DNA of 64,000 nt from Psychrilyobacter piezotolerans (lineage in GTDB: Bacteria > Fusobacteriota > Fusobacteriia > Fusobacteriales > Fusobacteriaceae), in contig NZ_QUAJ01000014.1 in assembly GCF_003391055.1 (NCBI RefSeq), forward strand, positions 1 through 64,000. The letters are read 5' to 3'. Positions 1 to 64,000 of the stretch are shown one piece after another; positions within the stretch are counted from its first letter, which is position 1, and each line of letters opens with the position of its first letter. The notes under the pieces were generated by a model. That model did not search any database. It saw only the letters and a program-made list of their open reading frames with translations, and was not told the origin of the DNA. The position numbers and the translations under genes are program-made.

Positions 1-930
1 TTACATATTTTCTTTTACTTTTGCTACTATATCCTTTGCTCTTAATCCGTATTCATCCAATAATTGGTCACCTGTTCCAGATTGACCGAATTGATCGTAG
101 ATTCCTAATTTCTTGATAAGAGTAGGATGAGTTTCTCCTAAAAATTCAGAGATTGCTCCTCCTAATCCTCCTATTACTGAATGCTCTTCACAAGTTACAA
201 TAAACTTCGTCTCTTGTGCTGCCTTTAAAATAGTAGGACCATCCAATGGCTTAATTGTAGAAACATTGATTACTCTAGCTGAGATCCCTTCTGCTTCCAG
301 TGTTTTTGCTGCTTCCATAGCTTCATGAACTAACATTCCTGTAGCTGCGATTGTAACATCTGTTCCTTCTTTTAAAGTATCAGCTATTCCAATCTCAAAT
401 TTATAATCTGTATCTTTATAGATATCTTCTGTATCTAATCTTCCTGATCTAAGATATACAGGTCCATCATATTCTGCTGCTGCAAATACCATTTGCTTAG
501 TTTCTTCTGCATCTGCCGGACATAATACTACCATTCCCGGGATAGATCTCATAAGAGATATATCTTCTACAGATTGGTGGGATCCTCCGTCCTCTCCTAC
601 AGAGATTCCTGCATGAGTTGGAGCTATTTTAACATTTAATTTTGGATATGCTATAGTGTTTCTGATTTGCTCAAATCCTCTTCCTGCTGCGAACATTGCA
701 AATGTAGAAGCGAATGCTACCTTTCCGGTAGTTGCAAATCCTGCTGCTGTAGCCATTAAATCTGCTTCTGCAATTCCTACATTAAAATGTCTTTCAGGGA
801 ATTCCCCTTGAAATATTGAAGTCTTTGTAGATTTAGATAAGTCTGCCTCTAAAACCACTACATCTTTGTTTATTCTTCCTAATTCAGCTAACGCTTCTCC
901 GTAAGCTTGTCTTGTAGCTTTTTTACTCAT
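1..930 (-). CDS. Transketolase C-terminal subunit, copy 1
   Basis: This is the second half of a split transketolase, carrying the pyrimidine-binding and C-terminal domains (309 residues). With the N-terminal subunit it transfers two-carbon units between ketose and aldose phosphates in the non-oxidative pentose phosphate pathway, in the cytoplasm. The conserved glutamate that activates thiamine diphosphate is E55, in the GIAEAD motif. The gene is complete: its TAA stop occupies the first three bases of the window. It lies 15 bp after its partner subunit, with a GGAGG-type ribosome site, and closes the ascorbate operon. The protein is identical to the one encoded at 10810-11739. The split form is common in anaerobes and archaea. 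Whether it is transketolase rather than a DXPS-like relative rests on the pairing and context. Confidence 0.93.
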   Translation of the reverse strand: MSKKATRQAYGEALAELGRINKDVVVLEADLSKSTKTSIFQGEFPERHFNVGIAEADLMATAAGFATTGKVAFASTFAMFAAGRGFEQIRNTIAYPKLNVKIAPTHAGISVGEDGGSHQSVEDISLMRSIPGMVVLCPADAEETKQMVFAAAEYDGPVYLRSGRLDTEDIYKDTDYKFEIGIADTLKEGTDVTIAATGMLVHEAMEAAKTLEAEGISARVINVSTIKPLDGPTILKAAQETKFIVTCEEHSVIGGLGGAISEFLGETHPTLIKKLGIYDQFGQSGTGDQLLDEYGLRAKDIVAKVKENM

Positions 931-945
931 TTTTTTGGCCTCCTA

Positions 946-1779
946 TTAGTTATTACAACATTCTACGTGACTTAATTCTTCTAATGCTTTCTCTGTTTCT
1001 TCAGATGTGGGAGCTACTCCATGGAACCCGCATACATTTTCCATAAACGAGATACCCTTACCCTTAGTAGTTTTAGCTATAACCATTGTAGGCTGACCTT
1101 TATGAGCCTTAGCAGCTTCTAAAGCTCCTAATATTTCCTCGAAGTTATGACCGTCTATTACGATTACATTCCATCCAAATGCTCTCCATTTATCATCTAA
1201 TGGTTCAACACCCATTACTTTATCTACATTTCCATCTATTTGTAAGTTATTAGAATCTAAGAATGCACATACGTTATCAAGGTTATAGTGAGCAGCAGTC
1301 ATAGCAGCTTCCCATACTTGACCTTCCTGTACTTCTCCATCTCCTAATAATACATATGTTCTATATGATTTATTGTCTAATTTTGCTGATAATGCCATTC
1401 CATTTGCTACTGATAACCCTTGTCCTAATGAACCTGTAGAGATATCTACTCCCGGTAATTTTTTCATATCCGGATGTCCCTGTAAAGGTGATCCAAATTT
1501 TCTAAGTGTTCCTAATAACTCTCTATCAAAATATCCCTTCTCTGCTAATGCTGCGTATAATACTGGTGCTGCATGCCCCTTTGATAAAACGAATCTATCT
1601 CTGTCTGCCATCTTAGGATTCTTTGGATCGATGTTCATCTCATTGAAGTATAGTGCACTCACTATATCCGCCGCTGATAAAGACCCCCCTGGATGTCCTG
1701 ATTTTGATTTACAAATCATAGTCACAATATCTTTTCTTATCTGTGTAGCTTTTTCCGTTAACATCTTGATATCTGCCAT
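946..1779 (-). CDS. Transketolase N-terminal (TPP-binding) subunit, copy 1
   Basis: This is the thiamine-diphosphate-binding half of split transketolase (277 residues). The SGHPGG motif is at residues 27-32, and the TPP/metal motif starts with GDGE at 146-149 and ends with the NN pair at 177-178. Start ATG follows an AAGGAG ribosome site. The protein is identical to copy 2 (11755-12588); I see only four base differences between the two genes, at 1648, 1672, 1684 and 1696, all silent. The upstream spacer has TTGACA at 1815-1820 but only a weak -10, unlike copy 2. It therefore probably depends mainly on readthrough from the ascorbate operon. It acts together with the next gene, 15 bp downstream. 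Confidence 0.93.
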   Translation of the reverse strand: MADIKMLTEKATQIRKDIVTMICKSKSGHPGGSLSAADIVSALYFNEMNIDPKNPKMADRDRFVLSKGHAAPVLYAALAEKGYFDRELLGTLRKFGSPLQGHPDMKKLPGVDISTGSLGQGLSVANGMALSAKLDNKSYRTYVLLGDGEVQEGQVWEAAMTAAHYNLDNVCAFLDSNNLQIDGNVDKVMGVEPLDDKWRAFGWNVIVIDGHNFEEILGALEAAKAHKGQPTMVIAKTTKGKGISFMENVCGFHGVAPTSEETEKALEELSHVECCNN

Positions 1780-1791
1780 TTTAACTCCTTT

Positions 1792-1820
1792 TTAATCTAA
1801 AATATACTAACTATTGTCAA
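1792..1820 (-). promoter_or_regulatory. Weak or decayed promoter ahead of transketolase copy 1
   Basis: TTGACA (1815-1820) is followed after 17 bp by GATTAA (1792-1797). The same -35 and first spacer bases occur in copy 2, where the -10 is a perfect TATAAT. About 50 bp present in copy 2 between the -10 and the ribosome site is missing here, which removed the good -10. Activity is uncertain. Confidence 0.4.
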
Positions 1821-1845
1821 GTTATAAAAAATAGTACAGAATTGA

Positions 1846-1883
1846 GAGTCTTGAATTTTCAACTTAAAATTCAGCACTGACTC
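1846..1883 (-). other. Stem-loop between transaldolase 1 and transketolase 1
   Basis: On the minus strand GAGTC and GACTC bracket an inner GAATTTT/AAAATTC stem, about 30 bp after the transaldolase stop. The equivalent hairpin in copy 2 keeps its pairing although the outer arm sequence differs, so the structure appears to be maintained. It is followed by a short T-rich stretch and could be a weak terminator or mRNA-end stabiliser. Confidence 0.5.
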
Positions 1884-1910
1884 CCCCTTCCATACTATAA
1901 TTCAATCTAT

Positions 1911-2552
1911 TTATCTTACCCCTTCCCAGTCAGCTAAGAATTTAGCTATTCCTGCATCTGTTAATGGATGCTGAGTCATTTTTTCAATTACACCAAGTGG
2001 CAGAGTTCCGATATGTGCCCCTGCTTTAGCAGCTTCCTTTGCATGTAATGGATTTCTAATACTTGCAGCAATTATTTCTGATTTTATATTGTGCACATTA
2101 AATATTTGTACAATCTCTCTGATTAATTCGATCCCATCTACACCGATATCATCCAATCTTCCTAAGAATGGTGATACAAATGTTGCTCCTGCCCTGGCAG
2201 CCAATAGTGCCTGGTTAGGAGTAAAAATTAGAGTTACATTAGTTTTTATTCCTCTTTTAGATAGGGCAGAACAAGCTTTTAATCCTTCTACAGTCATAGG
2301 TAACTTGATTGTGATATTTGGATGAATTTTGATTAACTCTTCAGCTTCTTCCAGCATCTTAGGAGCTTCCAGTGAGATTACTTCTGCACTGATAGGGCCA
2401 TCTACAATAGATGTTATCTCTGTTACAACCTCTTTAAATACCCTTCCTTCTCTTGCAATAAGAGATGGATTTGTAGTTACCCCACAAATAACACCCATAT
2501 CATTAGCTTTTTTTATGTCTGCCACATTTGCTGTATCTATAAATAATTTCAT
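1911..2552 (-). CDS. tal: Transaldolase, short FSA/TalC type, copy 1
   Basis: A 213-residue class I aldolase of the short transaldolase / fructose-6-phosphate aldolase family. It transfers dihydroxyacetone units between sugar phosphates. The TTNPSL motif is at 26-31 and the Schiff-base lysine is most likely K83 in IKLPMT. It lies 5 bp downstream of the HPr gene and upstream of transketolase, so ascorbate-derived pentose phosphate can be converted to glycolytic intermediates by enzymes made from the same operon. Copy 2 (12758-13399) differs at about six residues, far more than the transketolase copies do. Transaldolase and F6P-aldolase activities cannot be told apart by eye; the neighbouring transketolase favours transaldolase. 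Confidence 0.9.
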
Positions 2553-2557
2553 CTATA

Positions 2558-2821
2558 TTAGTCCTCCATTTTTATTAAATATTGAGTAAGTTGCTCTAAT
2601 GCTTCTGTCTCATCAATACCATCAGTATATACTTTAACAGTAGCCCCCTCTTTTATTCCAAGAGAAAGAAGTTTGAGAAGGGATGTTCCTTTTACTTTTT
2701 TACCATTACCATTTTCCACTTCAACCTTAGAATTAAAGGTTTTTGCAAGATTTACAAAAACATTTCCTGGTCTTGTATGAAGTCCATTTTTATTCGTTAT
2801 AATTACTTCTTTTACTTCCAT
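2558..2821 (-). CDS. HPr-like phosphocarrier, operon-encoded
   Basis: An 87-residue HPr-family protein that carries phosphate from enzyme I to the PTS EIIA. The active histidine is H15 (GLHTRP), and the regulatory serine expected in Gram-positive-type HPr is S47 (GTSLLK), so both control sites are present. It sits inside the ascorbate PTS operon rather than next to ptsI, suggesting a dedicated carrier. The start ATG overlaps the stop of a 23-codon ORF by one base, and its AGGAGG ribosome site lies inside that ORF, so translation is probably coupled. It could alternatively be the cell's general HPr; the rest of the genome is needed to decide. Confidence 0.9.
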   Translation of the reverse strand: MEVKEVIITNKNGLHTRPGNVFVNLAKTFNSKVEVENGNGKKVKGTSLLKLLSLGIKEGATVKVYTDGIDETEALEQLTQYLIKMED

Positions 2822-2892
2822 TATTTCCTCCTAAACATCTCTCTAATAGCTCTTTTTATGTTTTTGATCTGTTTCCATTTCTTAAGTGTCAT
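2821..2892 (-). CDS. Tiny basic ORF, 23 residues, upstream of HPr
   Basis: ATG at 2892 is preceded by GGAGG with a 9-base gap, and the ORF ends in TAA overlapping the HPr ATG by one base. The predicted peptide starts MTLKKWKQ, ends EMFRRK and is strongly basic, with about ten Lys/Arg. It contains the HPr ribosome site. It may be a coupling peptide whose translation opens the HPr start, or a functional microprotein. I recognise no family. Support is the ribosome site and precise overlap, not homology. Confidence 0.5.
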   Translation of the reverse strand: MTLKKWKQIKNIKRAIREMFRRK

Positions 2893-2896
2893 TTAT

Positions 2897-2950
2897 CTAA
2901 ACCTCCAAACCAAAATATTTAAAAATGAGTTCATCGTCTATAATATCCAT
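2897..2950 (-). CDS. Tiny acidic ORF, 17 residues, upstream of the basic ORF
   Basis: ATG at 2950 has AAAGGA six bases upstream. The peptide begins MDIIDDEL, ends FGLEV and is acidic. Its stop lies 4 bp before the start of the 23-codon ORF, and it contains the GGAGG ribosome site for that ORF. The two ORFs thus form a chain of coupled starts between ulaF and HPr. No family is recognised. A chance ORF is possible given the length. Confidence 0.4.
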   Translation of the reverse strand: MDIIDDELIFKYFGLEV

Positions 2951-2968
2951 TTTCATTCCTTTTTTATT

Positions 2969-3664
2969 TTAGTTTTGCCCATAGTAGGCATCTTTTCCAT
3001 GCTTTCTATAGAAATGTTTTTCTAATAACTCAGTTTGCATTTGTTTTACTTCATTATTTAATTTTTCTGTACTATAAGCCATTTTGGCTAGTTCTTCTAG
3101 TACTACAGCATTATGAACTGCATTCAATGGAGAACTTCCCCATGTAAATGGTCCATGACTATTTACTAAAATAGCTGGCATATGATCAGGATTTAATCCC
3201 CTTTCTTTTATAGTTTCTATAATTACTGTGCCAGTTTCTCTTTCATATTCTCCTCCAATCTCAGCAGGATCCATTTTTCTAGTACATGGGATATCACCAC
3301 AGAAATAGTCGGCATGAGTTGTTCCATATGCTACTAAGTCTTTTCCTGCTTGAGAAAAAATTGTAGCCCATGTAGAATGAGTATGTACGACTCCTTCTAT
3401 ATTTGGAAATGCTTTATATAATTCTATATGAGTAGCTGTATCTGATGAGGGTTTATAATGCCCTTCAACTACTTTCCCATTAAAATCTACTACTACTAAA
3501 TCTTCTACTTTCATATTATCGTATTCTACACCACTTGGTTTTATTACTATAAGCCCTTTTTCTCTATCAATGCCACTTACATTACCCCAAGTATATGTTA
3601 TTAATCCTTTTTTAGGCAATTCTAAATTTGCTTCTAGAACTTCTTTTTTTAATTCTTCTAGCAT
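2969..3664 (-). CDS. ulaF: L-ribulose-5-phosphate 4-epimerase UlaF (AraD family)
   Basis: A class II aldolase-fold, metal-dependent epimerase (231 residues) that interconverts L-ribulose 5-phosphate and D-xylulose 5-phosphate, the last step before the pentose phosphate pathway. The zinc-binding HTHST motif is in the middle and the AHADYF-like segment (TTHADYF) follows. I start it at ATG 3664 (MLEELKKEV) because AGGAGG lies 9 bases upstream; an open frame extends to 3703 but lacks a ribosome site. It overlaps the end of ulaE by 7 bp, indicating coupling. Family members are about 230 residues, which fits this start. AraD itself is the main alternative; the ula neighbours decide for UlaF. Confidence 0.94.
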
Positions 3665-4530
3665 GAATAGTAACCTCCTAATTTCATTTTTTCTATCATC
3701 CACTCTTTAGCCTTTTTTATCTCTGCAATAGGATCTTCAGATTTTTCAGTCCACATCTCTATTAATAGCGGCCCTTTATAATCTAACTTTTTTAAAATTT
3801 TAAAAAAATTAACAAAATTTACGCATCCTTCACCAAAAGGAACTTCTTTAAACTTACCAGGAAATTCTGAAGTTACAGCTAGTGTATCTTTTAAATGGAT
3901 AGCGCTTATCTCAGTGATTCCTTTTTTCATCTCTTTCTCTACATTGTTTCCCCATGCACTTAGATTTCCACAATCTGGATACACCGTAAGAAATGGTGAA
4001 TTTAATATTTTAGAAAATTCAATATATTTTGTAATCGAGTTCATAAAAGGATGATCCATTATTTCTATCGATAACATAACCTGGGCTTGTTCAGCCCACT
4101 TCAATGATTGTTTCATTCCATCTATATAAAGTTCTCTTGTTTTTTCATTTCCTTTTTCATAATAAACATCATAACCTGCCATTTGAATATTTCTTATCCC
4201 AAGATCAGCAGCTAACTCTATAGCTTTTTTCATAAGTTCTAATGATTTTTTTCTAGTCTCTTTATTTTCACTTCCTAAAGGAAACCTCCTATGTCCGCTA
4301 AAACACATAGATGGTACTCTAATTCCTATTTCAAGTACTGCTCTAGTAAATTCAATTCTTTCTTCATTAGTCCATTCTAACCTTGCCAGTCTTTCATCTG
4401 TTTCATCTACGGAAATTTCTACAAATTTATAACCAGCATCTTTAGCTATTTCTAATCTTTCTCTCCATGATATATTTTTAGGGAGAGCTTTTTCGTATAT
4501 TCCCAATTCAAGATCTGTTAACTTATACAT
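3658..4530 (-). CDS. ulaE: L-ribulose-5-phosphate (L-xylulose-5-P) 3-epimerase UlaE
   Basis: A 290-residue TIM-barrel epimerase of the xylose-isomerase-like/AP-endonuclease-2 superfamily. It converts L-xylulose 5-phosphate to L-ribulose 5-phosphate in anaerobic ascorbate breakdown. The N-terminus (YEKALPKN) and the internal [10 protein letters not shown] and HLKDTL segments match the UlaE/SgaU family, and length is normal. It begins 2 bp after ulaD ends and overlaps ulaF by 7 bp, so the D-E-F block is tightly packed and probably translated as a unit. Confidence 0.94.
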
Positions 4531-4532
4531 AT

Positions 4533-5171
4533 TTACCCCCAGATTTTAGCGATCTCTTCTTTCCATGCTCTAGCTTCTGCTCCTGGATCAACAGCATCTC
4601 TTAATGATCTTCCTGCTATAAAACAATGAACAGCTACTCCCTTAAATAATTTTAAAGTATCTTTATTTAATCCTCCCGTTACCGAAACTTTAAATCCCAT
4701 TTCAATTAACTTGGTTACTTTATCAAGATCTTTTGCTCCCCAAGTTTCTCCTGCAAGAAGTGCATCTCTACTTTGATGGTAAACCACTTGAGTTAATCCT
4801 GCATCTTTCCAATTTTGAGCATGTTCATATGTCCAGTCACCATATAATTCTACCTGCAAATCATCGACTTCTTTAAAAGCTGCTTTCATTGTAGGAATAG
4901 TTGCAGAACATATTACCGTCATCCAGTTTGCACCAGCGTCATAGCAGTTCTTTGCTACTGTACCTCCTGCATCTGCACATTTAGTATCTGCTAATATAAT
5001 CTTATCAGGAAAAAGTGCTCTCAGGCATCTAACTGCTCCCATCCCCTCTTGAAGGCAAAGTATTGTTCCTGCTTCTATTACATCTACGTCATCTCCCAAT
5101 GCTAAAGCTGACTTTAAAGCATCAGGTAAATTATTGTTGTCTAAGGCTACTTGTAGTAAAGGCATATTCAT
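4533..5171 (-). CDS. ulaD: 3-keto-L-gulonate-6-phosphate decarboxylase UlaD
   Basis: A 212-residue enzyme of the orotidine-5'-phosphate decarboxylase superfamily. It decarboxylates 3-keto-L-gulonate 6-phosphate to L-xylulose 5-phosphate. The metal-binding strand ILADTKCADAG near residue 60 and the GGLN phosphate-binding loop near the C-terminus are present. A start at MNMPLL is preceded by GGAGATGA. The related hexulose-6-phosphate synthase has the same fold, but flanking ulaC and ulaE genes make UlaD the better call. A 78-bp gap upstream, larger than its neighbours', holds an inverted repeat that may be an operator. Confidence 0.94.
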   Translation of the reverse strand: MNMPLLQVALDNNNLPDALKSALALGDDVDVIEAGTILCLQEGMGAVRCLRALFPDKIILADTKCADAGGTVAKNCYDAGANWMTVICSATIPTMKAAFKEVDDLQVELYGDWTYEHAQNWKDAGLTQVVYHQSRDALLAGETWGAKDLDKVTKLIEMGFKVSVTGGLNKDTLKLFKGVAVHCFIAGRSLRDAVDPGAEARAWKEEIAKIWG

Positions 5172-5214
5172 TTATATCATCTCCTATATCGTTATATTAA
5201 TAATTAATCAATAG

Positions 5215-5233
5215 TGTTTACATTTTGCTAACA
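5215..5233. promoter_or_regulatory. Inverted repeat TGTTTACA-ttt-TGCTAACA upstream of ulaD
   Basis: Two 8-bp near-inverted half-sites separated by 3 bp lie between ulaC and ulaD. The same TGTTNACA/TGTTAGCA words recur three times below the ulaG promoter at 8701-8730. The sharing suggests one regulator that acts at both the main and an internal ula promoter. Confidence 0.5.
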
Positions 5234-5249
5234 CATTAGATAAAAAAAA

Positions 5250-5696
5250 TTATCCTACTATTTTTAAAACATCTTCTATTGTTTTAGCTGCAATCAACTT
5301 ATCTATATTGTCTTCATCGTCTAAAAGATCTACAATTTGAGGTATTGCAACTTCTGCATGAGCATCAGAGCTTGTTGCAGCCAGTGTGAATAATATTTGA
5401 GCATATTCATGATCTTCTGTCCCAAATTTCACTGGATCTTTTAGTATTGTTATTGCAAAACAGTCTTTTATAACACCAGATTCCGGTCTTGAATGAGGCA
5501 TAGCTATCCCAGGAACCAACATATAATAAGGACCTAACTCTTTTGTAGTCTTTACTATCTCATCGTAATATCTAGGTTCTATCGCTCCTGATTCTACCAA
5601 TACATCTGTTCCTAATTTTACCGCTTCTTCCCATGTTTTTGCTTCTTGATTTATTAAAATAGAATTATTTTCTATAAGCGAGTCTCTTAAAGTCAT
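5250..5696 (-). CDS. ulaC: PTS ascorbate EIIA component UlaC
   Basis: A 148-residue EIIA of the mannitol/fructose/nitrogen-type PTS fold. It accepts phosphate from HPr and passes it to UlaB. The phosphorylated histidine is H68 in AMPHSRPE, the same position as in the E. coli family member as I recall it. ATG 5696 is preferred because GGAGGG precedes it; an in-frame ATG four codons earlier (5708) has no ribosome site and overlaps the SD. It lies 21 bp from ulaB. Confidence 0.93.
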   Translation of the reverse strand: MTLRDSLIENNSILINQEAKTWEEAVKLGTDVLVESGAIEPRYYDEIVKTTKELGPYYMLVPGIAMPHSRPESGVIKDCFAITILKDPVKFGTEDHEYAQILFTLAATSSDAHAEVAIPQIVDLLDDEDNIDKLIAAKTIEDVLKIVG

Positions 5697-5717
5697 TTTT
5701 CCCTCCATAGTTACATT

Positions 5718-5996
5718 TTATTTTAAAACTTCTAATAACCTAGCTTCCATCTCTTTAGCATCCATTATATTTTTTAAAGATACTAAAGTTGTTGCAGGTC
5801 TTGCTTTTAATTGACTGATAAGGTGAGTAGAAGCAATTACTACATCATAATTATTTACTATTGATTTAGCTTGTCCTACACTACAGTTCTCTGCTTGACA
5901 CTCTATTTTATGTGAATCTAATATTTTTTTTGCTTTTATTTTCATCATTGTGCTTGTTCCCATTCCATTCCCACATACTGCTAATAATTTAATCAT
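5718..5996 (-). CDS. ulaB: PTS ascorbate EIIB component UlaB
   Basis: A 92-residue EIIB of the lactose/ascorbate type. It phosphorylates L-ascorbate during uptake through UlaA. The phospho-cysteine is C8 in AVCGNGMGTS, the P-loop-like signature of the family. It follows ulaA across a 95-bp spacer that contains a 17-bp perfect stem-loop, and precedes ulaC closely. Confidence 0.94.
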   Translation of the reverse strand: MIKLLAVCGNGMGTSTMMKIKAKKILDSHKIECQAENCSVGQAKSIVNNYDVVIASTHLISQLKARPATTLVSLKNIMDAKEMEARLLEVLK

Positions 5997-6029
5997 TGTT
6001 ATTCCCCCAATTTATTGAATTTATAATTT

Positions 6030-6071
6030 ATCTAGATCTAATCTTTAAATTTAGAAAGATTAGATCTAGAT
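6030..6071. other. 17-bp perfect stem-loop between ulaA and ulaB
   Basis: The arm at 6030-6046 is perfectly complementary to 6055-6071 with an 8-base loop. On the transcribed strand it is not followed by a T-run, so it is not a classical terminator. It may be an RNA-processing or stability element that adjusts the ratio of membrane EIIC to soluble EIIB/EIIA. Confidence 0.7.
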
Positions 6072-6091
6072 TTATTTTTTATTACCGTTTT

Positions 6092-7549
6092 TTAAGCATA
6101 TTCAGCTTCTACTTCTTCATCTGATAGAGGTTCATTATCAAAATAGTGCTCTGGTGATTTAGCTCTTTTGAATTGAATTATAGGAATTGCTAACATTCCT
6201 ACTATTGCAATTACATATCCAACTATACCTAAGTTATTCATAAGGAATCCTTGTGCTAACCACATTGAACTTTGGTCGATATTTCCATGCCATCCTCCAA
6301 AACCTTGTAACTTAAACATTGCTACTGCTACTGCGCCTCCAAGTACTTGAAGTATCCCTGATATGAAAGGTACTATTGCTGCGGCTTTTGCTCCACCTCT
6401 TTTTTCTGCAAATATAGCTAAAGTTGCATTATCAAAGAATACTGGTACAAATCCTGTTATGATTAATATAGGAGATTTAAATACAAGTAATCCAGCGATA
6501 GCGATAAACTGACCTAATGCTCCAAATATAAACCCAAATAATACTGCATTTGGAGAACCAAATCCATATACTGCTGCACAGTCTACTGCCGGCAATACTC
6601 CTGGAAGGATCTTATTGGATATACCTTGGAATGATTCCGTTAACTCTCCAACGAACATTCTCACACCTGTCATTAATATTGCTAAATACACAGCAAAAGA
6701 TAGTGATTTTGAAACTATATAAGTTGGGAATGCTAATTTTGCAGAAAATTTAGGATCTAATTCTCTCATATATTCAGGTCCTAGTATAACCATTATTATC
6801 CCGAAAAAGACTAACATAAGCGTCCCTGTGGCAACTATATTGTCATGGAATATTGATAACCAATCAGGTAATTTTAAATCATCTAATTTCTTTTTAGGAT
6901 CCCCTAATTTCCCTGCAACTTTATCTGTAGCCCATATTGCAAACATTTGTTGATGACCTATTACGAATCCTGCATTTTCTGTAACTCTTTGAGTTGGTCT
7001 TACTATTAAGTTTGTCGCCACAGCCCAATAAACTCCTACGAATACTCCTACCATAACTGCACCAGTTAAGTTTCTGTATTGTGGAAATGCCATAAATACT
7101 ATCCAAGTAGCAGTTGTAGCTTGCTGCACCATTATATGTCCTGTTATAAAAAGCGTTCTACATTTAGTTATCTTTCTAGCCATAACTAATAATATATTTA
7201 AAGTAAAACCAATAAGTAATGCAATCATAGTCCAAGAAGTTGATAAACCTATACTCTCTAATGCTTTATTTACAGCATTTAATCCAAAATATGGATCAAT
7301 TACCGCTGCATTAAGTCCAAATCTACCATTTAACCCAGCTAATATTGGTCTAAATGTTACTACCAATCCTCCAGCTCCTACACCTAGAATCATATACCCT
7401 ACTGTAGCTTTTATAAACCCAGAAAAAGCTTCATGTATTGGTCTACTCAACAACATGTAACCTACAAATACTAAAATACCGATAAAAAATTCTGGTTTCG
7501 TCAGAATATTATTTACAAACCCTTCTAATATTACACTTATAAAATCCAT
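6092..7549 (-). CDS. ulaA: PTS ascorbate EIIC permease UlaA (SgaT)
   Basis: A 485-residue polytopic membrane protein of the PTS-GatC/UlaA (AG) superfamily. It moves L-ascorbate across the inner membrane as UlaB phosphorylates it to L-ascorbate 6-phosphate. Around eleven hydrophobic segments are visible, with conserved stretches GYMILGVGAGGLV near 55 and QQATTATWIVF near 145. Length matches the family (about 465-485). It is the second gene after ulaG, with a 56-bp gap. The acidic tail (DNEPLSDEEVEAEYA) is a soluble C-terminus. Confidence 0.95.
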   Translation of the reverse strand: MDFISVILEGFVNNILTKPEFFIGILVFVGYMLLSRPIHEAFSGFIKATVGYMILGVGAGGLVVTFRPILAGLNGRFGLNAAVIDPYFGLNAVNKALESIGLSTSWTMIALLIGFTLNILLVMARKITKCRTLFITGHIMVQQATTATWIVFMAFPQYRNLTGAVMVGVFVGVYWAVATNLIVRPTQRVTENAGFVIGHQQMFAIWATDKVAGKLGDPKKKLDDLKLPDWLSIFHDNIVATGTLMLVFFGIIMVILGPEYMRELDPKFSAKLAFPTYIVSKSLSFAVYLAILMTGVRMFVGELTESFQGISNKILPGVLPAVDCAAVYGFGSPNAVLFGFIFGALGQFIAIAGLLVFKSPILIITGFVPVFFDNATLAIFAEKRGGAKAAAIVPFISGILQVLGGAVAVAMFKLQGFGGWHGNIDQSSMWLAQGFLMNNLGIVGYVIAIVGMLAIPIIQFKRAKSPEHYFDNEPLSDEEVEAEYA

Positions 7550-7605
7550 TATCTTTCCCCCTTTTAATAAAATAATTTCATATAATTTTTATTTGATTAA
7601 TACCT

Positions 7606-8667
7606 TTATAATAATGATTTAAATGGTAAGTCTGGTTCTATTGCAAATGCATCATGGAATCCTCTGTCATACATATATTCAATTCTATCTTTATCTAATG
7701 GCCAAGTAAATTTTCCTCCTACCTGCCAAATAAATGGTTTAAATTGATATTGTAATCTATTTTTTCTCATCTCCCATAAAGTCAATATTTCTTTAGGATC
7801 TGCCATAAAATTAGTCCATATATCATGATGAAAAGGTATTATTACTTTCGTTTTTAAAGATTCTGCCATTCTTAACATATCTGAGGCATTGATCTTATCG
7901 GTCATTCCCCTAGGGTTTTCTCCAAACGATCCAAGTGCTACATCTATCTTGTGATCATTACCATGTTTAGCAAAATAGTTTGAGTAGTGAGAATCTCCAC
8001 TATGATAGACACTTCCACCTGGTGTTTTTATTAGATAATTAACCGCTAACTTATCCATATCTCTTACTGGGCTATCTTTTAGTATCATTCCTTTCGGTGC
8101 TGTAACTAATTCCGTCCTGTCAAAGGAATCTAAAGCTACAATTTCAGTATCCTTTATTTTAACTGTATCTCCAGGTTTTACAGTTATACATCTATCGGCA
8201 GGTACCCCCCAACTTTTCCATAGATCTGTACACGCTTCTGGTCCCACAAATTTAACTGACTCATCACAGTTTTGTAAAACCGCTGCCGCTGTATAGTAAC
8301 AGATATGATCTCCATGATCATGAGTTGCTAATACTACATCTAATTCTTTTATTCCCCAAGGATCCAATACACAAGGTGAATTTCTAAGATTTGGTTGTAA
8401 TGCAACACAACCTATCATTCTTTGATGTTGATGTTGTTCTTTCATCAATTTATTTTTTTTACTTCTTTTTCCACTTTTTACCCAAAAATCTATACAAATG
8501 TTTGCATTTCCCTCTGATTTTACCCAAAGTCCTGTACATCCTAACCACCACATAGCAAAAGTTCCAGGCATTACTTTTTCTTCTTCTATCTCTTCATTAA
8601 GCCAAGTTCCCCATTCAGGAAAGTTATCCATCAACCATTTTTCTTTTGTAATCTCATCGACATTCAT
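7606..8667 (-). CDS. ulaG: L-ascorbate-6-phosphate lactonase UlaG
   Basis: A 353-residue metallo-beta-lactamase-fold hydrolase that opens L-ascorbate 6-phosphate to 3-keto-L-gulonate 6-phosphate. The metal ligand motif is HDHGDH at 116-121; later ligands are the histidine in YHSGDSHYS and the IIPFHHDIW segment. Length and the N-terminal [16 protein letters not shown] segment are typical for UlaG. It is the first gene of the operon, with GGAGG upstream of its ATG and a good promoter 70-95 bp away. It diverges from the XRE-family regulator at 8896. Confidence 0.96.
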
Positions 8668-8700
8668 TATTTTTTCCTCCTACTTTTTTTAAAAATAAAA

Positions 8701-8730
8701 TTGTTAGCAATTTGTTAACGCTGTTTACAA
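8701..8730. promoter_or_regulatory. Three tandem TGTT(A/T)RCA-like half-sites below the ula promoter
   Basis: TTGTTAGCAA, TTTGTTAACG and CTGTTTACAA stand back to back, about one helical turn each, just downstream of the ulaG -10. Two of the words recur at 5215-5233. Placement between -10 and the ribosome site suggests repressor sites; no UlaR (DeoR family) gene is in the window. Confidence 0.5.
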
Positions 8731-8734
8731 TAAA

Positions 8735-8763
8735 AATATACTATATACAGAACAATTAGTCAA
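8735..8763 (-). promoter_or_regulatory. Promoter of the ula operon
   Basis: TTGACT (8758-8763) and TATATT (8735-8740) are separated by 17 bp on the minus strand, 68 bp before the ulaG start. This is the best sigma-70-type match in the divergent region. Confidence 0.7.
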
Positions 8764-8832
8764 TAAATAAAACAAAAAAAATTATAACGGGTCACTTAAT
8801 CCAATATTTTGTTGGGCTAGATAATTTAATTA

Positions 8833-8861
8833 TTGTTTTTTTGTTTTTTTCATGTTAGAAT
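8833..8861 (+). promoter_or_regulatory. Promoter of the XRE regulator gene
   Basis: TTGTTT (8833-8838) and TAGAAT (8856-8861) have 17-bp spacing, with an extended TGT before the -10. It is 34 bp before the ATG at 8896 and diverges from the ula promoter. Confidence 0.6.
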
Positions 8862-8895
8862 TTAAATAATTTAATTCACTTGTAGGAGCTGCTTT

Positions 8896-9300
8896 ATGTC
8901 TGGATACTTAAAAATAGATCACAATTCTTTAATTGCATTAGGAAACTATATTCGTTCTCATCGAATCAAGAAAAATATAGGTTTGAGAGAGATGGCTACT
9001 AGAATTGGAATAAGTAACGCTTACTTATCAAATTTAGAATCGGGGAAACATTCTAAAGCTAACCCTTTGTTATTAAAAAAAATAGCAGAAGAGTTAAAAA
9101 TAGACCATCTAACACTTTTTAAAATAATCGGATATACAAATAAAGATATCAATGATATTCAAAATGAACTTTTGAACGATAACTCAAATAAAACAAAAAA
9201 AGAAAAAAAAATGGAACAAATGGTTGATTATATGAGAAAATTTTCAGAAGAAGAATTTGAATTAGTAGAAAAATATCTTGAACTTATTAGAAAGAAATAA
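8896..9300 (+). CDS. XRE/HTH_3-family transcriptional regulator
   Basis: A 134-residue protein with an N-terminal Cro/C1-type helix-turn-helix (about residues 13-67, including LREMATRIGISNAYLSNLESG), a lysine-rich linker near 105 and a short helical C-terminus. There is no sensory domain of a known sugar-binding type. It is divergent from ulaG, with GTAGGAG before the ATG, and is the only regulator beside the ula operon, so it is the best candidate for binding the half-sites at 8701-8730. Ligand and mode of action are unknown. It could instead be unrelated to ula and simply adjacent. Confidence 0.85.
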   Translation: MSGYLKIDHNSLIALGNYIRSHRIKKNIGLREMATRIGISNAYLSNLESGKHSKANPLLLKKIAEELKIDHLTLFKIIGYTNKDINDIQNELLNDNSNKTKKEKKMEQMVDYMRKFSEEEFELVEKYLELIRKK

Positions 9301-9396
9301 TTTTTTTGATGTAATTTTTTAGAAGAAAATAGAAAAAAATCGCAAACAAAATTTAAAAAAGTATTAAATAAAAGGACACTTTAAAAAAAGGTATGG

Positions 9397-10304
9397 TTAA
9401 GATACTATTAAAAGATGATTTCTGTATTGTGCAGGAGTCATCTTTTTTAAATTCCATTGATACCTATGGTTATTGTAATAATTCATATATTTAGATAGTT
9501 CTTTCTTTACATCATCTAATGTTTTTAAGGGCTTTAAATTTATTTCATCTTTCATATGTCCAAAGAATGACTCCATGGGGGCATTATCCCAACAGTTGCC
9601 TTTTCGCGACATTGATTGGATAATTTTGTTTGATTTCACTAATTTTTGGAACTTAGGATTAGTATAGTGAAAGCCTTGATCTGAATGAATAATACAACTC
9701 TGGGTGGAGTTTAAACTTTCTTCTAACTAAGCGCTTCACTGTATTTAAAGCAATATCAATACTAAGACTATGAGATACTTCGTAAGCTAGTATTTCATTA
9801 GTGCTGCCATCTTTTATTGTTGAAAGATAAGCTCTTTTGCCAATTCCATAAGTTAAATAGCTGATATCAGTTAAGAGAATTTTTCTGGGAACTTCTTGTT
9901 TAAATTCTCTATTCAATATATTTTGGACTGTTGAATGTTCCTTAGTTGCTTTAGCTATGTTTTTATAGGGGGTCGGTTTTCTATGAGGACATATTATTCC
10001 GTATTTTTTCATAATTCTTCTTATTTTTTTCAAGTTAAAAATAGTATCAAATTCATTCTCTAAAATCATCCTGATACTTCGTGCACCCTTCTTACACCCT
10101 CTTCTATTAAAAGCTTTTAGAATTAATTTTTTGGATTTCAAGTCTTGAGTCTCTTTATTATTTCTATTCTTTTCTGAATTAATATAGTTGTAAAAACCAG
10201 ACCTAGAAACTCCCGCTTGAAAACATAAAAATTTAATTTTTGATTTCAATTTATATTTTTTAACTGTTAATTCAATAGCTTCAAAATTCTCTGTTTTATT
10301 TAAG
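9397..10304 (-). pseudogene. IS3-family transposase OrfB, frameshifted
   Basis: OrfB carries the DDE integrase core: first Asp in TDISYL, second in HSDQGF and the Glu in PMESFF. The frame breaks between about 9696 and 9720, just before the second Asp: the upstream part (to 9659) ends early at SLY while the downstream part (from about 9690) resumes in another frame with IIHSDQG. Normal OrfB entry would be by -1 slippage at the AAAGGGGGG run at 10308-10316 in the end of OrfA. A one-base sequencing error is an alternative explanation. Confidence 0.85.
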
Positions 10305-10709
10305 CATCCCCCCTTTCGATCTCGTCTAACTTTTTTAAGAATTCATTCTCTATTTTTAAATATTCAATCTGTGCTTCTAAACGTTTAATTTTTTCTAAAT
10401 CTGTTAACTCTCTTTTCAGAGGTCTTCCAGAAGATGTTTTTCTGGCATCCATTAAACCCAGTTCACCATTATCTTTAAAAACTTTCCTCCAACGTTTAGA
10501 GGAAGTTTCAACTCTTTTCATACCTAAAATGTCCACATCAAAACCAGCTTCCTCAAAATTACACGGGGAAGTTTTCCCTTCTTGTATTCATCAATAAATT
10601 TCTTTTTAAATTCAAAAGTATATGTAATAGCTTTATTTGAAACTTTAGAAATATTTTTATTTTTAGATAGTTTAGTTACCTCTATATCTGAAAATATTTT
10701 TTTAGACAT
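10300..10709 (-). pseudogene. IS3-family transposase OrfA, frameshifted
   Basis: OrfA is the HTH/leucine-zipper DNA-binding subunit. The N-terminal part (MSKKIFSD...KGKLPRVI) and the C-terminal part (FEEAGFDVDILGMK...IERGDA) are in different frames. They join if one T is restored to the run at 10555-10558, where the broken reading gives RVILRKLV instead of the expected RVIFEEAG. The coiled-coil segment LEAQIEYLKIENEFLKKL is intact. Confidence 0.8.
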
Positions 10710-10752
10710 TTAATCCACTCCCTTAAACTCTTATTAAAAAATTGTATCAAAA

Positions 10753-10797
10753 AACCATGAAACTGACACTCTTTTTCAAGTGTCCGGTTTCATGGTT
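10753..10797 (-). terminator. Terminator hairpin after transketolase C copy 2, spanning the IS end
   Basis: AACCATGAAAC and GTTTCATGGTT (11-bp perfect arms at 10753-10763 and 10787-10797) enclose a second GACACT/AGTGTC stem; on the minus strand a T-run follows. The right end of the IS (10785) lies inside this structure, so the element supplies one arm and most of the loop. Confidence 0.65.
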
Positions 10798-10809
10798 ACA
10801 GTTTAGTTA

Positions 10810-11739
10810 TTACATATTTTCTTTTACTTTTGCTACTATATCCTTTGCTCTTAATCCGTATTCATCCAATAATTGGTCACCTGTTCCAGATTGACCGAAT
10901 TGATCGTAGATTCCTAATTTCTTGATAAGAGTAGGATGAGTTTCTCCTAAAAATTCAGAGATTGCTCCTCCTAATCCTCCTATTACTGAATGCTCTTCAC
11001 AAGTTACAATAAACTTCGTCTCTTGTGCTGCCTTTAAAATAGTAGGACCATCCAATGGCTTAATTGTAGAAACATTGATTACTCTAGCTGAGATCCCTTC
11101 TGCTTCCAGTGTTTTTGCTGCTTCCATAGCTTCATGAACTAACATTCCTGTAGCTGCGATTGTAACATCTGTTCCTTCTTTTAAAGTATCAGCTATTCCA
11201 ATCTCAAATTTATAATCTGTATCTTTATAGATATCTTCTGTATCTAATCTTCCTGATCTAAGATATACAGGTCCATCATATTCTGCTGCTGCAAATACCA
11301 TTTGCTTAGTTTCTTCTGCATCTGCCGGACATAATACTACCATTCCCGGGATAGATCTCATAAGAGATATATCTTCTACAGATTGGTGGGATCCTCCGTC
11401 CTCTCCTACAGAGATTCCTGCATGAGTTGGAGCTATTTTAACATTTAATTTTGGATATGCTATAGTGTTTCTGATTTGCTCAAATCCTCTTCCTGCTGCG
11501 AACATTGCAAATGTAGAAGCGAATGCTACCTTTCCGGTAGTTGCAAATCCTGCTGCTGTAGCCATTAAATCTGCTTCTGCAATTCCTACATTAAAATGTC
11601 TTTCAGGGAATTCCCCTTGAAATATTGAAGTCTTTGTAGATTTAGATAAGTCTGCCTCTAAAACCACTACATCTTTGTTTATTCTTCCTAATTCAGCTAA
11701 CGCTTCTCCGTAAGCTTGTCTTGTAGCTTTTTTACTCAT
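10810..11739 (-). CDS. Transketolase C-terminal subunit, copy 2
   Basis: A 309-residue pyrimidine-binding plus C-terminal half of split transketolase, identical in protein to the product of 1-930 and, as far as I can read, identical in DNA. E55 is the TPP-activating glutamate. It is the last gene of the ribose operon and is followed by a hairpin shared with the IS end. The lack of any silent divergence from copy 1 implies a very recent duplication or ongoing gene conversion, because the adjacent transaldolase copies have clearly diverged. Confidence 0.93.
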   Translation of the reverse strand: MSKKATRQAYGEALAELGRINKDVVVLEADLSKSTKTSIFQGEFPERHFNVGIAEADLMATAAGFATTGKVAFASTFAMFAAGRGFEQIRNTIAYPKLNVKIAPTHAGISVGEDGGSHQSVEDISLMRSIPGMVVLCPADAEETKQMVFAAAEYDGPVYLRSGRLDTEDIYKDTDYKFEIGIADTLKEGTDVTIAATGMLVHEAMEAAKTLEAEGISARVINVSTIKPLDGPTILKAAQETKFIVTCEEHSVIGGLGGAISEFLGETHPTLIKKLGIYDQFGQSGTGDQLLDEYGLRAKDIVAKVKENM

Positions 11740-11754
11740 TTTTTTGGCCTCCTA

Positions 11755-12588
11755 TTAGTTATTACAACATTCTACGTGACTTAATTCTTCTAATGCTTTC
11801 TCTGTTTCTTCAGATGTGGGAGCTACTCCATGGAACCCGCATACATTTTCCATAAACGAGATACCCTTACCCTTAGTAGTTTTAGCTATAACCATTGTAG
11901 GCTGACCTTTATGAGCCTTAGCAGCTTCTAAAGCTCCTAATATTTCCTCGAAGTTATGACCGTCTATTACGATTACATTCCATCCAAATGCTCTCCATTT
12001 ATCATCTAATGGTTCAACACCCATTACTTTATCTACATTTCCATCTATTTGTAAGTTATTAGAATCTAAGAATGCACATACGTTATCAAGGTTATAGTGA
12101 GCAGCAGTCATAGCAGCTTCCCATACTTGACCTTCCTGTACTTCTCCATCTCCTAATAATACATATGTTCTATATGATTTATTGTCTAATTTTGCTGATA
12201 ATGCCATTCCATTTGCTACTGATAACCCTTGTCCTAATGAACCTGTAGAGATATCTACTCCCGGTAATTTTTTCATATCCGGATGTCCCTGTAAAGGTGA
12301 TCCAAATTTTCTAAGTGTTCCTAATAACTCTCTATCAAAATATCCCTTCTCTGCTAATGCTGCGTATAATACTGGTGCTGCATGCCCCTTTGATAAAACG
12401 AATCTATCTCTGTCTGCCATCTTAGGATTCTTTGGATCGATGTTCATCTCATTGAAATATAGTGCACTCACTATATCCGCTGCTGATAAAGATCCCCCTG
12501 GATGACCTGATTTTGATTTACAAATCATAGTCACAATATCTTTTCTTATCTGTGTAGCTTTTTCCGTTAACATCTTGATATCTGCCAT
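11755..12588 (-). CDS. Transketolase N-terminal (TPP-binding) subunit, copy 2
   Basis: A 277-residue TPP-binding half with GDGE at 146-149 and NN at 177-178, the same protein as copy 1. It has AAAGGAG before the ATG. Upstream lies a perfect consensus promoter (TTGACA-17-TATAAT), so this copy can be expressed independently of the ribose operon. Homology with copy 1 continues only to just past the ribosome site and then resumes at the -35, the difference being an indel of about 50 bp. Confidence 0.93.
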   Translation of the reverse strand: MADIKMLTEKATQIRKDIVTMICKSKSGHPGGSLSAADIVSALYFNEMNIDPKNPKMADRDRFVLSKGHAAPVLYAALAEKGYFDRELLGTLRKFGSPLQGHPDMKKLPGVDISTGSLGQGLSVANGMALSAKLDNKSYRTYVLLGDGEVQEGQVWEAAMTAAHYNLDNVCAFLDSNNLQIDGNVDKVMGVEPLDDKWRAFGWNVIVIDGHNFEEILGALEAAKAHKGQPTMVIAKTTKGKGISFMENVCGFHGVAPTSEETEKALEELSHVECCNN

Positions 12589-12642
12589 TTTAACTCCTTT
12601 TTAAATAAAAATTAGTGTACATTATTTGTTTTTTCTAACAAC

Positions 12643-12671
12643 ATTATATGTAATATACTAGTTATTGTCAA
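12643..12671 (-). promoter_or_regulatory. Consensus promoter for transketolase copy 2
   Basis: TTGACA (12666-12671) and TATAAT (12643-12648), both perfect matches to consensus, are spaced by exactly 17 bp. The start codon is 55 bp downstream of the -10. This gives the transketolase pair strong expression independent of ribose. Confidence 0.85.
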
Positions 12672-12687
12672 GTTATAAAAAATAGTA

Positions 12688-12736
12688 CAGAGTTCAGAAT
12701 CTCGAATTTTTCCCTCAAAATTCAGCACTAACTCTG
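12688..12736 (-). other. Stem-loop between transaldolase 2 and transketolase 2
   Basis: CAGAGTT/AACTCTG outer arms enclose GAATTTT/AAAAATTC. It sits in the same place as the hairpin at 1846-1883, and the outer arm changed on both sides relative to copy 1 with pairing kept, which argues that the RNA structure matters. It probably ends most operon transcripts before the downstream promoter. Confidence 0.55.
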
Positions 12737-12757
12737 CCTTCTATACTATTAGTTTAT

Positions 12758-13399
12758 TTATTTTACCCCTTCCCAGTCAGCTAAGAATTTAGCTATCCCT
12801 GCGTCTGTTAATGGATGCTGAGTCATTTTTTCAATTACACCAAGGGGCATAGTCCCGATATGTGCTCCTGCTTTAGCAGCTTCCTTTGCATGTAATGGAT
12901 TTCTGATACTTGCAGCAATTATTTCCGATTTTATATTGTGTACATTAAATATTTGTACAATCTCTCTGATTAATTCGATTCCATCTACACCGATATCATC
13001 CAATCTTCCTAAGAACGGTGATACAAATGTCGCTCCTGCTCTAGCAGCTAATAGTGCCTGATTAGGAGTAAAAATTAAAGTTACATTGGTTTTTATCCCT
13101 CTTTTAGATAGTGCAGAACAAGCTTTTAATCCTTCTACAGTCATAGGTAACTTGATTGTGATATTTGGATGAATTTTGATTAAATCTTCAGCTTCCTCTA
13201 ACATCTTAGGAGCTTCTAATGAGATTACTTCTGCACTTATAGGCCCGTCTACAATAGATGTTATCTCTGTTACAACCTCTTTAAATACCCTTCCTTCTTT
13301 TGCGATAAGTGATGGATTTGTAGTTACCCCACAAATAACACCCATATCATTAGCTTTTTTTATGTCTTCTACATTTGCCGTATCGATAAATATTTTCAA
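12758..13399 (-). CDS. tal: Transaldolase, short FSA/TalC type, copy 2
   Basis: A 213-residue short transaldolase with TTNPSL at 26-31 and probable Schiff-base lysine K83. I start it at a TTG (13397-13399, reading [10 protein letters not shown]) because AAGGAGG lies 7 bases upstream and because this matches the length of copy 1; a longer open frame to 13435 would swallow the ribosome site. It belongs to the ribose operon, between the ROK kinase and transketolase, and converts ribose-derived pentose phosphates with the adjacent transketolase. Six or so residues differ from copy 1. Confidence 0.9.
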
Positions 13400-13415
13400 T
13401 TTTATTCCTCCTTGG

Positions 13416-13435
13416 ATGTTTGCTTGTACAAACAT
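13416..13435. promoter_or_regulatory. Inverted repeat just upstream of transaldolase 2
   Basis: ATGTTTG and CAAACAT arms are separated by 6 bp and lie directly before the AAGGAGG ribosome site. It could be an operator or a translation-controlling hairpin. The rest of the 180-bp spacer (13400-13579) shows nothing I can name. Confidence 0.35.
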
Positions 13436-13579
13436 ATTTAATATTACATATACTTATTTTTTAACTAATTCCCTGCAATTTATACCCCAGTAAACTTTAG
13501 ATCTTATAAGTCATTTTACTACAATCCATAATTTATAAATATGCCTTTTGTCCTAAAATTAGATGAGAACTTCCCTTTT

Positions 13580-14452
13580 CTAACACAATACCAGGTCTGC
13601 CAGTGCCAATGCCCCGCAGATCCCTGCGTCATCTCCTAATTCAGGATAAACTATATAATCGTCTATATTTTCCAGTATATTTTTATGGGATACATAGCCA
13701 TTTAATCTTTCAACTACTTTTTTTCTGATCAATGGAAATAACTGCTTTTGTTTCATGACTCCTCCGCCTAATATTATCTTTTTAGGCGATATTATCAGAA
13801 TATAGTTAACCAGCCCCTGGGCTAAATAATGTGCTTCTAAATCCCATGCTATATGGTCTTTGGAAAGTTCATACGGATTTATCCCCCATCTTTCCTCAAT
13901 AGCCGGGCCAGATGCCATCCCTTCCAGACAATCTCCATGATATGGGCATTTCCCCTTATACTTGTCCTCCTCTGCTCTGCCGACAAAGATATGGCCGGTT
14001 TCCGGGTGGGTCATCCCATGGACCAGGTTTCCATGGATATATACACCTCCGCCAATCCCTGTGCCCACAGTGAGGTAGATCAGAGAATCCAGTCCAATAC
14101 CACTCCCCCACTTGGCTTCACCTAAGGCTGCACCATTTACATCGGTATCAAAGTTTATAGGGATATCAAAATATTTTTTCAGTTCTCCCAGAATATTGTA
14201 ATTCCTCCACCCGGGTTTCGGAGTAGAAGTTATATAACCATAAGTTTTTGAATTTTTATCCAAATCAATAGGCCCAAAACAGCCTATCCCTAAAGCCTTT
14301 ATCTCTTTATCTATAAAAAATCCCATTACTTTTTTCAGTGTTTCTTCCGGAGTGGTGGTAGAAAATGATATCCTCTCTAAAATTTCTCCTTTTTTTGTCC
14401 CCACTGCGCAGACAAATTTTGTTCCCCCTGCTTCTATTGCTCCCAGTAACAT
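13580..14452 (-). CDS. ROK-family sugar kinase (fructokinase/glucokinase-like)
   Basis: A 290-residue cytoplasmic ATP-dependent sugar kinase of the ROK family. The N-terminal phosphate-binding loop IEAGGTKFVC, the catalytic aspartate region FDTDVNGAALGE, the GTGIGGG loop and a zinc-binding CPYHGDCLEG segment are all present, and the last is typical of ScrK-type fructokinases. Start at ATG 14452 is chosen over 14461 because GAGGTG is 6 bases upstream. It follows rbsB in the ribose operon, which already has a ribokinase, so its substrate may be the fructose or glucose formed downstream, or another sugar entering by the same importer. Confidence 0.88.
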   Translation of the reverse strand: MLLGAIEAGGTKFVCAVGTKKGEILERISFSTTTPEETLKKVMGFFIDKEIKALGIGCFGPIDLDKNSKTYGYITSTPKPGWRNYNILGELKKYFDIPINFDTDVNGAALGEAKWGSGIGLDSLIYLTVGTGIGGGVYIHGNLVHGMTHPETGHIFVGRAEEDKYKGKCPYHGDCLEGMASGPAIEERWGINPYELSKDHIAWDLEAHYLAQGLVNYILIISPKKIILGGGVMKQKQLFPLIRKKVVERLNGYVSHKNILENIDDYIVYPELGDDAGICGALALADLVLC

Positions 14453-14502
14453 AAAATGCACCTCTTTTATATTTCTATTTTTCAGTATTTTACCGAATCC
14501 AC

Positions 14503-14548
14503 TCTTTTTATAGAGTAAATGGGAAGAAATTTCTTTCCTCCCATCCTA
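14503..14548 (-). other. Stem-loop region after rbsB
   Basis: Below the rbsB stop the transcribed strand can fold ATGGGAGGAAAG against CTTTCTTCCCAT-like bases, followed by a small ACTC/GAGT hairpin. No strong T-run follows. Such intergenic stems after binding-protein genes often protect the upstream mRNA. Confidence 0.4.
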
Positions 14549-14558
14549 TCTAATCTTC

Positions 14559-15431
14559 TTATTTTGTGATTAACTTTAATTCTACCGGAATAAATTTAGG
14601 AGTTTTTTCTCCTTTCATTATCCTATTTGCTGTTTCTACCCCTTGAGATCCTATTAATTTAGGCTGTTGAGCTACAGTTGCAGCTAACCCGCCTTTTTCC
14701 ACTGATTTCACAGCATCTGCAGTAGCATCGAATCCTACTACTAAGATATTTTTATTATTTCCAATAGCTTTTAATGCTCCCAAAGCCATCTCATCATTAT
14801 GAGCAAATACACCGTCTATTTTCGGCTGAGCCTGGATCATATTTTCCATTACATTAAGTCCCTTAGTTCTGTCAAAGTCAGCAGCTTGTCTTCCTACTAC
14901 GTCTAAGTTTCCTTTAGCCACTTCATTGAAACCCTTTCCTCTGTCTCTTGCAGCTGTTGTACCTGGAATTCCTTCTAATTCAACTATTTTAGCTCCCTTA
15001 CCTAATTTTTTCAGGATAAATTCCCCGGCCATCTTACCTCCAGCTGCATTATCCGATGCAATATGAGTAACTACCTTTCCTCTGTTTGCTCCTCTGTCCA
15101 AAGTTACTACAGGCACCTTTGATCTATTGGCATTTTTTACTGCTCTATACACTGCATCTGAATCTGTAGGATTGATTAATATTACATCTACTCCCCTTAC
15201 AATCAGATCTTCTACATTTGATAATTCTTTAGCCGGATCATTTTGAGAATCCAAAACTATAAGTTCCATATCTAGTTTTTTTGCTTCATCCTGCGCTCCC
15301 TCTTTTAGATCTACAAAGAAAGGATTGTTTAAAGTAGATATTACTAACCCTACCTTTCCTTTGGCAAAAGCTACAGTTGACATCATTCCAATACAAAGTC
15401 CCACAACTAACAATTTTAATGTTTTTTTCAT
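14559..15431 (-). CDS. rbsB: D-ribose ABC transporter periplasmic binding protein RbsB
   Basis: A 290-residue type I periplasmic-binding protein. A classical signal peptide (about residues 1-23, ending AFA-KG) without lipobox cysteine places it free in a periplasm, in line with a two-membrane cell. Family stretches [24 protein letters not shown] and HNDEMALGA are present. It captures ribose for RbsC/RbsA. It lies 15 bp after rbsC. Confidence 0.95.
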
Positions 15432-15446
15432 TTTTTTATCCCCCTT

Positions 15447-16418
15447 TTATTTATGTGTTTTTCTATCAATTAATACTGCTGCTAATATAACTAAAGCCTT
15501 TATCATCATCTGATAATACGAAGATACATCCAATAGGTTCAATGCATTCCCCAACACTCCTATGATCAGTGCTCCTGTTATCGTTCCTGATATACTTCCT
15601 ATTCCTCCGGAAAGTGAAGTTCCCCCCAGTACTACTGCTGCAATGGCATCCAATTCATACCCTGTTCCTGCTGTAGGCTGAGCCGATCCCAGTCTGGATG
15701 TAATTATAATTCCTGCTAAGGCAGCCAGTCCGCCACTTATAGCATACACTTTAACTTTCAATTTTTCTACATTAATTCCAGATAATTTAGTAGCTTCCTC
15801 ATTCCCACCTACAGCAAAAACATACCTACCAAATTTTGTATTTTTTAACACATAGTTACATACTGCAAATACTGCTATCATTATATATATTGGTACCGGA
15901 ATTCCAAAAAGATATCCTCCACCTATGGTATCAAATAACTCGGCATTCTCTCCAAATCCCATCGAAATCGGTTTTCCGTCTGTAAATACTAAAGTCGCTC
16001 CCCTTAATAATGTCATAGCTACCAAGGTTGTTATAAAAGCCTGTAATTTCCCATAACTTATAAAACTTCCGCTGACTGCCCCCAATATGGTTCCCAATAT
16101 TATAGTTACTATTAAAACTATATAACCGTTGACTCCTCCGGCCAGCATGCTGGCAGATACTGCTCCACAGATAGCCAGGATAGACCCCACCGAAAGATCT
16201 ATTCCCCCTGTTAATATTACAAAGGTCATCCCTGCTGCTATTATTGCATTTATAGATGTCTGTCGGAGTATATTCAATAAGTTCGCTGTAGATAAAAATC
16301 TGGGATTTAATATCGAAACTATCACCCCAAATATAATCAAACCTATCAGGGGTTTGTTTTTTAACAATTTATTTTCTTTTTTAATTGTTGCACCATTTAA
16401 TACCGCACTAGTTTTCAT
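15447..16418 (-). CDS. rbsC: Ribose ABC transporter permease RbsC
   Basis: A 323-residue inner-membrane permease of the sugar importer CUT2 family, with 8-10 hydrophobic segments and the conserved GGIDLSVGS motif near residue 70 and the GGTSLSGG segment near 268. It forms the translocation pore with RbsA. It overlaps rbsA by 11 bp, suggesting coupled translation. Length is normal for RbsC. Confidence 0.95.
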
Positions 16419-17913
16419 CTATCTCCTCCTTCTTAACACCTATAGCACACTTCATTATCTTTTCCTGTGTTGCCTCTTCTCTGCTGAATATTCCTGTAAT
16501 AGTTTTGTCATACATCACCATTATCCTGTCGCTGAGCCCTAATATTTCCGGCATTTCAGAGGAAATTATAATTATGCTCATCCCTTGATGTTTAAATTCA
16601 TTTATAAGGTCATATATTTCCTTCTTTGCTCCTACATCCACTCCCCTGGTGGGTTCATCCAAAATTAATATTTTAGGATTGGTCATGAGAGCCTTGGCTA
16701 TGGCTACTTTCTGCTGATTTCCCCCGCTTAGGTTTTTTATAAGCTGGTCCATTGTAGGAGTCTTTATATTAAATTTAGATATAAATTCTTCCACTTCTAT
16801 CTTTTCTTTCTTTTCATCTATTTTTTTATATGTGTTTTCAAACTTCAACAATGAGGATAAACTCATATTTTCTTTTACAGAAAGTCCCAATAACAACCCG
16901 TCTCCCTTTCTATCTTCTGAGACATAGGCTATCTTATTTTTTAATGCCTCCTGGGGAGAGTTTATCTCTACTTTTTTCCCGTCTATATGGATTTGACCCC
17001 TTGTTTTCTTGAAACATCCATAGATGGTCTTAGCCAGCTCTGTTCTTCCTGCTCCCATGAGTCCGGCTATTCCTAATATTTCACCTCTTTGAAGGGAAAA
17101 ATTAATATCCTTTGTAACTTCACCATTCAGATCTTCCACCCTTAGGGATACCTCTCCTAATTCCGTGTCTATTCTGGGAAATTGATCTTTTAATTTTCTT
17201 CCTACCATCTTTTCGATTATGTGATCTTCGGTTATATCAGCTACCACAGCTTCATCTATAAATTTTCCATCCCTCATAATAGTAGCATGATCACATATTT
17301 CAAATATTTCTTTCAATCTGTGGGATATGTATACGATACTTTTATTTTCAGCTACCAGTTCCTTAATCACATTAAACAGACTCTCTGTTTCAGTGTCTGT
17401 CAGGGCATCTGTAGGCTCATCCATAACTATTATTTTGGCATTTTGAGAGAGAGCTTTTGCTATCTCTATCATTTGCTTTTCTCCGATACTGAGTTTTCCT
17501 ACCAATTCTTTGGAGGAATATTCCAGATTTAATTTCTTTAAGATTATATCTGCTTCACTAAACATCAGATCCCAGTCTATTCTAAAATTTTTAGTCAATT
17601 CCCTTCCTAAAAAAATATTTTCTGCTATGGAAAGGTGATCTATTAGGTTTAACTCCTGATGTATTATGGCTATCCCTGCATCCTGCGATTCTTTGGGACC
17701 GTTAAATTCAACTTCTTTTCCATTATGTTTGATGATTCCTGCATCCCTTTTGTATATTCCTGTGATTATTTTCATCATAGTTGATTTCCCTGCACCATTT
17801 TCACCAAGTAAGGCCATTACTTTCCCCTCATACACGTTCAGCCTGGCTCCATCCAATGCTCTTACACCTGGAAAATCCTTAATTATTCCTGAAATTTCTA
17901 ATATTTTTTCCAT
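16408..17913 (-). CDS. rbsA: Ribose ABC transporter ATPase RbsA
   Basis: A 501-residue protein with two fused ABC ATPase domains, as in other CUT2 sugar importers. Walker A of domain 1 is GENGAGKST near residue 37; signature sequences are LSIGEKQM in domain 1 and LSGGNQQK in domain 2; domain 2 has the usual degenerate GLMGAGRTE Walker A. ATG 17913 (MEKILEISG) is chosen because AAGGAG precedes it; the frame is open further upstream. It powers ribose uptake with RbsC. Confidence 0.95.
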
Positions 17914-17924
17914 ATATTTTCTCC

Positions 17925-18332
17925 TTAGAATGTTACTCCTGATTTCAAAATAATATTGGCATATGGTGTACACTCTCCAGTTCTCACCACAGCTTTACTC
18001 TCTTTAGTTATTCCTTTAAATTCCTCATGGGATACTTCTATAATGGTGATTTCTCCGCATTTTATCTCCAGTAATTTTAATAACTTAGTGTAAAATTCAC
18101 CGCTTATATCCTTCATCTCCTCAGCAATCACCACTTCTTCTACCTTTAATTCATCTAAGATCACTTCTAAAGTCCCTAAAAAAGTAGGCACTCCCTTTTC
18201 CACTGCCAAATCTATCCTCTTTACCTCATTTGGAATCGGCAGCCCTGCATCTCCTACAGTTATATGGTCTGTATGTCCCATGGTAGATATCACAGAACTG
18301 ATCTCGCTGTTTAATAATCTGCCTTTTTTCAT
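17925..18332 (-). CDS. rbsD: D-ribose pyranase RbsD
   Basis: A 135-residue mutarotase of the RbsD/FucU family that converts beta-pyranose to beta-furanose ribose, the form ribokinase uses. The catalytic histidine is in the N-terminal [15 protein letters not shown] signature near residue 20. It stands between rbsK and rbsA, with AGGGGG upstream of the ATG. Confidence 0.95.
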
Positions 18333-18392
18333 AAATTTTCCCCCTACTTCTTTTTTCTTTCTTTGCCACCAATCTTCACTAATTTATGGTAC

Positions 18393-18412
18393 GGGTAATT
18401 CATGAATTACCC
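18393..18412. repeat. Dispersed 20-bp palindrome GGGTAATTCATGAATTACCC
   Basis: A perfect palindrome in the 91-bp rbsK-rbsD spacer. Near copies occur at 42085-42104 and 50728-50747, and each has GTG-GCAAA-type repeat words close by (here CTTTGCCACCAATC at 18361). It looks like a small dispersed intergenic repeat family. Confidence 0.7.
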
Positions 18413-18423
18413 CTTCAATTTAC

Positions 18424-19332
18424 CTAAAATTTATAATTTACCACTTCATCCCATGTAGGCAGCGAACTCTGTGCTCCCTCTTTTGTTACTGTTATGGCTC
18501 CTACACGAGCCCCGAATTCCATAGCTTCCTCTATTTTTTTTCCTTCTGCCAGCATCCTGATAACTCCGCCGATAAATGAATCTCCTGCTGCTGTAGGATC
18601 TACTGCTTTCACTTTATGGATTCCTACTTTTACTACCTTATCTTTTCCTACAAAGACCGAACCATTTTTTCCCATGGTAACTATGAGATTTTTTACTCCC
18701 ATATCCATAAGTTTTTTAGCGGCCACTAATACCTCTTCCTGTGAATCTGCAGGCATCCCGCTGAGCAGCTCTAATTCGGTTTCATTGGGCACCAGGTAGT
18801 CTACATTTTTTATTATATCCATGGACAGCTTTTCAGCCGGGGCCGGATTAAGTATCGTGATTTTATTATATTCCTTTGATTTTTTCAGGATATATTCCAC
18901 AACATCTATAGGAATTTCCAGTTGAAGGAGAACTATATCTGCATTTTTTATCAGGTCTATATTTTTATCTATATCATCTGTACTTATCTCAAAATTAGCT
19001 CCCGGGACTACTATTATTGTATTGTCTGCGTTTTCATCTACCACTATTGAAGCTATCCCTGTATTTCTTTCACCTTTTTTTATACACCCTGTATTTACAT
19101 TGTTCTTTTTTAATCCCTCTATTAATATATCTCCATGGGAATCTTTCCCTACACAGCCAAACATAGTTACATCTCCACCTAATTTAGCTATGGCCACTGC
19201 CTGGTTGCCTCCTTTCCCTCCTGGAATCTGGAAAAAGCTTTTCCCAATAATTGTTTCTCCTAATTTAGGATGCCTTTCACTCATGGTAACCAAATCCATA
19301 TTGAGACTTCCAATTACTAATATTTTTTTCAT
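18424..19332 (-). CDS. rbsK: Ribokinase RbsK
   Basis: A 302-residue PfkB-family kinase that phosphorylates D-ribose to ribose 5-phosphate. The N-terminal GGKGGNQAVA motif is near residue 38 and the C-terminal catalytic DPTAAGDSFIGG motif holds the general base Asp near 249. It is the second gene after rbsR, with GGGAGGG before the ATG and an operator-like palindrome just upstream. Confidence 0.95.
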   Translation of the reverse strand: MKKILVIGSLNMDLVTMSERHPKLGETIIGKSFFQIPGGKGGNQAVAIAKLGGDVTMFGCVGKDSHGDILIEGLKKNNVNTGCIKKGERNTGIASIVVDENADNTIIVVPGANFEISTDDIDKNIDLIKNADIVLLQLEIPIDVVEYILKKSKEYNKITILNPAPAEKLSMDIIKNVDYLVPNETELELLSGMPADSQEEVLVAAKKLMDMGVKNLIVTMGKNGSVFVGKDKVVKVGIHKVKAVDPTAAGDSFIGGVIRMLAEGKKIEEAMEFGARVGAITVTKEGAQSSLPTWDEVVNYKF

Positions 19333-19342
19333 TTTCCCTCCC

Positions 19343-19356
19343 TGTAACCGCTTACA
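19343..19356. promoter_or_regulatory. RbsR operator-like site between rbsR and rbsK
   Basis: TGTAACCGCTTACA is the same 14-mer as at 20365-20378 and has the TGTAA-CG-TTACA form typical of LacI-family operators. It lies directly before the rbsK ribosome site, so it could block a weak internal promoter or act as an auxiliary site for looping. Confidence 0.7.
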
Positions 19357-19372
19357 TCTTATGTTAAAAAAT

Positions 19373-20344
19373 TTATTTTTTTATTTCCCCTGGAATTTTT
19401 ACGATCTTTCTGGATTTATCTCCATTTAATTTTCCCTTTAGGATATCTACTGCCTTTTCTCCAATAGATTTTACATCAAATTCTAAATAATCTATTTTTA
19501 CCCCAAAAATTTCAGCCATTTCCACCTCATCAAAACTGAATATCAGGATATTTTCTGAAATTTTAATATTATTTTCAATAAGCCCCTTTATAACTCCCAA
19601 GGTCATCATATTGTTGGCCACAAATAGTGCTTCAGGAAGCTTGTTATCCCTGATTATTTCGGTTATTATCTTATACCCTGATTCTATTTTATAATCACCA
19701 TAGTAGACTTTTTCCTCTAAGTTTTTTTCTCCCATGGCTATACTATAACCCTTTAATCTTTTAGTGGCTGTAGTGGTTCTTACAGGTCCCGAGATCATGG
19801 CTATATCACTTACCTTAGTCAATAGATATTTAGTTGCCTTATAGGCACCCTTTCTATTTTCTAAATATACCTTGGAAAAATTATCCCCTTCAATCTCTCT
19901 GTCTACAAGTACATAGGGAATTTTAAATTCATCCAGCCTGTTAAAATGTTTATAACTTGAATCTTTATCTTTTGCCACAGGGACTATTATAACTCCCTTT
20001 ACCCTTTGTTCTATCAGAGTTTCTATTACTCTTTTTTCTTTTTTTAGACTGCCGTAACTGTTTAAAAGGATTATATTTAAGTTTTCTTCCTCTATTTTTT
20101 CATAGATCCCTTTTATTATCTTTCCAAAAAAAGGGTTGTCCAGGTCCGGTATCACCACTCCTATAGTATTCGTTTCCTTCTTAGCTAAATTTTGAGCTGT
20201 TATATTGGGTCTGTAATTTTTAGCCTTTATCACTTCTAAGACTATTTTTCTCGTCTCTTCTCTCACCGAAGTGGAGTTATTTATAACCCTCGACACTGTG
20301 GCTGTGGAGACACCTGCTAGTTGTGCTATATCTTTTATCCTCAT
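19373..20344 (-). CDS. rbsR: LacI-family repressor of the ribose operon, RbsR
   Basis: A 323-residue LacI/GalR repressor with an N-terminal HTH (IKDIAQLAGVSTATVSRVIN) and hinge, then a periplasmic-binding-protein-like sensor domain with VIPDLDNPFF. ATG 20344 is chosen for its GAGGAG ribosome site; a longer frame to 20410 would contain the promoter. It is the first gene of the operon it probably controls, so it is autoregulated. Confidence 0.92.
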   Translation of the reverse strand: MRIKDIAQLAGVSTATVSRVINNSTSVREETRKIVLEVIKAKNYRPNITAQNLAKKETNTIGVVIPDLDNPFFGKIIKGIYEKIEEENLNIILLNSYGSLKKEKRVIETLIEQRVKGVIIVPVAKDKDSSYKHFNRLDEFKIPYVLVDREIEGDNFSKVYLENRKGAYKATKYLLTKVSDIAMISGPVRTTTATKRLKGYSIAMGEKNLEEKVYYGDYKIESGYKIITEIIRDNKLPEALFVANNMMTLGVIKGLIENNIKISENILIFSFDEVEMAEIFGVKIDYLEFDVKSIGEKAVDILKGKLNGDKSRKIVKIPGEIKK

Positions 20345-20364
20345 TCTGTTCTCCTCATTTATAT

Positions 20365-20410
20365 TGTAACCGCTTACATATGTTATACACCATTGTAACA
20401 TGTTTGTCAA
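20365..20410 (-). promoter_or_regulatory. rbs promoter with overlapping downstream operator
   Basis: TTGACA (20405-20410) and TATAAC (20382-20387) are 17 bp apart; operator TGTAACCGCTTACA (20365-20378) follows the -10 by 3 bp and would cover the transcription start. This is the classical LacI-type repression layout. Confidence 0.85.
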
Positions 20411-20462
20411 ACGATTTAAAAGTTTTATTTTGGAACGTTGCAGGTATAATTTTCTAGATAAT

Positions 20463-20502
20463 AAAAAAAGATAAAAATTAATATTAATTTTTATCTTTTT
20501 TT
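20463..20502. terminator. 40-bp perfect palindromic bidirectional terminator
   Basis: Twenty-base arms, A7 at one end and T7 at the other, sit between the rbs promoter and the mgsA stop. It ends mgsA transcription on the minus strand just before the rbs promoter and would equally stop plus-strand transcription. Confidence 0.85.
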
Positions 20503-20503
20503 A

Positions 20504-20872
20504 TTACTTTTTCATCCCCTTAATTAAAAGGTTGGCTGTAGCCGTATTTGTAGCTACTGGTATCTTGTGAACATCACATAACCTTATAAGAGCCTGTACA
20601 TCCGGTTCATGGGGCTGGGAGGTAAGGGGATCTCTGAAGAAAAATATTGCCTCTATCTCATCTGTTGCAATAAGTGCCCCTACCTGCTGGTCTCCTCCAA
20701 TTGGTCCCGATTGAAATCTCATAACCTCCAAATCTGTAGCTTGTATGATCCTTCCTCCGGTAGTTCCTGTACTGACTAAACTATGTTTAGAAAAGAATTC
20801 CCTGTGCTCCTTCACAAAATCCACTAATTCATCTTTTTTCCTGTCATGGGCTACTAATGCTATTTTTTTCAT
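20504..20872 (-). CDS. mgsA: Methylglyoxal synthase
   Basis: A 122-residue enzyme that converts dihydroxyacetone phosphate to methylglyoxal and phosphate, a bypass that relieves sugar-phosphate stress. The family segments [21 protein letters not shown] (with the catalytic aspartate) and [14 protein letters not shown] are all intact. Its place beside large sugar-catabolic operons is sensible because fast sugar uptake raises triose phosphate. It appears monocistronic, with a terminator directly behind it, and diverges from the ArsC-family gene. Confidence 0.95.
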
Positions 20873-20975
20873 TTTATACCTCCCCTAAAAATATTATCTT
20901 TCTTAAGATAGAGTTTAACATTTTTTTATCTTTGTAGTAAAATATAATAATTATATTAATATGAGGAGTCAGCCT

Positions 20976-21308
20976 ATGATACAGATATTTGGAATGAAAA
21001 ACTGTAATGACACAAAGAAAGCCATAAGATTTTTTAAGGATAGAAAAATTAATGTTCAATTTATCAACCTCAAGGAAAAGGAGATCTCCAAAGGAGAGTT
21101 GAAGAGTATAACAAAAACTTTTGATATTGAGGAGCTGCTGGATAGAGAGGGGAAGGAATTTAAAAAGCGTAATTTAGAATACTATGTATTTGATACGCTG
21201 GAATTATTGATGGAATCTCCTGAACTCTTTAAAACCCCCATTCTCAGAGAGAAAGACAGAGTAAGTCTAGGATATCAGCCTGAGATATGGAAGGAATGGA
21301 TAAAATAA
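20976..21308 (+). CDS. ArsC/Spx-family thioredoxin-fold protein
   Basis: A 110-residue protein of the ArsC/Spx/YffB family. The N-terminal active-site loop is GMKNCNDTKKA with C10 but threonine at the fourth position (C-N-D-T), so it is not a CXXC Spx. The TPILREKDRVSLGY segment near 85-98 holds the arginine conserved in arsenate reductases. Start ATG 20976 is used because GAGGAG precedes it. It is monocistronic. Arsenate reduction is possible but no ars genes are near; a redox-control role is equally open. Confidence 0.85.
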   Translation: MIQIFGMKNCNDTKKAIRFFKDRKINVQFINLKEKEISKGELKSITKTFDIEELLDREGKEFKKRNLEYYVFDTLELLMESPELFKTPILREKDRVSLGYQPEIWKEWIK

Positions 21309-21310
21309 CA

Positions 21311-21336
21311 AAAAGTGTCGCATTTGCGGCACTTTT
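21311..21336. terminator. Bidirectional terminator between convergent genes
   Basis: AAAAGTGTCGC and GCGGCACTTTT form an 11-bp stem (one G-U pair) with an ATTT-type loop between the ArsC-family gene and the convergent phosphoesterase gene. Confidence 0.8.
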
Positions 21337-21376
21337 CGTGGTTCTGTCTCATATTTACAACTTTTTCTTCTTAAAT

Positions 21377-23368
21377 TTATCTTTTTGTTATTGTACCATT
21401 TTTAATATCTAAGGTGAAATTTTCACTCGGAAGATCTGTAGAAAATTTTAACATAATAGAAAAAATACCATTAAACCTTTTTTGGAAAACATTTGATATA
21501 CTGTTTTCCCCAGAAACTTTATTGTCTTCATAAACAAGTTTGATGTCAGTATCTGAAAGAACTTTAGATAGAAGTTTATATTGCTCAATTCTCCTAAGAG
21601 AGATATCTTTTAAAGCCAGGGAATCCGCATTTCTTAGTTTATAAAAATCAGTTATAAGGTCAAATCCACTCCAGTTTTCATAGTCTTCCAAAGATTCGTC
21701 TTTATTTAACAGATTCTCAGCTTTATCTTCTGCATTCACCCATTCAGGGGTATTTTTAAAGTCAACGTTACTCCATTGATCAAGACTTATTTCTGTTTCT
21801 AATTGTGAAAGGATAAGCATCTCTTTTCCATTGAGTTTAAAAATCATCTCTTTAATATCTTCTGGCCATTCCTTTGGTAGGAAACGAAGCCTAACCAATT
21901 CTTTAATGTGCCACTCACTAAATTCATAATAATTTTTGGAAGTTAAGATATCTTTATTCCAGATATTATCATACCCTAATTTATCTAAATAATCGTATTC
22001 TGTCTGGTAATACTCAAATAATTCATCGAATCTAGGAACTTCATCTAACATTATGGTATCTACATCTATTGTATTTTTATCCTTAACAGTAAGGACTTTA
22101 TAAGCTGGAATATAAGCTGAAAGAGAAGGACTTTGGACGTTAAAAATAAATTCATCGTCAGAATATTTTTTCATTCCAGTATCATTAAAATGCATATGTC
22201 CTGCAACATTTACTTTAATTCCTATTTCAGCTAAAATTTTAGAGGTAGTTTCTTTTGGATTCCTTTTTAATTGAAAATTTCCAATACCGAATATATCCTC
22301 TATCTCTTCAGCTGCATCATTATAAAAATCGACTGCTGGAAAATGTCCTGTTGTTATAAGTACCTTATTGTTTTTTTCAGCTCTTTTAGCTACATCTTTC
22401 ATCCAAGTAATTAAATGACTTTTATGGGTGATTACTGCATTAAACCCAGCATTCCCTGATCCATTAAAATTAGAACCATTTTCAGGATTATTATCTACAG
22501 GAGTTTCTTTTGGAATATAGACATTGGAATCAACTACTAAAAGCCAAACACCTTCTGTAGGTTCCACTAAATATGAACCATCTGGAACTAAGTATTCTTT
22601 TCCTACTAAATTCTCCTCGGATCCACGTTGACTTATAAGATAACTTCTTTTAGATAGATTAGATTCTTTCACTGCTTTTTCAAAGGAGTAATTATCTCCA
22701 TTATAGGTTGAAAAAGGGGTTTCCCAATAGATCATTTGCTCTTGAGGATAAAGACCATATTTTCCCACTTCATTGAAGAGTCCCTCATATCCCATAAATT
22801 TAACTTCCTCTGAAACAATAGGAGGATTAGATAAATTATCTTTCTTATACATACCATTACTGCTGATTGGTTGTTTTTGTCCATTAGCTCCTAAATAATC
22901 CTTTTTTCCTCCTGGAATTTCAAAAGGTCTTGCTGGATCATGATTTCCAAAGGTAATTAAAAACTCCATCCCATATTTTTTTGAATAATCGTCTAAGATT
23001 TTTTTGAATCCTCTTACATTGATAGGTTGACCATCATCTGAAAAATCTCCTGGGAAAACAACATATTTAATCCCTTTATCTTTAATATCATCCAAAGCTG
23101 CAATAAATGCAAAATAATTTTCATTAAATAATCTAGTAGAATTAAGTTGTGACTCCATAGTTCTTATGGTTGCAGATTTTTCAGTGGTTTTACTATAAAT
23201 TCCTTTAAAGCTCTCATCTTGAAATTCAGCATAAACATCATGGAAATGGACATCTGGCATAAATGCAATTTTTACTTCTGAACTGGTTTTGTTCAAAAAA
23301 TTAGGGTCTTTAGTTTTACAGCCTACCAGGGTTAAAAGTAGGCAAAATAAGATGAAAAATTTTTTCAT
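21377..23368 (-). CDS. Calcineurin-like metallophosphoesterase lipoprotein
   Basis: A 663-residue lipoprotein with lipobox LVGC (acylated C17). A metallophosphoesterase domain occupies about residues 30-430: the first metal motif is the aspartate/histidine in MPDVHFHD near 38, followed by FPGDFSDDG near 121, TFGNHDPAR near 141, TGHFPAVD and VAGHMHFND near 395. The last 230 residues are a helical extension of unknown function. Substrate could be nucleotides or phosphoesters outside the inner membrane. It appears monocistronic, read towards the terminator it shares with the ArsC-family gene. Confidence 0.88.
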   Translation of the reverse strand: MKKFFILFCLLLTLVGCKTKDPNFLNKTSSEVKIAFMPDVHFHDVYAEFQDESFKGIYSKTTEKSATIRTMESQLNSTRLFNENYFAFIAALDDIKDKGIKYVVFPGDFSDDGQPINVRGFKKILDDYSKKYGMEFLITFGNHDPARPFEIPGGKKDYLGANGQKQPISSNGMYKKDNLSNPPIVSEEVKFMGYEGLFNEVGKYGLYPQEQMIYWETPFSTYNGDNYSFEKAVKESNLSKRSYLISQRGSEENLVGKEYLVPDGSYLVEPTEGVWLLVVDSNVYIPKETPVDNNPENGSNFNGSGNAGFNAVITHKSHLITWMKDVAKRAEKNNKVLITTGHFPAVDFYNDAAEEIEDIFGIGNFQLKRNPKETTSKILAEIGIKVNVAGHMHFNDTGMKKYSDDEFIFNVQSPSLSAYIPAYKVLTVKDKNTIDVDTIMLDEVPRFDELFEYYQTEYDYLDKLGYDNIWNKDILTSKNYYEFSEWHIKELVRLRFLPKEWPEDIKEMIFKLNGKEMLILSQLETEISLDQWSNVDFKNTPEWVNAEDKAENLLNKDESLEDYENWSGFDLITDFYKLRNADSLALKDISLRRIEQYKLLSKVLSDTDIKLVYEDNKVSGENSISNVFQKRFNGIFSIMLKFSTDLPSENFTLDIKNGTITKR

Positions 23369-23492
23369 AGTTGATTTCCTCCATTTTAAATTTTAAAATT
23401 TAATAATTTTTACATCACAAAATTAGCACCTTTTTATAATATGATTTTTTTACGTGGTAATTCCTAAATTTAAAGATAAAGTGTTCATAAAC

Positions 23493-23551
23493 AGACACTC
23501 TTAATATAAAATTGTTTTTGTTATAACAAAAATTCTATACTAAGAGTGTCT
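23493..23551 (-). terminator. Long stem-loop terminator after iolJ
   Basis: AGACACTCTTA (23493-23503) pairs with TAAGAGTGTCT (23541-23551), and an inner TTTTTGTTATAACAAAAA palindrome extends the stem. A T-rich tail flanks it on the plus side. It closes the inositol operon. Confidence 0.7.
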
Positions 23552-23581
23552 ATTTTTTTATTTATTTTTGTACAAGTCGAG

Positions 23582-24418
23582 TTAATAAGATGTTTTTTTA
23601 AACCCTAATAATTTATATTTTTCTAAAATAACTCCCTCTATATCTTTCATAGGTTTTTCAAATAATTTTATCCTGTCAAATTCTTCAGTATTGAACTGTG
23701 ATTTTAAACTTTTTCCAAAAGTCATTCGAACAGCTGTTCCTATGTTTACCTTCTTTACAGTTGTTTTAGCAAGTTGAATCAGGTCTTTGTTTTTTACTCC
23801 TGTAGAACCGTGAATTACAAGGGGAACATCCAATTTTTTTTCTATATCATTTAAAAGTTCATAGTTAATCACGGCTTCCTGGCCGGTCATCCTGTGAAGG
23901 GTTCCCACCGCTACCGCTAAAATATCTACTTTTGTTTCATCATAAAATATCTTAGCTTCTTCCACATCTGTATATTTCCCCTGAATTTTTATGTTTGGGT
24001 CACTGTATCCCACCGATCCTATCTCACCTTCAACACTTACATTATATTTCTTAGCAAACTGAACTATCCTGGATGTATTTTCAATATTTTCATTGAGGGG
24101 AAGATTAGAACCGTCATACATAACGGATGTATATCCGGATTTGACAGCTTCTTCTATCTCTTCCATAGACTTTGCGTGATCCAAGTGGATGCAGATGGGT
24201 ATATCATAATCTTCACCGATAGATTTAAGCAAATTGCATAAATTTCTAGAACCCATATGCATAACAGCATCTCTATTTGTCATCAAAACAGCAGGAGCTC
24301 CCAGGGAAGATGCCACATCTAATACCACTTTAGTATCCTCATAACCATATACATTAAAGGCTGGAACCGCTTGATTTTCACCTAATTCATCTATTATTTT
24401 TTTTAAGGTAACTAGCAT
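23582..24418 (-). CDS. iolJ: Class II aldolase, probable 6-phospho-5-dehydro-2-deoxy-D-gluconate aldolase IolJ
   Basis: A 278-residue class II (zinc) aldolase of the fructose-bisphosphate aldolase family. Zinc ligands are in HLDHAKS near residue 80 and the HGSTG loop near 206; GEIGSVGYSD near 133 is the typical catalytic loop. In the last position of the inositol operon it should split 2-deoxy-5-keto-gluconate 6-phosphate into DHAP and malonate semialdehyde. The iol context favours IolJ over a general FBP aldolase. Confidence 0.9.
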   Translation of the reverse strand: MLVTLKKIIDELGENQAVPAFNVYGYEDTKVVLDVASSLGAPAVLMTNRDAVMHMGSRNLCNLLKSIGEDYDIPICIHLDHAKSMEEIEEAVKSGYTSVMYDGSNLPLNENIENTSRIVQFAKKYNVSVEGEIGSVGYSDPNIKIQGKYTDVEEAKIFYDETKVDILAVAVGTLHRMTGQEAVINYELLNDIEKKLDVPLVIHGSTGVKNKDLIQLAKTTVKKVNIGTAVRMTFGKSLKSQFNTEEFDRIKLFEKPMKDIEGVILEKYKLLGFKKTSY

Positions 24419-24426
24419 ATTTCCTC

Positions 24427-25437
24427 CTATCCTCTGGCAACCATTTCTCCAAATTCAGCTTTTTTAAGATCTATAAAATTTTGGATTTCATCTGCAGTGG
24501 GCATATCCTCTGAACAACTGTGACTTGCTACCAGCATAGCAGCAGAAGCACTTCCAAACTCCAATGCATCGATGATATCCCAACCCTCCATTAATCCATA
24601 GATAAATGCAGAAGCATATGCGTCTCCTCCGCCAAAGGATTTAAGCAGTTTTACCGGAAAGGGCTTGATCTTGTAGGATGAATTTTCAGTATAAGCGACG
24701 GATCCTTCTTTCCCATGTTTTATAACAACAATTTTATTTTCATAAGCTAACCATCTATTAGCAATTGCTATATCACTTTTATCTTCAAAGTTAGCAATCC
24801 CTTCCATCAGTTCAAATTCTTCCTTAGAACCTATTATCAGGTCACTTAACCTTCCTATCAATGAATAATAGATTGCCACTTCCTCTTTAGATTTCCAGGT
24901 ATAGCTCCTATAATCCACATCAAATATCACAATAGTTCCATGTTTTTTAGCGTATTCTACCGCTGTGAAACAGGCTTCCCTTGATGGGCTGGCCGATAGA
25001 GCTGTCCCGGATACAACAATTGCTTTAGCATTTTTAATATACTCTTCCGAAACTTCGCTGGATTCCAGCATAAGATCGGCAATACCATTTCTATACATCA
25101 GTATAGAACTTTCAGTTGGACTTTTTATTTCAGTAAATGTGAGCCCCAGAGATTCACCATTTTTACAAGTTGCTACCTCTGTTGTATCTATATTATTTTC
25201 TTCGAAATAATTGGTAACAAATTTTCCAAAACTGTCATCTGAAACTTTTCCGATAAATCCTACTTTTTTGCCAAGTCTTGAAAGACCTACTGCTATATTT
25301 GCAGGTGATCCTCCAACATACTTATTAAAATTTTTACTCTCCTCCAAGGGTTTATGAATATCTGTAGGATTGAAATCTATTGCAACTCTTCCAATAGGGA
25401 TGATGTCCATAGGTCTGTTTTGATCAAATTTTAACAT
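24427..25437 (-). CDS. iolC: 5-dehydro-2-deoxygluconokinase IolC
   Basis: A 336-residue PfkB-family kinase that phosphorylates 5-dehydro-2-deoxy-D-gluconate, the product of IolB. The glycine motif GGSPANIAVG is near residue 42 and the catalytic FGGGDAYASA segment near 266 includes the general base Asp. The N-terminal MDIIPIGRVAIDF segment matches IolC. Here the kinase stands alone; the fused DUF2090 domain of some IolC proteins is absent. It ends 9 bp before iolJ starts. Confidence 0.93.
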   Translation of the reverse strand: MLKFDQNRPMDIIPIGRVAIDFNPTDIHKPLEESKNFNKYVGGSPANIAVGLSRLGKKVGFIGKVSDDSFGKFVTNYFEENNIDTTEVATCKNGESLGLTFTEIKSPTESSILMYRNGIADLMLESSEVSEEYIKNAKAIVVSGTALSASPSREACFTAVEYAKKHGTIVIFDVDYRSYTWKSKEEVAIYYSLIGRLSDLIIGSKEEFELMEGIANFEDKSDIAIANRWLAYENKIVVIKHGKEGSVAYTENSSYKIKPFPVKLLKSFGGGDAYASAFIYGLMEGWDIIDALEFGSASAAMLVASHSCSEDMPTADEIQNFIDLKKAEFGEMVARG

Positions 25438-25452
25438 AATTTCCTCCAGTTT

Positions 25453-26526
25453 TTATCTGACTATAAGCATGTATCCCCTAATGATTGAAACCAGTTCATC
25501 ATACCCTTCACTGAATTGAAGCAGAGTTTTTGTTACTGCTCCATAATTATCAAATTCTTTCTCTTCCATTCCCTCCGGAAGGTAAGCCTTTTTGAAGTCA
25601 TCAAACTTATAGAGAAGTTCATCTATTATCTCAGGTGCTACTGAATCACCAATTCTATCCTTCACCTCTATATTTGAACTGTTGAATCTCTTCTGCCATT
25701 TATACGGGATAGTCTCCAGTATATCTCCTCCAATAAATTGAGACCACTGATGATGGTTTCTGTAAGCTGCCGCCAGGAGCTTAGTTTTATATCCTCTTTC
25801 CTGGAATATATTATAGGCATTTTTCATTACAGCGACACCGGCCCATTCAAGATATTCCGGGTTTGTAATTATATGATCTCTATTGGCTACATCTTTTAAC
25901 CAGTCATCTACCCTTCCAACCATGATGGTACACACAGGATTTATGTGACTGTTGTCCAATCCATCTTCTTCTCTTCTATTAAGACCTCTTTCTACTGCTT
26001 CAGCTACAGCTATAGCCTGTGGAACGGTAAAACTAACCGTAGCATTGATGCTTACCCCTCTATATGTAGCCTCTTCAAAGGCTCTTATTCCTGCACTTGT
26101 AGCCGGAATTTTTACCTGGATATTTTCAGCAAGATCGTTGAAGTGGAGAGCCTGTTCTGTAAGAAGTTCTGAATTTCTATAATATTTAGTATTTGTCTGG
26201 ATAGAGATCCTACCCCTCCCTGTCTCAGGATCAAAAACAGGTTTTAGGAGTTTAGCTCCTTCCACGGCCATATTTTCAATGAGTACCCAGGCAATCTCAT
26301 CCTCTGTTGCCTCTGGATTATTGGCAATGAGTTCTTTTACCTGATTCTCATAGTTTTCAAGCTCTGCCTTTAATACATTTTTAACTATCACGGGATTTGT
26401 AGTTGCTCCTACAGCACCATTTTCTATTGCATAGGATAATTCATCTATAGAACAAGAATCATTCCAATAATCTGTTTTAGTAGTAAGAGCCATCTCATGA
26501 AGCGGTCCCCTGTATTTTTTTTCCAT
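25453..26526 (-). CDS. Large transaldolase-family protein within the inositol operon
   Basis: A 357-residue transaldolase-fold protein, much longer than the FSA-type copies at 1911 and 12758. TTNPVIV is near residue 43 and the probable Schiff-base lysine is in IQVKIPAT near 137; SFTVPQAIAVAEA and MVGRVDDW segments follow. It sits between iolA and iolC with its own GGGGAG ribosome site. Inositol breakdown through IolJ does not need a transaldolase, so this enzyme is the odd member of the operon. It may act on a related deoxy-keto-sugar phosphate or link inositol to pentose phosphates. Substrate is unknown. Confidence 0.85.
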   Translation of the reverse strand: MEKKYRGPLHEMALTTKTDYWNDSCSIDELSYAIENGAVGATTNPVIVKNVLKAELENYENQVKELIANNPEATEDEIAWVLIENMAVEGAKLLKPVFDPETGRGRISIQTNTKYYRNSELLTEQALHFNDLAENIQVKIPATSAGIRAFEEATYRGVSINATVSFTVPQAIAVAEAVERGLNRREEDGLDNSHINPVCTIMVGRVDDWLKDVANRDHIITNPEYLEWAGVAVMKNAYNIFQERGYKTKLLAAAYRNHHQWSQFIGGDILETIPYKWQKRFNSSNIEVKDRIGDSVAPEIIDELLYKFDDFKKAYLPEGMEEKEFDNYGAVTKTLLQFSEGYDELVSIIRGYMLIVR

Positions 26527-26544
26527 CTTCTCCCCCTCAATGGA

Positions 26545-26601
26545 ACCCGCTTAATATTTTGGATTCCATTTTACAGTTATTTTTTATTAAATTTCAGTTG
26601 T
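26545..26601 (-). repeat. Decayed duplicate of the 3' end of iolA
   Basis: The spacer between iolA and the transaldolase holds a ~57-bp imperfect copy (shared core GGATTCCATTTT and TTATTAAATTT) of the last codons of iolA (26619-26676). A shorter third echo, ATAGTTATTTTTTATTAA, is at 26602-26619. It is not a separate gene. Confidence 0.75.
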
Positions 26602-26615
26602 ATAGTTATTTTTTA

Positions 26616-28058
26616 TTAACTCATCCAGTCCACTTTATGCTCTGGATTCCATTTTGTAGTTATTTTTATTAAATTTGTCCAAAAATCTATGGAAGAAACT
26701 CCTGTAATATCTCCGTATCCAAATTTAGAATCTTTTATCCCTCCAAATGAGAAGGGCTCTCTTGGAACCGGCACTCCGATATTTACCCCCAGCATTCCAG
26801 CTTGGAATTCCCTGATGGCTTCATCTACAAATCTACCATTTTGAGTGAAAATTGCAGCTGCATTCCCATATGGTGATTCATTTTGAATAGCTGCAGCTTC
26901 AGCTATTGTATTAGCACTTCTTATCTCCAAGACAGGCCCGAATATCTCTTCGCTGCTCATTTTTTTGCTGTTACCCCAGTCGATAATAGATGGTCCTATA
27001 AAGTACCCCTCATCTGTTTTAACTTTTCTTCCATCAACTACAATTTCAGCTCCGTTTTCCTGGGCATAATCCAGATAATCCTCTATTTTTTTTATAGCTG
27101 CCTCTGAGATAACCGGTGGAAGATCCACTCCGGGAACCATATTTTTAGCCTTGGCAACAACTTCTCCATACACTTCATCTATACTTCCTACACCGATCAT
27201 TACTGATACAGCCATACATCTCTGCCCGGACATTCCAAAGGCAGATGAAATAATATCTCTACTTCCCGCATCCTTATTGGCATCCGGCATTACTACAATG
27301 TGGTTTTTTGCTCCACCCAATGCTAAAACTCTCTTGGAGTTAGCAGACCCTCTTTTATGAACAATTTCAGCTACAGGTGTTGATCCTACAAATGATACAG
27401 CTACGATATCTTTATTGTCGCAAATCCCTTCAACAATCTCTTTTCCACCGTTAACTACGTTGAAAATTCCTTCGGGTAATCCTGCCTCTTCCCAAAGTTC
27501 TGCCATTTTCATTGCTGAGATCGGTGTTAATTCAGATGGCTTTAAGATTATTGCGTTTCCAAGAGCTATTGCATTTGGAACAGTCCAGTGAGGAACCATT
27601 ACCGGGAAGTTAAATGGAGTAATGGAGGCTACAACTCCTAAGGGTCTTCTCTCTTCTTTACAGTTAACCCCCTTACTGACATCCTGGGTTTTCCCTGAAA
27701 TTAATTGTGGGATAGAACAAGCAAATTCAGTTAATTCAATGGCCTTATCCACACCGGCATAGGCCTCTTCCATTGATTTTCCATTTTCTTCACAGTTAAC
27801 CACAGATAACTCTTCTCTATACTTCATGAGTAATTCTCTATATTTATAAATAACCTTAGATCTGGATTTTGCAGTTAAACCTGCCCAAGATTCCTGTGCA
27901 GCCTTAGCTTTAGCTACGACTTCATCCAATTGAGCTTTGGTAGCGGCTTTAAACTCACCTATAATTTCTCCATTGATAGGAGCATAAACATCATACTTTT
28001 CTCCCATCCCCGATACAAACTTACCATTTAAATAGTTTTTAATTTCGTTATATTTCAT
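26616..28058 (-). CDS. iolA: (Methyl)malonate-semialdehyde dehydrogenase, acylating, IolA/MmsA
   Basis: A 480-residue aldehyde dehydrogenase-superfamily enzyme that oxidises malonate semialdehyde with NAD and CoA to acetyl-CoA and CO2. The catalytic cysteine is in GMSGQRCMAVS near 280; SITPFNFPVMVP and EIFGPVLE are family signatures. It follows iolG by 9 bp. The last ~57 bp of the gene are partially duplicated behind the stop codon. Confidence 0.94.
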   Translation of the reverse strand: MKYNEIKNYLNGKFVSGMGEKYDVYAPINGEIIGEFKAATKAQLDEVVAKAKAAQESWAGLTAKSRSKVIYKYRELLMKYREELSVVNCEENGKSMEEAYAGVDKAIELTEFACSIPQLISGKTQDVSKGVNCKEERRPLGVVASITPFNFPVMVPHWTVPNAIALGNAIILKPSELTPISAMKMAELWEEAGLPEGIFNVVNGGKEIVEGICDNKDIVAVSFVGSTPVAEIVHKRGSANSKRVLALGGAKNHIVVMPDANKDAGSRDIISSAFGMSGQRCMAVSVMIGVGSIDEVYGEVVAKAKNMVPGVDLPPVISEAAIKKIEDYLDYAQENGAEIVVDGRKVKTDEGYFIGPSIIDWGNSKKMSSEEIFGPVLEIRSANTIAEAAAIQNESPYGNAAAIFTQNGRFVDEAIREFQAGMLGVNIGVPVPREPFSFGGIKDSKFGYGDITGVSSIDFWTNLIKITTKWNPEHKVDWMS

Positions 28059-28067
28059 CTTTCCCTC

Positions 28068-29078
28068 CTAAAATATCTCAGAGATCTTCACAGGTCTCTT
28101 TTCTTCTAAAGATTTTTTTGCCGCTAACCCGATTAATACAGGTTGTAATCCGTCATTTGCATTAACAGGAACATTTTTATCATTAACTATTGCCTCTACA
28201 AATTGATTTACTTCTTCACCAAATGACTGCATATATCTCTCCAAGAAGAAATAAAGTGGTTTTTCCGATACAATACCGTCTTTTGTTGAGATAACTGCCT
28301 TTGACCCGCTGTCATTTGAGATGGCTACCGACCCAAGTGATCCGAACACCTCTGCTCTCTGGTCATACCCGTAAGCTGCTTCTCTGGAGTTATCGATTAC
28401 ACCTAAGGCTCCGTTTTTCAACTTCAATGTTATGATAGCCGTATCTATATCTCCGGCTTCTCCAATCTCAGGATTTACAAGTACTCCTCCAAGGGCATAA
28501 ACTTCCTCCACTTCACTTTCAGATAAGTATCTGACCATATCAAAGTCATGAATAGTCATATCCAAAAACATTCCACCGGATACCTTGACATAGTCTATTC
28601 CTGGAGCTTCAGGATCTCTGGAAGTTACCTTTATGATATGAGGTGTCCCGATTTTTCCTTCTGTAACAGCATCCTTTATAGCCTTGAAATTATTATCAAA
28701 TCTTCTATTGAATCCAACCTGATATTTTATCCCGGCTTTTTCTACTTCTTCTAAAACCATCTGGATCTTTGCCAGATCATGATCGATTGGTTTTTCACAG
28801 AAGATGTGCTTATTAGCTCTTGCTGCCTCTATTGATATGGATGAATGAGTATCCGTCGATGAACAGATTAAAACTGCATCGATATCTTTATTTTCCAATA
28901 TTTCCTTATAATCAGTAGTTATATTTTCTATTCCAAGTTCATTGATCCACTTTATTTTATCTTCATTCATAAATGGGTCAGCGATCATATGAACACTGGC
29001 ATTTTTAACATTATTAGTGATACTTGTTGCATGTACCTGCCCTATTCTTCCTGCTCCTATAATTCCTAATTTTAACAT
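28068..29078 (-). CDS. iolG: myo-Inositol 2-dehydrogenase IolG
   Basis: A 336-residue NAD-dependent dehydrogenase of the Gfo/Idh/MocA family. The Rossmann motif GAGRIGQVHA is at residues 7-16; the catalytic lysine is in CEKPIDHD near 97, and MTIHDFDMVRYL carries the substrate-site Asp and His. It oxidises myo-inositol to scyllo-inosose. It stands between iolE and iolA. A second Gfo/Idh/MocA protein begins the operon at 37495. Confidence 0.93.
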   Translation of the reverse strand: MLKLGIIGAGRIGQVHATSITNNVKNASVHMIADPFMNEDKIKWINELGIENITTDYKEILENKDIDAVLICSSTDTHSSISIEAARANKHIFCEKPIDHDLAKIQMVLEEVEKAGIKYQVGFNRRFDNNFKAIKDAVTEGKIGTPHIIKVTSRDPEAPGIDYVKVSGGMFLDMTIHDFDMVRYLSESEVEEVYALGGVLVNPEIGEAGDIDTAIITLKLKNGALGVIDNSREAAYGYDQRAEVFGSLGSVAISNDSGSKAVISTKDGIVSEKPLYFFLERYMQSFGEEVNQFVEAIVNDKNVPVNANDGLQPVLIGLAAKKSLEEKRPVKISEIF

Positions 29079-29096
29079 TTTTAAACTCCCCCTCTA

Positions 29097-29993
29097 TTAA
29101 AGACCTGTTTTTTCAGCAATAAATTTTCTAGCCCTTACAGCATATTCAAATGGATTGGCAAGTGCAGGATCCTGCTCAGCTTCTACGACCATCCAACCAG
29201 TATAATCAGCATTTTCTAATATTTTAAAGAGAGGATCAAAATTAATTATTCCATCACCGGGAATAGTAAATGCACCTTTTTTTACCCCTGTTAAAAAGGA
29301 AAGGTTGTTTTCTTTAACTTCTCCTAATATATTTTCTCTCACATCTTTTAAATGAACATGGGCAATCCTGTCTATATATTTATTTAAAACCTTTTCAACC
29401 GATGATTGAGTTCCTTCCGAGTAGTACATATGACCTGAATCAAACAATAAATAAACATTATCATCAGTCATTTCCATGAATTTATCCACTTCTTCCGGAG
29501 TCTGAACACCCGTTCCCATATGGTGGTGAAGGGATACCTTCATTCCTTTTTCTTCCGCTAATTCAGCTAATTTATTGTACCCGGCAGCCACTCTATTCCA
29601 TTCTTCATCTGTGAAAACAGGCTTTTCATTAAAAATTGATTTATCCAGTCCCTGAATACTGTGTGACTGCTCGGAACACCCTATGACCTTAGCCCCCATA
29701 GTATGTAAAAAATCTCTATGTTTAATAAATTCAGCAATAGTTTCCTCTTCTTTTCCTACAGCAAAGAAGGTACTGAACCATGCATTGCAAATTTGAATTC
29801 CTCTGATATCTAACTTTTCTTTTAACAGATCGGTATCTTTAGGATATTTATTTCCTACTTCACTTCCGGTAAATCCGGCTAATGCCATTTCAGATACACA
29901 CTGCTCAAAAGTATTTTCACTCCCTAATTCAGGCAGATCGTCATTTGTCCAAGCAATTGGTGCAATTCCTAATTTTACTTTTTTAGAATCCAT
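29097..29993 (-). CDS. iolE: Inosose dehydratase IolE
   Basis: A 298-residue TIM-barrel protein of the AP-endonuclease-2 superfamily that dehydrates scyllo-inosose. The N-terminal [15 protein letters not shown] and [10 protein letters not shown] segments match IolE, as does the metal-binding E-D-H-E set spread through [19 protein letters not shown] and HVHLKDVR. It begins 12 bp after iolD ends. Confidence 0.95.
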
Positions 29994-30005
29994 TTTATTC
30001 CTCCA

Positions 30006-31928
30006 TTAATATTTTTTTATTTTTTTCTTTTCCTGCTTTGATGCTTCATATGCCTTATTTATTTTTTCGTTATCAGATACCGAAGCATTCCCCACATGCC
30101 ACCATGAATCATATCCATCTGTCATTGTTTTAGGCAGCACCTTTATATCTATTAATGTGGACACTGTCTGTTTTTTACTGTCTTCCAGTGCCTCTATTAA
30201 CTCCTTCTCATTTTTAACATTATATGTCTTACATCCATAGGATCTTGCATTCATGGCAAAATCAATAGGGATCAGTTCCCCGTCTAAATTTCCTGTTTCT
30301 GCATTTCTATACCTGAATTCGGTTCCAAAACTTCCCATTCCATTTCCCATTTGAAGATTATTTATACAGCCAAATGCCATATTATCCATTAAGATTATAT
30401 TTATCTTTTGTTTTTCTTGAATAGAAGTAACCAATTCCGAGTGCAGCATCTGATATGATCCGTCTCCAACCAGGGCATACACCTCTTTAGCCGGTTCAGC
30501 CATTTTCACTCCCAGAGCTCCGCTGATTTCATACCCCATACAGGAATACCCGTATTCCACATGGTAGTCGTTTTCACCTCTGCTTTTCCACACTCTCTGC
30601 AGATCTCCAGGTAAACTTCCGGCAGCTCCTACAATTATGGAGTTCTCTAAATTGTTATTTAATACTCCTAAAACATTGGTCTGGGTTAAAGATGAACCGG
30701 TATTTTTCTTGAATTCTTCCAATACATGATCCAGTCCTCTTACTTCCGGAATAAAGTTTTCACCATAAGTTATATCCACCAATCTATTCCACTCTTTTTC
30801 CCAAAGTTCCTTAACATCTCTAATTTCATTTTTATATTCCGATCTATAGCTGTTTTCTAAGCTGTCTTTTAATTTTTTCAACGTTTTCCCGGCATCGGCA
30901 GTAATTTTAATCCCGTCTAATTTCTGTGAATCAAAATTTGCGATATTAATATTTAAAAACTTTACATGTGGATTTTGGAAAATCCATTTAGAAGCAGTTG
31001 TAAAATCAGTGTATCTGGTCCCAACACCTATTACAAGATCTGCGTCTCTGGCTATCCTGTTAGCTGCCAAATTCCCAGTTGTTCCCATCCCTCCCAGATT
31101 CAGATTATGATTTGAAGAAACAGCTCCTTTTCCAGCTTGAGTTTCACCAAAGGGAATATTAAACATCTCACTGAATTCTTTAAAAATTTCTTCTGCCTGG
31201 GAATATTTGATTCCTCCCCCGCAGATTAACATAGGTTTTTTGGCTGATTTAATTGCCTCAACAGCATCCTTTATCATTGAATCTGTAGGGAGAGTTCTTT
31301 CTATCCTGTGAATTCTTTTTTTAAAGAACTCCAATGGATACTCATAATTTTCCCCCTGCACATCCTGAGGCAGTGCTATTGTCACGGCTCCTGTATTGAC
31401 AGGATCCGTCAACACTCTCATGGCATTTAACAGAGCCGTCATAAGCTGCTCCGGTCTGCTGACCCTGTCCCAGTATTTAGATACAGGTTTAAAAGCATCA
31501 TTTGTTGATATGGTCAAATCATGAAATTGCTCAATCTGCTGTAATACCGGATCCGGCTGTCTGGTTGCAAATACATCCCCAGGCAGCAAAAGTAATGGTA
31601 TCCTGTTTGCAGATGCAGTAGCTGCAGCGGTCACCATATTTGCGGCTCCCGGTCCTACAGAACTTGTGCAGGCCATTATTTTTTTTCTCTTCTTTTGTTT
31701 TGCAAAGGCAGTTGCTGCATGAGCCATTCCCTGCTCATTTCTTCCTTGATAGACTTTTAAACCATGATTTCCTTCTTCCAAGGCCTGGCCTAATCCAAGA
31801 ACATTTCCATGCCCAAAGATTGTAAAAATTCCTTCTATGAATTTACTAACTTCCCCGTCAAATTCAACATATTGATTATCTAAAAATTTAACAAGAGCTT
31901 GAGCTGTTGTTAATTTAATTGTATTCAT
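30006..31928 (-). CDS. iolD: 3D-(3,5/4)-trihydroxycyclohexane-1,2-dione hydrolase IolD
   Basis: A 640-residue thiamine-diphosphate enzyme that opens the ring of the diketo-inositol to 5-deoxy-glucuronate. The N-terminal catalytic Glu is in NEQGMAHAA near 65, and the C-terminal TPP/Mg motif is VGDGSYQM... near 460. Three domains (pyrimidine, central, diphosphate) are visible. Length equals known IolD proteins. It follows iolB with a 30-bp gap. Confidence 0.95.
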
Positions 31929-31958
31929 ATTTACCCTTCCTATTTAGATTTGATATTT

Positions 31959-32744
31959 TTATTTTTCAGGCCAAATTTTATTTTCCTTATCATGCAGCCA
32001 TGTATGTGCATCATCGTCAATTCGTTTTGTCCAGGGGTTTTCGTCTAAATGTCTTATCATCCAGCAATAATACATCCCATATCCAGGGGCTGATGTTTGT
32101 GGGTGTGTAAAACCACCATCTATCATTAAAGCTGAGTTATTTTGTATTTTATATACATTTTCTCCTACAAATGCTCCTCCAAAACCCTGAGGTTTTGTGA
32201 ATTTATAAAAATAAATTTCCGGCTGAGCATGACTGTGGGGTGGATAACTTGACCATTTTCCAGGATATGTTATCACTTCTCCTAAAACCATATTTGAATA
32301 GGGAGCATTTTCATATTTAAAAATATCCCTTACAAGTCTCCTTGCAGTTCCATCCATTACCCCGTCTCCAAAAATATTATCTTTGCAGTCTTCCGGGGTA
32401 TATAATTTGGAATCAAATAAATTATGATTTATGGTTTTTTGAACTCCTATTTCCCCGTCTTGGATAAACTCTATAATCACCTTTTTATCATTTGAAACAT
32501 GCAGTGTGTAAGGACCGCAGTCAAAAACATTTTCCCTTTCTGCAGTCAGTTCTTTCCCTTCCCATAAAAATTTAATTTTTCCCTGAAAAAGGATAATTGC
32601 CGTTTCTTTATCCCTGTTATATAATTCCACTTTTTCTCCAGCCTTCATTTTGTATACACCAAAATCCATGAGCATCCCGCTGTCTTCCCTGGAAATTTGA
32701 TTATATCCGTATTTAAAAACATTGTTATCTTGATTTTTAATCAT
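31959..32744 (-). CDS. iolB: 5-deoxy-glucuronate isomerase IolB
   Basis: A 261-residue bicupin that isomerises 5-deoxy-glucuronate to 5-dehydro-2-deoxy-gluconate. The second cupin shows the metal-binding SSYPPHSHAQPEIYFY segment with two His and one Glu near residues 160-175, plus GGFTHPQTSAPGYGMYYCW, which is characteristic of IolB. It is placed between the ABC permease and iolD. Confidence 0.95.
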   Translation of the reverse strand: MIKNQDNNVFKYGYNQISREDSGMLMDFGVYKMKAGEKVELYNRDKETAIILFQGKIKFLWEGKELTAERENVFDCGPYTLHVSNDKKVIIEFIQDGEIGVQKTINHNLFDSKLYTPEDCKDNIFGDGVMDGTARRLVRDIFKYENAPYSNMVLGEVITYPGKWSSYPPHSHAQPEIYFYKFTKPQGFGGAFVGENVYKIQNNSALMIDGGFTHPQTSAPGYGMYYCWMIRHLDENPWTKRIDDDAHTWLHDKENKIWPEK

Positions 32745-32765
32745 AATTGATTCTCCCCATATAAT

Positions 32766-33788
32766 TTAAGATTTAATTTTATTCTTTCTCATATCAAATA
32801 CAACTGCTGCCACTATGATAAATCCTTCTACAATTTGCTGGATAAATGCATTGATTCCCAAGAGGGTGAATCCATTTGCCATTACTCCCAATATTAAGGC
32901 TCCTATTACAACACCCCACACAGTTCCTATCCCTCCTGAATGACTGGTTCCTCCTATTGTTGCCGCTGCTATGGCTGTAAGTTCTATCCCTGTAGCTGCT
33001 GCAGGCTGAATACTTCCACCTGTTCTTCCCATAAAGATTATTGCACACAGACCGGCCATTAACCCGGCATAGGCATAGATAATTACTGTATTTCTTTTAA
33101 CCTTAATTCCTGATATTTTTGCTGCATTTATATTTCCGCCGATTGCATAAACACTTTTCCCAAATTTGGAATAATTCATAATAATAAATGTAATAATTAT
33201 CATAATTCCATAAATAATAACCGGAACAGGAATGACATTAAATATTCTCGACCCAAAAATTGTTATGGAATGATTAATACTGCTTATTGGTTTCCCCCCT
33301 GTATACATGAGCGCTGCTCCCCTTGCTGCAGTAAACATCCCCAATGTTGCAATAAAAGCCGGCACCCCGGTATAAGCTATCAAGCCTCCATTTATGGCTC
33401 CGCATAAGGCTCCCAATAATAAAGCTACTATTATGGGCACTATTATGGGCAGTTCCGGCAAATTTGGAAACATCCTGTCAAAGGCATCCATAGTCTGCCC
33501 TAAACTACCGGCTACAACTCCGGCAAATGCAAGAACCGAACCTACAGAAAGGTCTATTCCTTTGGAAACAATTACAAGGAGCATCCCCAACGCCAATATT
33601 CCATAAATAGAAGCCTGGGTTATTAAATTAAATATATTTCTGATGGATAGGAAATTAGGTCTTAAAATAGATAAAACCAGTATCATAGCTATAAGAATCA
33701 AAACTATTCCATATTTTTTCAGCAATTCGTTTGTATGTTCATTCAGTAAAGATTTTTTTTCATTTTTTATAACAGTTTCTACTGCCAT
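32766..33788 (-). CDS. Inositol/sugar ABC transporter permease (RbsC type)
   Basis: A 340-residue CUT2-family permease with the [14 protein letters not shown] motif near 78 and about nine membrane segments. With the ATPase upstream and the lipoprotein binding protein it forms a complete importer, most likely for myo-inositol in view of the operon. This replaces the MFS inositol carriers (IolT) of Bacillus. Similar ABC importers exist in other inositol-using bacteria. Confidence 0.92.
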   Translation of the reverse strand: MAVETVIKNEKKSLLNEHTNELLKKYGIVLILIAMILVLSILRPNFLSIRNIFNLITQASIYGILALGMLLVIVSKGIDLSVGSVLAFAGVVAGSLGQTMDAFDRMFPNLPELPIIVPIIVALLLGALCGAINGGLIAYTGVPAFIATLGMFTAARGAALMYTGGKPISSINHSITIFGSRIFNVIPVPVIIYGIMIIITFIIMNYSKFGKSVYAIGGNINAAKISGIKVKRNTVIIYAYAGLMAGLCAIIFMGRTGGSIQPAAATGIELTAIAAATIGGTSHSGGIGTVWGVVIGALILGVMANGFTLLGINAFIQQIVEGFIIVAAVVFDMRKNKIKS

Positions 33789-33804
33789 CTTTTAGCCTCC
33801 TTAA

Positions 33805-35358
33805 TTATATTAATGCTAATTCTAATTCTTCTTCATCCATAACATTTCTGTGATTATTTTTTTTATTTGTTGCATACTCCATAAGTTTCTCTTGGGTCAA
33901 CATCTCATCATTATCAAGAATACCTGTTATTTTCCCCTCATGCATCACTACCACACGGTCAGCCATCCCCAAAATTTCAGGCAGTTCCGATGAAATCATT
34001 ATTACACTCTTCCCTTCACAGGCCAGTTTCGATATCAACCTGTGAATTTCAGATTTTGCCCCAACATCTATTCCCCTTGTAGGTTCATCCAAAATAAGTA
34101 TATCCGGATCTGTTAAAAGCCACCTTGCAATCAATACCTTTTGCTGGTTTCCCCCGCTTAGATTCCCAATTTTATGATTTAAGCTTGGAGTTTTTATCCC
34201 CAATGCAGATATATACTTTTCTCCGTCTTCTTTCATTTTTTTATAGTTTATTAATTTGTTGGTCTTTATATAGTCATCTATATTGACTATAGTCATATTG
34301 TCTTTCACCGACAGCATGGGGAAAATCCCTGTTTCTCTCCTGTCCTCTGTCAATAAGGCCATTTTATTCTTAACGGCTGTAGATGAGGAATCAATTTTTA
34401 TTTTTTTATTGTCTATTAAAATTTCTCCATCAATAATCGAACGAACACCAAACAGAGCTTCCATTACCTCTGTTCTCCCGGCACCAATCAACCCGGCAAA
34501 ACCTAAAATTTCTCCTTTTTTCAGGTTAAAAGAAATATTTTCAAAATGATTTCCATCACTTAAGTTTTTCACTTCTAATTTTGTTCCGGATATCTCACTG
34601 GGTGTCTTGGGAAAAAGCTCATCTATGTCACGGCCTACCATCATCTTGATCATTTCATCCATGGACATATCTTTGCTGGGCTTGCTGCCTATATAATTCC
34701 CATCACGAAAAACCGTAATCGTATCAGCTATTTTAAATATTTCATCTAATTTATGGGAGGTATATATTATGCTTCTTCCCTCAGATTTCAATTTAAATAT
34801 TATTTTAAACAACTGGTCTATTTCCCTGTCTGTAAGTGCTGAAGTAGGTTCATCCATTATAATTAACCTGGCATCATATGATATTGCTTTTGCTATTTCT
34901 ATCATTTGTATCTTTGCAACACTTAAATCTTTCATCAAAGTTTTAGGATTTATGTCCAGATTTATCATTTTCAATACTTCTACGGTATTTTTATACATAG
35001 TCTTGTGATCGATTAAACCAAATTTATTCTTGGGTTCCCTCCCAAGCCATATATTTTCCATAATAGACCTGTATAATATCGGGCTTAATTCCTGATGGAT
35101 CATTGAAATTCCTGATTTTAATGCCGTTTCTGTATCATAATTTTTCATTTTTTTACCGTTAAAAATAATCTCTCCCGATGTCTGCCTGTGTATCCCTATT
35201 ATGCACTTCATAATAGTTGATTTTCCGGCACCATTTTCACCCATGAGAGCATGGATTTCTCCGGTCTTAACCTTTAAATTAACCCCTTTCAATGCCATTA
35301 CACCTGGAAATTTTTTAACTATTTTATCCATTTCTAAAATATATTCATTAACCTCCAC
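33805..35358 (-). CDS. Inositol/sugar ABC transporter ATPase (RbsA type)
   Basis: A 517-residue double ABC ATPase. Walker A in domain 1 is GENGAGKST near 42; domain signatures are LSVAKIQM and LSGGNQQKV; domain 2 has the degenerate GLIGAGRTE. It lies 17 bp upstream of its permease gene and about 80 bp after the binding-protein gene. Sequence similarity to RbsA at 16408 is clear but they are not recent duplicates. Confidence 0.93.
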   Translation of the reverse strand: MEVNEYILEMDKIVKKFPGVMALKGVNLKVKTGEIHALMGENGAGKSTIMKCIIGIHRQTSGEIIFNGKKMKNYDTETALKSGISMIHQELSPILYRSIMENIWLGREPKNKFGLIDHKTMYKNTVEVLKMINLDINPKTLMKDLSVAKIQMIEIAKAISYDARLIIMDEPTSALTDREIDQLFKIIFKLKSEGRSIIYTSHKLDEIFKIADTITVFRDGNYIGSKPSKDMSMDEMIKMMVGRDIDELFPKTPSEISGTKLEVKNLSDGNHFENISFNLKKGEILGFAGLIGAGRTEVMEALFGVRSIIDGEILIDNKKIKIDSSSTAVKNKMALLTEDRRETGIFPMLSVKDNMTIVNIDDYIKTNKLINYKKMKEDGEKYISALGIKTPSLNHKIGNLSGGNQQKVLIARWLLTDPDILILDEPTRGIDVGAKSEIHRLISKLACEGKSVIMISSELPEILGMADRVVVMHEGKITGILDNDEMLTQEKLMEYATNKKNNHRNVMDEEELELALI

Positions 35359-35437
35359 TACACCACTCCTATTTAAAATTCAAAGAATCTTAACTTAAAA
35401 TAATATTTTAAGTTAAGATAATTTCAAATAATATTTT

Positions 35438-36406
35438 TTACTTAAAATCATTTAAATTTTCTTTTGTAATAAGTTTAAATGGAATATAAGTTACTTTGTT
35501 TGCAACCGATTTTCCTTGAATAACATCGATAACATTTTTGGCTGCTGTTGCTCCCTGGCCTTTAGCATCCTGGAATACCGTAGCACTAAGTTCTCCTTTT
35601 TCTACGGAATTAAGGGCATCAGGTGTAGCATCTAATCCAATAACCTTAACATTTTTAAGTAAACCATTATTTTTTAAAGCTTGGATTGCACCCAATGCCA
35701 TCTCATCATTATTTGAAATAATTGCAGAAAGATCATCTCCATATGTTGTAATCCAGTTTTCAGCAATTGCTAATCCTTTATCTCTTTGCCATAACCCTGT
35801 TTCTTCTGCAAGTACTTTAACTTCAGGATATTTTTCTTTTATTACTTCTTTTACACCGAGAGTTCTTTTTAGGGCACCTTCATTTCCTAAAATTCCCATA
35901 AGAATTGCAATATTTCCCTTACCGTTTATTTCTTTTCCTATAAAATTCATCTGCATTTGCCCGCCTGTAATTTCATTGGCCCCCACATAATAAACATTTT
36001 CAGGCATTTTATCTTCTTTTCCTGCATATGGATTTCTATTTACATAACACAGTGGGATTTTGGCATCCATGGCAGCATCGGTAATAGGTCCCATAGCACT
36101 TGTATCGGTAGGAACTACTATTATAGCGTCTACATCTCTTTCTATTAACGAATGTACTAAATCCTGCTGCTTGATAACATCTTCTTTTGCATTTTCTACA
36201 ATAAAATTAACATCATTTTCTTTTGCATAGGTTTGTGCAGCATCTAATATAAAGGTCTGGAATGTGTCATTTAAATTATTTATAACATAAGCAACTGTTG
36301 GTTTTTTATCGTCTGTTTTTTTTGCTTCCTCTTTTGATGCTTCTCCGCATCCCTGGAATAATCCCATCGTCAAAACTAACCCTATTATCATTAATAATTT
36401 TTTCAT
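35438..36406 (-). CDS. Inositol/sugar-binding lipoprotein (RbsB-like)
   Basis: A 322-residue type I sugar-binding protein. Unlike RbsB it has a lipobox (LFQGC, acylated C20), so it is anchored to a membrane. PTDTSAMGPITDAA and [14 protein letters not shown] are typical. It is the second gene of the operon and precedes the ATPase. Inositol is the likely ligand from context; ribose-type sugars are alternatives. Confidence 0.92.
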   Translation of the reverse strand: MKKLLMIIGLVLTMGLFQGCGEASKEEAKKTDDKKPTVAYVINNLNDTFQTFILDAAQTYAKENDVNFIVENAKEDVIKQQDLVHSLIERDVDAIIVVPTDTSAMGPITDAAMDAKIPLCYVNRNPYAGKEDKMPENVYYVGANEITGGQMQMNFIGKEINGKGNIAILMGILGNEGALKRTLGVKEVIKEKYPEVKVLAEETGLWQRDKGLAIAENWITTYGDDLSAIISNNDEMALGAIQALKNNGLLKNVKVIGLDATPDALNSVEKGELSATVFQDAKGQGATAAKNVIDVIQGKSVANKVTYIPFKLITKENLNDFK

Positions 36407-36472
36407 TAATTTTCCTCCTAAGTTAAAATCATGAAGTTACAGTAACAAAATTTCTACCCGACATCTATTTTA

Positions 36473-37495
36473 TTAATTCTCTTGAATATCGATGAGTTTT
36501 CCTGTCTCAAATGACTCCTTGCAGGCATAGGCTACAATTGTAGTTCTTGTCCCGTCATATACAGTTACCTCTGGTTTTCTTTTATTTATAATACAGTCTA
36601 CAAATTCTTTTAATTCATCTACATATGCAGTTTCAAATCTTTCCAAGAAATCCTGAGAACATTCTTTTCTTACACCACTGGGATCCAAAACTTCCACTAA
36701 ATTTTTCTGGGGTACATTGGCAATTCTTAATATTCCTTCAGTTCCAATGATTTCAGTCTCAACATTATATCCGTGGGGAGCCGTTCTTCCGGCAAAAATA
36801 AATGCCATTGCATCATTTTTAAATTTTAAAAGTGCGGATACATTATCCCCGTCTTTATGTTTTCCAAACTCATCATGCTTATAGCATCCGCCTATTCCCC
36901 ATGTCTGGATGGGTTCGGAATCTAAAAGCCATCTGGAAAGATCTATATCATGTACTGCCATATCGATAAATTGTCCCCCTGAATGGCCTGCATAGGCAAT
37001 TGCTCCGGCTATTGCAGACTCTGGATCCTGGCTGTATCCTCTGAATAAAAATGGCTTCCCTATTTTCCCTTGGTCTATCATCTTTTTAGCATATACATAT
37101 GAAGGATCATAACGTCTCATGAATCCCAGCATAAACACCTTATCTGGATGGTTTTCAATGGCCTTTTCCGCCCTTTTACACTCTTCCAATGTTGTTCCCA
37201 AAGGCTTTTCAGAAAAAACATGGAGCCCTGCCTCTAATGCTTTTTCAATCTGGTCACAGTGCAGATGTGATGGGGAGCATAGGAACACAGCATCCAATTC
37301 ATTGTTTTTAATCATCTCGTCAAAATCAGTATATCCATATGGAACACCCCATTTTGTTTTAATTTCTTCCACTCTTTCCTCTTCAATTGCACAAATAGCA
37401 GTTAATTCTGCTTCAGGAATTTTAAAAGCAATGTTTTCAGCATGTTGAATTCCAAGTCTTCCAAGACCCACCATTCCAAACTTAATTTTCTTCAT
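36473..37495 (-). CDS. Second inositol dehydrogenase-like protein (Gfo/Idh/MocA)
   Basis: A 340-residue Gfo/Idh/MocA oxidoreductase. The Rossmann motif GLGRLGIQHA is at about 10-19, the catalytic lysine is in SEKPLGTT near 97, and MAVHDIDLSRWL carries the active-site Asp/His. It is the first gene of the operon. Pairs of such enzymes in inositol loci usually split myo- and scyllo-inositol (or chiro-) oxidation, so this may be the IolX/IolW-type or another isomer-specific dehydrogenase. Confidence 0.9.
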   Translation of the reverse strand: MKKIKFGMVGLGRLGIQHAENIAFKIPEAELTAICAIEEERVEEIKTKWGVPYGYTDFDEMIKNNELDAVFLCSPSHLHCDQIEKALEAGLHVFSEKPLGTTLEECKRAEKAIENHPDKVFMLGFMRRYDPSYVYAKKMIDQGKIGKPFLFRGYSQDPESAIAGAIAYAGHSGGQFIDMAVHDIDLSRWLLDSEPIQTWGIGGCYKHDEFGKHKDGDNVSALLKFKNDAMAFIFAGRTAPHGYNVETEIIGTEGILRIANVPQKNLVEVLDPSGVRKECSQDFLERFETAYVDELKEFVDCIINKRKPEVTVYDGTRTTIVAYACKESFETGKLIDIQEN

Positions 37496-37523
37496 TATTC
37501 ATCCTCCTAAAAGTTTTCCGATA

Positions 37524-37582
37524 TTTAAAACGTTTTAAAAAAGTTTCTAATAATAGATACTTCTTTTTTTTTTATTTGTCAA
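37524..37582 (-). promoter_or_regulatory. iol operon promoter and operator
   Basis: TTGACA (37577-37582) is followed after 17 bp by TATCTA (37554-37559). The perfect 16-bp palindrome TTTAAAACGTTTTAAA lies 14 bp further downstream at 37524-37539, between the start point and the ATG at 37495. The rest of the 305-bp divergent gap (37496-37800) is AT-rich with no other signal. Confidence 0.7.
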
Positions 37583-37730
37583 ACCTTTTTTATAACTTAT
37601 TTAGAACAAAAATTCTATAAAATAAACAAAATATGCCTTAAAACTGTTATTTTTCCTAATTAAAATTAAATTATAGAAATCTAAAATATTGTTTAAAGTT
37701 ATTTTTTTTTACGGATTTTTATGTAATTGT

Positions 37731-37759
37731 TTGATATTTAAAACGTTTTAAGTTATAAT
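37731..37759 (+). promoter_or_regulatory. Promoter of the LacI-family gene with operator filling the spacer
   Basis: TTGATA (37731-37736) and TATAAT (37754-37759) are separated by 17 bp, and those 17 bp are the operator: TTTAAAACGTTTTAA starts right after the -35. Bound repressor would occlude polymerase completely, so the gene is autoregulated. Confidence 0.85.
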
Positions 37760-37800
37760 TTAAAATAAGAATTTATCAATTGAAATTATCGGGAGAGTGC

Positions 37801-38778
37801 ATGATGGGAGTTACACTTAAAAATATTGCCAGCCAGCTGGGTTTGTCTTATACTACGGTATCCAGGGCTTTGAACGACCATAAAGAAATCAAGACTTCTA
37901 CCAGAAAGCTGGTAAAAGAAACGGCTGATTCCATGGGGTATGTGCCTAATTCAATAGCCCAGGGATTGGTTATGAAAAAAACAAAAACTCTCGGGCTTAT
38001 CCTTCCTGATATAACCGATGGCTTCATGGCAGAATTAGCAAGGGAGATTGAAATAGTTTCTAACCGTGCCGGGTATACAATATTTTTGTGTAACACCAAC
38101 TGGAGTAAGGAACGGACAAGGGATTATGTAAAAAAATTAATAGAAAGAAGGGTAGATGGTATCATTATGATCCCTACATCCAATGATATTAGTTTTTTAG
38201 AAACTGCTCTGAAATATGATACTAGAATTATATTTATAGGTTCAAGTTTGAAAAAAATAGAGGTTAAGTCCATCCAGGTAGACAACTACAAGGCGATAAA
38301 AATAGCCATCTTTCATCTTTTAGGGAAAAACAAAAGAAAAATTGCTTATCTCGGAGGGGGAAAGGAACTTTTTGCCAACGAGGAAAGATTTATGGCCTTT
38401 AAAAATATATTAACAGACAATAACCTGTTTGATCCTAAACTTGTAGCAAACTCACATGAAATTAGAAAGGATGGTTATCTGCTGGTAGAAGAACTCCTAA
38501 AGAAAAATATAAAATTTGATTCAATTATCGCTTTTAATGACATTATTGCAATGGGAGCCATAAAAAAATTAAAGGAATTAAATATAAAAGTCCCGGAAGA
38601 CGTAGCCGTTATCGGATTCGATGACAGTCCGATTTCTAAATTTTTAGGAGACGGGTTATCTACTATAAAACAGCCCATCGAAGAAATGGCCAGATTAGCC
38701 TTCAATGAAGTTATAAAAAGTAAGGATAACAAGAGAATTTTATTAGATCCTATCTTCATTCATAGGAGCAGCTCATAG
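37801..38778 (+). CDS. LacI-family regulator of inositol catabolism
   Basis: A 325-residue LacI/GalR repressor with HTH VTLKNIASQLGLSYTTVSRALN at the N-terminus and a periplasmic-binding-like sensor domain (LILPDITDGF, GIIMIPTSN, IAFNDIIAMGA). Start at ATG 37801, next to GGGAGAG; the frame is open from 37780. Divergent from the iol operon, with one operator at each promoter. Known Bacillus IolR is DeoR-family, so this is a different control protein for the same pathway, as found in some other bacteria. Confidence 0.92.
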   Translation: MMGVTLKNIASQLGLSYTTVSRALNDHKEIKTSTRKLVKETADSMGYVPNSIAQGLVMKKTKTLGLILPDITDGFMAELAREIEIVSNRAGYTIFLCNTNWSKERTRDYVKKLIERRVDGIIMIPTSNDISFLETALKYDTRIIFIGSSLKKIEVKSIQVDNYKAIKIAIFHLLGKNKRKIAYLGGGKELFANEERFMAFKNILTDNNLFDPKLVANSHEIRKDGYLLVEELLKKNIKFDSIIAFNDIIAMGAIKKLKELNIKVPEDVAVIGFDDSPISKFLGDGLSTIKQPIEEMARLAFNEVIKSKDNKRILLDPIFIHRSSS

Positions 38779-38792
38779 CTGCTTCTTTTTTT
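38767..38792 (+). terminator. Terminator of the LacI-family gene
   Basis: AGCAGC/GCTGCT with a TCATA loop followed by a T7 run. The hairpin overlaps the last codons and the TAG stop lies in its loop and arm. Confidence 0.8.
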
Positions 38793-38821
38793 ATTTATTT
38801 TTTCCTGGAATGAAAAAATAA

Positions 38822-38852
38822 ATAAAAAAAGCATCGAGTTTCCTCGATGCTT
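38822..38852 (-). terminator. Terminator of rplS
   Basis: GCATCGAG/CTCGATGC stem with a TTTC/GAAA loop, followed on the minus strand by a T7 run, 13 bp after the rplS stop. Confidence 0.88.
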
Positions 38853-38864
38853 TTAACATTATGA

Positions 38865-39215
38865 TTACTTTCTAAGTTCAGTGATTCTAGCTTTCTTACC
38901 AGATAATCCTCTAAGGTAGAATAATCTTGCTCTTCTAACTTTTCCGATTCTCTTAACTTCAATACTGTCGATCATTGGTGAGTTAATAGGTAATATTCTC
39001 TCTACTCCGTATCCTGCAGTTACTTTTCTGATTGTGAAAGTCTTAGCAACTCCTCCACCATTTACTCTGATTACTACACCTTCGAAATGTTGGATTCTTT
39101 CTTTAGCTCCCTCTTTTACTTTTAAAGACACGTTTAAAGTATCTCCAGCTTTAAATTCAGGCATATCAGTTCTGATATAGTCTTTTTCTACTAACGCGAT
39201 TAATCTCTCTTTCAT
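38865..39215 (-). CDS. rplS: 50S ribosomal protein L19
   Basis: A 116-residue bL19 protein located at the 30S-50S interface. [39 protein letters not shown] and [18 protein letters not shown] are universal family segments. It is monocistronic here, with its own promoter and terminator, whereas in many bacteria it follows trmD. Start ATG follows TAGGAGG. Confidence 0.98.
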
Positions 39216-39293
39216 TTTTGTTCCTCCTAAGTTCTAAGACATTCTTAATAACGCATATAGGTTACAGAGGAATATCCGATTTTTAACTTAATC

Positions 39294-39322
39294 ATTTTAC
39301 CATATCTGTTATTATCTGTCAA
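39294..39322 (-). promoter_or_regulatory. Promoter of rplS
   Basis: TTGACA (39317-39322) and TAAAAT (39294-39299) are 17 bp apart with an extended TGG before the -10. The 5' leader is about 80 bases. Confidence 0.85.
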
Positions 39323-40198
39323 TCAGATTATAATTACTTTTTCCACTCCATTTTCTCCTGCAAGCTTAGATAACCTTTCCATCACTTCATCTGCAGGACT
39401 TTCTATCTTTAGAAGTTCCCCTTCCAGAATCTCTTTTCTTACACCTATGGGTCTGTATTTTATGAGTTTGTAGATAATATCCCCTAATTGATTTTTTGAG
39501 TTGATCTCCCCTATGAGCCGGGATACCCTGTCCACAGTCTCTACATTATCCAGTAGTCCGGGTACAACTACCGTCCTTACTTCATACAGTTTATCCAAAC
39601 TTCCTAAAAACTCTATATTCTTTTTCACAAGAAGGTTATCCCTCCCTGTAAGATCCCTATGAGTTTTTTCGCCCCATCCTTTCATATCTACCATAAATTT
39701 ATCTGTCATCCGGACAAATTCACTACAGATATCCTCCCTCAGATCCAGTGATCCATTGGTGTCTACAAAGGTGGTGAGTCCTAGTTTTTTAACCTCTTTA
39801 AATAATCCGGTTATGAATTCATAGTTCAGGGTAGCTTCGCCACCGCTTACGGTGATCCCCCGGATAAATCCGCTGACTTTTTTTATCTCCTCTAAAAGTT
39901 CTTTTACACTATAATCCATGGTTTTAGGAGATGAATCTCTCATACAGATCTCTGTACACCTGCCACACTCTGTACAGGTTTTCTTATCCCAGCAGACCTT
40001 TGAACCTGCTGCCATACTCAATGCCCCTGCAGGACAACTCTCCACGCAAACTCCACAGGAATTACACCTGTTTATCGTCTCTGGATTGTGACAGTACAGG
40101 CAGTTATAGTTACACCCCTGAAAAAATATACTCATCCTATTTCCGGGACCGTCTACATTGGAAAACTTTATTATCTTATTTATTTTTGCTCTTTTCAT
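39323..40198 (-). CDS. yjjW: Glycyl-radical enzyme activating protein, YjjW family
   Basis: A 291-residue radical-SAM activase. The radical-SAM cluster motif is C-N-Y-N-C-L-Y-C near residue 30, and two extra 4Fe-4S motifs follow (CNSCGVCVESC near 45 and CTECGRCTEIC near 75), as in YjjW/PflA-like activases of non-PFL enzymes. TVSGGEATLN is the conserved GGE segment. It should install the radical on the YjjI protein encoded upstream. A 348-bp spacer separates the pair. Confidence 0.92.
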   Translation of the reverse strand: MKRAKINKIIKFSNVDGPGNRMSIFFQGCNYNCLYCHNPETINRCNSCGVCVESCPAGALSMAAGSKVCWDKKTCTECGRCTEICMRDSSPKTMDYSVKELLEEIKKVSGFIRGITVSGGEATLNYEFITGLFKEVKKLGLTTFVDTNGSLDLREDICSEFVRMTDKFMVDMKGWGEKTHRDLTGRDNLLVKKNIEFLGSLDKLYEVRTVVVPGLLDNVETVDRVSRLIGEINSKNQLGDIIYKLIKYRPIGVRKEILEGELLKIESPADEVMERLSKLAGENGVEKVIII

Positions 40199-40546
40199 GA
40201 ACTCACTCTTCCCTTACTAAATTCTAAACCTTTTTTTGCCACCAAAGGTATACGAGTATTAAATTTCTTTATCATTTAATAAAGAAATTCAAATGTATCA
40301 CTAATTATCCTCAATTCAATTTCATATTTTTTTGACACAGAGTTTCACAGAAAATGCTTTTGTTATAATTCTTTTTCTAGACGTTATCCTACTCCTCAGT
40401 TAAGGAAAAAGATCATTCCAATACAGAGTTTCGCAGAGATTTAAATTAAAGTTTCACAGAGTTTTTATTTTTTCTCTGTGTGACTTTCTTTCCTCTCAGT
40501 GTATCTCTGTGACTAAGTCTTTTTACCCCTGTAACTAAGCAAATCA
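40199..40546. repeat. Repeat-bearing spacer between yjjI and yjjW
   Basis: No gene is visible in this 348-bp gap. It holds three imperfect copies of CAGAGTTTCRCAGA (near 40339, 40423 and 40451), complementary CTCTGTG words near 40480 and 40502, TTTGCCACCAAAGG near 40237 and an AATTTCTTTAT/ATAAAGAAATT inverted repeat near 40262-40290. These words recur in other spacers of the window. Confidence 0.6.
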
Positions 40547-42049
40547 TTATTTTTTCCTTAATTTTCTCTCCAAGACCCTTCCGTTATCTCTGGCACCTTT
40601 TCCTAGGACAGTGGTATCTCTCAAGACTACCTTTCCTTCATCTAATTTTTCCATTTCGGATTTTTTCACCAGATACCCTGTGACTCTCACTACATCACAG
40701 TCATTGCCGTACATGGAAAAAAACCTGAGCCCCATGTTAAATCCTCCATTTATTATATCCAGGATTGCATGGGGATTCTTTTTATAGGTCTCGTCGAAGG
40801 AATAGATGTCTCCTATCCCGCTGGCAAAATATTTATGAAATGGAGAAGCCTGTACTATATGTTCAAATATCTCCGGTTCCTCACCGATTGGAATCCTGCA
40901 TCCCGGGCTTTCTCCTGCATCGGTTTCAATACCTACCTGGGAATGCAGAAGATGTTTTTTCTCTTCATTTTCAAAATATTTACACCTGTGATCCTTTAGT
41001 ATTTTTGTAAGAGCTTTTACTATATCTTCCCCTAATTCATTGGCTGTGTCATTACTTCCAAATCTTCCGGACTTTCCTTCCAGTTCCATAAGGTGATTTA
41101 CACACTCAGCCAGTCCGACCAGCCCGAAGAGTCCTGTAAATTTTTCCTTATGCAGAAATCCTTCTGCTACCAGGAAATTCACTTTGAAAAATACCGACTC
41201 CTCCAATATAAATCTGATCCTTTCATCTATGTATCCCAGCATCTCATGGGCTGCTTTTGGCAAAACTCTCCCCATAAAATCAGCACGATCAGCAGCTTTT
41301 TTAGCTAATTTCCCCAATCTTACCCTTACCAGGGTATGGGCTCCTCCCCCTACTTCCAGACCATTGTAACAGCTCACTATCCCATATTCATTCCCGCCAA
41401 AATCCTCTTTGTACATACTGTCTTTGGCAAAACTAGGCTTTGCCGTAACCAAAGCTGTATTTATAGATTCAATGGCTAACCTGTCGGAAGTTTCTTCACT
41501 GTATTTTAATGTCAGATTAGGAGTAGGTAATTCCAACTCCCTCATGGCTTTTAATATGAGCATCCCGGCTTTAGTTTCCCGGGGTCCTATATTAGCATGA
41601 CAAAATGAATCTGTGATAGTTGTGTCTATATGTTTTAAAAATAATTTTATGGCTCTATAGCATTCATTTTCATTTTCATCTGTCACGAATTTTTCCAGGA
41701 GATAATCTATATTTCCTATATATACCGGCATAGTCGTTATGGACGGTACATGTTTATAAAACATCAATAGATTATTTACAGCTTCCCAAATATCTGCAGG
41801 AGGAGTAATATTCAGGAACTCACACCCATCTTTAATAAATTTATCATAATCGGGCAGGATATATCTCGGTCTGTAGGGTGCATTCCCCTCAAATAGGTCG
41901 CATATAATTCCCTCTTCCCTGTATTCCTTTACATAATCTGTCATCTCCAGCACATCTAAGCTGTTTTCAGCAGCACGGGCTAATCCCAATACCCTCTGTT
42001 CAAAGGTAATATTTGTATCTTTTATAATATTTAATATCGTTTCTTTCAT
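40547..42049 (-). CDS. yjjI: YjjI-family glycyl-radical enzyme (DUF3029)
   Basis: A 500-residue member of the YjjI glycyl-radical family, shorter than pyruvate formate-lyase. The C-terminal radical site is VRVTGYLV with glycine at about 458. A candidate catalytic-site segment ETDAGESPGCRIPIG lies near 370. It is encoded upstream of its YjjW-type activase. The substrate of YjjI enzymes is not established as far as I know, so function is open. The enzyme would be oxygen-sensitive and fits an anaerobe. Confidence 0.9.
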   Translation of the reverse strand: MKETILNIIKDTNITFEQRVLGLARAAENSLDVLEMTDYVKEYREEGIICDLFEGNAPYRPRYILPDYDKFIKDGCEFLNITPPADIWEAVNNLLMFYKHVPSITTMPVYIGNIDYLLEKFVTDENENECYRAIKLFLKHIDTTITDSFCHANIGPRETKAGMLILKAMRELELPTPNLTLKYSEETSDRLAIESINTALVTAKPSFAKDSMYKEDFGGNEYGIVSCYNGLEVGGGAHTLVRVRLGKLAKKAADRADFMGRVLPKAAHEMLGYIDERIRFILEESVFFKVNFLVAEGFLHKEKFTGLFGLVGLAECVNHLMELEGKSGRFGSNDTANELGEDIVKALTKILKDHRCKYFENEEKKHLLHSQVGIETDAGESPGCRIPIGEEPEIFEHIVQASPFHKYFASGIGDIYSFDETYKKNPHAILDIINGGFNMGLRFFSMYGNDCDVVRVTGYLVKKSEMEKLDEGKVVLRDTTVLGKGARDNGRVLERKLRKK

Positions 42050-42084
42050 CTTTATACTCCTTGTCGCCTGTAGCGAAACTGTAA

Positions 42085-42104
42085 GGATAATTCATAAATT
42101 ACCC
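42085..42104. repeat. Variant of the dispersed GGGTAATTCATGAATTACCC palindrome
   Basis: GGATAATTCATAAATTACCC, two changes from the perfect copy at 18393. It lies between yjjI and the ABC exporter gene, next to CACGAATTTACACAGATT, another dispersed word. Confidence 0.6.
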
Positions 42105-42200
42105 TTGATATATTCAAAACATTTTCTTCTTGTCACGAATTTACACAGATTATCACAAATAAATTCTAGCTTAAACTGGCTAAAGTTCTATCTAATTATA

Positions 42201-43925
42201 TCATACAAATCCATGAAACTCAGAGTTATACAATTTTTCATATTTTCCCTTTTTCCCAATGAGTTCTTCATGGGTCCCCTCTTCCTGGATCCCGTCTTTA
42301 TCCAGATAGATTATATTATCTGAATTCTTTATGGTGGTCAGCCTGTGAGCTATGGTAAGGGTAGTTCTCCCCTCTGATAATTTAGCCAGGGAATCCTGGA
42401 TATATTTTTCCGTCTGATTATCAAGGGCACTGGTAGCTTCATCCAATATTAAAATCTTTGGATTTTTCAAAAATATCCTGGCGATGGATATCCTTTGTTT
42501 TTGTCCCCCGGATAATTTTACTCCCCTTTCTCCTACCAGGGTATTCATTCCATCGGGTAATTCATTTATAAATTCCAGTGCATTAGCCATGGATGCCGCT
42601 CTCTCTATCTCATTTTCAGTGGCATCAATTTTTCCTAAACCGATATTATCTCCTATACTTCCATGAAATAAATATACATCCTGCTGAACAATCCCTATAT
42701 TTTTCCGGAGGGAATTCTGGGTTATTCCTTTGACATCCACACCATCTATGGTGATCTTTCCTCTGCTTACGTCATAAAACCTGGGGAGGAGACTGCAGAT
42801 TGTAGATTTCCCGGCCCCGCTGGGACCAACTAAAGCTACCTTCTCACCGGCTTTTATCTCTAAATTGAAATTTTTTAAAATTACCTCTCCATCATTGTAT
42901 GAAAAATCTACCGATTTAAACTCCAGGTTCCCGGAAATATCTTCCAAATCTTCAGCTCCTTTACCATCCTTTATGTCGGGATCGATAGCCATGACTTCAC
43001 AGAACCTTTCATAACCTACGGTTCCCTGCTGGTACATCTCCAAAAAAGATATCATTCTTTTTATAGGATCTAAAAACCTGTTTACAAAGAGTAAAAATGC
43101 AATCAATATACCGATTGTCATCTGCCCTTTCATCACCATGATTCCGCCTAAAACTAAGATTATAATCTGTATTCCGCCGGAAAATAATCCCGTTGCACTG
43201 GTCAATATACTTATGGGTTCAAATGCTTTCATGAGACTGTCGGCTACATTTTTATTATGCCTGTCGAATTTTTTCGAGCTCGTTTTCTCATTTCCAAATG
43301 CTTTTACAACTCTGATCCCTGCTATACTGTCCTCCAGGTGGGAATTGACCTCTGCCGAGACCACCCTGTAATCTTTAAAGGCACACTTCATCTTTTTATT
43401 TTCTTTTATGACAAAATAAATATAAAAAGGCAGGATCATAAATACTACCAGGGTAAGTGTAACATTTAAATTTATCATCAGGATAAAGGATCCTATGAAG
43501 GTAACAACTATTATAAATAAGTCCTCAGGACCATGATGTGCCAGTTCAGAAAGGATCTCCAGATCTCCCATAACTCTGGACATTATAGTCCCCGTTTTAG
43601 CATTATCATAGTAAGACAGGGATAATTTCTGCAGGTGAGTAAATAGTTTATTTCTCATATCATACCTTATATTTATCCCCATCTGATGACCGTAATAGGT
43701 CACTATATAGGCCAGAACAGCCCTTATCCCCTGCAGTACCACCAAGATGGAGATCAAAATCATAAAAAATTTATAATTCTTATTTGGCAGCTCCACGTCT
43801 ATTATCCTCTGGGTAAATACCGGGAATGCCAGGTCTATCATTGCCATAAAAAATGCACTTGTAAAATCCAAGATAAATAATTTTTTATGAGGTTTAAAAT
43901 GTTCAAAAATATCCGTTAATTTCAT
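42201..43925 (-). CDS. ABC-type exporter, fused permease-ATPase (MsbA/BmrA-like)
   Basis: A 574-residue half-transporter with six membrane helices in residues 1-310 and a C-terminal ATPase: Walker A GPSGAGKST near 365, signature LSGGQKQR near 470 and Walker B ILILDEATSALD near 493. It would export a lipid, peptide or drug. Its last 17 codons are duplicated just upstream (43969-44028), which suggests it was once the second gene of a tandem pair of related half-transporters. Substrate unknown. Confidence 0.9.
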   Translation of the reverse strand: MKLTDIFEHFKPHKKLFILDFTSAFFMAMIDLAFPVFTQRIIDVELPNKNYKFFMILISILVVLQGIRAVLAYIVTYYGHQMGINIRYDMRNKLFTHLQKLSLSYYDNAKTGTIMSRVMGDLEILSELAHHGPEDLFIIVVTFIGSFILMINLNVTLTLVVFMILPFYIYFVIKENKKMKCAFKDYRVVSAEVNSHLEDSIAGIRVVKAFGNEKTSSKKFDRHNKNVADSLMKAFEPISILTSATGLFSGGIQIIILVLGGIMVMKGQMTIGILIAFLLFVNRFLDPIKRMISFLEMYQQGTVGYERFCEVMAIDPDIKDGKGAEDLEDISGNLEFKSVDFSYNDGEVILKNFNLEIKAGEKVALVGPSGAGKSTICSLLPRFYDVSRGKITIDGVDVKGITQNSLRKNIGIVQQDVYLFHGSIGDNIGLGKIDATENEIERAASMANALEFINELPDGMNTLVGERGVKLSGGQKQRISIARIFLKNPKILILDEATSALDNQTEKYIQDSLAKLSEGRTTLTIAHRLTTIKNSDNIIYLDKDGIQEEGTHEELIGKKGKYEKLYNSEFHGFV

Positions 43926-43968
43926 TCTTCCTCCTGCTTATACTTTCTTCGTGATCAAGGTTTTATGT

Positions 43969-44028
43969 AATTATATCATACGAATCCATAAAATTCAGAG
44001 TTATAGAATTTTTCATATTTTCCCTTTT
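43969..44028 (-). pseudogene. 3' remnant of a second ABC exporter gene
   Basis: On the minus strand this encodes KGKYEKFYNSEFYGFV-stop, almost the same as the end of the neighbouring exporter (KGKYEKLYNSEFHGFV). About 60 bp align with roughly five differences, mostly conservative, and then similarity stops abruptly at 44028/44029. It reads as the tail of a lost paralogue cut off at the edge of the defence operon. Confidence 0.75.
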
Positions 44029-44075
44029 CATAATAAATTAATTTTGATATTCATGAAATCGCCATCAGAAGGAAG

Positions 44076-44109
44076 AAAAGACCTAGTAAAATTAATTACT
44101 AAGTCTTTT
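44076..44109 (-). terminator. Terminator of the CBASS-like operon
   Basis: AAGACTTAGTAA pairs with TTACTAGGTCTT around an ATTAAT loop on the transcribed strand, followed by TTTTCTT. It lies just after the 39-codon ORF, so that ORF is probably the last gene of the operon. Confidence 0.6.
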
Positions 44110-44114
44110 TCTTT

Positions 44115-44234
44115 CTATTTAGATGTCGATCTTCTATGTGGTTTAACTTTTGTCCCATCTTTTTTTGTATACCCATCAACAGGAACTATTTTTTTCTGTT
44201 GTTTCCCAGAAGTTGAACTTTTTGTCTTAGCCAT
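44115..44234 (-). CDS. 39-residue basic protein at the end of the CBASS-like operon
   Basis: A short ORF with an excellent ribosome site (GGAGG, 9 bases before ATG 44234). The protein begins MAKTKSSTSGKQQKK and ends VKPHRRSTSK. The middle segment VDGYTKKDGTKVKPH matches a small motif (GYT-K/R-x-DG-T-x-V) that I recall from many short bacterial proteins of unknown role. It is highly basic and probably unstructured, and may bind nucleic acid. It begins 25 bp after the S-4TM stop, so it is probably cotranscribed. Confidence 0.75.
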   Translation of the reverse strand: MAKTKSSTSGKQQKKIVPVDGYTKKDGTKVKPHRRSTSK

Positions 44235-44259
44235 AATAATTACCTCCGTTATACTTTTA

Positions 44260-45138
44260 TTAAAACGATAATAAAAAACTCAATAAACTTTTCCATTTTT
44301 TATGTAATTTTTTTGAATTGATTTTATGAAAAAAATCTGGAACTATCAGTAGCAAAGACCTTCTCTCATTAATTTTATCTTGAAGTTCTTTTAAAACTAC
44401 AATTTCATTTATAACATTATTTTTTCCAAGAATATCAACCTTTTCATCCATAATAATAGAACAAGTAAAATATGTTTTAATACTGTGTAAATCTCTTACT
44501 AATATAGATAAAAAATTAAAAAAGCCAAATATATGAAATAATACAATATTAAGTGAGTTATTATATAAATCAAACAGTAAAAAAACAAATAAAATAAAAA
44601 CAATACTCATTAATAATTTCTTGTATATATTTAATAAATTTTTATCCCAAAAAATATTCTCTTTTTGACACTGAAAAATTGTCTTGTTAAAATTAGTGGT
44701 TTCTTTAGGGTCATACCAATCCTTTACTCCACGAGCATCAGAATCGCCTCTATTTTTTATTTGCCTCTCATATTCTTCTGGATATTTTTCTTGAAGTTTT
44801 AAAGCCCCTTCTTTTATCTTTAAAATATTAGATGAAGAAAATTTAGTTGGGAACTCAAAAAGTGTTTCATCTATTAATTTTTTGGTTTCTGCCCCTCTTT
44901 CTATATTTTGTTTTATAAAATAATGTAAAATTACTCCAATAATAACTAATACTAAAAGAATTATAGAATTATTTTCTGAACTAATATCGAAATAATTAGT
45001 AACGCTAAATATACCCGTTATAATACTAAGCAACCACAAATAATTATTCAATTTTGAAGCTTTATTGTAATTAATTCTTGCTGAAAATAATAATTTTAAT
45101 ATATTTTCTTCATTTTGTTTTACTTTAATATCAATCAT
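44260..45138 (-). CDS. S-4TM-family putative pore-forming effector
   Basis: A 292-residue membrane protein with two hydrophobic hairpins: helices at about 33-50 and 61-79, and again at about 180-200 and 203-222. The N-terminal pattern (SARINYNKASKLNNYLWLL) is that of the S-4TM family, predicted effectors of nucleotide-signal immune systems that would open pores in the inner membrane. The start ATG 45138 has AGGAGG 9 bases upstream and overlaps the E2-like gene by 8 bp. Activation by the cyclic nucleotide of the CD-NTase is inferred. Confidence 0.82.
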   Translation of the reverse strand: MIDIKVKQNEENILKLLFSARINYNKASKLNNYLWLLSIITGIFSVTNYFDISSENNSIILLVLVIIGVILHYFIKQNIERGAETKKLIDETLFEFPTKFSSSNILKIKEGALKLQEKYPEEYERQIKNRGDSDARGVKDWYDPKETTNFNKTIFQCQKENIFWDKNLLNIYKKLLMSIVFILFVFLLFDLYNNSLNIVLFHIFGFFNFLSILVRDLHSIKTYFTCSIIMDEKVDILGKNNVINEIVVLKELQDKINERRSLLLIVPDFFHKINSKKLHKKWKSLLSFLLSF

Positions 45139-45787
45139 AATTTTTTTCCTCCTCAAGTATCATATTTAAATCATCTTTATAAAAAGTGCAATACTCAGGA
45201 TTCATCAATTTATAAATTTTTTCTTTATGACAATTTCTTATTTTTTTACCACTTCCACAAGGACATAAATAGTGACCTTTATACTCTTTTTTAGAAACTA
45301 TTTTTAAATATTCTCTAGCCTCTTCTAGCTTATTTACTTTAAAAAATTCCACATAATATTCTAAAATTCCTTTTGCCCCATGAGACCTATCTCCAAAGGG
45401 ATATACACCATTATATTTTTTATAATAACTATAGCTATAAAAGTAAGGAATAACATAATTATTCATCCAATCAATTAATTTAAAGTTTGGAAACAAATTA
45501 ATTTTCATATCTCCTTCCGTAGCTAAACATAGACTTCTATCCAAATAAATATGACCATATTTAGGATCTATCTTATTTCCAATTTCTTTTATTTTAGGAA
45601 GGATTTCAGGATAATTAGAATGGATAGTTATTTCTATTTCAAAATCATCAACCATTCTAATTCCATTATATGAGTCATTCAATTCGAATTTCCCTGAAAT
45701 TATTTTTTCTTTTTTTAATGATTTTTTTATTGACAATCCAGGGAAGTTATCAATAACTTCCTGGATTTGAATCATATCTATGGGCAT
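45131..45787 (-). CDS. E2-like (UBC-fold) protein with C-terminal SEC-C zinc motif
   Basis: A 218-residue protein. Residues 1-115 show an E2/UBC pattern: HSNYPEILPKI near 56-66 (the YPxxxP strand) and GHIYLDRSLCL at 78-88, where C87 takes the place of the catalytic cysteine. The C-terminus carries a SEC-C motif, C175-P-C177-GSGKK...C186-H187. E2-like proteins in CBASS operons prime the CD-NTase by covalent conjugation; no E1, JAB or ThiF-like domain is present here. The gap to the CD-NTase gene is 1 bp. Fusion of E2 and SEC-C is, to me, unusual. Confidence 0.8.
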   Translation of the reverse strand: MPIDMIQIQEVIDNFPGLSIKKSLKKEKIISGKFELNDSYNGIRMVDDFEIEITIHSNYPEILPKIKEIGNKIDPKYGHIYLDRSLCLATEGDMKINLFPNFKLIDWMNNYVIPYFYSYSYYKKYNGVYPFGDRSHGAKGILEYYVEFFKVNKLEEAREYLKIVSKKEYKGHYLCPCGSGKKIRNCHKEKIYKLMNPEYCTFYKDDLNMILEEEKNYD

Positions 45788-45788
45788 T

Positions 45789-46979
45789 TTATTGTCTCCA
45801 AGATTGACTAAGTCTTGTTATTTCTCTTGCTGGTTCAAGGTTATAATCAACAGTATCAATAATTGAGCTTAAATGTGTCTTCCCTATAGCCCCTTCTAAT
45901 ATACTTATGAATTTTTCATCTTCTAAACCAAAAGAATCTATAAGTTCTGTTTGGATATTCTCAACCCACTGGAAAAATAGTTTTGCCTTTTCTGGATCAC
46001 TATTCCATTGATCAGCTAAATTATCTTCAGGATTTACAGGGTTTATAATACTCCAGTTACCTCCAGATTTTTTAATAACTATTCTTTCTTTATATCTTTG
46101 ATCAAAACTAGATTCATCTAATATTTGTCTCTCTGAATATATTTTAAATTCTTTTACAATAAATTCTAATAAGTCATTTACCTCTAAATTAAAAGGAGCT
46201 GTCTTTGCAATCTCTGCACATATAGTTGTAATAATAGCAGATATTGTTTTTTTATTTGATTTTTTTATTTTATGAAAATAAATATCTCTATGTCTTTTGA
46301 AAATTTGAATAACTTTTTGAAGAGGCGTTTTTAAAAGTAAATCTGGAATTTCTTCAACTGTATTATATACGCCTTTATACGATTCCATAAATGCCTGACG
46401 TTGATTATCTCTATTCCAATCTAAAAATGGTTTATTTATATAATTGAACCACTCAATATAACCTTTAGGGTTAGATCTAATCCAAGTATAAATCGTTCCT
46501 GAATTTTTATTAGTTATAGCAATACTTTGTTTTGTTACATCATAACTAAAAATTAATTCCTCGTCTTCAGCAGCAGGAATAATATCAATATTAAACCCTA
46601 CTCCATTAATATCTGCATAATTAAGAGTCCAACATTTATCCCATTCAATCAACATATCACTATAAATTTTATGTCCTTTTAAAAGATCACCTATAAGGTT
46701 TTTAATCTCCTTAGGATCTGTTGAATTTTTATTTTTTTTAATAAGACAAATAAAGTCTAGATCATAAGCCGTATCTTTTCCTTCTTTATAGGGTTTTACA
46801 ACTGTTCCTAATGCAAATGATCCCTGGGGATAAATATCGCAATCAATTCCATTTTGTTTAAAAAATTCAGCTAATGCTTTATATTTTTCAATCGCATTTT
46901 TATACATTGTAGGTGTTATATCTAATCCTGTTATTAGTTTATTAAAATCTTTTCTTCTCTTTATTTTATTTTGTATCAT
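45789..46979 (-). CDS. CD-NTase: cGAS/DncV-like nucleotidyltransferase
   Basis: A 396-residue nucleotidyltransferase. The catalytic GS is G53-S54 (PQGSFALGT), the metal-binding D-x-D is D73/D75 (AYDLDF) and the third aspartate is D132 (FNIDIIPA). A helical C-terminal domain follows. On phage infection such enzymes make cyclic di- or trinucleotides that switch on an effector, here presumably the S-4TM protein. The C-terminus is LSQSWRQ with no terminal glycine, so if the E2 conjugates it the chemistry or target differs from the glycine-ended DncV type. Product nucleotide unknown. Confidence 0.88.
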   Translation of the reverse strand: MIQNKIKRRKDFNKLITGLDITPTMYKNAIEKYKALAEFFKQNGIDCDIYPQGSFALGTVVKPYKEGKDTAYDLDFICLIKKNKNSTDPKEIKNLIGDLLKGHKIYSDMLIEWDKCWTLNYADINGVGFNIDIIPAAEDEELIFSYDVTKQSIAITNKNSGTIYTWIRSNPKGYIEWFNYINKPFLDWNRDNQRQAFMESYKGVYNTVEEIPDLLLKTPLQKVIQIFKRHRDIYFHKIKKSNKKTISAIITTICAEIAKTAPFNLEVNDLLEFIVKEFKIYSERQILDESSFDQRYKERIVIKKSGGNWSIINPVNPEDNLADQWNSDPEKAKLFFQWVENIQTELIDSFGLEDEKFISILEGAIGKTHLSSIIDTVDYNLEPAREITRLSQSWRQ

Positions 46980-47033
46980 TTTTTACCTCCGGTTATATTT
47001 TTTTGATGTTTTGTTATATCTATCAAAAAAATT

Positions 47034-47564
47034 CTAATTCAGAAGCACTCTATTTTTTTCTAACGCAACAGATCCTAGCAATAGTTTGGTAGATCTTTGA
47101 ATAGAATAAAAATATTTTTTTAGTGTATCTAAAGTTTCCTTAAATACATGAGAAATAAACTCAGCAAGTAAAATCCATCCTAATTTTTCACTAACACATT
47201 CTATTAATATGCTTAGTTTTTGAGAATTAAAGCCTTTACTTTTCAACTCTTTTAATTTTTCAATCCTAAATTCTTTGTCTTCTAATTTCTGTTTTTTATT
47301 TTTCTCTTTTATATATTCTCTTTCAAAACAAGAAAGAGCTTCACTCAAAAAACTTTCAGAAGCAATAAATTTTGCTCCGATAGCTGTTTTATATTCTTTC
47401 TTTATAAATTTATAATTAATCTTATTTTGTTTTTTTATAGATGCTTTCTTTAACGATTCTATACTTTTTTCTATATTTTTTAGATAACGCACTTCATTAG
47501 AAAAAGAAGAGGTAATATTTAGTTCTTTTCTTTTGAGTTTTAATTTTTCCATTAAACTATGCAA
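47034..47564 (-). CDS. Helical protein of unknown function, first gene of the CBASS-like operon
   Basis: A 176-residue, lysine-rich, largely helical protein. A TTG start at 47564 is supported by AAAGGAGGG 7-8 bases upstream; the next ATG is 20 bases from it, too far. Residues 20-120 look coiled-coil-like (repeated KSIESLKKASIKKQ, EREYIKEKNKKQKLEDKE), and 125-150 is more hydrophobic (LGWILLAEFISHVF). I recognise no domain. It lies 54 bp upstream of the CD-NTase and behind the operon promoter, so it is probably part of the system, for instance a regulator, sensor or accessory. Confidence 0.75.
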   Translation of the reverse strand: MHSLMEKLKLKRKELNITSSFSNEVRYLKNIEKSIESLKKASIKKQNKINYKFIKKEYKTAIGAKFIASESFLSEALSCFEREYIKEKNKKQKLEDKEFRIEKLKELKSKGFNSQKLSILIECVSEKLGWILLAEFISHVFKETLDTLKKYFYSIQRSTKLLLGSVALEKNRVLLN

Positions 47565-47609
47565 ATTTAATCCCTCCTTTTTCCACTATATATAGTTTAT
47601 CCATACAAA

Positions 47610-47638
47610 ATATTAGCACATATAGTAAAAAGTGTCTA
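47610..47638 (-). promoter_or_regulatory. Promoter of the CBASS-like operon
   Basis: TAGACA (47633-47638) and TAATAT (47610-47615), 17-bp spacing, with TGC as extended -10. It is 45 bp upstream of the TTG start at 47564. Confidence 0.75.
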
Positions 47639-47639
47639 A

Positions 47640-48550
47640 CTCATTTTATAAAATAGGAGTATATAAAATTTATATACTTAGGTTTAAGATTGATAAATAA
47701 GGAGTATAAAAAGATAAAAAAACAAAAAACAATTCTTCCTTGACATTAGATTTTTTTGTTTTATGAATGTTTTTTAAAAAAACTTACGTTATTTTATATT
47801 TTTCTAAAATAAATAATTTAGTTTCTTTTTCTAGATGTTCTCTAGCTTCCTAATAAATATTCTACTCAGTCGTCCTACAGGATAAGTTTTCTCAAGATTC
47901 TTAGATTGTGTAATAATCTCTATCTCAAAATTTTATGTTTACAAAGTAAACTACTAGTATTTTGGTGATGCCATTCACTGGTAGAAATCTTGGGGATGCC
48001 CCTTGCGAGTACGCAGTGAAGCGAGGACTGTTACAGTAAAAAGACGGAAATTACCCCTGACTTACTCCTATAACATCATTTGGAAAAAGTCTGCTTTTCT
48101 TTCCTCTATTTCTTTTTCAGATAAAAAGAAACAGAGCCACTTAAGGGTGGCACCCTTAGAACCTTATTTTTTAAATATTTACTTAAAAGTTAAAAATATA
48201 TTTAATAATTGTATATCAATCAAATTCCAAAGTTTCCGCCTTTGATACGGGTTACTTTTTCTCTGCAGCAAGAAATAAGTATCCAAAAAGTGCCGGAAGT
48301 TTATAATTATCTTTGTAAGCGAGTCCATAGATCCCCGTTTCTTAGCGGGATGCCTGACGGGCATGGCGGGCACGACGAAACCCGCCAGATATTTACCGTG
48401 GAGTTAAACGACTATAAACTTCATTTTTAAATCTAAAGAAATCTGTGTTGATTGGTGGCAAAAACAAGATAGGGGAAGAAAACACTAAAAAAAATACTTT
48501 ATTTCATTTTCTGGCCTAAAAAAACAATACTAAAGTATATTTTTTTAAAA
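47640..48550. other. Gene-free, repeat- and hairpin-rich stretch
   Basis: I see no credible gene in this 900-bp interval: the short ORFs lack ribosome sites. It holds small hairpins (GGGGATGCCCC near 47992, AAGGGTGGCACCCTT at 48143-48157), a GC-rich patch at 48332-48387 and ATCTGTGTTGATTGGTGGCAAAA at 48441-48463, a word shared with other spacers. It may mark the outer edge of the acquired defence segment. Confidence 0.6.
48332..48387. repeat. GC-rich inverted-repeat patch
   Basis: About 56 bp with 60+% GC inside DNA of roughly 30% GC. CCCG/CGGG and GGCGGG/CCCGCC (loop CACGACGAAA) hairpins stand side by side, in a GTCCATAGATCCCCG context. It resembles the GTCCATNGATCCCCG-type interspersed repeats common in proteobacterial genomes, which would be foreign here. 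Confidence 0.55.
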
Positions 48551-48555
48551 AAGTC

Positions 48556-48584
48556 TTTACATCTCAAAAAAACCATGTTATTAT
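48556..48584 (+). promoter_or_regulatory. Promoter of the metNIQ leader and operon
   Basis: TTTACA (48556-48561) and TATTAT (48579-48584) with 17-bp spacing and TGT as an extended -10. The transcript would start near 48591, about 26 bases before the leader-peptide ATG. Confidence 0.78.
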
Positions 48585-48616
48585 CTAAAAAAAATTATTA
48601 AGCGAGGAAGATTGTT

Positions 48617-48676
48617 ATGAAAAATCTTGAATTCAGACAATTAAATATGATGATGATGCTTTGGAAGGGTTTGTAA
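48617..48676 (+). CDS. Methionine-rich leader peptide (19 residues, MMMM run)
   Basis: ATG 48617 follows GAGGAAG by 6 bases. The peptide reads MKNLEFRQLN-MMMM-LWKGL, with four successive ATG codons at 48647-48658 and a TAA at 48674-48676. A run of codons for the amino acid that the downstream operon imports is the hallmark of ribosome-mediated attenuation. It is followed by two stem-loops and an intrinsic terminator before metN. The peptide itself probably has no function; stalling at the Met codons would be the sensor. Confidence 0.8.
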   Translation: MKNLEFRQLNMMMMLWKGL

Positions 48677-48788
48677 CTTAAATTATTTAATTTAAGGGCA
48701 GACTCATTTTGTATTAAATTACATGAGTCTGCCAAACATCTTTCAAGCAAGTACGAAAGCCTGTGGTAGACGCCGCAGGCTTTTTTTT
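48677..48788 (+). promoter_or_regulatory. Attenuator of metNIQ: leader stems and intrinsic terminator
   Basis: Directly after the leader stop come stem A (48677-48684 with 48689-48696), an 11-bp perfect stem B (GGCAGACTCAT 48697-48707 with 48723-48733) and terminator stem C (48757-48766 with 48773-48782, one G-U pair) followed by T6. The 3' arm of B, GTCTGCC (48727-48733), can alternatively pair with GGTAGAC (48765-48771) in the terminator, giving a candidate antiterminator. I see no SAM riboswitch or T-box in the leader. Confidence 0.75.
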
Positions 48789-48825
48789 ATATTATTTTTC
48801 CCTCTTTCCACCGGTTGATGAGTAC

Positions 48826-48858
48826 GGAAAAATTATATTTAGTAAATATAATTTTTCC
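48826..48858 (+). other. 15-bp perfect hairpin between attenuator and metN
   Basis: GGAAAAATTATATTT pairs perfectly with AAATATAATTTTTCC around AGT. No T-run follows. It ends 40 bp before the metN ribosome site and could stabilise the 5' end of the readthrough or processed message. Confidence 0.6.
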
Positions 48859-48904
48859 TATGTCAAAGGTGCCAAAGGCAGGGTAACAAAAAGGAGATAA
48901 AATT

Positions 48905-49918
48905 ATGATTCAGATCAAAAACATCAAAAAAACTTACACCAGTAATAATATCAGAGTAGATGCACTAAAAAATATAAACTTAGATATTGAAAAAGGAGAT
49001 TTCTACGGGATTATCGGCCTCAGCGGAGCCGGGAAATCAACCCTTATCAGGCTATTGAACAGATTAGAAGAGCCAACCAGCGGTGAGATCCTGGTGGAGC
49101 AGAAAGATATCTTGGGTTTTAATAATTCTGAGCTTCAAGAGTACAGAAAGAAAACAGGGATGATCTTTCAGCACTTTAACCTCATGAATTCCAGGAGCGT
49201 AGGAGGTAATATAGCCTTTGCACTGGAGGTAGCCAACTATCCCAAGGAAAAGATTAAACCCAGGATTATTGAGCTCCTAAAATTAGTGGAATTAGAAGAT
49301 AAGATCGACAGCTATCCGGCCCAGTTGTCCGGAGGACAAAAACAAAGGGTCGCCATCGCCAGAGCTCTGGCTAACCACCCGAAAGTTCTTCTTTCAGATG
49401 AAGCAACCAGTGCACTGGATCCAAAAACTACCAAGAATATCTTAAACTTATTAAAGGATATCCAGAAAAAATTAAACCTGACTATTATCCTCATCACCCA
49501 TCAGATGGAGGTTATCAGGGATTCATGCAATAAGGTGGCAGTCCTGGACGGCGGTAATGTGGCAGAAGTAGGAGAGGTCGTAAATATATTTTCAAACCCC
49601 CAGACTGTAATTACCCAGGAATTTATAAAACATCTGATCCCGGAGGAAGAAGCAGAGGTTGCATTCAGCCAGAAGAGTGGCAGAAAGATAGTAAAACTCT
49701 CCTATGTAGGAGTGGCTGTTGATAAACCTATTATCTCTCAATTAGTCAGAAAATTTGATGTGGATATAAGTATCCTGGCCGGGAGTATCGACAAGTTAGT
49801 AACCAGCAGTGTAGGCCACCTTATATTAGAGCTAAGCGGTGAGATGGAAAAACAATTGAAAAGTATAGAGTGGCTGAAACAAAATAAATTAGGAATCGAG
49901 GTGTTGTACAATGGATAA
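48905..49918 (+). CDS. metN: Methionine ABC importer ATPase MetN
   Basis: A 337-residue ABC ATPase. Walker A GLSGAGKST is near 38-46, signature LSGGQKQRV near 139 and Walker B LLSDEATSALD near 160. The C-terminal NIL domain (about 260-335) binds methionine and gives feedback inhibition in MetN proteins. AAGGAG precedes the ATG. It overlaps metI by 8 bp. It powers uptake of methionine captured by MetQ. Confidence 0.96.
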   Translation: MIQIKNIKKTYTSNNIRVDALKNINLDIEKGDFYGIIGLSGAGKSTLIRLLNRLEEPTSGEILVEQKDILGFNNSELQEYRKKTGMIFQHFNLMNSRSVGGNIAFALEVANYPKEKIKPRIIELLKLVELEDKIDSYPAQLSGGQKQRVAIARALANHPKVLLSDEATSALDPKTTKNILNLLKDIQKKLNLTIILITHQMEVIRDSCNKVAVLDGGNVAEVGEVVNIFSNPQTVITQEFIKHLIPEEEAEVAFSQKSGRKIVKLSYVGVAVDKPIISQLVRKFDVDISILAGSIDKLVTSSVGHLILELSGEMEKQLKSIEWLKQNKLGIEVLYNG

Positions 49919-50567
49919 AATTATAAGTCTGCTTTTACCGGCATTCAGCGAAACTATATACATGGTGTTATTTTCAGTGGTATTTTCCCTCCTCATAGGG
50001 ATCCCCGTGGGAATATTATTATATGTCACAAAACCTGATAATATCCTGCCTATGAATAAATTAAATAAAATTCTAGACCTTATTGTCAACGTAGGAAGAT
50101 CCTTTCCATTTATCATATTGATGATCTTGGTTTTACCCATATCGCGATTTATCGTAGGAACAACCATTGGATCTACAGCCAGCATTGTACCCCTGTCTAT
50201 CTCAGCAGCTCCCTTTGTTGCCAGGATCATCGAGGGAGCTGTAAACGAAGTGGACAGGGGAATCATAGAAGCATCTGTCTCATTGGGAGCTTCTAAATTT
50301 GAAATTATTACCAAAGTATTGATACCGGAAGCACTCCCCGGTCTTATTCACGGTATCACCCTGACTATAATAAATTTAATCGGTTATTCTGCCATGGCAG
50401 GAGCTATCGGAGGAGGTGGTTTAGGAGATGTGGCAATCAGATACGGGTACCAGAGGTTCCAGGTGGATATCATGTTTATATCGGTCATCAGCATAATAAT
50501 ACTGGTTCAAATAGTTCAATTTACAGGAAATAGTATAGTAAATAATATTAATGCCAAGAGGAAGTAG
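49911..50567 (+). CDS. metI: Methionine ABC importer permease MetI
   Basis: A 218-residue inner-membrane permease with five hydrophobic segments and the ATPase-contacting segment EASVSLGASKFEIITKVLIPEALPG in the usual place (split here as EASVSLGASK and VLIPEALPG). GGGGLGDVAIRYGYQRF near the C-terminus is diagnostic of MetI. It overlaps metN by 8 bp. Confidence 0.96.
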   Translation: MDKIISLLLPAFSETIYMVLFSVVFSLLIGIPVGILLYVTKPDNILPMNKLNKILDLIVNVGRSFPFIILMILVLPISRFIVGTTIGSTASIVPLSISAAPFVARIIEGAVNEVDRGIIEASVSLGASKFEIITKVLIPEALPGLIHGITLTIINLIGYSAMAGAIGGGGLGDVAIRYGYQRFQVDIMFISVISIIILVQIVQFTGNSIVNNINAKRK

Positions 50568-50770
50568 AAGTATTTTCGACATAGCCACCAATGAACACTA
50601 ATATTCACGAAAGAAAAATTAATCACAAAGAAATGAGAACACAAAGAGAAACAAAGATTAAATGTTTTAATTCGAGTTAATTGGTGTAAATTAGTGGCAA
50701 AAAGAAAAATATTTTGAATATATAAAGGGGTAATTCATGAATTATCCGTACATATAAGGAGGAAAAAATT
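50568..50770. repeat. metI-metQ spacer with dispersed repeats
   Basis: This 203-bp gap holds TTGGTGTAAATTAGTGGCAAAA (50681-50702) and GGGTAATTCATGAATTATCC (50728-50747), both with relatives in other spacers. No gene or terminator is seen, so metQ is probably cotranscribed with metNI. Confidence 0.65.
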
Positions 50771-51562
50771 ATGAAAAAAATTATATTATTATTGTCACTT
50801 ATTGCTATATTTGTCGGATGCGGAAAGAAAGAGGCCGCAGAAAACAACGTGCTGAGAATCGGAGCATCACCATCTCCCCACGCTGAAATTTTAAACCTTA
50901 TAAAGGATGACCTGGCTAAGGAGGGAATCCAGCTGGAAATTGTTGAGTTTACAGATTATGTTACCCCTAATCTGGCCCTGAATGACGGAGAGATCGATGC
51001 TAACTTTTTCCAGCATCTGCCGTATTTAGAAGCTTTCTCAAAGGACAGGGAATTGGACCTCAGTTCTGTTGGAGGAGTATTCGTATCCCCACTGAGTCTT
51101 TTTTCAGATAGAATAAAAGATTTAAAAAATCTGCAGGATGGTGCTGTCATTGCCATCCCCAACGATCCTTCCAATGGCGGAAGAGCTCTGATCATATTGG
51201 AAAAAACCGGGCTTATCAAATTAGATCCCAAGGCTGGATTGAAAGCTACGGTGCTGGATATCACAGAAAATCCTAAAAAATTAAATTTTAAAGAGATCGA
51301 TGCAGCTCAGCTCCCTAGATCCTTACAGGATGTAGATTGTGCATTTATCAATGGAAACTATGCTTTAGATGCCGGCATTGATCCCGTAAAAGATGCTATA
51401 TTGAGAGAGGGAAAAGACTCACCTTATGCCAACATTGTAGCAGTTAAAACAGAAAATAAAGATAATAAAAAAGTAGAAGCTCTCATGAAAGCACTCCACA
51501 GCGAAAAAGTGAAAAATTTTATCATCGATAAATACAAGGGTATTATAGCACCAACATTTTAA
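50771..51562 (+). CDS. metQ: Methionine-binding lipoprotein MetQ
   Basis: A 263-residue NlpA/MetQ-family lipoprotein. Lipobox FVGC gives an acylated C17. ASPSPHAEIL, EFTDYVTPN, ANFFQHLPYL and PNDPSNGGRAL are family segments around the ligand. It delivers L- (and perhaps D-) methionine to MetNI. The ribosome site AAGGAGG is 8 bases upstream. Confidence 0.96.
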   Translation: MKKIILLLSLIAIFVGCGKKEAAENNVLRIGASPSPHAEILNLIKDDLAKEGIQLEIVEFTDYVTPNLALNDGEIDANFFQHLPYLEAFSKDRELDLSSVGGVFVSPLSLFSDRIKDLKNLQDGAVIAIPNDPSNGGRALIILEKTGLIKLDPKAGLKATVLDITENPKKLNFKEIDAAQLPRSLQDVDCAFINGNYALDAGIDPVKDAILREGKDSPYANIVAVKTENKDNKKVEALMKALHSEKVKNFIIDKYKGIIAPTF

Positions 51563-51566
51563 GAGA

Positions 51567-51590
51567 AAGAAGGCCTAAGCCTTCTTTTTT
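51567..51590 (+). terminator. Terminator of metNIQ
   Basis: AAGAAGGC/GCCTTCTT stem with a CTAA loop and a T6 tail, 5 bp after the metQ stop. Confidence 0.9.
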
Positions 51591-51605
51591 ATTAATTTTT
51601 ATTTC

Positions 51606-51649
51606 AAAAAAAAAAGAGGCTCTTAAATCTTGAGTTCAAGCCTGCCTCT
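51606..51649 (-). terminator. Terminator after the DUF3179/membrane-protein pair
   Basis: On the minus strand AGAGGC/GCCTCT with an inner GGCTTGA-type stem, followed by a T9 run. It lies next to the metQ terminator, as expected for convergent operons. Confidence 0.8.
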
Positions 51650-51653
51650 ATCC

Positions 51654-52193
51654 TTATTTTACCCTTTTAACTCCCCATATGGCTCCCCATATTAAAATTA
51701 AAAGACTTCCGGGAATCAAGAATACCCTTATCTTTATAAAAAATAAAGTCAAACCGCTAAAAATCGGCCCCAATACAATTATAAATGTAGGAACACAGCA
51801 TGCAAATCCTCCTAAAAAACTTGCAAATACACCTAAAAATCCGGTTTTCATTCCCAGAGGGCAGCTCCCGGGATGTTTCTTGGCATACAATGCTGTAGAT
51901 ATATTGACAAAAATTAACCCCGATAAAATAACCCCTAATAATATATTTAGCGGAGAAATAGCCATATAAATATTTTTGCCTGAAATCACTCCTACAGCCT
52001 CCCAAATAAAGGTGCTTTTCATTTTAAAAATCACGTCTCTCCAGTTGGAAAGAAAAAATATCCCCCCCTGAATATCATTTTCTAAAGATATATCTCCAAC
52101 ACTATAGAGATATAGTATGAAGTAGATTAATCCAGCTAAAAAACCAATCCGTCTACTACTCTTGTCCCTTAAAATTTTATTCAAATTTGTCAC
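51654..52193 (-). CDS. Membrane protein of unknown function, linked to DUF3179
   Basis: A 179-residue protein with four hydrophobic segments (near 17-35, 72-95, 112-130, 138-172). GFACCVPTFIIVLG carries a Cys pair inside a membrane helix and KKHPGSCPLGMK a third Cys, which hints at metal or redox chemistry. I place the start at GTG 52193 because AGGTGA is 5 bases upstream; GTG 52202 is the alternative. It overlaps the end of the DUF3179 gene, so the two are translationally coupled and probably act together. Function unknown. Confidence 0.7.
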   Translation of the reverse strand: MTNLNKILRDKSSRRIGFLAGLIYFILYLYSVGDISLENDIQGGIFFLSNWRDVIFKMKSTFIWEAVGVISGKNIYMAISPLNILLGVILSGLIFVNISTALYAKKHPGSCPLGMKTGFLGVFASFLGGFACCVPTFIIVLGPIFSGLTLFFIKIRVFLIPGSLLILIWGAIWGVKRVK

Positions 52194-53187
52194 TTGAATC
52201 ACCTACCGCGGTATCTGGATAAAAGGCATACCAGGCAAACCAGAATGCATCCATCCCTTTATAATGATCAAGGTAATGTTTTCCAGATTCTCCTTTATAA
52301 TTCCACACCCTTTTCTTTACATCATCCACTATCTTTCCATCTGTCATCTCAAATTTCAGTTCATCTCCCTCAAAAATTCTGGAAAACCCCCGTACCGTAT
52401 TAAGTTCTTCATCATAGAAGAGGACTGCCTTTATTTCTTTTATATCTATATTTACGATTTTTTTTCTCTTCACTTCATACCAGGATACCGCTGCCTGACT
52501 TTCCTCCCCTGCAAGCCCTCGAACCACAGTTTTAGGAGATAATCGATCACTTTTGGCCATAAGGGGAAAAAAAGATCCCCCTTTATTATAGTAACTATTT
52601 TTATCTGAAAAATTTCCATAGGGATCCCGTTGGTAATTTCGTATGGCTCCTGTCTTTTGCGAAAGTACATATGCATCTGGATATTTCTTTTTAGCTCTTT
52701 CCCATGTGGTCCATACCAGAGGAAACTGCTCTAATTCTTCTCCCTTTCTTTTTCCTTCTATGGAGACTCCCATTATCTGCGGCCAAAGGCTCTTTGTTTT
52801 TCTGTCATACATCACCAGATTGCTGTTTAAAAGTTTTCCCGAAACCCCCATGGTAGTTCCTGAAATTTTATAACCAATTACTGTAGATGTGAGGGGACAG
52901 TAAGTTATAGCCACCTCCCTACCCCCAACCTTGTCATTGATAATCTCATGCCATACCAAAATTTTCTGGGGAATAATTTTTATAAAATCATCCCCTTCCC
53001 AGAGAAAAACTATGTCACCATCTCTCATAATTTTTTTGCCGTCCTCCACCCTTATATATTCAGGTGCTCCTATTGCCGGTATCCCGTCTCTAGGGACACC
53101 TCCGCTCAAAATATTTTTGTTCAGTTCTTCAAAACTATAACCAAAAGTAATTATCGAATAAAAAATAAATATACATAACTTCAACAA
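52177..53187 (-). CDS. DUF3179-domain exported protein
   Basis: A protein of about 336 residues with an N-terminal signal peptide (LKLCIFIFYSIITFGYS) and a DUF3179 domain, recognised by VAITYCPLTSTVIGY and by SGKLLNSNLVMYDRKTKSLWPQ. The function of DUF3179 is not known to me. Start: an AAAGGAG is immediately before TTG 53196 (too close), so TTG 53187 or 53184 is likelier. Coupled with a membrane protein downstream. Confidence 0.85.
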   Translation of the reverse strand: MLKLCIFIFYSIITFGYSFEELNKNILSGGVPRDGIPAIGAPEYIRVEDGKKIMRDGDIVFLWEGDDFIKIIPQKILVWHEIINDKVGGREVAITYCPLTSTVIGYKISGTTMGVSGKLLNSNLVMYDRKTKSLWPQIMGVSIEGKRKGEELEQFPLVWTTWERAKKKYPDAYVLSQKTGAIRNYQRDPYGNFSDKNSYYNKGGSFFPLMAKSDRLSPKTVVRGLAGEESQAAVSWYEVKRKKIVNIDIKEIKAVLFYDEELNTVRGFSRIFEGDELKFEMTDGKIVDDVKKRVWNYKGESGKHYLDHYKGMDAFWFAWYAFYPDTAVGDSSDKFE

Positions 53188-53319
53188 AATAATCAACTCC
53201 TTTTTTTATAAACCCTTATGAACTAATACAAGAAATAAAATTTTATCCTTTTTAAGGGATTTTCTCTTTAAATAAAAAAACAGCGTGATGTTTCGTACAG
53301 ACTTCTATACTATAAAAAA

Positions 53320-53344
53320 AAGGAGCTGAAATTTTCAGCTCCTT
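53320..53344 (-). terminator. Terminator of the accDA-pfkA-pyk operon
   Basis: AAGGAGCTGAA/TTTCAGCTCCTT stem followed on the minus strand by a T8 run, about 20 bp after the pyk stop. Confidence 0.92.
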
Positions 53345-53366
53345 CAATATATTTATATGATTTCTA

Positions 53367-54797
53367 TTATTTAATAGTTAATACTTTTAAAGTATTTGTA
53401 GTTCCCGGCTTATATAACTCTTCACCACAAGATAATACCACTACATCTCCTGCTACAGCATCTATATATCTCTTAGATATAATTTGTGCAAATCCTTCAA
53501 ATGCTTCGATAGTCTTTACATTATCATCGATTGCTGAATCTGTATTCATCACTGGGTAAACACCCTTAGTCAGCATAAGCTGGTTAGCTGTAGTTTCATT
53601 GTTTGTAAGTGCTACTATATGTGCTGATGGGAAGTATTTTCTTAAGTTTCTAGCTGCTCTTCCAGTTTCAGTCGCTACGAAAATTAATTTAGCATTTAAC
53701 GTCTCTGCTACTTCTACAGTTCCTTTAGAAACTGCTTCAGTTATACTCATTTCACCTCTGAAGTCATGGTGAACATATCCCATTACTGAATCTGTTTTTC
53801 TACAGATTTGGGCCATAGTTGACACAGCTTCCACCGGGTATTTACCCTTAGCTGTTTCCCCTGAAAGCATTACTGCATCTGTTCCGTCTAGGATTGCATT
53901 GGCTACGTCTCCGGCTTCTGCTCTAGTTGGTCTTGGGTTTTGGATCATTGAATCTAACATTTGAGTTGCTGTGATTACCATCTTTCCAGCTTCGTTACAC
54001 TTGTCTATCATCATCTTTTGTGCAAATGGTACTTCTTCTACAGGTATCTCTACCCCTAGGTCTCCTCTGGCTACCATGATAGCATCAGATAATTCTAAGA
54101 TTTCATCAAAGTTGTCCACACCCTCTTGATTTTCTATCTTAGAAATAATTTGGATCTTAGCTCCTCCGTTATCATCTAAAACTTTTCTTACTGCTCTTAC
54201 ATCATCAGCTTTTCTGATAAATGAAGCTGCCACAAAGTCTACCCCTTGTTCGCAACCAAATTTAAGGTCATTGATATCTTTTTCTGATAATGCCGGTAAG
54301 TTTACAGATACACCTGGTAAGTTTACCCCTTTATTTTCTCCCAATGCTCCAGTATTATTTACAGTACAGATTACCTTGTCTCCGGTAACTTCTTTAACTG
54401 TAAGTCCTACTAAACCATCATCTAATAAGATTGTGTTTCCAGCTTTTAGATCTTCTGTTAATCCTTTATATGTAACTGCTGCTATATCCTTGTTTCCAAC
54501 GACAGTTTCATCAGTTGTAATTGTAAATTCCTGACCTGCTTCTAAGATTACGTCTTCTCCACCTTCTAATTTGATAGTTCTGATCTCAGGTCCCTTTGTA
54601 TCTAAAAGGATAGCTGCCATAATTCCAGTTTCCTTTATTACTTCTCTCATTGTATCTATTCTACCACCATGTTCAACATAGTTTCCATGGGAAAAATTTA
54701 ATCTCATTACATTCATTCCAGCTTTTAAAAGGCTGGTTAACATTTCCTTTGATTCTGATTTTGGACCAATGGTACATACGATTTTCGTTTTTTTCAT
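53367..54797 (-). CDS. pyk: Pyruvate kinase
   Basis: A 476-residue pyruvate kinase that makes ATP and pyruvate from phosphoenolpyruvate. The N-terminal [13 protein letters not shown], the active-site lysine in [10 protein letters not shown] near 221 and the metal-binding [10 protein letters not shown] and [10 protein letters not shown] segments are present. The length shows no extra C-terminal PEP-utiliser-like domain as found in Bacillus. Last gene of the accD-accA-pfkA-pyk operon, after a 58-bp gap. Confidence 0.97.
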
Positions 54798-54855
54798 TGC
54801 TTTCCTCCTGAATTTTTAAAAAATTATTATAAATGAGCTTCTGCTCAGCATTATA

Positions 54856-55824
54856 TTATTTGGTTAAGATATGAGCTAATTCTATATCTTTTCTTTTTTG
54901 AGTATTATCCACTATTCCATTCCATGCATAATCAATGAATTTTGTAGTTATCTTATTGCTCTCAGAACAAATCATCATTCCACTTTCTCCTGCCATAAGT
55001 TCTTTTACAGCCTTAGCACCCATTTTTGTTGCTAATACTCTGTCGAATGCAGATGGTGATCCCCCTCTCTGAATATGTCCTAATACAGTTATTCTCAGCT
55101 CTGTATCTACAATTTTCTTTAATTCATTTCCGATTTCATAGGCAGACCCCACTCCCTCAGAAACTAAGATAATATCATGTAATTTACCCATAGCTCTTCT
55201 CTCTTTTATAACATCAGCTATATCCTGTACAGTATCCTTTGCTTCCGGTATGAAGAACCCGTCTCCTCCAGCAGCTAAGGATGCATATAGTGCTAAATCT
55301 CCTGCATCTCTTCCCATTACTTCTACTAAATAAGTTCTCTCATGGGAAGTGGCAGTATCTCTCAACCTAACCATAGCTTCTATGATTATATTTAAAGTTG
55401 TATCATATCCAATGGTAAAATCTGTTCCGATTATATCATTATCTATTGTCCCTGGAATTCCAATAACCTTAATTCCATGTTCCTTGTATAAAAGATCTGC
55501 TCCATGAAATGATCCGTCTCCACCGATAACAATAAGACCCTCTATCTCATGAGCCTTTAAATTAGCTGCAGCAATTTTTCTTACTTCCGGATCTTTAAAT
55601 TCAGGCAGTCTGGCACTCAAAAGTACCGTTCCTCCCCTGTCTATAATTCCACTTACATCAGAACTAGTCATCTTAAAGATATCATTATCTACCATACCTT
55701 TATAACCTCTTCTTACTCCAAACACTTCTATTCCTTGGTAAAATGCAAACTTTGCTGCTGATCTAATGGCAGCATTCATCCCTGGTGCATCTCCTCCACT
55801 TGTTAATATGGCTATTTTTTTCAT
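54856..55824 (-). CDS. pfkA: 6-phosphofructokinase PfkA (ATP-dependent)
   Basis: A 322-residue tetrameric-type PFK-A. TSGGDAPGMNAA near 9-20 and GGDGSF near 103 bind ATP; PGTIDNDIIGTD near 125 holds the catalytic Asp. The GGDG glycine after the loop is the ATP-type, not the PPi-type, signature. ATG 55824 with AAGGGG upstream is preferred over the TTG at 55842. Coupling of glycolysis with the acetyl-CoA carboxylase subunits upstream also occurs in Bacillus. Confidence 0.96.
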   Translation of the reverse strand: MKKIAILTSGGDAPGMNAAIRSAAKFAFYQGIEVFGVRRGYKGMVDNDIFKMTSSDVSGIIDRGGTVLLSARLPEFKDPEVRKIAAANLKAHEIEGLIVIGGDGSFHGADLLYKEHGIKVIGIPGTIDNDIIGTDFTIGYDTTLNIIIEAMVRLRDTATSHERTYLVEVMGRDAGDLALYASLAAGGDGFFIPEAKDTVQDIADVIKERRAMGKLHDIILVSEGVGSAYEIGNELKKIVDTELRITVLGHIQRGGSPSAFDRVLATKMGAKAVKELMAGESGMMICSESNKITTKFIDYAWNGIVDNTQKRKDIELAHILTK

Positions 55825-55898
55825 ATCCAAACACCCCTTCAATATAACTTCTACGGTTATTTTCTAATAATTTAATAATTACTCAAGAGGTTTTTTAT

Positions 55899-56846
55899 CT
55901 ATACCCCTTGATTTACTTCACCCATTTTTCTAAATTTTTCATATCTATGATCTTTTAATTCCATCATAGGAAGATCTTTTATTTCTGCATATGCTTCCAA
56001 TACTTTTGTTTTTAAATTTTTAGCCATGACCTCATGATCCCTGTGAGCGCCCCCTAAAGGTTCCTCTATGATATCGTCTATTACCCCTAATTGTATCAAC
56101 TGCTTGGCTGATATTTTAAGGTCATTTGCTGCCTGTGATGCTCTTGAGGCATCTTTATATAAGATTGCTGCACATCCTTCCGGTGATATTACAGAATATA
56201 CACTGTTTTCAAGCATAAATACTCTATCTGCCACTCCCAGAGCCAATGCACCTCCAGATCCACCTTCTCCAATAACAACTGCTATAATCTGAGTTGATAA
56301 ACCGGCCATCTCCATAAGATTTCTGGCTATTGCTTCTCCCTGCCCATGTTTTTCTGCATCGATCCCCGGATATGCTCCAGCTGTATCTATCAGTGTTAAA
56401 ACCGGCAGTTTAAATCTTTCTGCTAACTTCATAAGACGAAGAGCTTTTCTATATCCTTCTGGGTTTGCCATTCCAAAGTTTCTATATATATTGGACTCCA
56501 TATCCCTGCCTTTTTGATGTCCGATTATTACAAATCTCTTTCCATCTATCTTTCCAATTCCTCCTACAATAGCCGGATCATCTTTAAATAATCTGTCTCC
56601 ATGCAGTTCTTCGAAATCTTCTACAATGTGTTCTATATAATCCAGAGTATATGGTCTCTTTGGATGTCTGGCTACCGACACCCTCTCCCACGAACTCAAA
56701 TTTTTATAAGTTTCCACTAACATCATTTCTTTTTCTGCCTTTAATTTCTCGATCTCAGCAGATAGATCGATCTCTTTCTCTTTAGAAAAATTTTCTAATT
56801 CAACTATTTTTATTTCTAACTCTTTTAATTTTTTTTCAAATTCCAT
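55899..56846 (-). CDS. accA: Acetyl-CoA carboxylase carboxyltransferase subunit alpha
   Basis: A 315-residue crotonase-fold subunit with an N-terminal coiled-coil (about 1-60) and the GHQKGRD, TLIDTAGAYPG and GEGGSGGALALG segments that bind the carboxyltransferase substrates. It pairs with AccD to carboxylate acetyl-CoA for fatty-acid synthesis. ATG 56846 is used because GGGGG precedes it; the TTG at 56873 would overlap accD by 11 bp. Confidence 0.96.
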   Translation of the reverse strand: MEFEKKLKELEIKIVELENFSKEKEIDLSAEIEKLKAEKEMMLVETYKNLSSWERVSVARHPKRPYTLDYIEHIVEDFEELHGDRLFKDDPAIVGGIGKIDGKRFVIIGHQKGRDMESNIYRNFGMANPEGYRKALRLMKLAERFKLPVLTLIDTAGAYPGIDAEKHGQGEAIARNLMEMAGLSTQIIAVVIGEGGSGGALALGVADRVFMLENSVYSVISPEGCAAILYKDASRASQAANDLKISAKQLIQLGVIDDIIEEPLGGAHRDHEVMAKNLKTKVLEAYAEIKDLPMMELKDHRYEKFRKMGEVNQGV

Positions 56847-56862
56847 ATTATTAACCCCCGAA

Positions 56863-57744
56863 TTATAGTCCAAATAAATTATCTAATACCCTATGTACAG
56901 TTTTTTTCAAGTCTTCCCTCTTAGCAATGATATCCACCATTCCACATTCTTGGACGAATTCACTCAATTGAAACCCTTCAGGTAATTTTTGTTTTATTGT
57001 CTGTTCTATAACTCTAGGTCCTGCAAATCCTATTAGAGCTTTTGGCTCACTGATGATTACATCTCCTAACATGGCAAATGATGCAGTTACTCCTCCAGTA
57101 GTTGGATCTACCGGAATAGATATAAATGGTATCCCCTTTTCACGAAGTCTGTCCAACGCCGCAGAAGTTTTCGCCATCTGCATAAGTGATAAGATCCCCT
57201 CATGCATCCTAGCCCCTCCGGAAGTTGCTACTACTATTACAGGTATCTTTCTTTCGACACCTCTTTCAATTGCACGGGTTATCTTTTCCCCTACAACTGT
57301 TCCCATACTTCCACCTAAAAAAGAAAAATCCATGGCAGCTATACTGACTTCCATCCCAAACATCTTTCCGATTCCAGAGATAACTCCTTCTTTTAATTTA
57401 GTCTTTATCTTTGCATTTTCTATTTTTTCTGCATAATCAGGAAATTTAAGGGGATCTCTTGTAGACAGGTCTACGTCAAACTCCTCAAAAGTATCCTTAT
57501 CTATCAACAATTCAATCCTTTGCTTTCCACTCATCTTGAAGTAGTTGTCACAATTCGGACATCTCATCTCATTTTTTTTGATATCTTTTTTGTAGATTAT
57601 TTCATTGCACCCAGGGCACTTAACCCACAGCCCTGATCCTGTTATATTCGGCTCCACCTTTTTAGGTTCTTCCTTTTTTTCTACCTTTTTTTTCTCAATC
57701 TTCAATGTAGCGTATTTTTTTTTATTAATAGAGAAAATACCCAT
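56863..57744 (-). CDS. accD: Acetyl-CoA carboxylase carboxyltransferase subunit beta
   Basis: A 293-residue subunit with an N-terminal zinc ribbon (CPGC ... CPNC near residues 43-66) and a crotonase-type catalytic domain with ATSGGARMHEG near 175. It begins the operon. ATG 57744 lies 10 bases after AGGAGG; GTG 57753 is adjacent to it and unlikely. The ribbon can bind nucleic acid in E. coli AccD. Confidence 0.96.
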   Translation of the reverse strand: MGIFSINKKKYATLKIEKKKVEKKEEPKKVEPNITGSGLWVKCPGCNEIIYKKDIKKNEMRCPNCDNYFKMSGKQRIELLIDKDTFEEFDVDLSTRDPLKFPDYAEKIENAKIKTKLKEGVISGIGKMFGMEVSIAAMDFSFLGGSMGTVVGEKITRAIERGVERKIPVIVVATSGGARMHEGILSLMQMAKTSAALDRLREKGIPFISIPVDPTTGGVTASFAMLGDVIISEPKALIGFAGPRVIEQTIKQKLPEGFQLSEFVQECGMVDIIAKREDLKKTVHRVLDNLFGL

Positions 57745-58156
57745 TAACTTCACTCCTCCTAGTTAGTAAAACTAAATACAAGACTTTTACGCCTATTATA
57801 AATTTTACTAGATTTTATATATTATTGCAATCTTCCCATTGCGTCATTATTGTTATTTTACCATATAATCTTGTTTAATTTTTACTCAAAACAAAAAAAG
57901 TATCTTTTTTGCAGAATAAGTTATTTTTTTTACTTTTTTTCTTCCACCCCATTAAGAAAAAGTACAGATATATAATATAATTACAACTGTTATTATACAC
58001 TATTTTATGCTTTTTTTGTATCTCTATCTTTTCCCCTTTATATCATTAGGGAGATTGACATTTACAGATTAGAATTATATACTTTAGTGACAACTGAACT
58101 TTCGCGATGATGTACGCATTAAAACATCAATTATAATAAATTTTTAGGAGGCTTTT
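57745..58156. other. Divergent spacer between accD and the LPP20-like lipoprotein
   Basis: No gene is visible in this 412-bp gap. A TAGTAAAA/TTTTACTA inverted repeat (57764-57771 and 57803-57810) lies in the accD leader and may be an operator for fatty-acid control. The plus side has the promoter at 58055. The rest is AT-rich without other signals. Confidence 0.45.
58055..58083 (+). promoter_or_regulatory. Promoter of the LPP20-like lipoprotein gene
   Basis: TTGACA (58055-58060) and TATACT (58078-58083) with 17-bp spacing, 74 bp before the ATG at 58157. Confidence 0.85.
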
Positions 58157-58840
58157 ATGAAAAATAAGTTAAAGATAATTTTTCTCTCTGGATTAATCCT
58201 ATCTTTAGGAGCGTGTACCAACATTCAAGATACATTTACAGGTACTCCTACATATACAGAGATTGAAAAAACTAATTTCAACGTGCAGGAAGAAACACAA
58301 TTATTTGCCATGGGCAGCTATAAAGTAAATGAAAGCGGAACTGCTGTGGCTAAAATGAGAGCAGAAGAGGAAGCGGAAATATCTTTAAAGAAACAAATTT
58401 TCACCGAGACTACAAATGTATTAAATTCATTTTTTAATGAGATCCACACTAAAAATATCGTAATCTCCAAAAGCACCACCAGTGATCTGGCTAATCTAGT
58501 TTCATCCCAGCTGATAAAGGATGCTGTTACGACAAACTCTTGGAACAATGAGGGCAGGGAATTTATTGTTTTAGCTATAGATAAAAACAAAATTCCTGAA
58601 AAAGCAAAGGGGATCTTTGTTACCCACCTTGAAGGTATTATTGATGATCTAGACGGGGCTATTAATAAAGTTTCTGCAGAATACTTGGAAATAGCCAACC
58701 CTCCTGTTGTCGTTGCAGCTGAAGAAACTCCTGAAGCTGAAGTTATAGATAAAACAGAAAATATAGAATCTAACGATCCTGTAGAAAATTCAAGTTCAGA
58801 CAAAAATGCTGAACCAGAAGTATTTTTAGATGACTTTTAA
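58157..58840 (+). CDS. LPP20-like lipoprotein
   Basis: A 227-residue lipoprotein: signal peptide with lipobox LGAC (acylated C20), then a domain with the pattern of LPP20 lipoproteins (ESGTAVAKMRAEEEAEISLKKQI, WNNEGREFIVLAIDK), and an acidic, low-complexity C-terminal tail (EETPEAEVIDKTENIES). It is probably surface- or outer-membrane-associated. It is monocistronic between its own promoter and a bidirectional terminator. Function is not established. Confidence 0.8.
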   Translation: MKNKLKIIFLSGLILSLGACTNIQDTFTGTPTYTEIEKTNFNVQEETQLFAMGSYKVNESGTAVAKMRAEEEAEISLKKQIFTETTNVLNSFFNEIHTKNIVISKSTTSDLANLVSSQLIKDAVTTNSWNNEGREFIVLAIDKNKIPEKAKGIFVTHLEGIIDDLDGAINKVSAEYLEIANPPVVVAAEETPEAEVIDKTENIESNDPVENSSSDKNAEPEVFLDDF

Positions 58841-58850
58841 ATAATATGGT

Positions 58851-58887
58851 AACTAAAAAATGGAAGCCTGGCTTCCATTTTTTAGTT
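58851..58887. terminator. Bidirectional terminator, 17-bp stem
   Basis: AACTAAAAAATGGAAGC and its exact complement flank a CTG loop, giving T-runs on both strands. It separates the lipoprotein gene from the convergent rodA operon. Confidence 0.95.
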
Positions 58888-58950
58888 ACTATATGTAATT
58901 TTTTTGACCATTTTTCCAAACAGTCATTTCCTTTATTGAGGTAAAAAAAA

Positions 58951-60063
58951 TTAATATTTATCACTATGAACTTTTACACTCTGAACTATCCCCAGCATCA
59001 TAAAGGTAAATATATATGAACTCCCGCCATAACTCATCAGGAGAAGCGGCAAGCCCGTTACCGGCATAATACCTATTATCATTCCTAAATTTACTGTGGT
59101 ATGGAAGAATATTATGGCAGCTACTCCATAACAAATCAGCCTGCCATATTCGTCCTTGGAGCTATTACCTATCCGGACTATATTATAGATAAGGGAATAA
59201 TATAAGACTAATAATATCACCCCTCCTGCAAACCCTGTTTCTTCTAAAAAAACAGCAGCTATAAAGTCTGTATGGGATTCCGGTAAGAATTTAAGTTTAC
59301 TCTGGGTTCCCTGGAATAAGCCCTTCCCAGATAAGCCCCCTGAACCTACTGCTATCATGGACTGAGTTACATTCCACCCGCTTCCCAAAAGATCACTTTC
59401 AGGATTTAAAAATGTTAATATCCTTGTCTGCTGATATTCTTTTAAAAGAAAAAAATATGCAAAGGGAACAAAGACTACCAGACTTCCAAGCATTATGATT
59501 ATTGTTTTGAGATCTATTCCGTGAACAAATATCAATACTCCAAATATTGCCACCAGTGTAAGAGAGGTTCCCAGGTCCGGTTGTTTTAATATCAGTATAA
59601 ATATAGGAAGAATATGAACTCCGGCCTTGATCACATCTTTTAGGCCTGAAAAACTACTTTTATACCTATTCACCAGGAGAGCTGAAAATGTTAACACCAT
59701 AAAGATCTTTGCAAACTCCGAAGGCTGCAAGTTCATAAACCCCAGGTCTATCCATCTTTTAGCTCCTAATTTACTTACTCCAAATGCAAAAACAGCCAGT
59801 AGAGAGAGCAGACTTACCCCATAAATCAGTCTGGAGTATCGCCTGTACAGTTTGAAATCAATCATAGAAAATACAAAATATACCACGATCCCCAAAAGGA
59901 GCCAAATCAGATCTTTCTTTAAAAAAGAAGTGGTTTTGGTGTAGGTTGCGCTATATATTGAAAATGCACTGATTACCGCTATCAATAAAGCATTTAATAA
60001 AATTCTATAACTCATTTTTTTTACTTTTTTGATCAAAACTCTTATATCTCTATTATTTTTCAT
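58951..60063 (-). CDS. rodA: Rod-shape peptidoglycan polymerase RodA
   Basis: A 370-residue SEDS-family glycosyltransferase with about ten membrane helices. NLQPSEFAKI near 118, the SESHTDFIAA-like ESHTDFIAAVF near 270 and LLMSYGGSS near 345 are family segments. It polymerises glycan strands in the elongasome. ATG 60063 lies 6 bases after AGGTGG; GTG 60072 overlaps that site. It follows dut by 25 bp. FtsW is the alternative, but the absence of division genes favours RodA. Confidence 0.92.
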   Translation of the reverse strand: MKNNRDIRVLIKKVKKMSYRILLNALLIAVISAFSIYSATYTKTTSFLKKDLIWLLLGIVVYFVFSMIDFKLYRRYSRLIYGVSLLSLLAVFAFGVSKLGAKRWIDLGFMNLQPSEFAKIFMVLTFSALLVNRYKSSFSGLKDVIKAGVHILPIFILILKQPDLGTSLTLVAIFGVLIFVHGIDLKTIIIMLGSLVVFVPFAYFFLLKEYQQTRILTFLNPESDLLGSGWNVTQSMIAVGSGGLSGKGLFQGTQSKLKFLPESHTDFIAAVFLEETGFAGGVILLVLYYSLIYNIVRIGNSSKDEYGRLICYGVAAIIFFHTTVNLGMIIGIMPVTGLPLLLMSYGGSSYIFTFMMLGIVQSVKVHSDKY

Positions 60064-60088
60064 TTTTTCCACCTATCTATAATTATTA

Positions 60089-60529
60089 CTATTTCCCTGT
60101 ATGACCAAATCCACCTGTAGATCTTTTGCTTTTTTCCACCTTATCCGTTTCAACAAATTCCATCTTATAGACCTTTTGAAGGACAAGCTGCCCAATTCTT
60201 TCCATGGGATTTATAGTGTACTCATCCGAACTGAGGTTGATCAGGATTATCCCTACCTCTCCTCTGTAATCTGAATCTATGGTTCCAGGAGAGTTTACCA
60301 GGGTTATTCCATGTTTCATTGCCAGCCCGCTTCTAGGCCTTACCTGAACCTCATACCCAAATGGTATCTCCATGACAATCCCAGTAGGAATCAACTGCCT
60401 TTCCAAACTTTTTAGAGTTACAGGTTTTTCAATATGGGCACATACATCCATTCCAGCTGCACCATCTGTCATATATTTTGGAAGGGCTACACCTTCCTCC
60501 GTTATTATCTTGACTTCTACTTTTTTCAT
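60089..60529 (-). CDS. dut: Deoxyuridine triphosphatase Dut
   Basis: A 146-residue trimeric dUTPase that hydrolyses dUTP to dUMP. The five motifs are visible: DGAAGMD, RPRSGLA, NSPGTIDSDYRGE, RIGQLVLQ and STGGFGHTG. The catalytic Asp is in motif 3 or its neighbour as in the family. It lies just upstream of rodA. Confidence 0.97.
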   Translation of the reverse strand: MKKVEVKIITEEGVALPKYMTDGAAGMDVCAHIEKPVTLKSLERQLIPTGIVMEIPFGYEVQVRPRSGLAMKHGITLVNSPGTIDSDYRGEVGIILINLSSDEYTINPMERIGQLVLQKVYKMEFVETDKVEKSKRSTGGFGHTGK

Positions 60530-60864
60530 AAGTTTTTTCTCCTTTTGCCACTAATCTACACCAATTAAAATTAAAAATCTTTGCCACTGATTACACAGAT
60601 TTCGTTTTTTGAATCACCAATTGCACGAATTTTTAAATTTTATAGCTGCATCACAGAAGTTTACCACTTTTCGTGATGCATTTAAATCTATTTATTTAAA
60701 CAATAGAGAGATTTAATACTCGTATATTTTTAGTGTCATTCGTGACTAAAGTTTTTTCATCTGATTCTTCATTGTTAATTCATAATTGATAATTGATAAT
60801 TTTTCTAATCTCTGCAGTATCTGTATCGAAAATAATTTCCAATTTTCAGTTTAAAGCTTTAACT
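60530..60864. repeat. Spacer between the M16 peptidase gene and dut with dispersed repeats
   Basis: No gene is visible. TTTTGCCACTAATCTACACC (60543-60562), TTTGCCACTGATTACACAGATTT (60580-60602) and TTGCACGAATTTTT are tandem relatives of words at 50681, 48441 and 18361. A TGCATCAC/GTGATGCA inverted repeat is at 60647-60680. The dut start may be transcribed from within here. Confidence 0.6.
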
Positions 60865-62085
60865 TTATACATCCCCTAAGATAGTATATGAATAATATTC
60901 CTCAGAGAAAACTTTATTCGCCACCTCTTTTATATCCTCGCAGCTTATCTTCTCGATTTCTTCTATAGTTTCCTCAACCGTTTTTATCCTTCCATAGGTC
61001 AGGTATGAGTTGGCCAACCTGCTCATCCTGGCCCTGCTGTTTTCCAGACCAAAGGTCAATGAACTTAAAAATTGGTTCTTTGATCTCTCCAGCTCTTTTT
61101 CGGTAACACTATTTTTCTTTATCTCCTCAAATTCCTCCAGAACTATCTGAATTACTTCATTATAGTCTTTAGGTGTTGTCCCGGCATAGATGGTAAATAA
61201 CCCGCCTTCTCTGAAGTTTGACATATAACTGTAGATTGAGTAAGCCAATCCACGATCTTCCCTTATCTTTTGAAATAATCTGGAACTCATATTTCCGGCT
61301 AATATATTAGAGATTATAGAATATTTATACCTGTCTTCATCTAAGTAGGAAATTCCTTTAGTGTTTATACATAGGTGGACCTGACTCATCTCTTTTTTAG
61401 AAACCTTTTTTCCGGAGTTTATTCTCATGGAAAATTCCCTGGGTATTTGAGTTTCTTTTTTCTCTATACTACCCATGGTATCCTCTAACATCTCCATAAC
61501 TTTATCTATATCCATATTTCCAGCTAAAGATATTACCATATTTTCCGGTGTATATCTCCTATTGAAATAATCCACTAAGATCTCTCTGCTGATCCCGTTT
61601 ACACTTTCAATACTCCCTAAAACTATGTTAGATTGGTCTCCGGAGATAGCAAATGTAGAATTTATATCATGCACTTTTTCCTCTGGGATATCCTCATACA
61701 TATTTATCTCTTCAATCACAACCTTCTTTTCTTTTTCCAGGTTTTCATCTGAAAAAGTAGAATTTAAAAACATATCCGATAAGATATCTACCCCCACTTC
61801 CAGCCTGGAAGACAGCAGCTGTATATAATAAGCTGTGGTTTCCTTTCCGGTATATGCATTTATATTTCCGCCCACATCATCTATCTCTTCCGATAGTTCC
61901 TTAGCCGTCCTTCTGCTGGTTCCCTTGAACATCATATGTTCTAAAAGATGAGATACACCGTATTCACCGGCCTTTTCATCTTTTGATCCGGTTCCTACAA
62001 AGATTCCTATGGTTACCGATTGTATCCCGTCTATCTTATCAAAAAAAACAGGAATTCCGTTTTTTAATTTTTTTTCTATTATCAT
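60865..62085 (-). CDS. M16-family zinc metallopeptidase
   Basis: A 406-residue M16B peptidase. The inverted zinc motif HLLEHMMFKGT (HxxEH) is near 47-57, with the distal Glu about 75 residues later in the VIEEINMYED segment. The second, inactive-type domain starts near 210. Related proteins are the Bacillus YmxG/MlpA and mitochondrial processing peptidase. It is encoded 11 bp after lptG. Substrate unknown; it is cytoplasmic or, less likely, exported without a signal peptide. Confidence 0.92.
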   Translation of the reverse strand: MIIEKKLKNGIPVFFDKIDGIQSVTIGIFVGTGSKDEKAGEYGVSHLLEHMMFKGTSRRTAKELSEEIDDVGGNINAYTGKETTAYYIQLLSSRLEVGVDILSDMFLNSTFSDENLEKEKKVVIEEINMYEDIPEEKVHDINSTFAISGDQSNIVLGSIESVNGISREILVDYFNRRYTPENMVISLAGNMDIDKVMEMLEDTMGSIEKKETQIPREFSMRINSGKKVSKKEMSQVHLCINTKGISYLDEDRYKYSIISNILAGNMSSRLFQKIREDRGLAYSIYSYMSNFREGGLFTIYAGTTPKDYNEVIQIVLEEFEEIKKNSVTEKELERSKNQFLSSLTFGLENSRARMSRLANSYLTYGRIKTVEETIEEIEKISCEDIKEVANKVFSEEYYSYTILGDV

Positions 62086-62096
62086 AATTTCTCTCC

Positions 62097-63173
62097 TTAA
62101 TATTCTGCCTTATTCATTGCAATCATCCCTATACCTGTAAAGATAAGATTAGGCATCCATGCTCCAATAAGGGGAGACAAGATTCCTCCCATAGCTATGG
62201 CTTCGAAACTAGCCTGGACAATATAATAACCATAACCAAAAGCAATACTGAGGGCTATATTTATAGCCGATGAACCTCTTACATATCTGCTTCCAAGAGA
62301 CAGACCTAAGATTCCTATGACTACACAGGCAAATGGATAAGCTATCCTCTTATGGAATTCCACTTCAAATTCCTTGGATTCTCCTCCAGTTTTACGGAGA
62401 AGTTCAGCTACCTTTCTCAATTCTGTTAAACTTAATTCATCTTTTCTGTATTTAGGAGTCAGAAATAATTTTGGAGCATCTTTTAATTCCGAGTTTCTAT
62501 AAACATTATGATAGACTACTGTTTTTTCCTCTATCTTATTTTCATTGGCTTCATCTAACTCCCATCTGCCGTAGGCAGTATATCTTGCTGACTTAGCCGT
62601 GATTATAGATTTTATAGCATCAAAATTCTCCGTTAAAATTACAATTTCTACTCCATGGGCTATATTTGTCTCTCTATTTATATAGTCAAAATGATAGATA
62701 TAATCTCCATTTCCCCTAAGGTATACATCATTTTTTTCTGCTGGGATCCTATCTTCATCTATCTGGTTTTTTCTTTTTAACTCACGAGCTACCTTTAATC
62801 CTTTTGGCTGTAAGGAATTACTGATATAAAAAACTCCTCCTGCCATGATAAATGCAGCAATTATAGGCAGGAGAACTATCCTTCTAAAACTGATCCCGGA
62901 AGTTTTTAGAGCTATCACCTCTAAACTGCTGGCCATCTTATTTATTGTTATTAATCCGCCTAATAGTGCTCCCAGAGGGGATACCTGTACCAGTATCCCA
63001 GGAATCAATGCAGCCATATATCTGGCACCTTCAATAGTTGTCATCCTCCCGGAGGTAACATAGTTTATAACTTTGAAGATCTGAGATATAACAAAAATCC
63101 CTATAAAAGCAAAGAGGGATAATAGAACTGACTTTATAAATTTAACTATTATATATCTGTCTATTTTTTTCAT
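62097..63173 (-). CDS. lptG: Lipopolysaccharide export permease LptG (YjgQ family)
   Basis: A 358-residue LptF/LptG-family permease with six membrane helices (three N-terminal, three C-terminal) around a central periplasmic jellyroll domain (about 110-260). It extracts lipopolysaccharide from the inner membrane with LptF and the LptB ATPase. Its stop is followed closely by the M16 gene. LptF and LptG are hard to tell apart; order (second of the pair) suggests LptG. Confidence 0.88.
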   Translation of the reverse strand: MKKIDRYIIVKFIKSVLLSLFAFIGIFVISQIFKVINYVTSGRMTTIEGARYMAALIPGILVQVSPLGALLGGLITINKMASSLEVIALKTSGISFRRIVLLPIIAAFIMAGGVFYISNSLQPKGLKVARELKRKNQIDEDRIPAEKNDVYLRGNGDYIYHFDYINRETNIAHGVEIVILTENFDAIKSIITAKSARYTAYGRWELDEANENKIEEKTVVYHNVYRNSELKDAPKLFLTPKYRKDELSLTELRKVAELLRKTGGESKEFEVEFHKRIAYPFACVVIGILGLSLGSRYVRGSSAINIALSIAFGYGYYIVQASFEAIAMGGILSPLIGAWMPNLIFTGIGMIAMNKAEY

Positions 63174-64000
63174 CTATCCCCTCCTTGCCTTTTTAATATA
63201 CATAATTCCTGTGAGTCCTGCCAGAAGCAGGTTAGGAAACCATATAGCGATTACCGGATTGATAGTCCCCTTGCTGGATAACACTACTGCTACATTGAAT
63301 AGGGTTATATATATAAATATCACTGCCATACTCAGTCCATAGCTGACACTTTTTCCGCTTCTATGGTGGCCCAAAGAAAATAATACCCCTAGGATTCCTA
63401 AAAATACTGCCGAAAACGGAGAAGCTAATTTTTTCTGCAGCTCTACCCTATAGGGTAAGATCTCTTCAGCAGCACTCTTATTCTCCTTTATTTTTTTTAT
63501 ATTTTTTAGGAGCATCACGGCAGACATAGTGTCTATCTCCTTTATCTCTACATCAAAATCAGAGAGAAATGAAGTCAGCGGATGAACCTGACTCTTAAAA
63601 CTTCCCCTTAACTTTTCCTTCCCCTCTTCGTCCAATTGATAAAAGGTCGCATCTTCTAAAGTCATAGCACCATCTTTCCAAGTAGTTCTGTCTGCCAGCA
63701 TGACATTTGGATAGATGTCTTTCTCACTCTTTTGAAAAATAACAACATCCTTTGCCTGGTTTGTTTTGGGGTCCAGCGTATCTATATAGATACTATATTC
63801 TCCTACATTTTCTAAAAACGTCTTCTCTGTCAATTGAAATGACGGTGTTTCAGTAGCAATTTTTACCCCTAAGGTCTCAGCTCTCACAAAAGATTCAGGT
63901 ATTATTTTCTCCTGCAAAAAAATAGTAAGAAAAAATATTCCCACCGACATAAAAAATGGTACTTTCAATATCTTATTCAGACTCATTCCTATAGATACCA
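63174..64000 (-). CDS. lptF: Lipopolysaccharide export permease LptF (YjgP family), partial
   Basis: At least 275 residues of an LptF/LptG-family permease; the reading frame is open through the end of the window, so the N-terminus (about 80 residues, the first one or two helices) lies beyond 64000. The in-frame ATG at 63986 is internal and should not be taken as the start. The central domain and the three C-terminal helices (IAIWFPNLLLAGLTG) are present. The gene abuts lptG with no gap. Together they indicate an outer membrane. Confidence 0.87.
   Translation of the reverse strand, partial: VSIGMSLNKILKVPFFMSVGIFFLTIFLQEKIIPESFVRAETLGVKIATETPSFQLTEKTFLENVGEYSIYIDTLDPKTNQAKDVVIFQKSEKDIYPNVMLADRTTWKDGAMTLEDATFYQLDEEGKEKLRGSFKSQVHPLTSFLSDFDVEIKEIDTMSAVMLLKNIKKIKENKSAAEEILPYRVELQKKLASPFSAVFLGILGVLFSLGHHRSGKSVSYGLSMAVIFIYITLFNVAVVLSSKGTINPVIAIWFPNLLLAGLTGIMYIKKARRG

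Follow-up and report, generated by a model that had tools for sequence, protein, structure and literature searches.

An ascorbate-type PTS operon carrying its own HPr gene

The stretch of DNA that we analysed (64,000 nucleotides; hereafter, the window) belongs to the 3.36 Mb genome of Psychrilyobacter piezotolerans and contains, at the start of its contig, a reverse-strand operon for an ascorbate-type PTS. The upstream part consists of ulaG, A, B, C, D and E (positions 3658-8667; ulaG and ulaB named by position and resemblance), followed by a ulaF-like gene for a class II aldolase of the L-ribulose-5-phosphate 4-epimerase type (2969-3664; Pfam Aldolase_II, E 1.5e-51), which has a homologue at 79% identity in genome G013. 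Downstream come a gene for an HPr of 87 amino acids (2558-2821; PTS-HPr, E 5.4e-25), one for a transaldolase or fructose-6-phosphate aldolase-like protein (1911-2552; TAL_FSA, E 1.8e-59) and a transketolase in two halves (1-1779; the N-terminal half scanned against Pfam), with which both the operon and the contig end. Pfam domains were thus matched in the HPr, the transaldolase/F6P aldolase, the class II aldolase and the N-terminal transketolase half, and further matches in the operon were to EIIC-GAT, PTS EIIA 2, OMPdecase-type and xylose-isomerase-type families. Some junctions are very tight: ulaD and ulaE are 2 nt apart, the ulaF start overlaps the ulaE stop, and HPr and the transaldolase gene are separated by 5 nt. 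Others are wider (95 nt between ulaA and ulaB, 78 nt between ulaC and ulaD, 131 nt between transaldolase and transketolase). Between the ulaF stop codon (TAA, 2971-2969) and HPr there is a spacer of 147 nt. A promoter and terminator scan of positions 1750-3300, with an overall count of sites similar to that in shuffled sequences, placed no site in this spacer, and we rejected an internal promoter or terminator there.

The HPr encoded in the operon scored 87.7 bits against the PTS-HPr domain (Pfam cut-off 23) and, by eye, keeps the GLHTRPGN phospho-histidine region and the motif GTSLLKLLSLGI; we take the former to contain the phosphorylatable His-15, with Arg-17, and the latter the equivalent of Ser-46. 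It is 63-64% identical to the ptsH product of the same genome, which lies beside ptsI on another contig (C18 of this genome, G000), and a third, more distant HPr is encoded on C44. Among 98 genomes of the phylum, a search at E 1e-28 matched 22, this one included, and outside the operon locus no sequence exceeded 68% identity to the operon HPr. In a tree of 43 sequences (duplicates and sequences shorter than 75 amino acids left out, three rows trimmed of the initial Met), it has a long branch (0.93), separate from the ptsH of this genome and lacking supported kin. We discarded the possibility that it is the ptsH orthologue that accompanies ptsI, since the ptsH-ptsI pair of this genome is elsewhere and the two sequences branch apart, the placement of the operon copy being unsure. 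Judged by these sequence comparisons, it is a diverged ptsH paralogue present only here among the 98 phylum genomes. Elsewhere in the phylum, genome G025 also has two ptsH-like copies, on different contigs (locus L102, 280-540, and locus L103, 5669-5929), with the same pair of genes (193 and 520-522 amino acids) after each copy.

An HPr gene within a PTS operon had been called unusual in the sequence-only reading. This holds for the ula operons of the phylum, where we saw no other case across the ulaF matches read, but not in general, since the available part of one paper describes a fruA-ptsH operon in Actinobacteria and the fructose-associated HPr known as FPr (PMC2405797). The Psychrilyobacter operon resembles these cases in that a sugar PTS operon carries an HPr paralogue, and differs from them in that a stand-alone HPr is found in a ula operon together with transaldolase and transketolase. 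Our literature search, at the level of titles and abstract openings, retrieved no description of an HPr in a ula operon.

Comparison with related genomes

Within the family, and counting the window, ulaF matches numbered 24 and came from 22 of 61 genomes; the gene was absent from all seven congeners, four of whose genomes are only 62-81% complete. A readable next ORF (at least 80 amino acids) followed ulaF in 20 of the 23 other matches and was never HPr, nor did we find an HPr match anywhere in the other ulaF loci. The three loci with no readable next ORF were L065, L067 and L082, in two of which 435 and 112 bases of contig were left. Two relatives point to the ancestral arrangement: in genome G030 (L091), the order ulaG-A-B-C-D-E-F-transaldolase-transketolase is identical to that of the window and the transaldolase gene starts 12 nt after ulaF, and in G023 (L067) transaldolase also directly follows ulaF. 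The simplest reading of these two adjacencies is that HPr and its 147-nt spacer were inserted into a pre-existing ulaF-transaldolase order.

The spacer DNA itself had no convincing relative in the 61 genomes; its best outside match (E 3.4e-9) covered query positions 2-42 and fell where a second ulaF homologue in G023 ends. A plasmid collection yielded no match. The comparison of the spacer among relatives, proposed in the sequence-only reading as the way to separate conserved amino acids from conserved overlaps, therefore came out empty, with neither a related spacer nor an HPr following ulaF, and conservation cannot yet decide among the readings discussed below.

In 12 of the 20 readable loci of relatives, the ORF directly after ulaF resembles, by eye, a helix-turn-helix protein that in the window is encoded divergently upstream of ulaG (8896-9300). 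This regulator seems to have moved from one end of the operon to the other.

Two chained tiny ORFs between ulaF and HPr

The spacer contains two tiny ORFs on the reverse strand. ORF1 (2897-2950; 17 codons) runs from an ATG at 2950 to a TAG stop at 2899-2897 and encodes an acidic start (MDIIDDE...; complete peptide MDIIDDELIFKYFGLEV), with an AGGA SD 6 nt before its start; an in-frame ATG at 2956 would give 19 codons, although it lies too near the SD to be a usable start. ORF2 (2821-2892; 23 codons) runs from an ATG at 2892 to a TAA stop at 2823-2821 and encodes a basic peptide (MTLKKWKQIKNIKRAIREMFRRK), amphipathic if helical. Its SD, GGAGG, is located within ORF1, 9 nt before the ORF2 start, and that of HPr, AGGAGG, within ORF2, 5 nt before the HPr ATG (2821-2819), which shares one base with the ORF2 stop (TAATG). 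Both tiny ORFs thus start with ATG behind SDs having 5-6 matching bases in our scan, and the junction between ORF2 and HPr combines a stop/start overlap with an SD inside the upstream frame, as in translationally coupled leader ORFs. Re-reading the sequence confirmed to the base the layout that had first drawn attention to this spacer, including the coordinates, the 17 and 23 codons, the nested SDs and the one-base overlap with HPr.

Such a succession had been judged too orderly for a random spacer. We surveyed 864 kb of the 3.36 Mb genome with a simple gene caller (754 genes, 576 codirectional pairs) and found a two-ORF chain in none of 223 other codirectional spacers of 60-300 nt under five settings; a preliminary count, from a set in which the target pair was absent, had likewise given 0 of 70 spacers of 100-250 nt. 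A chain arose in 3 of 6000 dinucleotide shuffles of the target spacer under a strict definition (ATG only, at least 15 codons) and in 23 of 6000 under a loose one (any start, at least 10 codons). From these rates, 0.010 (strict) or 0.363 (loose) chains would be expected in the other 223 spacers, and about 0.04 or 1.4 when scaled to the genome. The rarity of the chain thus agrees with the claim, but its criteria, like the acidic count and the amphipathicity measures used below, were all picked after seeing the sequences. That the two-ORF chain is unusual, and rarer than in a chance spacer, is therefore moderately supported, by a test defined post hoc. Solitary tiny ORFs that have an SD and abut the following gene were close to chance (4 observed versus 2.0 expected, strict; 11 versus 8.1, loose), so that this genome shows no general habit of building such bridges.

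These figures bear on a neutral origin, in which the spacer is a purine-rich, non-coding leftover of the insertion where SD-like runs and short frames occur by chance and where the tiny ORFs are perhaps translated at a low level while nothing depends on them. We give this explanation appreciable weight, somewhat short of an even chance. The 1.4 chains per genome predicted by the loose definition, the near-chance frequency of single abutting ORFs and the absence of a homologous spacer or peptide in the relatives searched all fit it; the strict chain counts in shuffles and in other spacers do not, nor does the fact that both ORFs have ATG starts with SDs of 5-6 matching bases.

Coding signals of the two peptides

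Codon usage divides the two ORFs. The codon score of ORF1 equals that of the median gene (scores as low occur in 47% of genes and scores as high in 15% of spacer ORFs), which speaks against an accident, whereas that of ORF2 equals the median of spacer ORFs (scores as high occur in 50% of them and scores as low in only 7% of genes), as an accident would predict. For the ORF2 peptide, the 60 other genomes of the family gave nothing better than E 0.32, and phages and Pfam gave no homologue; together with its spacer-like codon score, this led us to reject a conserved small protein. The proposal that the peptides are real consequently found no support in conservation.

Its remaining form, one or two functional small proteins, most plausibly ORF2 acting as a cationic amphipathic helix, draws on the composition of that peptide. 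It carries a charge of +9, and its 18-residue hydrophobic moment was reached by only 374 of 20,000 permutations and by no other of 162 ATG-initiated spacer ORFs of 18-35 amino acids; permutations matched the moment of an 11-residue window in 80 of 20,000 cases and that of the whole peptide in 1273. Nevertheless, these measures were chosen once ORF2 had been seen, three of its C-terminal residues are fixed by AGGAGGAAA, and ORF1 showed no amphipathicity in the hydrophobic-moment test. With the lack of homologues and the spacer-like codon usage of ORF2, they make a functional peptide unlikely. ORF1 has a different peculiarity, four acidic residues within positions 2-7 (Asp2, Asp5, Asp6 and Glu7), a stretch where only 1 of 608 genes of the genome has at least four. 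The acidic signal of ORF1 and the basic signal of ORF2 support different stories.

Two tandem short frames in different registers could also be the pieces of one decayed gene. A TAA directly before the ORF2 ATG, in the ORF2 frame and past the ORF1 stop, means that a single frameshift cannot join the two frames, and we rejected a split gene on this order of stops. As joining the two peptides gave no Pfam match and the DNA matches nothing in relatives, we consider gene decay extremely improbable.

RNA structure and comparison with acidic leader ORFs

A local A-U-rich hairpin (2907-2975, reverse strand) is predicted to pair the ORF1 SD region, with an outer stem formed by the ulaF stop region and the bases immediately preceding the ORF2 SD. 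This hairpin is of modest strength (z -2.14, matched by 5 of 200 shuffles), and a 201-nt fold of the spacer region (z -0.94, matched by 38 of 200) led us to reject a strong RNA element spanning the entire spacer. The region of the HPr start (2800-2900) folds less well than most shuffles (z +1.01; 168 of 200 fold at least as well), with no predicted structure hiding the HPr RBS. In a 420-nt fold, the three SDs had mean unpaired probabilities of 0.34, 0.35 and 0.44, and the HPr ATG one of 0.75. Given its own AGGAGG at 5 nt and the little structure predicted around it, HPr should be able to initiate translation unaided, and its full SD in RNA less structured than most shuffles leaves no visible need for a relay. 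This self-sufficiency is also what a neutral origin of the tiny ORFs would lead one to expect.

The closest described case is mgtQ, which the available text of PMC8092293 presents as an intergenic, SD-bearing short ORF of 8 codons in the mgtC-mgtB spacer of Salmonella, conserved in relatives, in which Asp2 and Glu5 control the downstream gene mgtB, the RBS of which is occluded. ORF1 is similarly intergenic and SD-bearing, has early acidic residues, overlies a predicted hairpin in a long operon spacer and precedes a gene whose output could be tuned. It differs in being one of two chained ORFs, neither of them conserved, upstream of an open RBS. By analogy, ORF1 might be an mgtQ/mgtL-like ribosome-destabilising sensor, whose acidic residues would pause or drop ribosomes according to Mg2+ or ribosome state and thereby alter the hairpin around ORF1 and ORF2 and, hence, HPr output. 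The mgtQ precedent, the rarity of four early acidic residues, the hairpin overlapping ORF1 and the stalling of E. coli ribosomes by early acidic repeats (as reported in the accessible part of PMC11282234) are consistent with this idea. However, the same source states that di-acidic residues alone are not enough, neither the hidden downstream RBS nor the conservation of mgtQ is found here, and an EttA partner was rejected because the best ABC-F match in the genome reached 383.5 bits, far below the cut-off of 806.75. We regard such a sensor as quite improbable.

A possible translated bridge to HPr

Tentatively, and giving equal weight to a neutral accident of the insertion, we favour a translated, lineage-specific bridge that would loosely couple HPr to ulaF and the rest of the operon. 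An extra HPr gene would have entered the ancestral ulaF-transaldolase junction of the ascorbate-type PTS operon, and the 147-nt leader, private to this lineage, would have come along with it or grown afterwards. Both SD-driven tiny ORFs are very probably translated. A ribosome leaving ulaF, or entering at ORF1, would open the weak hairpin and terminate beside the ORF2 start, and termination at the TAATG of ORF2 would pass ribosomes on to HPr. These stepping stones would keep the long spacer covered by ribosomes and tie HPr output loosely to the operon, the peptides being by-products partly dictated by the SD sites within them.

Stop/start overlaps couple translation by termination-reinitiation (PMC12548453; PMC6728339), and tight coupling is described for overlaps of -1 nt (PMC10666635), in the portions of these papers that were available. 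The one-base overlap between ORF2 and HPr and the SD inside the upstream frame match such systems, although here the upstream frames are tiny and unconserved and any coupling is putative. The anatomy would fit a stepping-stone leader: the exactness of the chain, its -1 overlap, its absence from the 223 other spacers and rarity in strict shuffles, the tight junctions elsewhere in the operon and the hairpin over the ORF1 SD argue for the bridge. The lack of conservation, the near-chance frequency of single tiny ORFs and the strong SD and open start of HPr argue against it, as does the tolerance of the same operon for other gaps of 95, 78 and 131 nt. None of the relatives read carries the HPr insertion, and its leader may have had too little time for selection to act; translation, the hand-over of ribosomes and any selection on it are what we infer from this arrangement. 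In our literature search, no leader ORF was described with ptsH or HPr.

A relay setting the level of HPr, the other option raised in the sequence-only reading, is possible. Its most elaborate version, a two-stage relay with an acidic ribosome-destabilising peptide by which a dedicated, newly captured HPr of the ascorbate-type PTS would be metered by the state of translation and not by a promoter of its own, appears very unlikely. If a relay does work, it would illustrate how tiny frames, with no need for a conserved peptide, can wire the translation of an inserted gene to its operon neighbours, HPr being the payload. If it fails, the locus would show that a designed-looking chain can arise in a lineage-private insertion, a useful negative.

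A second transaldolase-transketolase block

The transaldolase-transketolase block downstream of HPr is found twice in the window (1-2567 and 10810-13411). In bins of 200 bases, the first 1600 bases, comprising nearly the whole of both transketolase genes, are 100% identical between the copies, and the core of transaldolase is ~92-95% identical. The contig start coincides exactly with the end of the identical stretch, so that the two copies may reflect a recent duplication, gene conversion or a repeat-related assembly effect. Upstream of the second copy are a ROK-type kinase and a ribose-type ABC operon (region 12758-19332; names by eye), a setting which suggests that the block is a cassette common to pentose operons. 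In genome G016 (L089), the same block follows an arabinose-type gene set (names by eye). Between the two transketolase blocks of the window we also recognized, by eye, a fragment of an IS3-type transposase (9659-10249).

Follow-up and report, generated by a model that had tools for sequence, protein, structure and literature searches.

Leader-peptide attenuators are usually seen as unrelated inventions, made operon by operon. The classical ones (trp, his, leu, thr, phe and ilv; RF00506 and RF01859) consist of a short ORF led by a Shine-Dalgarno sequence, a run of regulatory codons, mutually exclusive hairpins and an intrinsic terminator before the operon, and the leader described here, upstream of metNIQ in the window (the whole 64-kb stretch of DNA that was analysed), is like them in each of these respects. 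It differs in giving no match to the Rfam leaders at the gathering threshold and in using one RNA scaffold that is common to several specificities. Its switch would also differ from that of the classical trp, leu and thr scheme: the stalled ribosome would not mask the protector helix (2:3, below), but would spare an extra 5' segment (segment 1) that dismantles it.

T-boxes share other properties with this leader (a single RNA scaffold serving many amino acids, specificity altered by codon exchange, sensing of tRNA charging, and a terminator/antiterminator output), but they bind the tRNA at a specifier loop, whereas the present leader would be read by a translating ribosome through the codon run of an ORF. 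SAM-I riboswitches (RF00162) stand at the equivalent position upstream of metN in those other genera of Fusobacteriaceae that were examined; unlike the present leader they sense SAM through an aptamer, for which there is no match in the window. For methionine, a leader ORF before metNIQ has been proposed in Streptomyces lividans (metL), where the peptide MSTTSDRTPATEATTTPGARCMCRRMCAF has scattered Met residues, the mRNA is leaderless and no intrinsic terminator of a typical kind was found by the authors (PMC8079986). The likeness lies in the predicted methionine leader ORF before metNIQ, and we saw no sequence relation between metL and the present leader. Besides this proposal we found no other published methionine leader, nor, in the open-licence literature, a description of attenuators of this type in Fusobacteriota, although priority is not certain. 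A 2010 survey of attenuation by Lopatovskaya and colleagues, cited in PMC4833913, could include some of these leaders.

We take the metNIQ leader to be a ribosome-read attenuator of transcription that regulates metNIQ in response to charged tRNA-Met, and to be one member of a homologous family in Fusobacteriota whose members differ in their sensor codons; from sequence comparison, we put the probability of this reading at roughly five in six. The comparison brings out a translated-looking ORF, codon runs that fit known gene function, three helices that are alternatives to one another, a terminator, constant spacing, and homology between leaders of different specificity. What we infer is that scarcity of charged tRNA stalls the ribosome, that the genes are expressed under starvation, and in what order the RNA folds. 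The locus would offer a well-supported methionine case of leader-peptide attenuation, and would fill a gap in what is known of amino-acid regulation in Fusobacteriota.

The leader before metNIQ and other methionine genes

A promoter, a ribosome site, a 19-codon ORF with four ATG codons, two stem-loops and an intrinsic terminator had been described upstream of metN in an earlier, sequence-only reading of this DNA. All are present as placed, except that the terminator, given there as 48757-48788, has a stem at 48755-48784 followed by a T tract. The features are as follows (window coordinates).

48556-48584, + strand: promoter, TTTACA-17-TATTAT with extended -10 TG; kept in L007, L010, L011, L016 and L017
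48604-48608, + strand: Shine-Dalgarno sequence GAGGA, 8 nt 5' of the ATG; a purine-rich site is present in 29 of 29 copies, all types
48617-48676, + strand: leader ORF of 19 codons, MKNLEFRQLNMMMMLWKGL and stop (ATG at 48617, TAA at 48674-48676)
48647-48658, + strand: putative sensor, four Met codons, ATGATGATGATG; 3-5 Met codons at the equivalent position in every Met-type copy
48667-48674, + strand: segment 1, GGGTTTGT, 8 nt past the end of the Met run; it overlaps the stop codon
48677-48696, + strand: stem A (48677-48684/48689-48696), the hairpin separating segments 1 and 2
48698-48705, + strand: segment 2, GCAGACTC, partner of segment 1 or (as 48697-48706) of segment 3
48697-48706/48724-48733, + strand: stem B, formed by segments 2 and 3
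48706-48711, + strand: ATTTTG, conserved, single-stranded, directly 3' of segment 2
48724-48734, + strand: segment 3, TGAGTCTGCC (48724-48733), which makes the 3' arm of stem B; other copies show changes here that compensate those in segments 2 and 4
48727-48734, + strand: 5' side of the antiterminator, within the segment 3 region
48740-48744, + strand: CTTTC, pairing with 48755-48759 as the antiterminator's inner helix (duplex prediction; metN/metG type)
48755-48771, + strand: segment 4, the 5' arm and loop of the terminator; 48764-48771 (TGGTAGAC) pairs with 48727-48734
48755-48788, + strand: intrinsic terminator, 13-bp stem (48755-48784) and T tract; 0.2 expected by chance in the region
48905-49918, + strand: metN; best match TIGR02314, E 2.3e-114, under its curated cut-off
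49911-50567, + strand: metI; NF008049, over cut-off
50771-51562, + strand: metQ; TIGR00363 (MetQ/NlpA family), over cut-off

The Met run ATGATGATGATG occurs once in the 64-kb window, counting both strands, against an expectation of 0.03 from dinucleotide shuffles. A DNA search covering the window's genome and 40 relatives recovered the leader, 76-97% conserved and upstream of differing methionine genes, from further genomes of the genus Psychrilyobacter, a degree of conservation and a placement that argue against chance. It precedes metNIQ (L001, L007-L011), metG (L016, L017), metY (the O-acetylhomoserine sulfhydrylase gene; L002, L018) and hom (homoserine dehydrogenase; L022, L023), and the window's genome has its second copy at the head of metY-metF-metA-metH (the names metF, metA and metH being assigned from sequence). 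Insertions and deletions among the aligned ORF homologues are of whole codons, in frame, and the start is kept; the peptide of the metY/hom type, MVNSRIGQLNMLMMMLW followed by a stop, has an in-frame Leu codon inside the Met run.

Searching with a covariance model built from the Psychrilyobacter copies (R1) revealed a second genus, g4, with homologous Met leaders: MFNKAMKTTMMNMMPLGVGTKN and close variants, each ending in a stop, lie upstream of metY, aspartate kinase and a peptide-binding (solute-binding) protein, and MTHNLISKTTMMNMMMPMGVGTKN, likewise closed by a stop, upstream of a second metN. A model built from g4 alone recovers the first genus, and the reciprocal matches have E values of 1e-4 to 1e-8. 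A scan of named genomes with a leader pattern did not return g4 and gave chance matches in unrelated bacteria. The proposal that metNIQ is under a Met leader-peptide attenuator is strongly supported by this comparison, in which homologous leaders stand before other met genes.

Several neighbours of these leaders are recorded here as observations in their own right. In two genomes (G006 and G007; L016 and L017) the gene downstream of the Met leader encodes a methionyl-tRNA synthetase (MetRS); six other genomes searched hold no close copy of this accessory metG, which suggests an acquired second MetRS. Divergent from the metY operon of the window's genome, a leucine leader ORF, MILTNILSINILLLLLLLLPLDCKQLN with its stop, and a terminator precede leuA (L002:2062-2450 in G000:C3, + strand of the locus); this leader seems to lie outside the shared scaffold. 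Between the terminator and metN, the window carries a dispersed repeat of about 65 bp (48805-48870) containing the inverted repeat GGAAAAATTATATTTAGTAAATATAATTTTTCC (48826-48858); the whole stretch is missing from the metN leaders of the other genomes; further copies of the repeat lie at G000:C36:9113-9176 and G000:C7:81882-81923 and in related genomes of the genus. Near metNIQ, on the - strand (45789-46979), there is a CD-NTase (SMODS/oligonucleotide cyclase) gene, possibly of a CBASS-type defence system.

Exclusive helices and the position of the ribosome

The sequence-only reading had paired GTCTGCC (48727-48733) with GGTAGAC (48765-48771) of the terminator, and this pairing is confirmed; the metN leader of G005 has GTTTGCC and GGCAAAC in their place, a compensatory change in 3:4. 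Its doubt that a ribosome stalled on the Met codons could act on stem B directly was justified, but the ribosome would not need to reach stem B: segment 1 (48667-48674) can pair with its 5' arm. The switch it had suggested through stem A, whose 3' side was to pair with AATTAAAT just before the Met codons, is not conserved (the complement is missing in the metY and hom copies and in the metG copy of G007).

The mechanism that we propose would run as follows. With ample charged Met-tRNA, the ribosome would reach the stop codon and cover segment 1, so that stem B could form between segments 2 and 3 and the terminator would fold and end transcription. With scarce charged Met-tRNA, the ribosome would halt on the Met codons with its front edge at or just 5' of segment 1, leaving that segment free; segment 1, on which stem A would stack, would then capture segment 2, and the freed segment 3 would take the terminator's 5' side as its partner (3:4, the antiterminator), allowing metNIQ to be transcribed.

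We evaluated the helices by permuting the pairing partners among 14 lineages. The lineages' own 1:2, 2:3 and 3:4 pairings were better than all 50,000 permutations (z scores of -4.4, -5.4 and -5.3), including the antiterminator 3:4, the exclusive alternative to the terminator (0 of 50,000 as good), and the control pairings 1:3, 2:4 and 1:4 were unremarkable in the same test. Counting pairs in 1:2 together with stem A gave 14 doubly changed cells, a result reached in 0 of 500 shuffles, and a slide of zero was best in percentage paired. One copy, Aro_g8, has a weak 2:3. A look at relatives had been proposed as a check on the sequence-only reading, and it bears the reading out: Met runs are conserved upstream of metN within the genus, and the helices covary. 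For almost all Met and Tyr copies, the earliest stable fold predicted during transcription joins segments 1 and 2 around stem A (for the g4 metN copies, where the fold window started within segment 1, this structure is visible in a separate geometry check).

The spacing of these elements is fixed within narrow limits. A gap of 5-8 nt separates the end of the last sensor codon from segment 1 in 28 of the 29 copies, the Trp copy having one of 12 nt, and the stop codon falls between -7 and +17 nt relative to the start of segment 1 (29 copies), a placement at which a terminating ribosome would cover segment 1. From the last Met codon it is about 40 nt in the 3' direction to segment 2 (48698-48705), with segment 1 and stem A intervening in all 29 copies. 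The arrangement thus departs from the classical three-helix scheme in that the protector, segment 2, lies outside the footprint of a ribosome at the sensor codons.

Masked partition functions were computed with the ribosome on the last-but-one sensor codon or on the stop codon. In these models, stalling as compared with arrival at the stop raised 1:2 in 29 of 29 copies, lowered 2:3 in 29 of 29 and raised 3:4 in 26 of 29 (His_g2 and Met_g4N being among those with no 3:4 rise), with values near zero for shuffled controls; because masking segment 1 abolishes 1:2 by construction, only the changes in the other two helices at the stop codon, with 2:3 rising and 3:4 falling, are informative. For the window copy, the expected numbers of pairs were 8.1 (1:2), 4.1 (2:3) and 10.8 (3:4) in the stalled state, and 0, 11.0 and 8.4, respectively, with the ribosome at the stop. 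With the ribosome on the very last Met codon of the window copy, 2:3 is predicted to be thermodynamically stronger than 1:2, and the response should therefore depend on stalling at earlier Met codons or on kinetic capture.

A second pairing, P1, joins the end of the Met run (the Met-Leu-Trp codons) to the stretch just 3' of stem B, and would permit classical attenuation through P1 only, in which the stalled ribosome masks the P1 segment and frees the antiterminator, leaving 1:2 as a by-product. P1 does appear in the predicted free-leader RNA fold of several copies, and in g4 the sequence CCTTTGGGAG of the ORF competes with CTTGGGAG of the terminator for a single CTCCC. Its covariation is weaker than that of the other helices (1.8% of permutations are as good), it is missing from the Tyr type, and it was not required to account for the other specificities, almost all of which retain 1:2, 2:3 and 3:4. 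We accordingly rejected P1 as the main switch, on its weaker covariation and its absence from the Tyr type, and regard a purely P1-based mechanism as improbable next to one that runs through segment 1.

One scaffold, several sensor codons

Leaders with runs of other codons were also among the R1 matches: a Tyr-run leader in g4 (MKQKIVFNTNSYYYYYLT and stop) before an AgcS-type carrier and, from a different family within the order, a leader with a His run upstream of hisZ and one containing Cys (NMCMCSRRV, then a stop) upstream of a sulfite/nitrite reductase. We built a further covariance model (R3) from the aligned common part, which starts after the last sensor codon, so that the sensor codons were excluded. 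In 98 Fusobacteriota genomes this model found 74 sites at E<=0.03, of which 71 lie behind a short ORF with a codon run at its end, 29 of these representing a new specificity or lineage; the remaining three (L197, L202 and L215) have no such ORF, with about three expected by chance. These counts are not independent, because copies within one genus are closely related. The R3 matches just named, like three of the R1 matches (L162 in G097; L046 and L058 in G062), are probably chance, as they lack a leader ORF or are the terminators of other genes.

The out-of-sample leaders comprise Pro leaders before putP (QPIPPR, NPMVP and SPIMP, each ending at a stop codon), an Asn leader before asnA (NNNNNN), mixed aromatic leaders before DAHP synthase (NWYFYYYFRN and WYWY, each with a stop), a Trp leader before an SNF-type transporter (HWW), a His leader before an amino-acid binding protein (HHHHHH), a Cys leader before an SDF symporter (CCC) and a Tyr leader in a third genus. 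Wherever the role of the gene is known, the run agrees with it: Pro with putP, Asn with asnA, His with hisZ, Cys with sulfite reductase, aromatic residues with DAHP synthase, and Met with met genes. The Tyr and Trp leaders, together with one of the His and one of the Cys leaders, stand before transporters with no assigned substrate, for which the codon run could serve as a predictor. The substrates so predicted (L043, L187, L183, L216 and L204) are Tyr for the AgcS-type carrier, Trp for the SNF-type transporter, Cys for the SDF symporter and His for the SBP_bac_3 protein. Changes inside the Tyr run are synonymous (TAT/TAC), and the flanking residue varies among S, A and T.

These comparisons suggest a homologous family across Fusobacteriota in which specificity would have changed through exchange of the codon run on a conserved RNA scaffold. 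It is quite probable, in our judgement, that the leaders form a phylum-wide homologous attenuator class with repeated exchange of the run (Met, Pro, Asn, His, Cys, Tyr, Trp and mixed aromatic), a ribosome-read counterpart of the T-box whose logic is one segment longer than the classical one, and which replaced SAM-I at metN. If one homologous scaffold does carry some eight kinds of codon run, this would show that attenuators, like T-boxes, can evolve through replacement of the sensing codons.

Arrest of the ribosome by the leader peptide itself, responding to free methionine or SAM much as TnaC responds to tryptophan, would fit the LW that follows the Met run and is conserved within Psychrilyobacter. 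Beyond the codon run, however, no peptide motif is common to the genera or the specificities, and stalling with excess ligand would switch uptake and biosynthesis genes off, opposite to the predicted fold of the stalled state; we give this idea almost no credence as compared with the reading of codons by the ribosome. A side observation on the scaffold is that ATTTTG (48706-48711 and its homologues) is near-invariant over genera and specificities, yet has little pairing in the model.

A probable exchange with SAM-I riboswitches at metN

The sequence-only reading had noted that methionine genes usually use SAM riboswitches, Met T-boxes or MetJ; no Rfam family (SAM, T-box or leaders) matches the present leader over threshold, RF00230 (T-box) included, and a permissive scan returned matches at chance level. 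The SAM models, as a positive control, found matches in the sister genera. The only RF00230 match in the window's genome is below cut-off and lies elsewhere, before a gene resembling an aminoacyl-tRNA synthetase. Should the leader nevertheless sense a metabolite or a tRNA, as a variant SAM riboswitch, a relative of the T-box or an aptamer of a new kind, the Met codons would be incidental; the long nucleotide-level conservation within the genus, loop ATTTTG included, and the SAM-I riboswitches at the equivalent place in other genera fit such a sensor. It is nonetheless very unlikely, given that no credible Rfam match, to SAM families or the T-box, appears even at a permissive threshold, that the scaffold carries eight kinds of codon run tracking the downstream gene, and that codon insertions are in frame and changes in the Tyr run synonymous. 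A likeness of TTGGTACC to the T-box bulge sequence was dropped, because it is missing in most copies.

The attenuator would occupy, in Psychrilyobacter, the place at metN that is held by SAM-I in the other genera examined. Upstream of orthologous metN genes in those Fusobacteriaceae there is a SAM-I riboswitch; most genomes of the family have 1-5 such elements, and the window's genome has one, before the S component of an ECF-type transporter. Relatives lacking both the Met run and the terminator upstream of metN had been named as evidence that would count against a Met attenuator. The outcome is mixed: among the Psychrilyobacter metN copies found there is none, and other genera have SAM-I instead, which is a swap of sensors and no refutation of the attenuator. 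A SAM-sensing riboswitch and a sensor of tRNA charging would thus have changed places at one gene.

In a tree of MetN, the leader-controlled genes fall in two places: the Psychrilyobacter clade lies among SAM-I-controlled orthologues, and the g4 paralogue lies beside a SAM-I-controlled paralogue. The tree is unrooted, and a direction from SAM-I to leader is suggested by the wide spread of SAM-I. In one further genome (G059), within a stretch in which no SAM-I was found, the region upstream of metN has a match to RAGATH-18 RNA (RF03064; L124:2548-2609).
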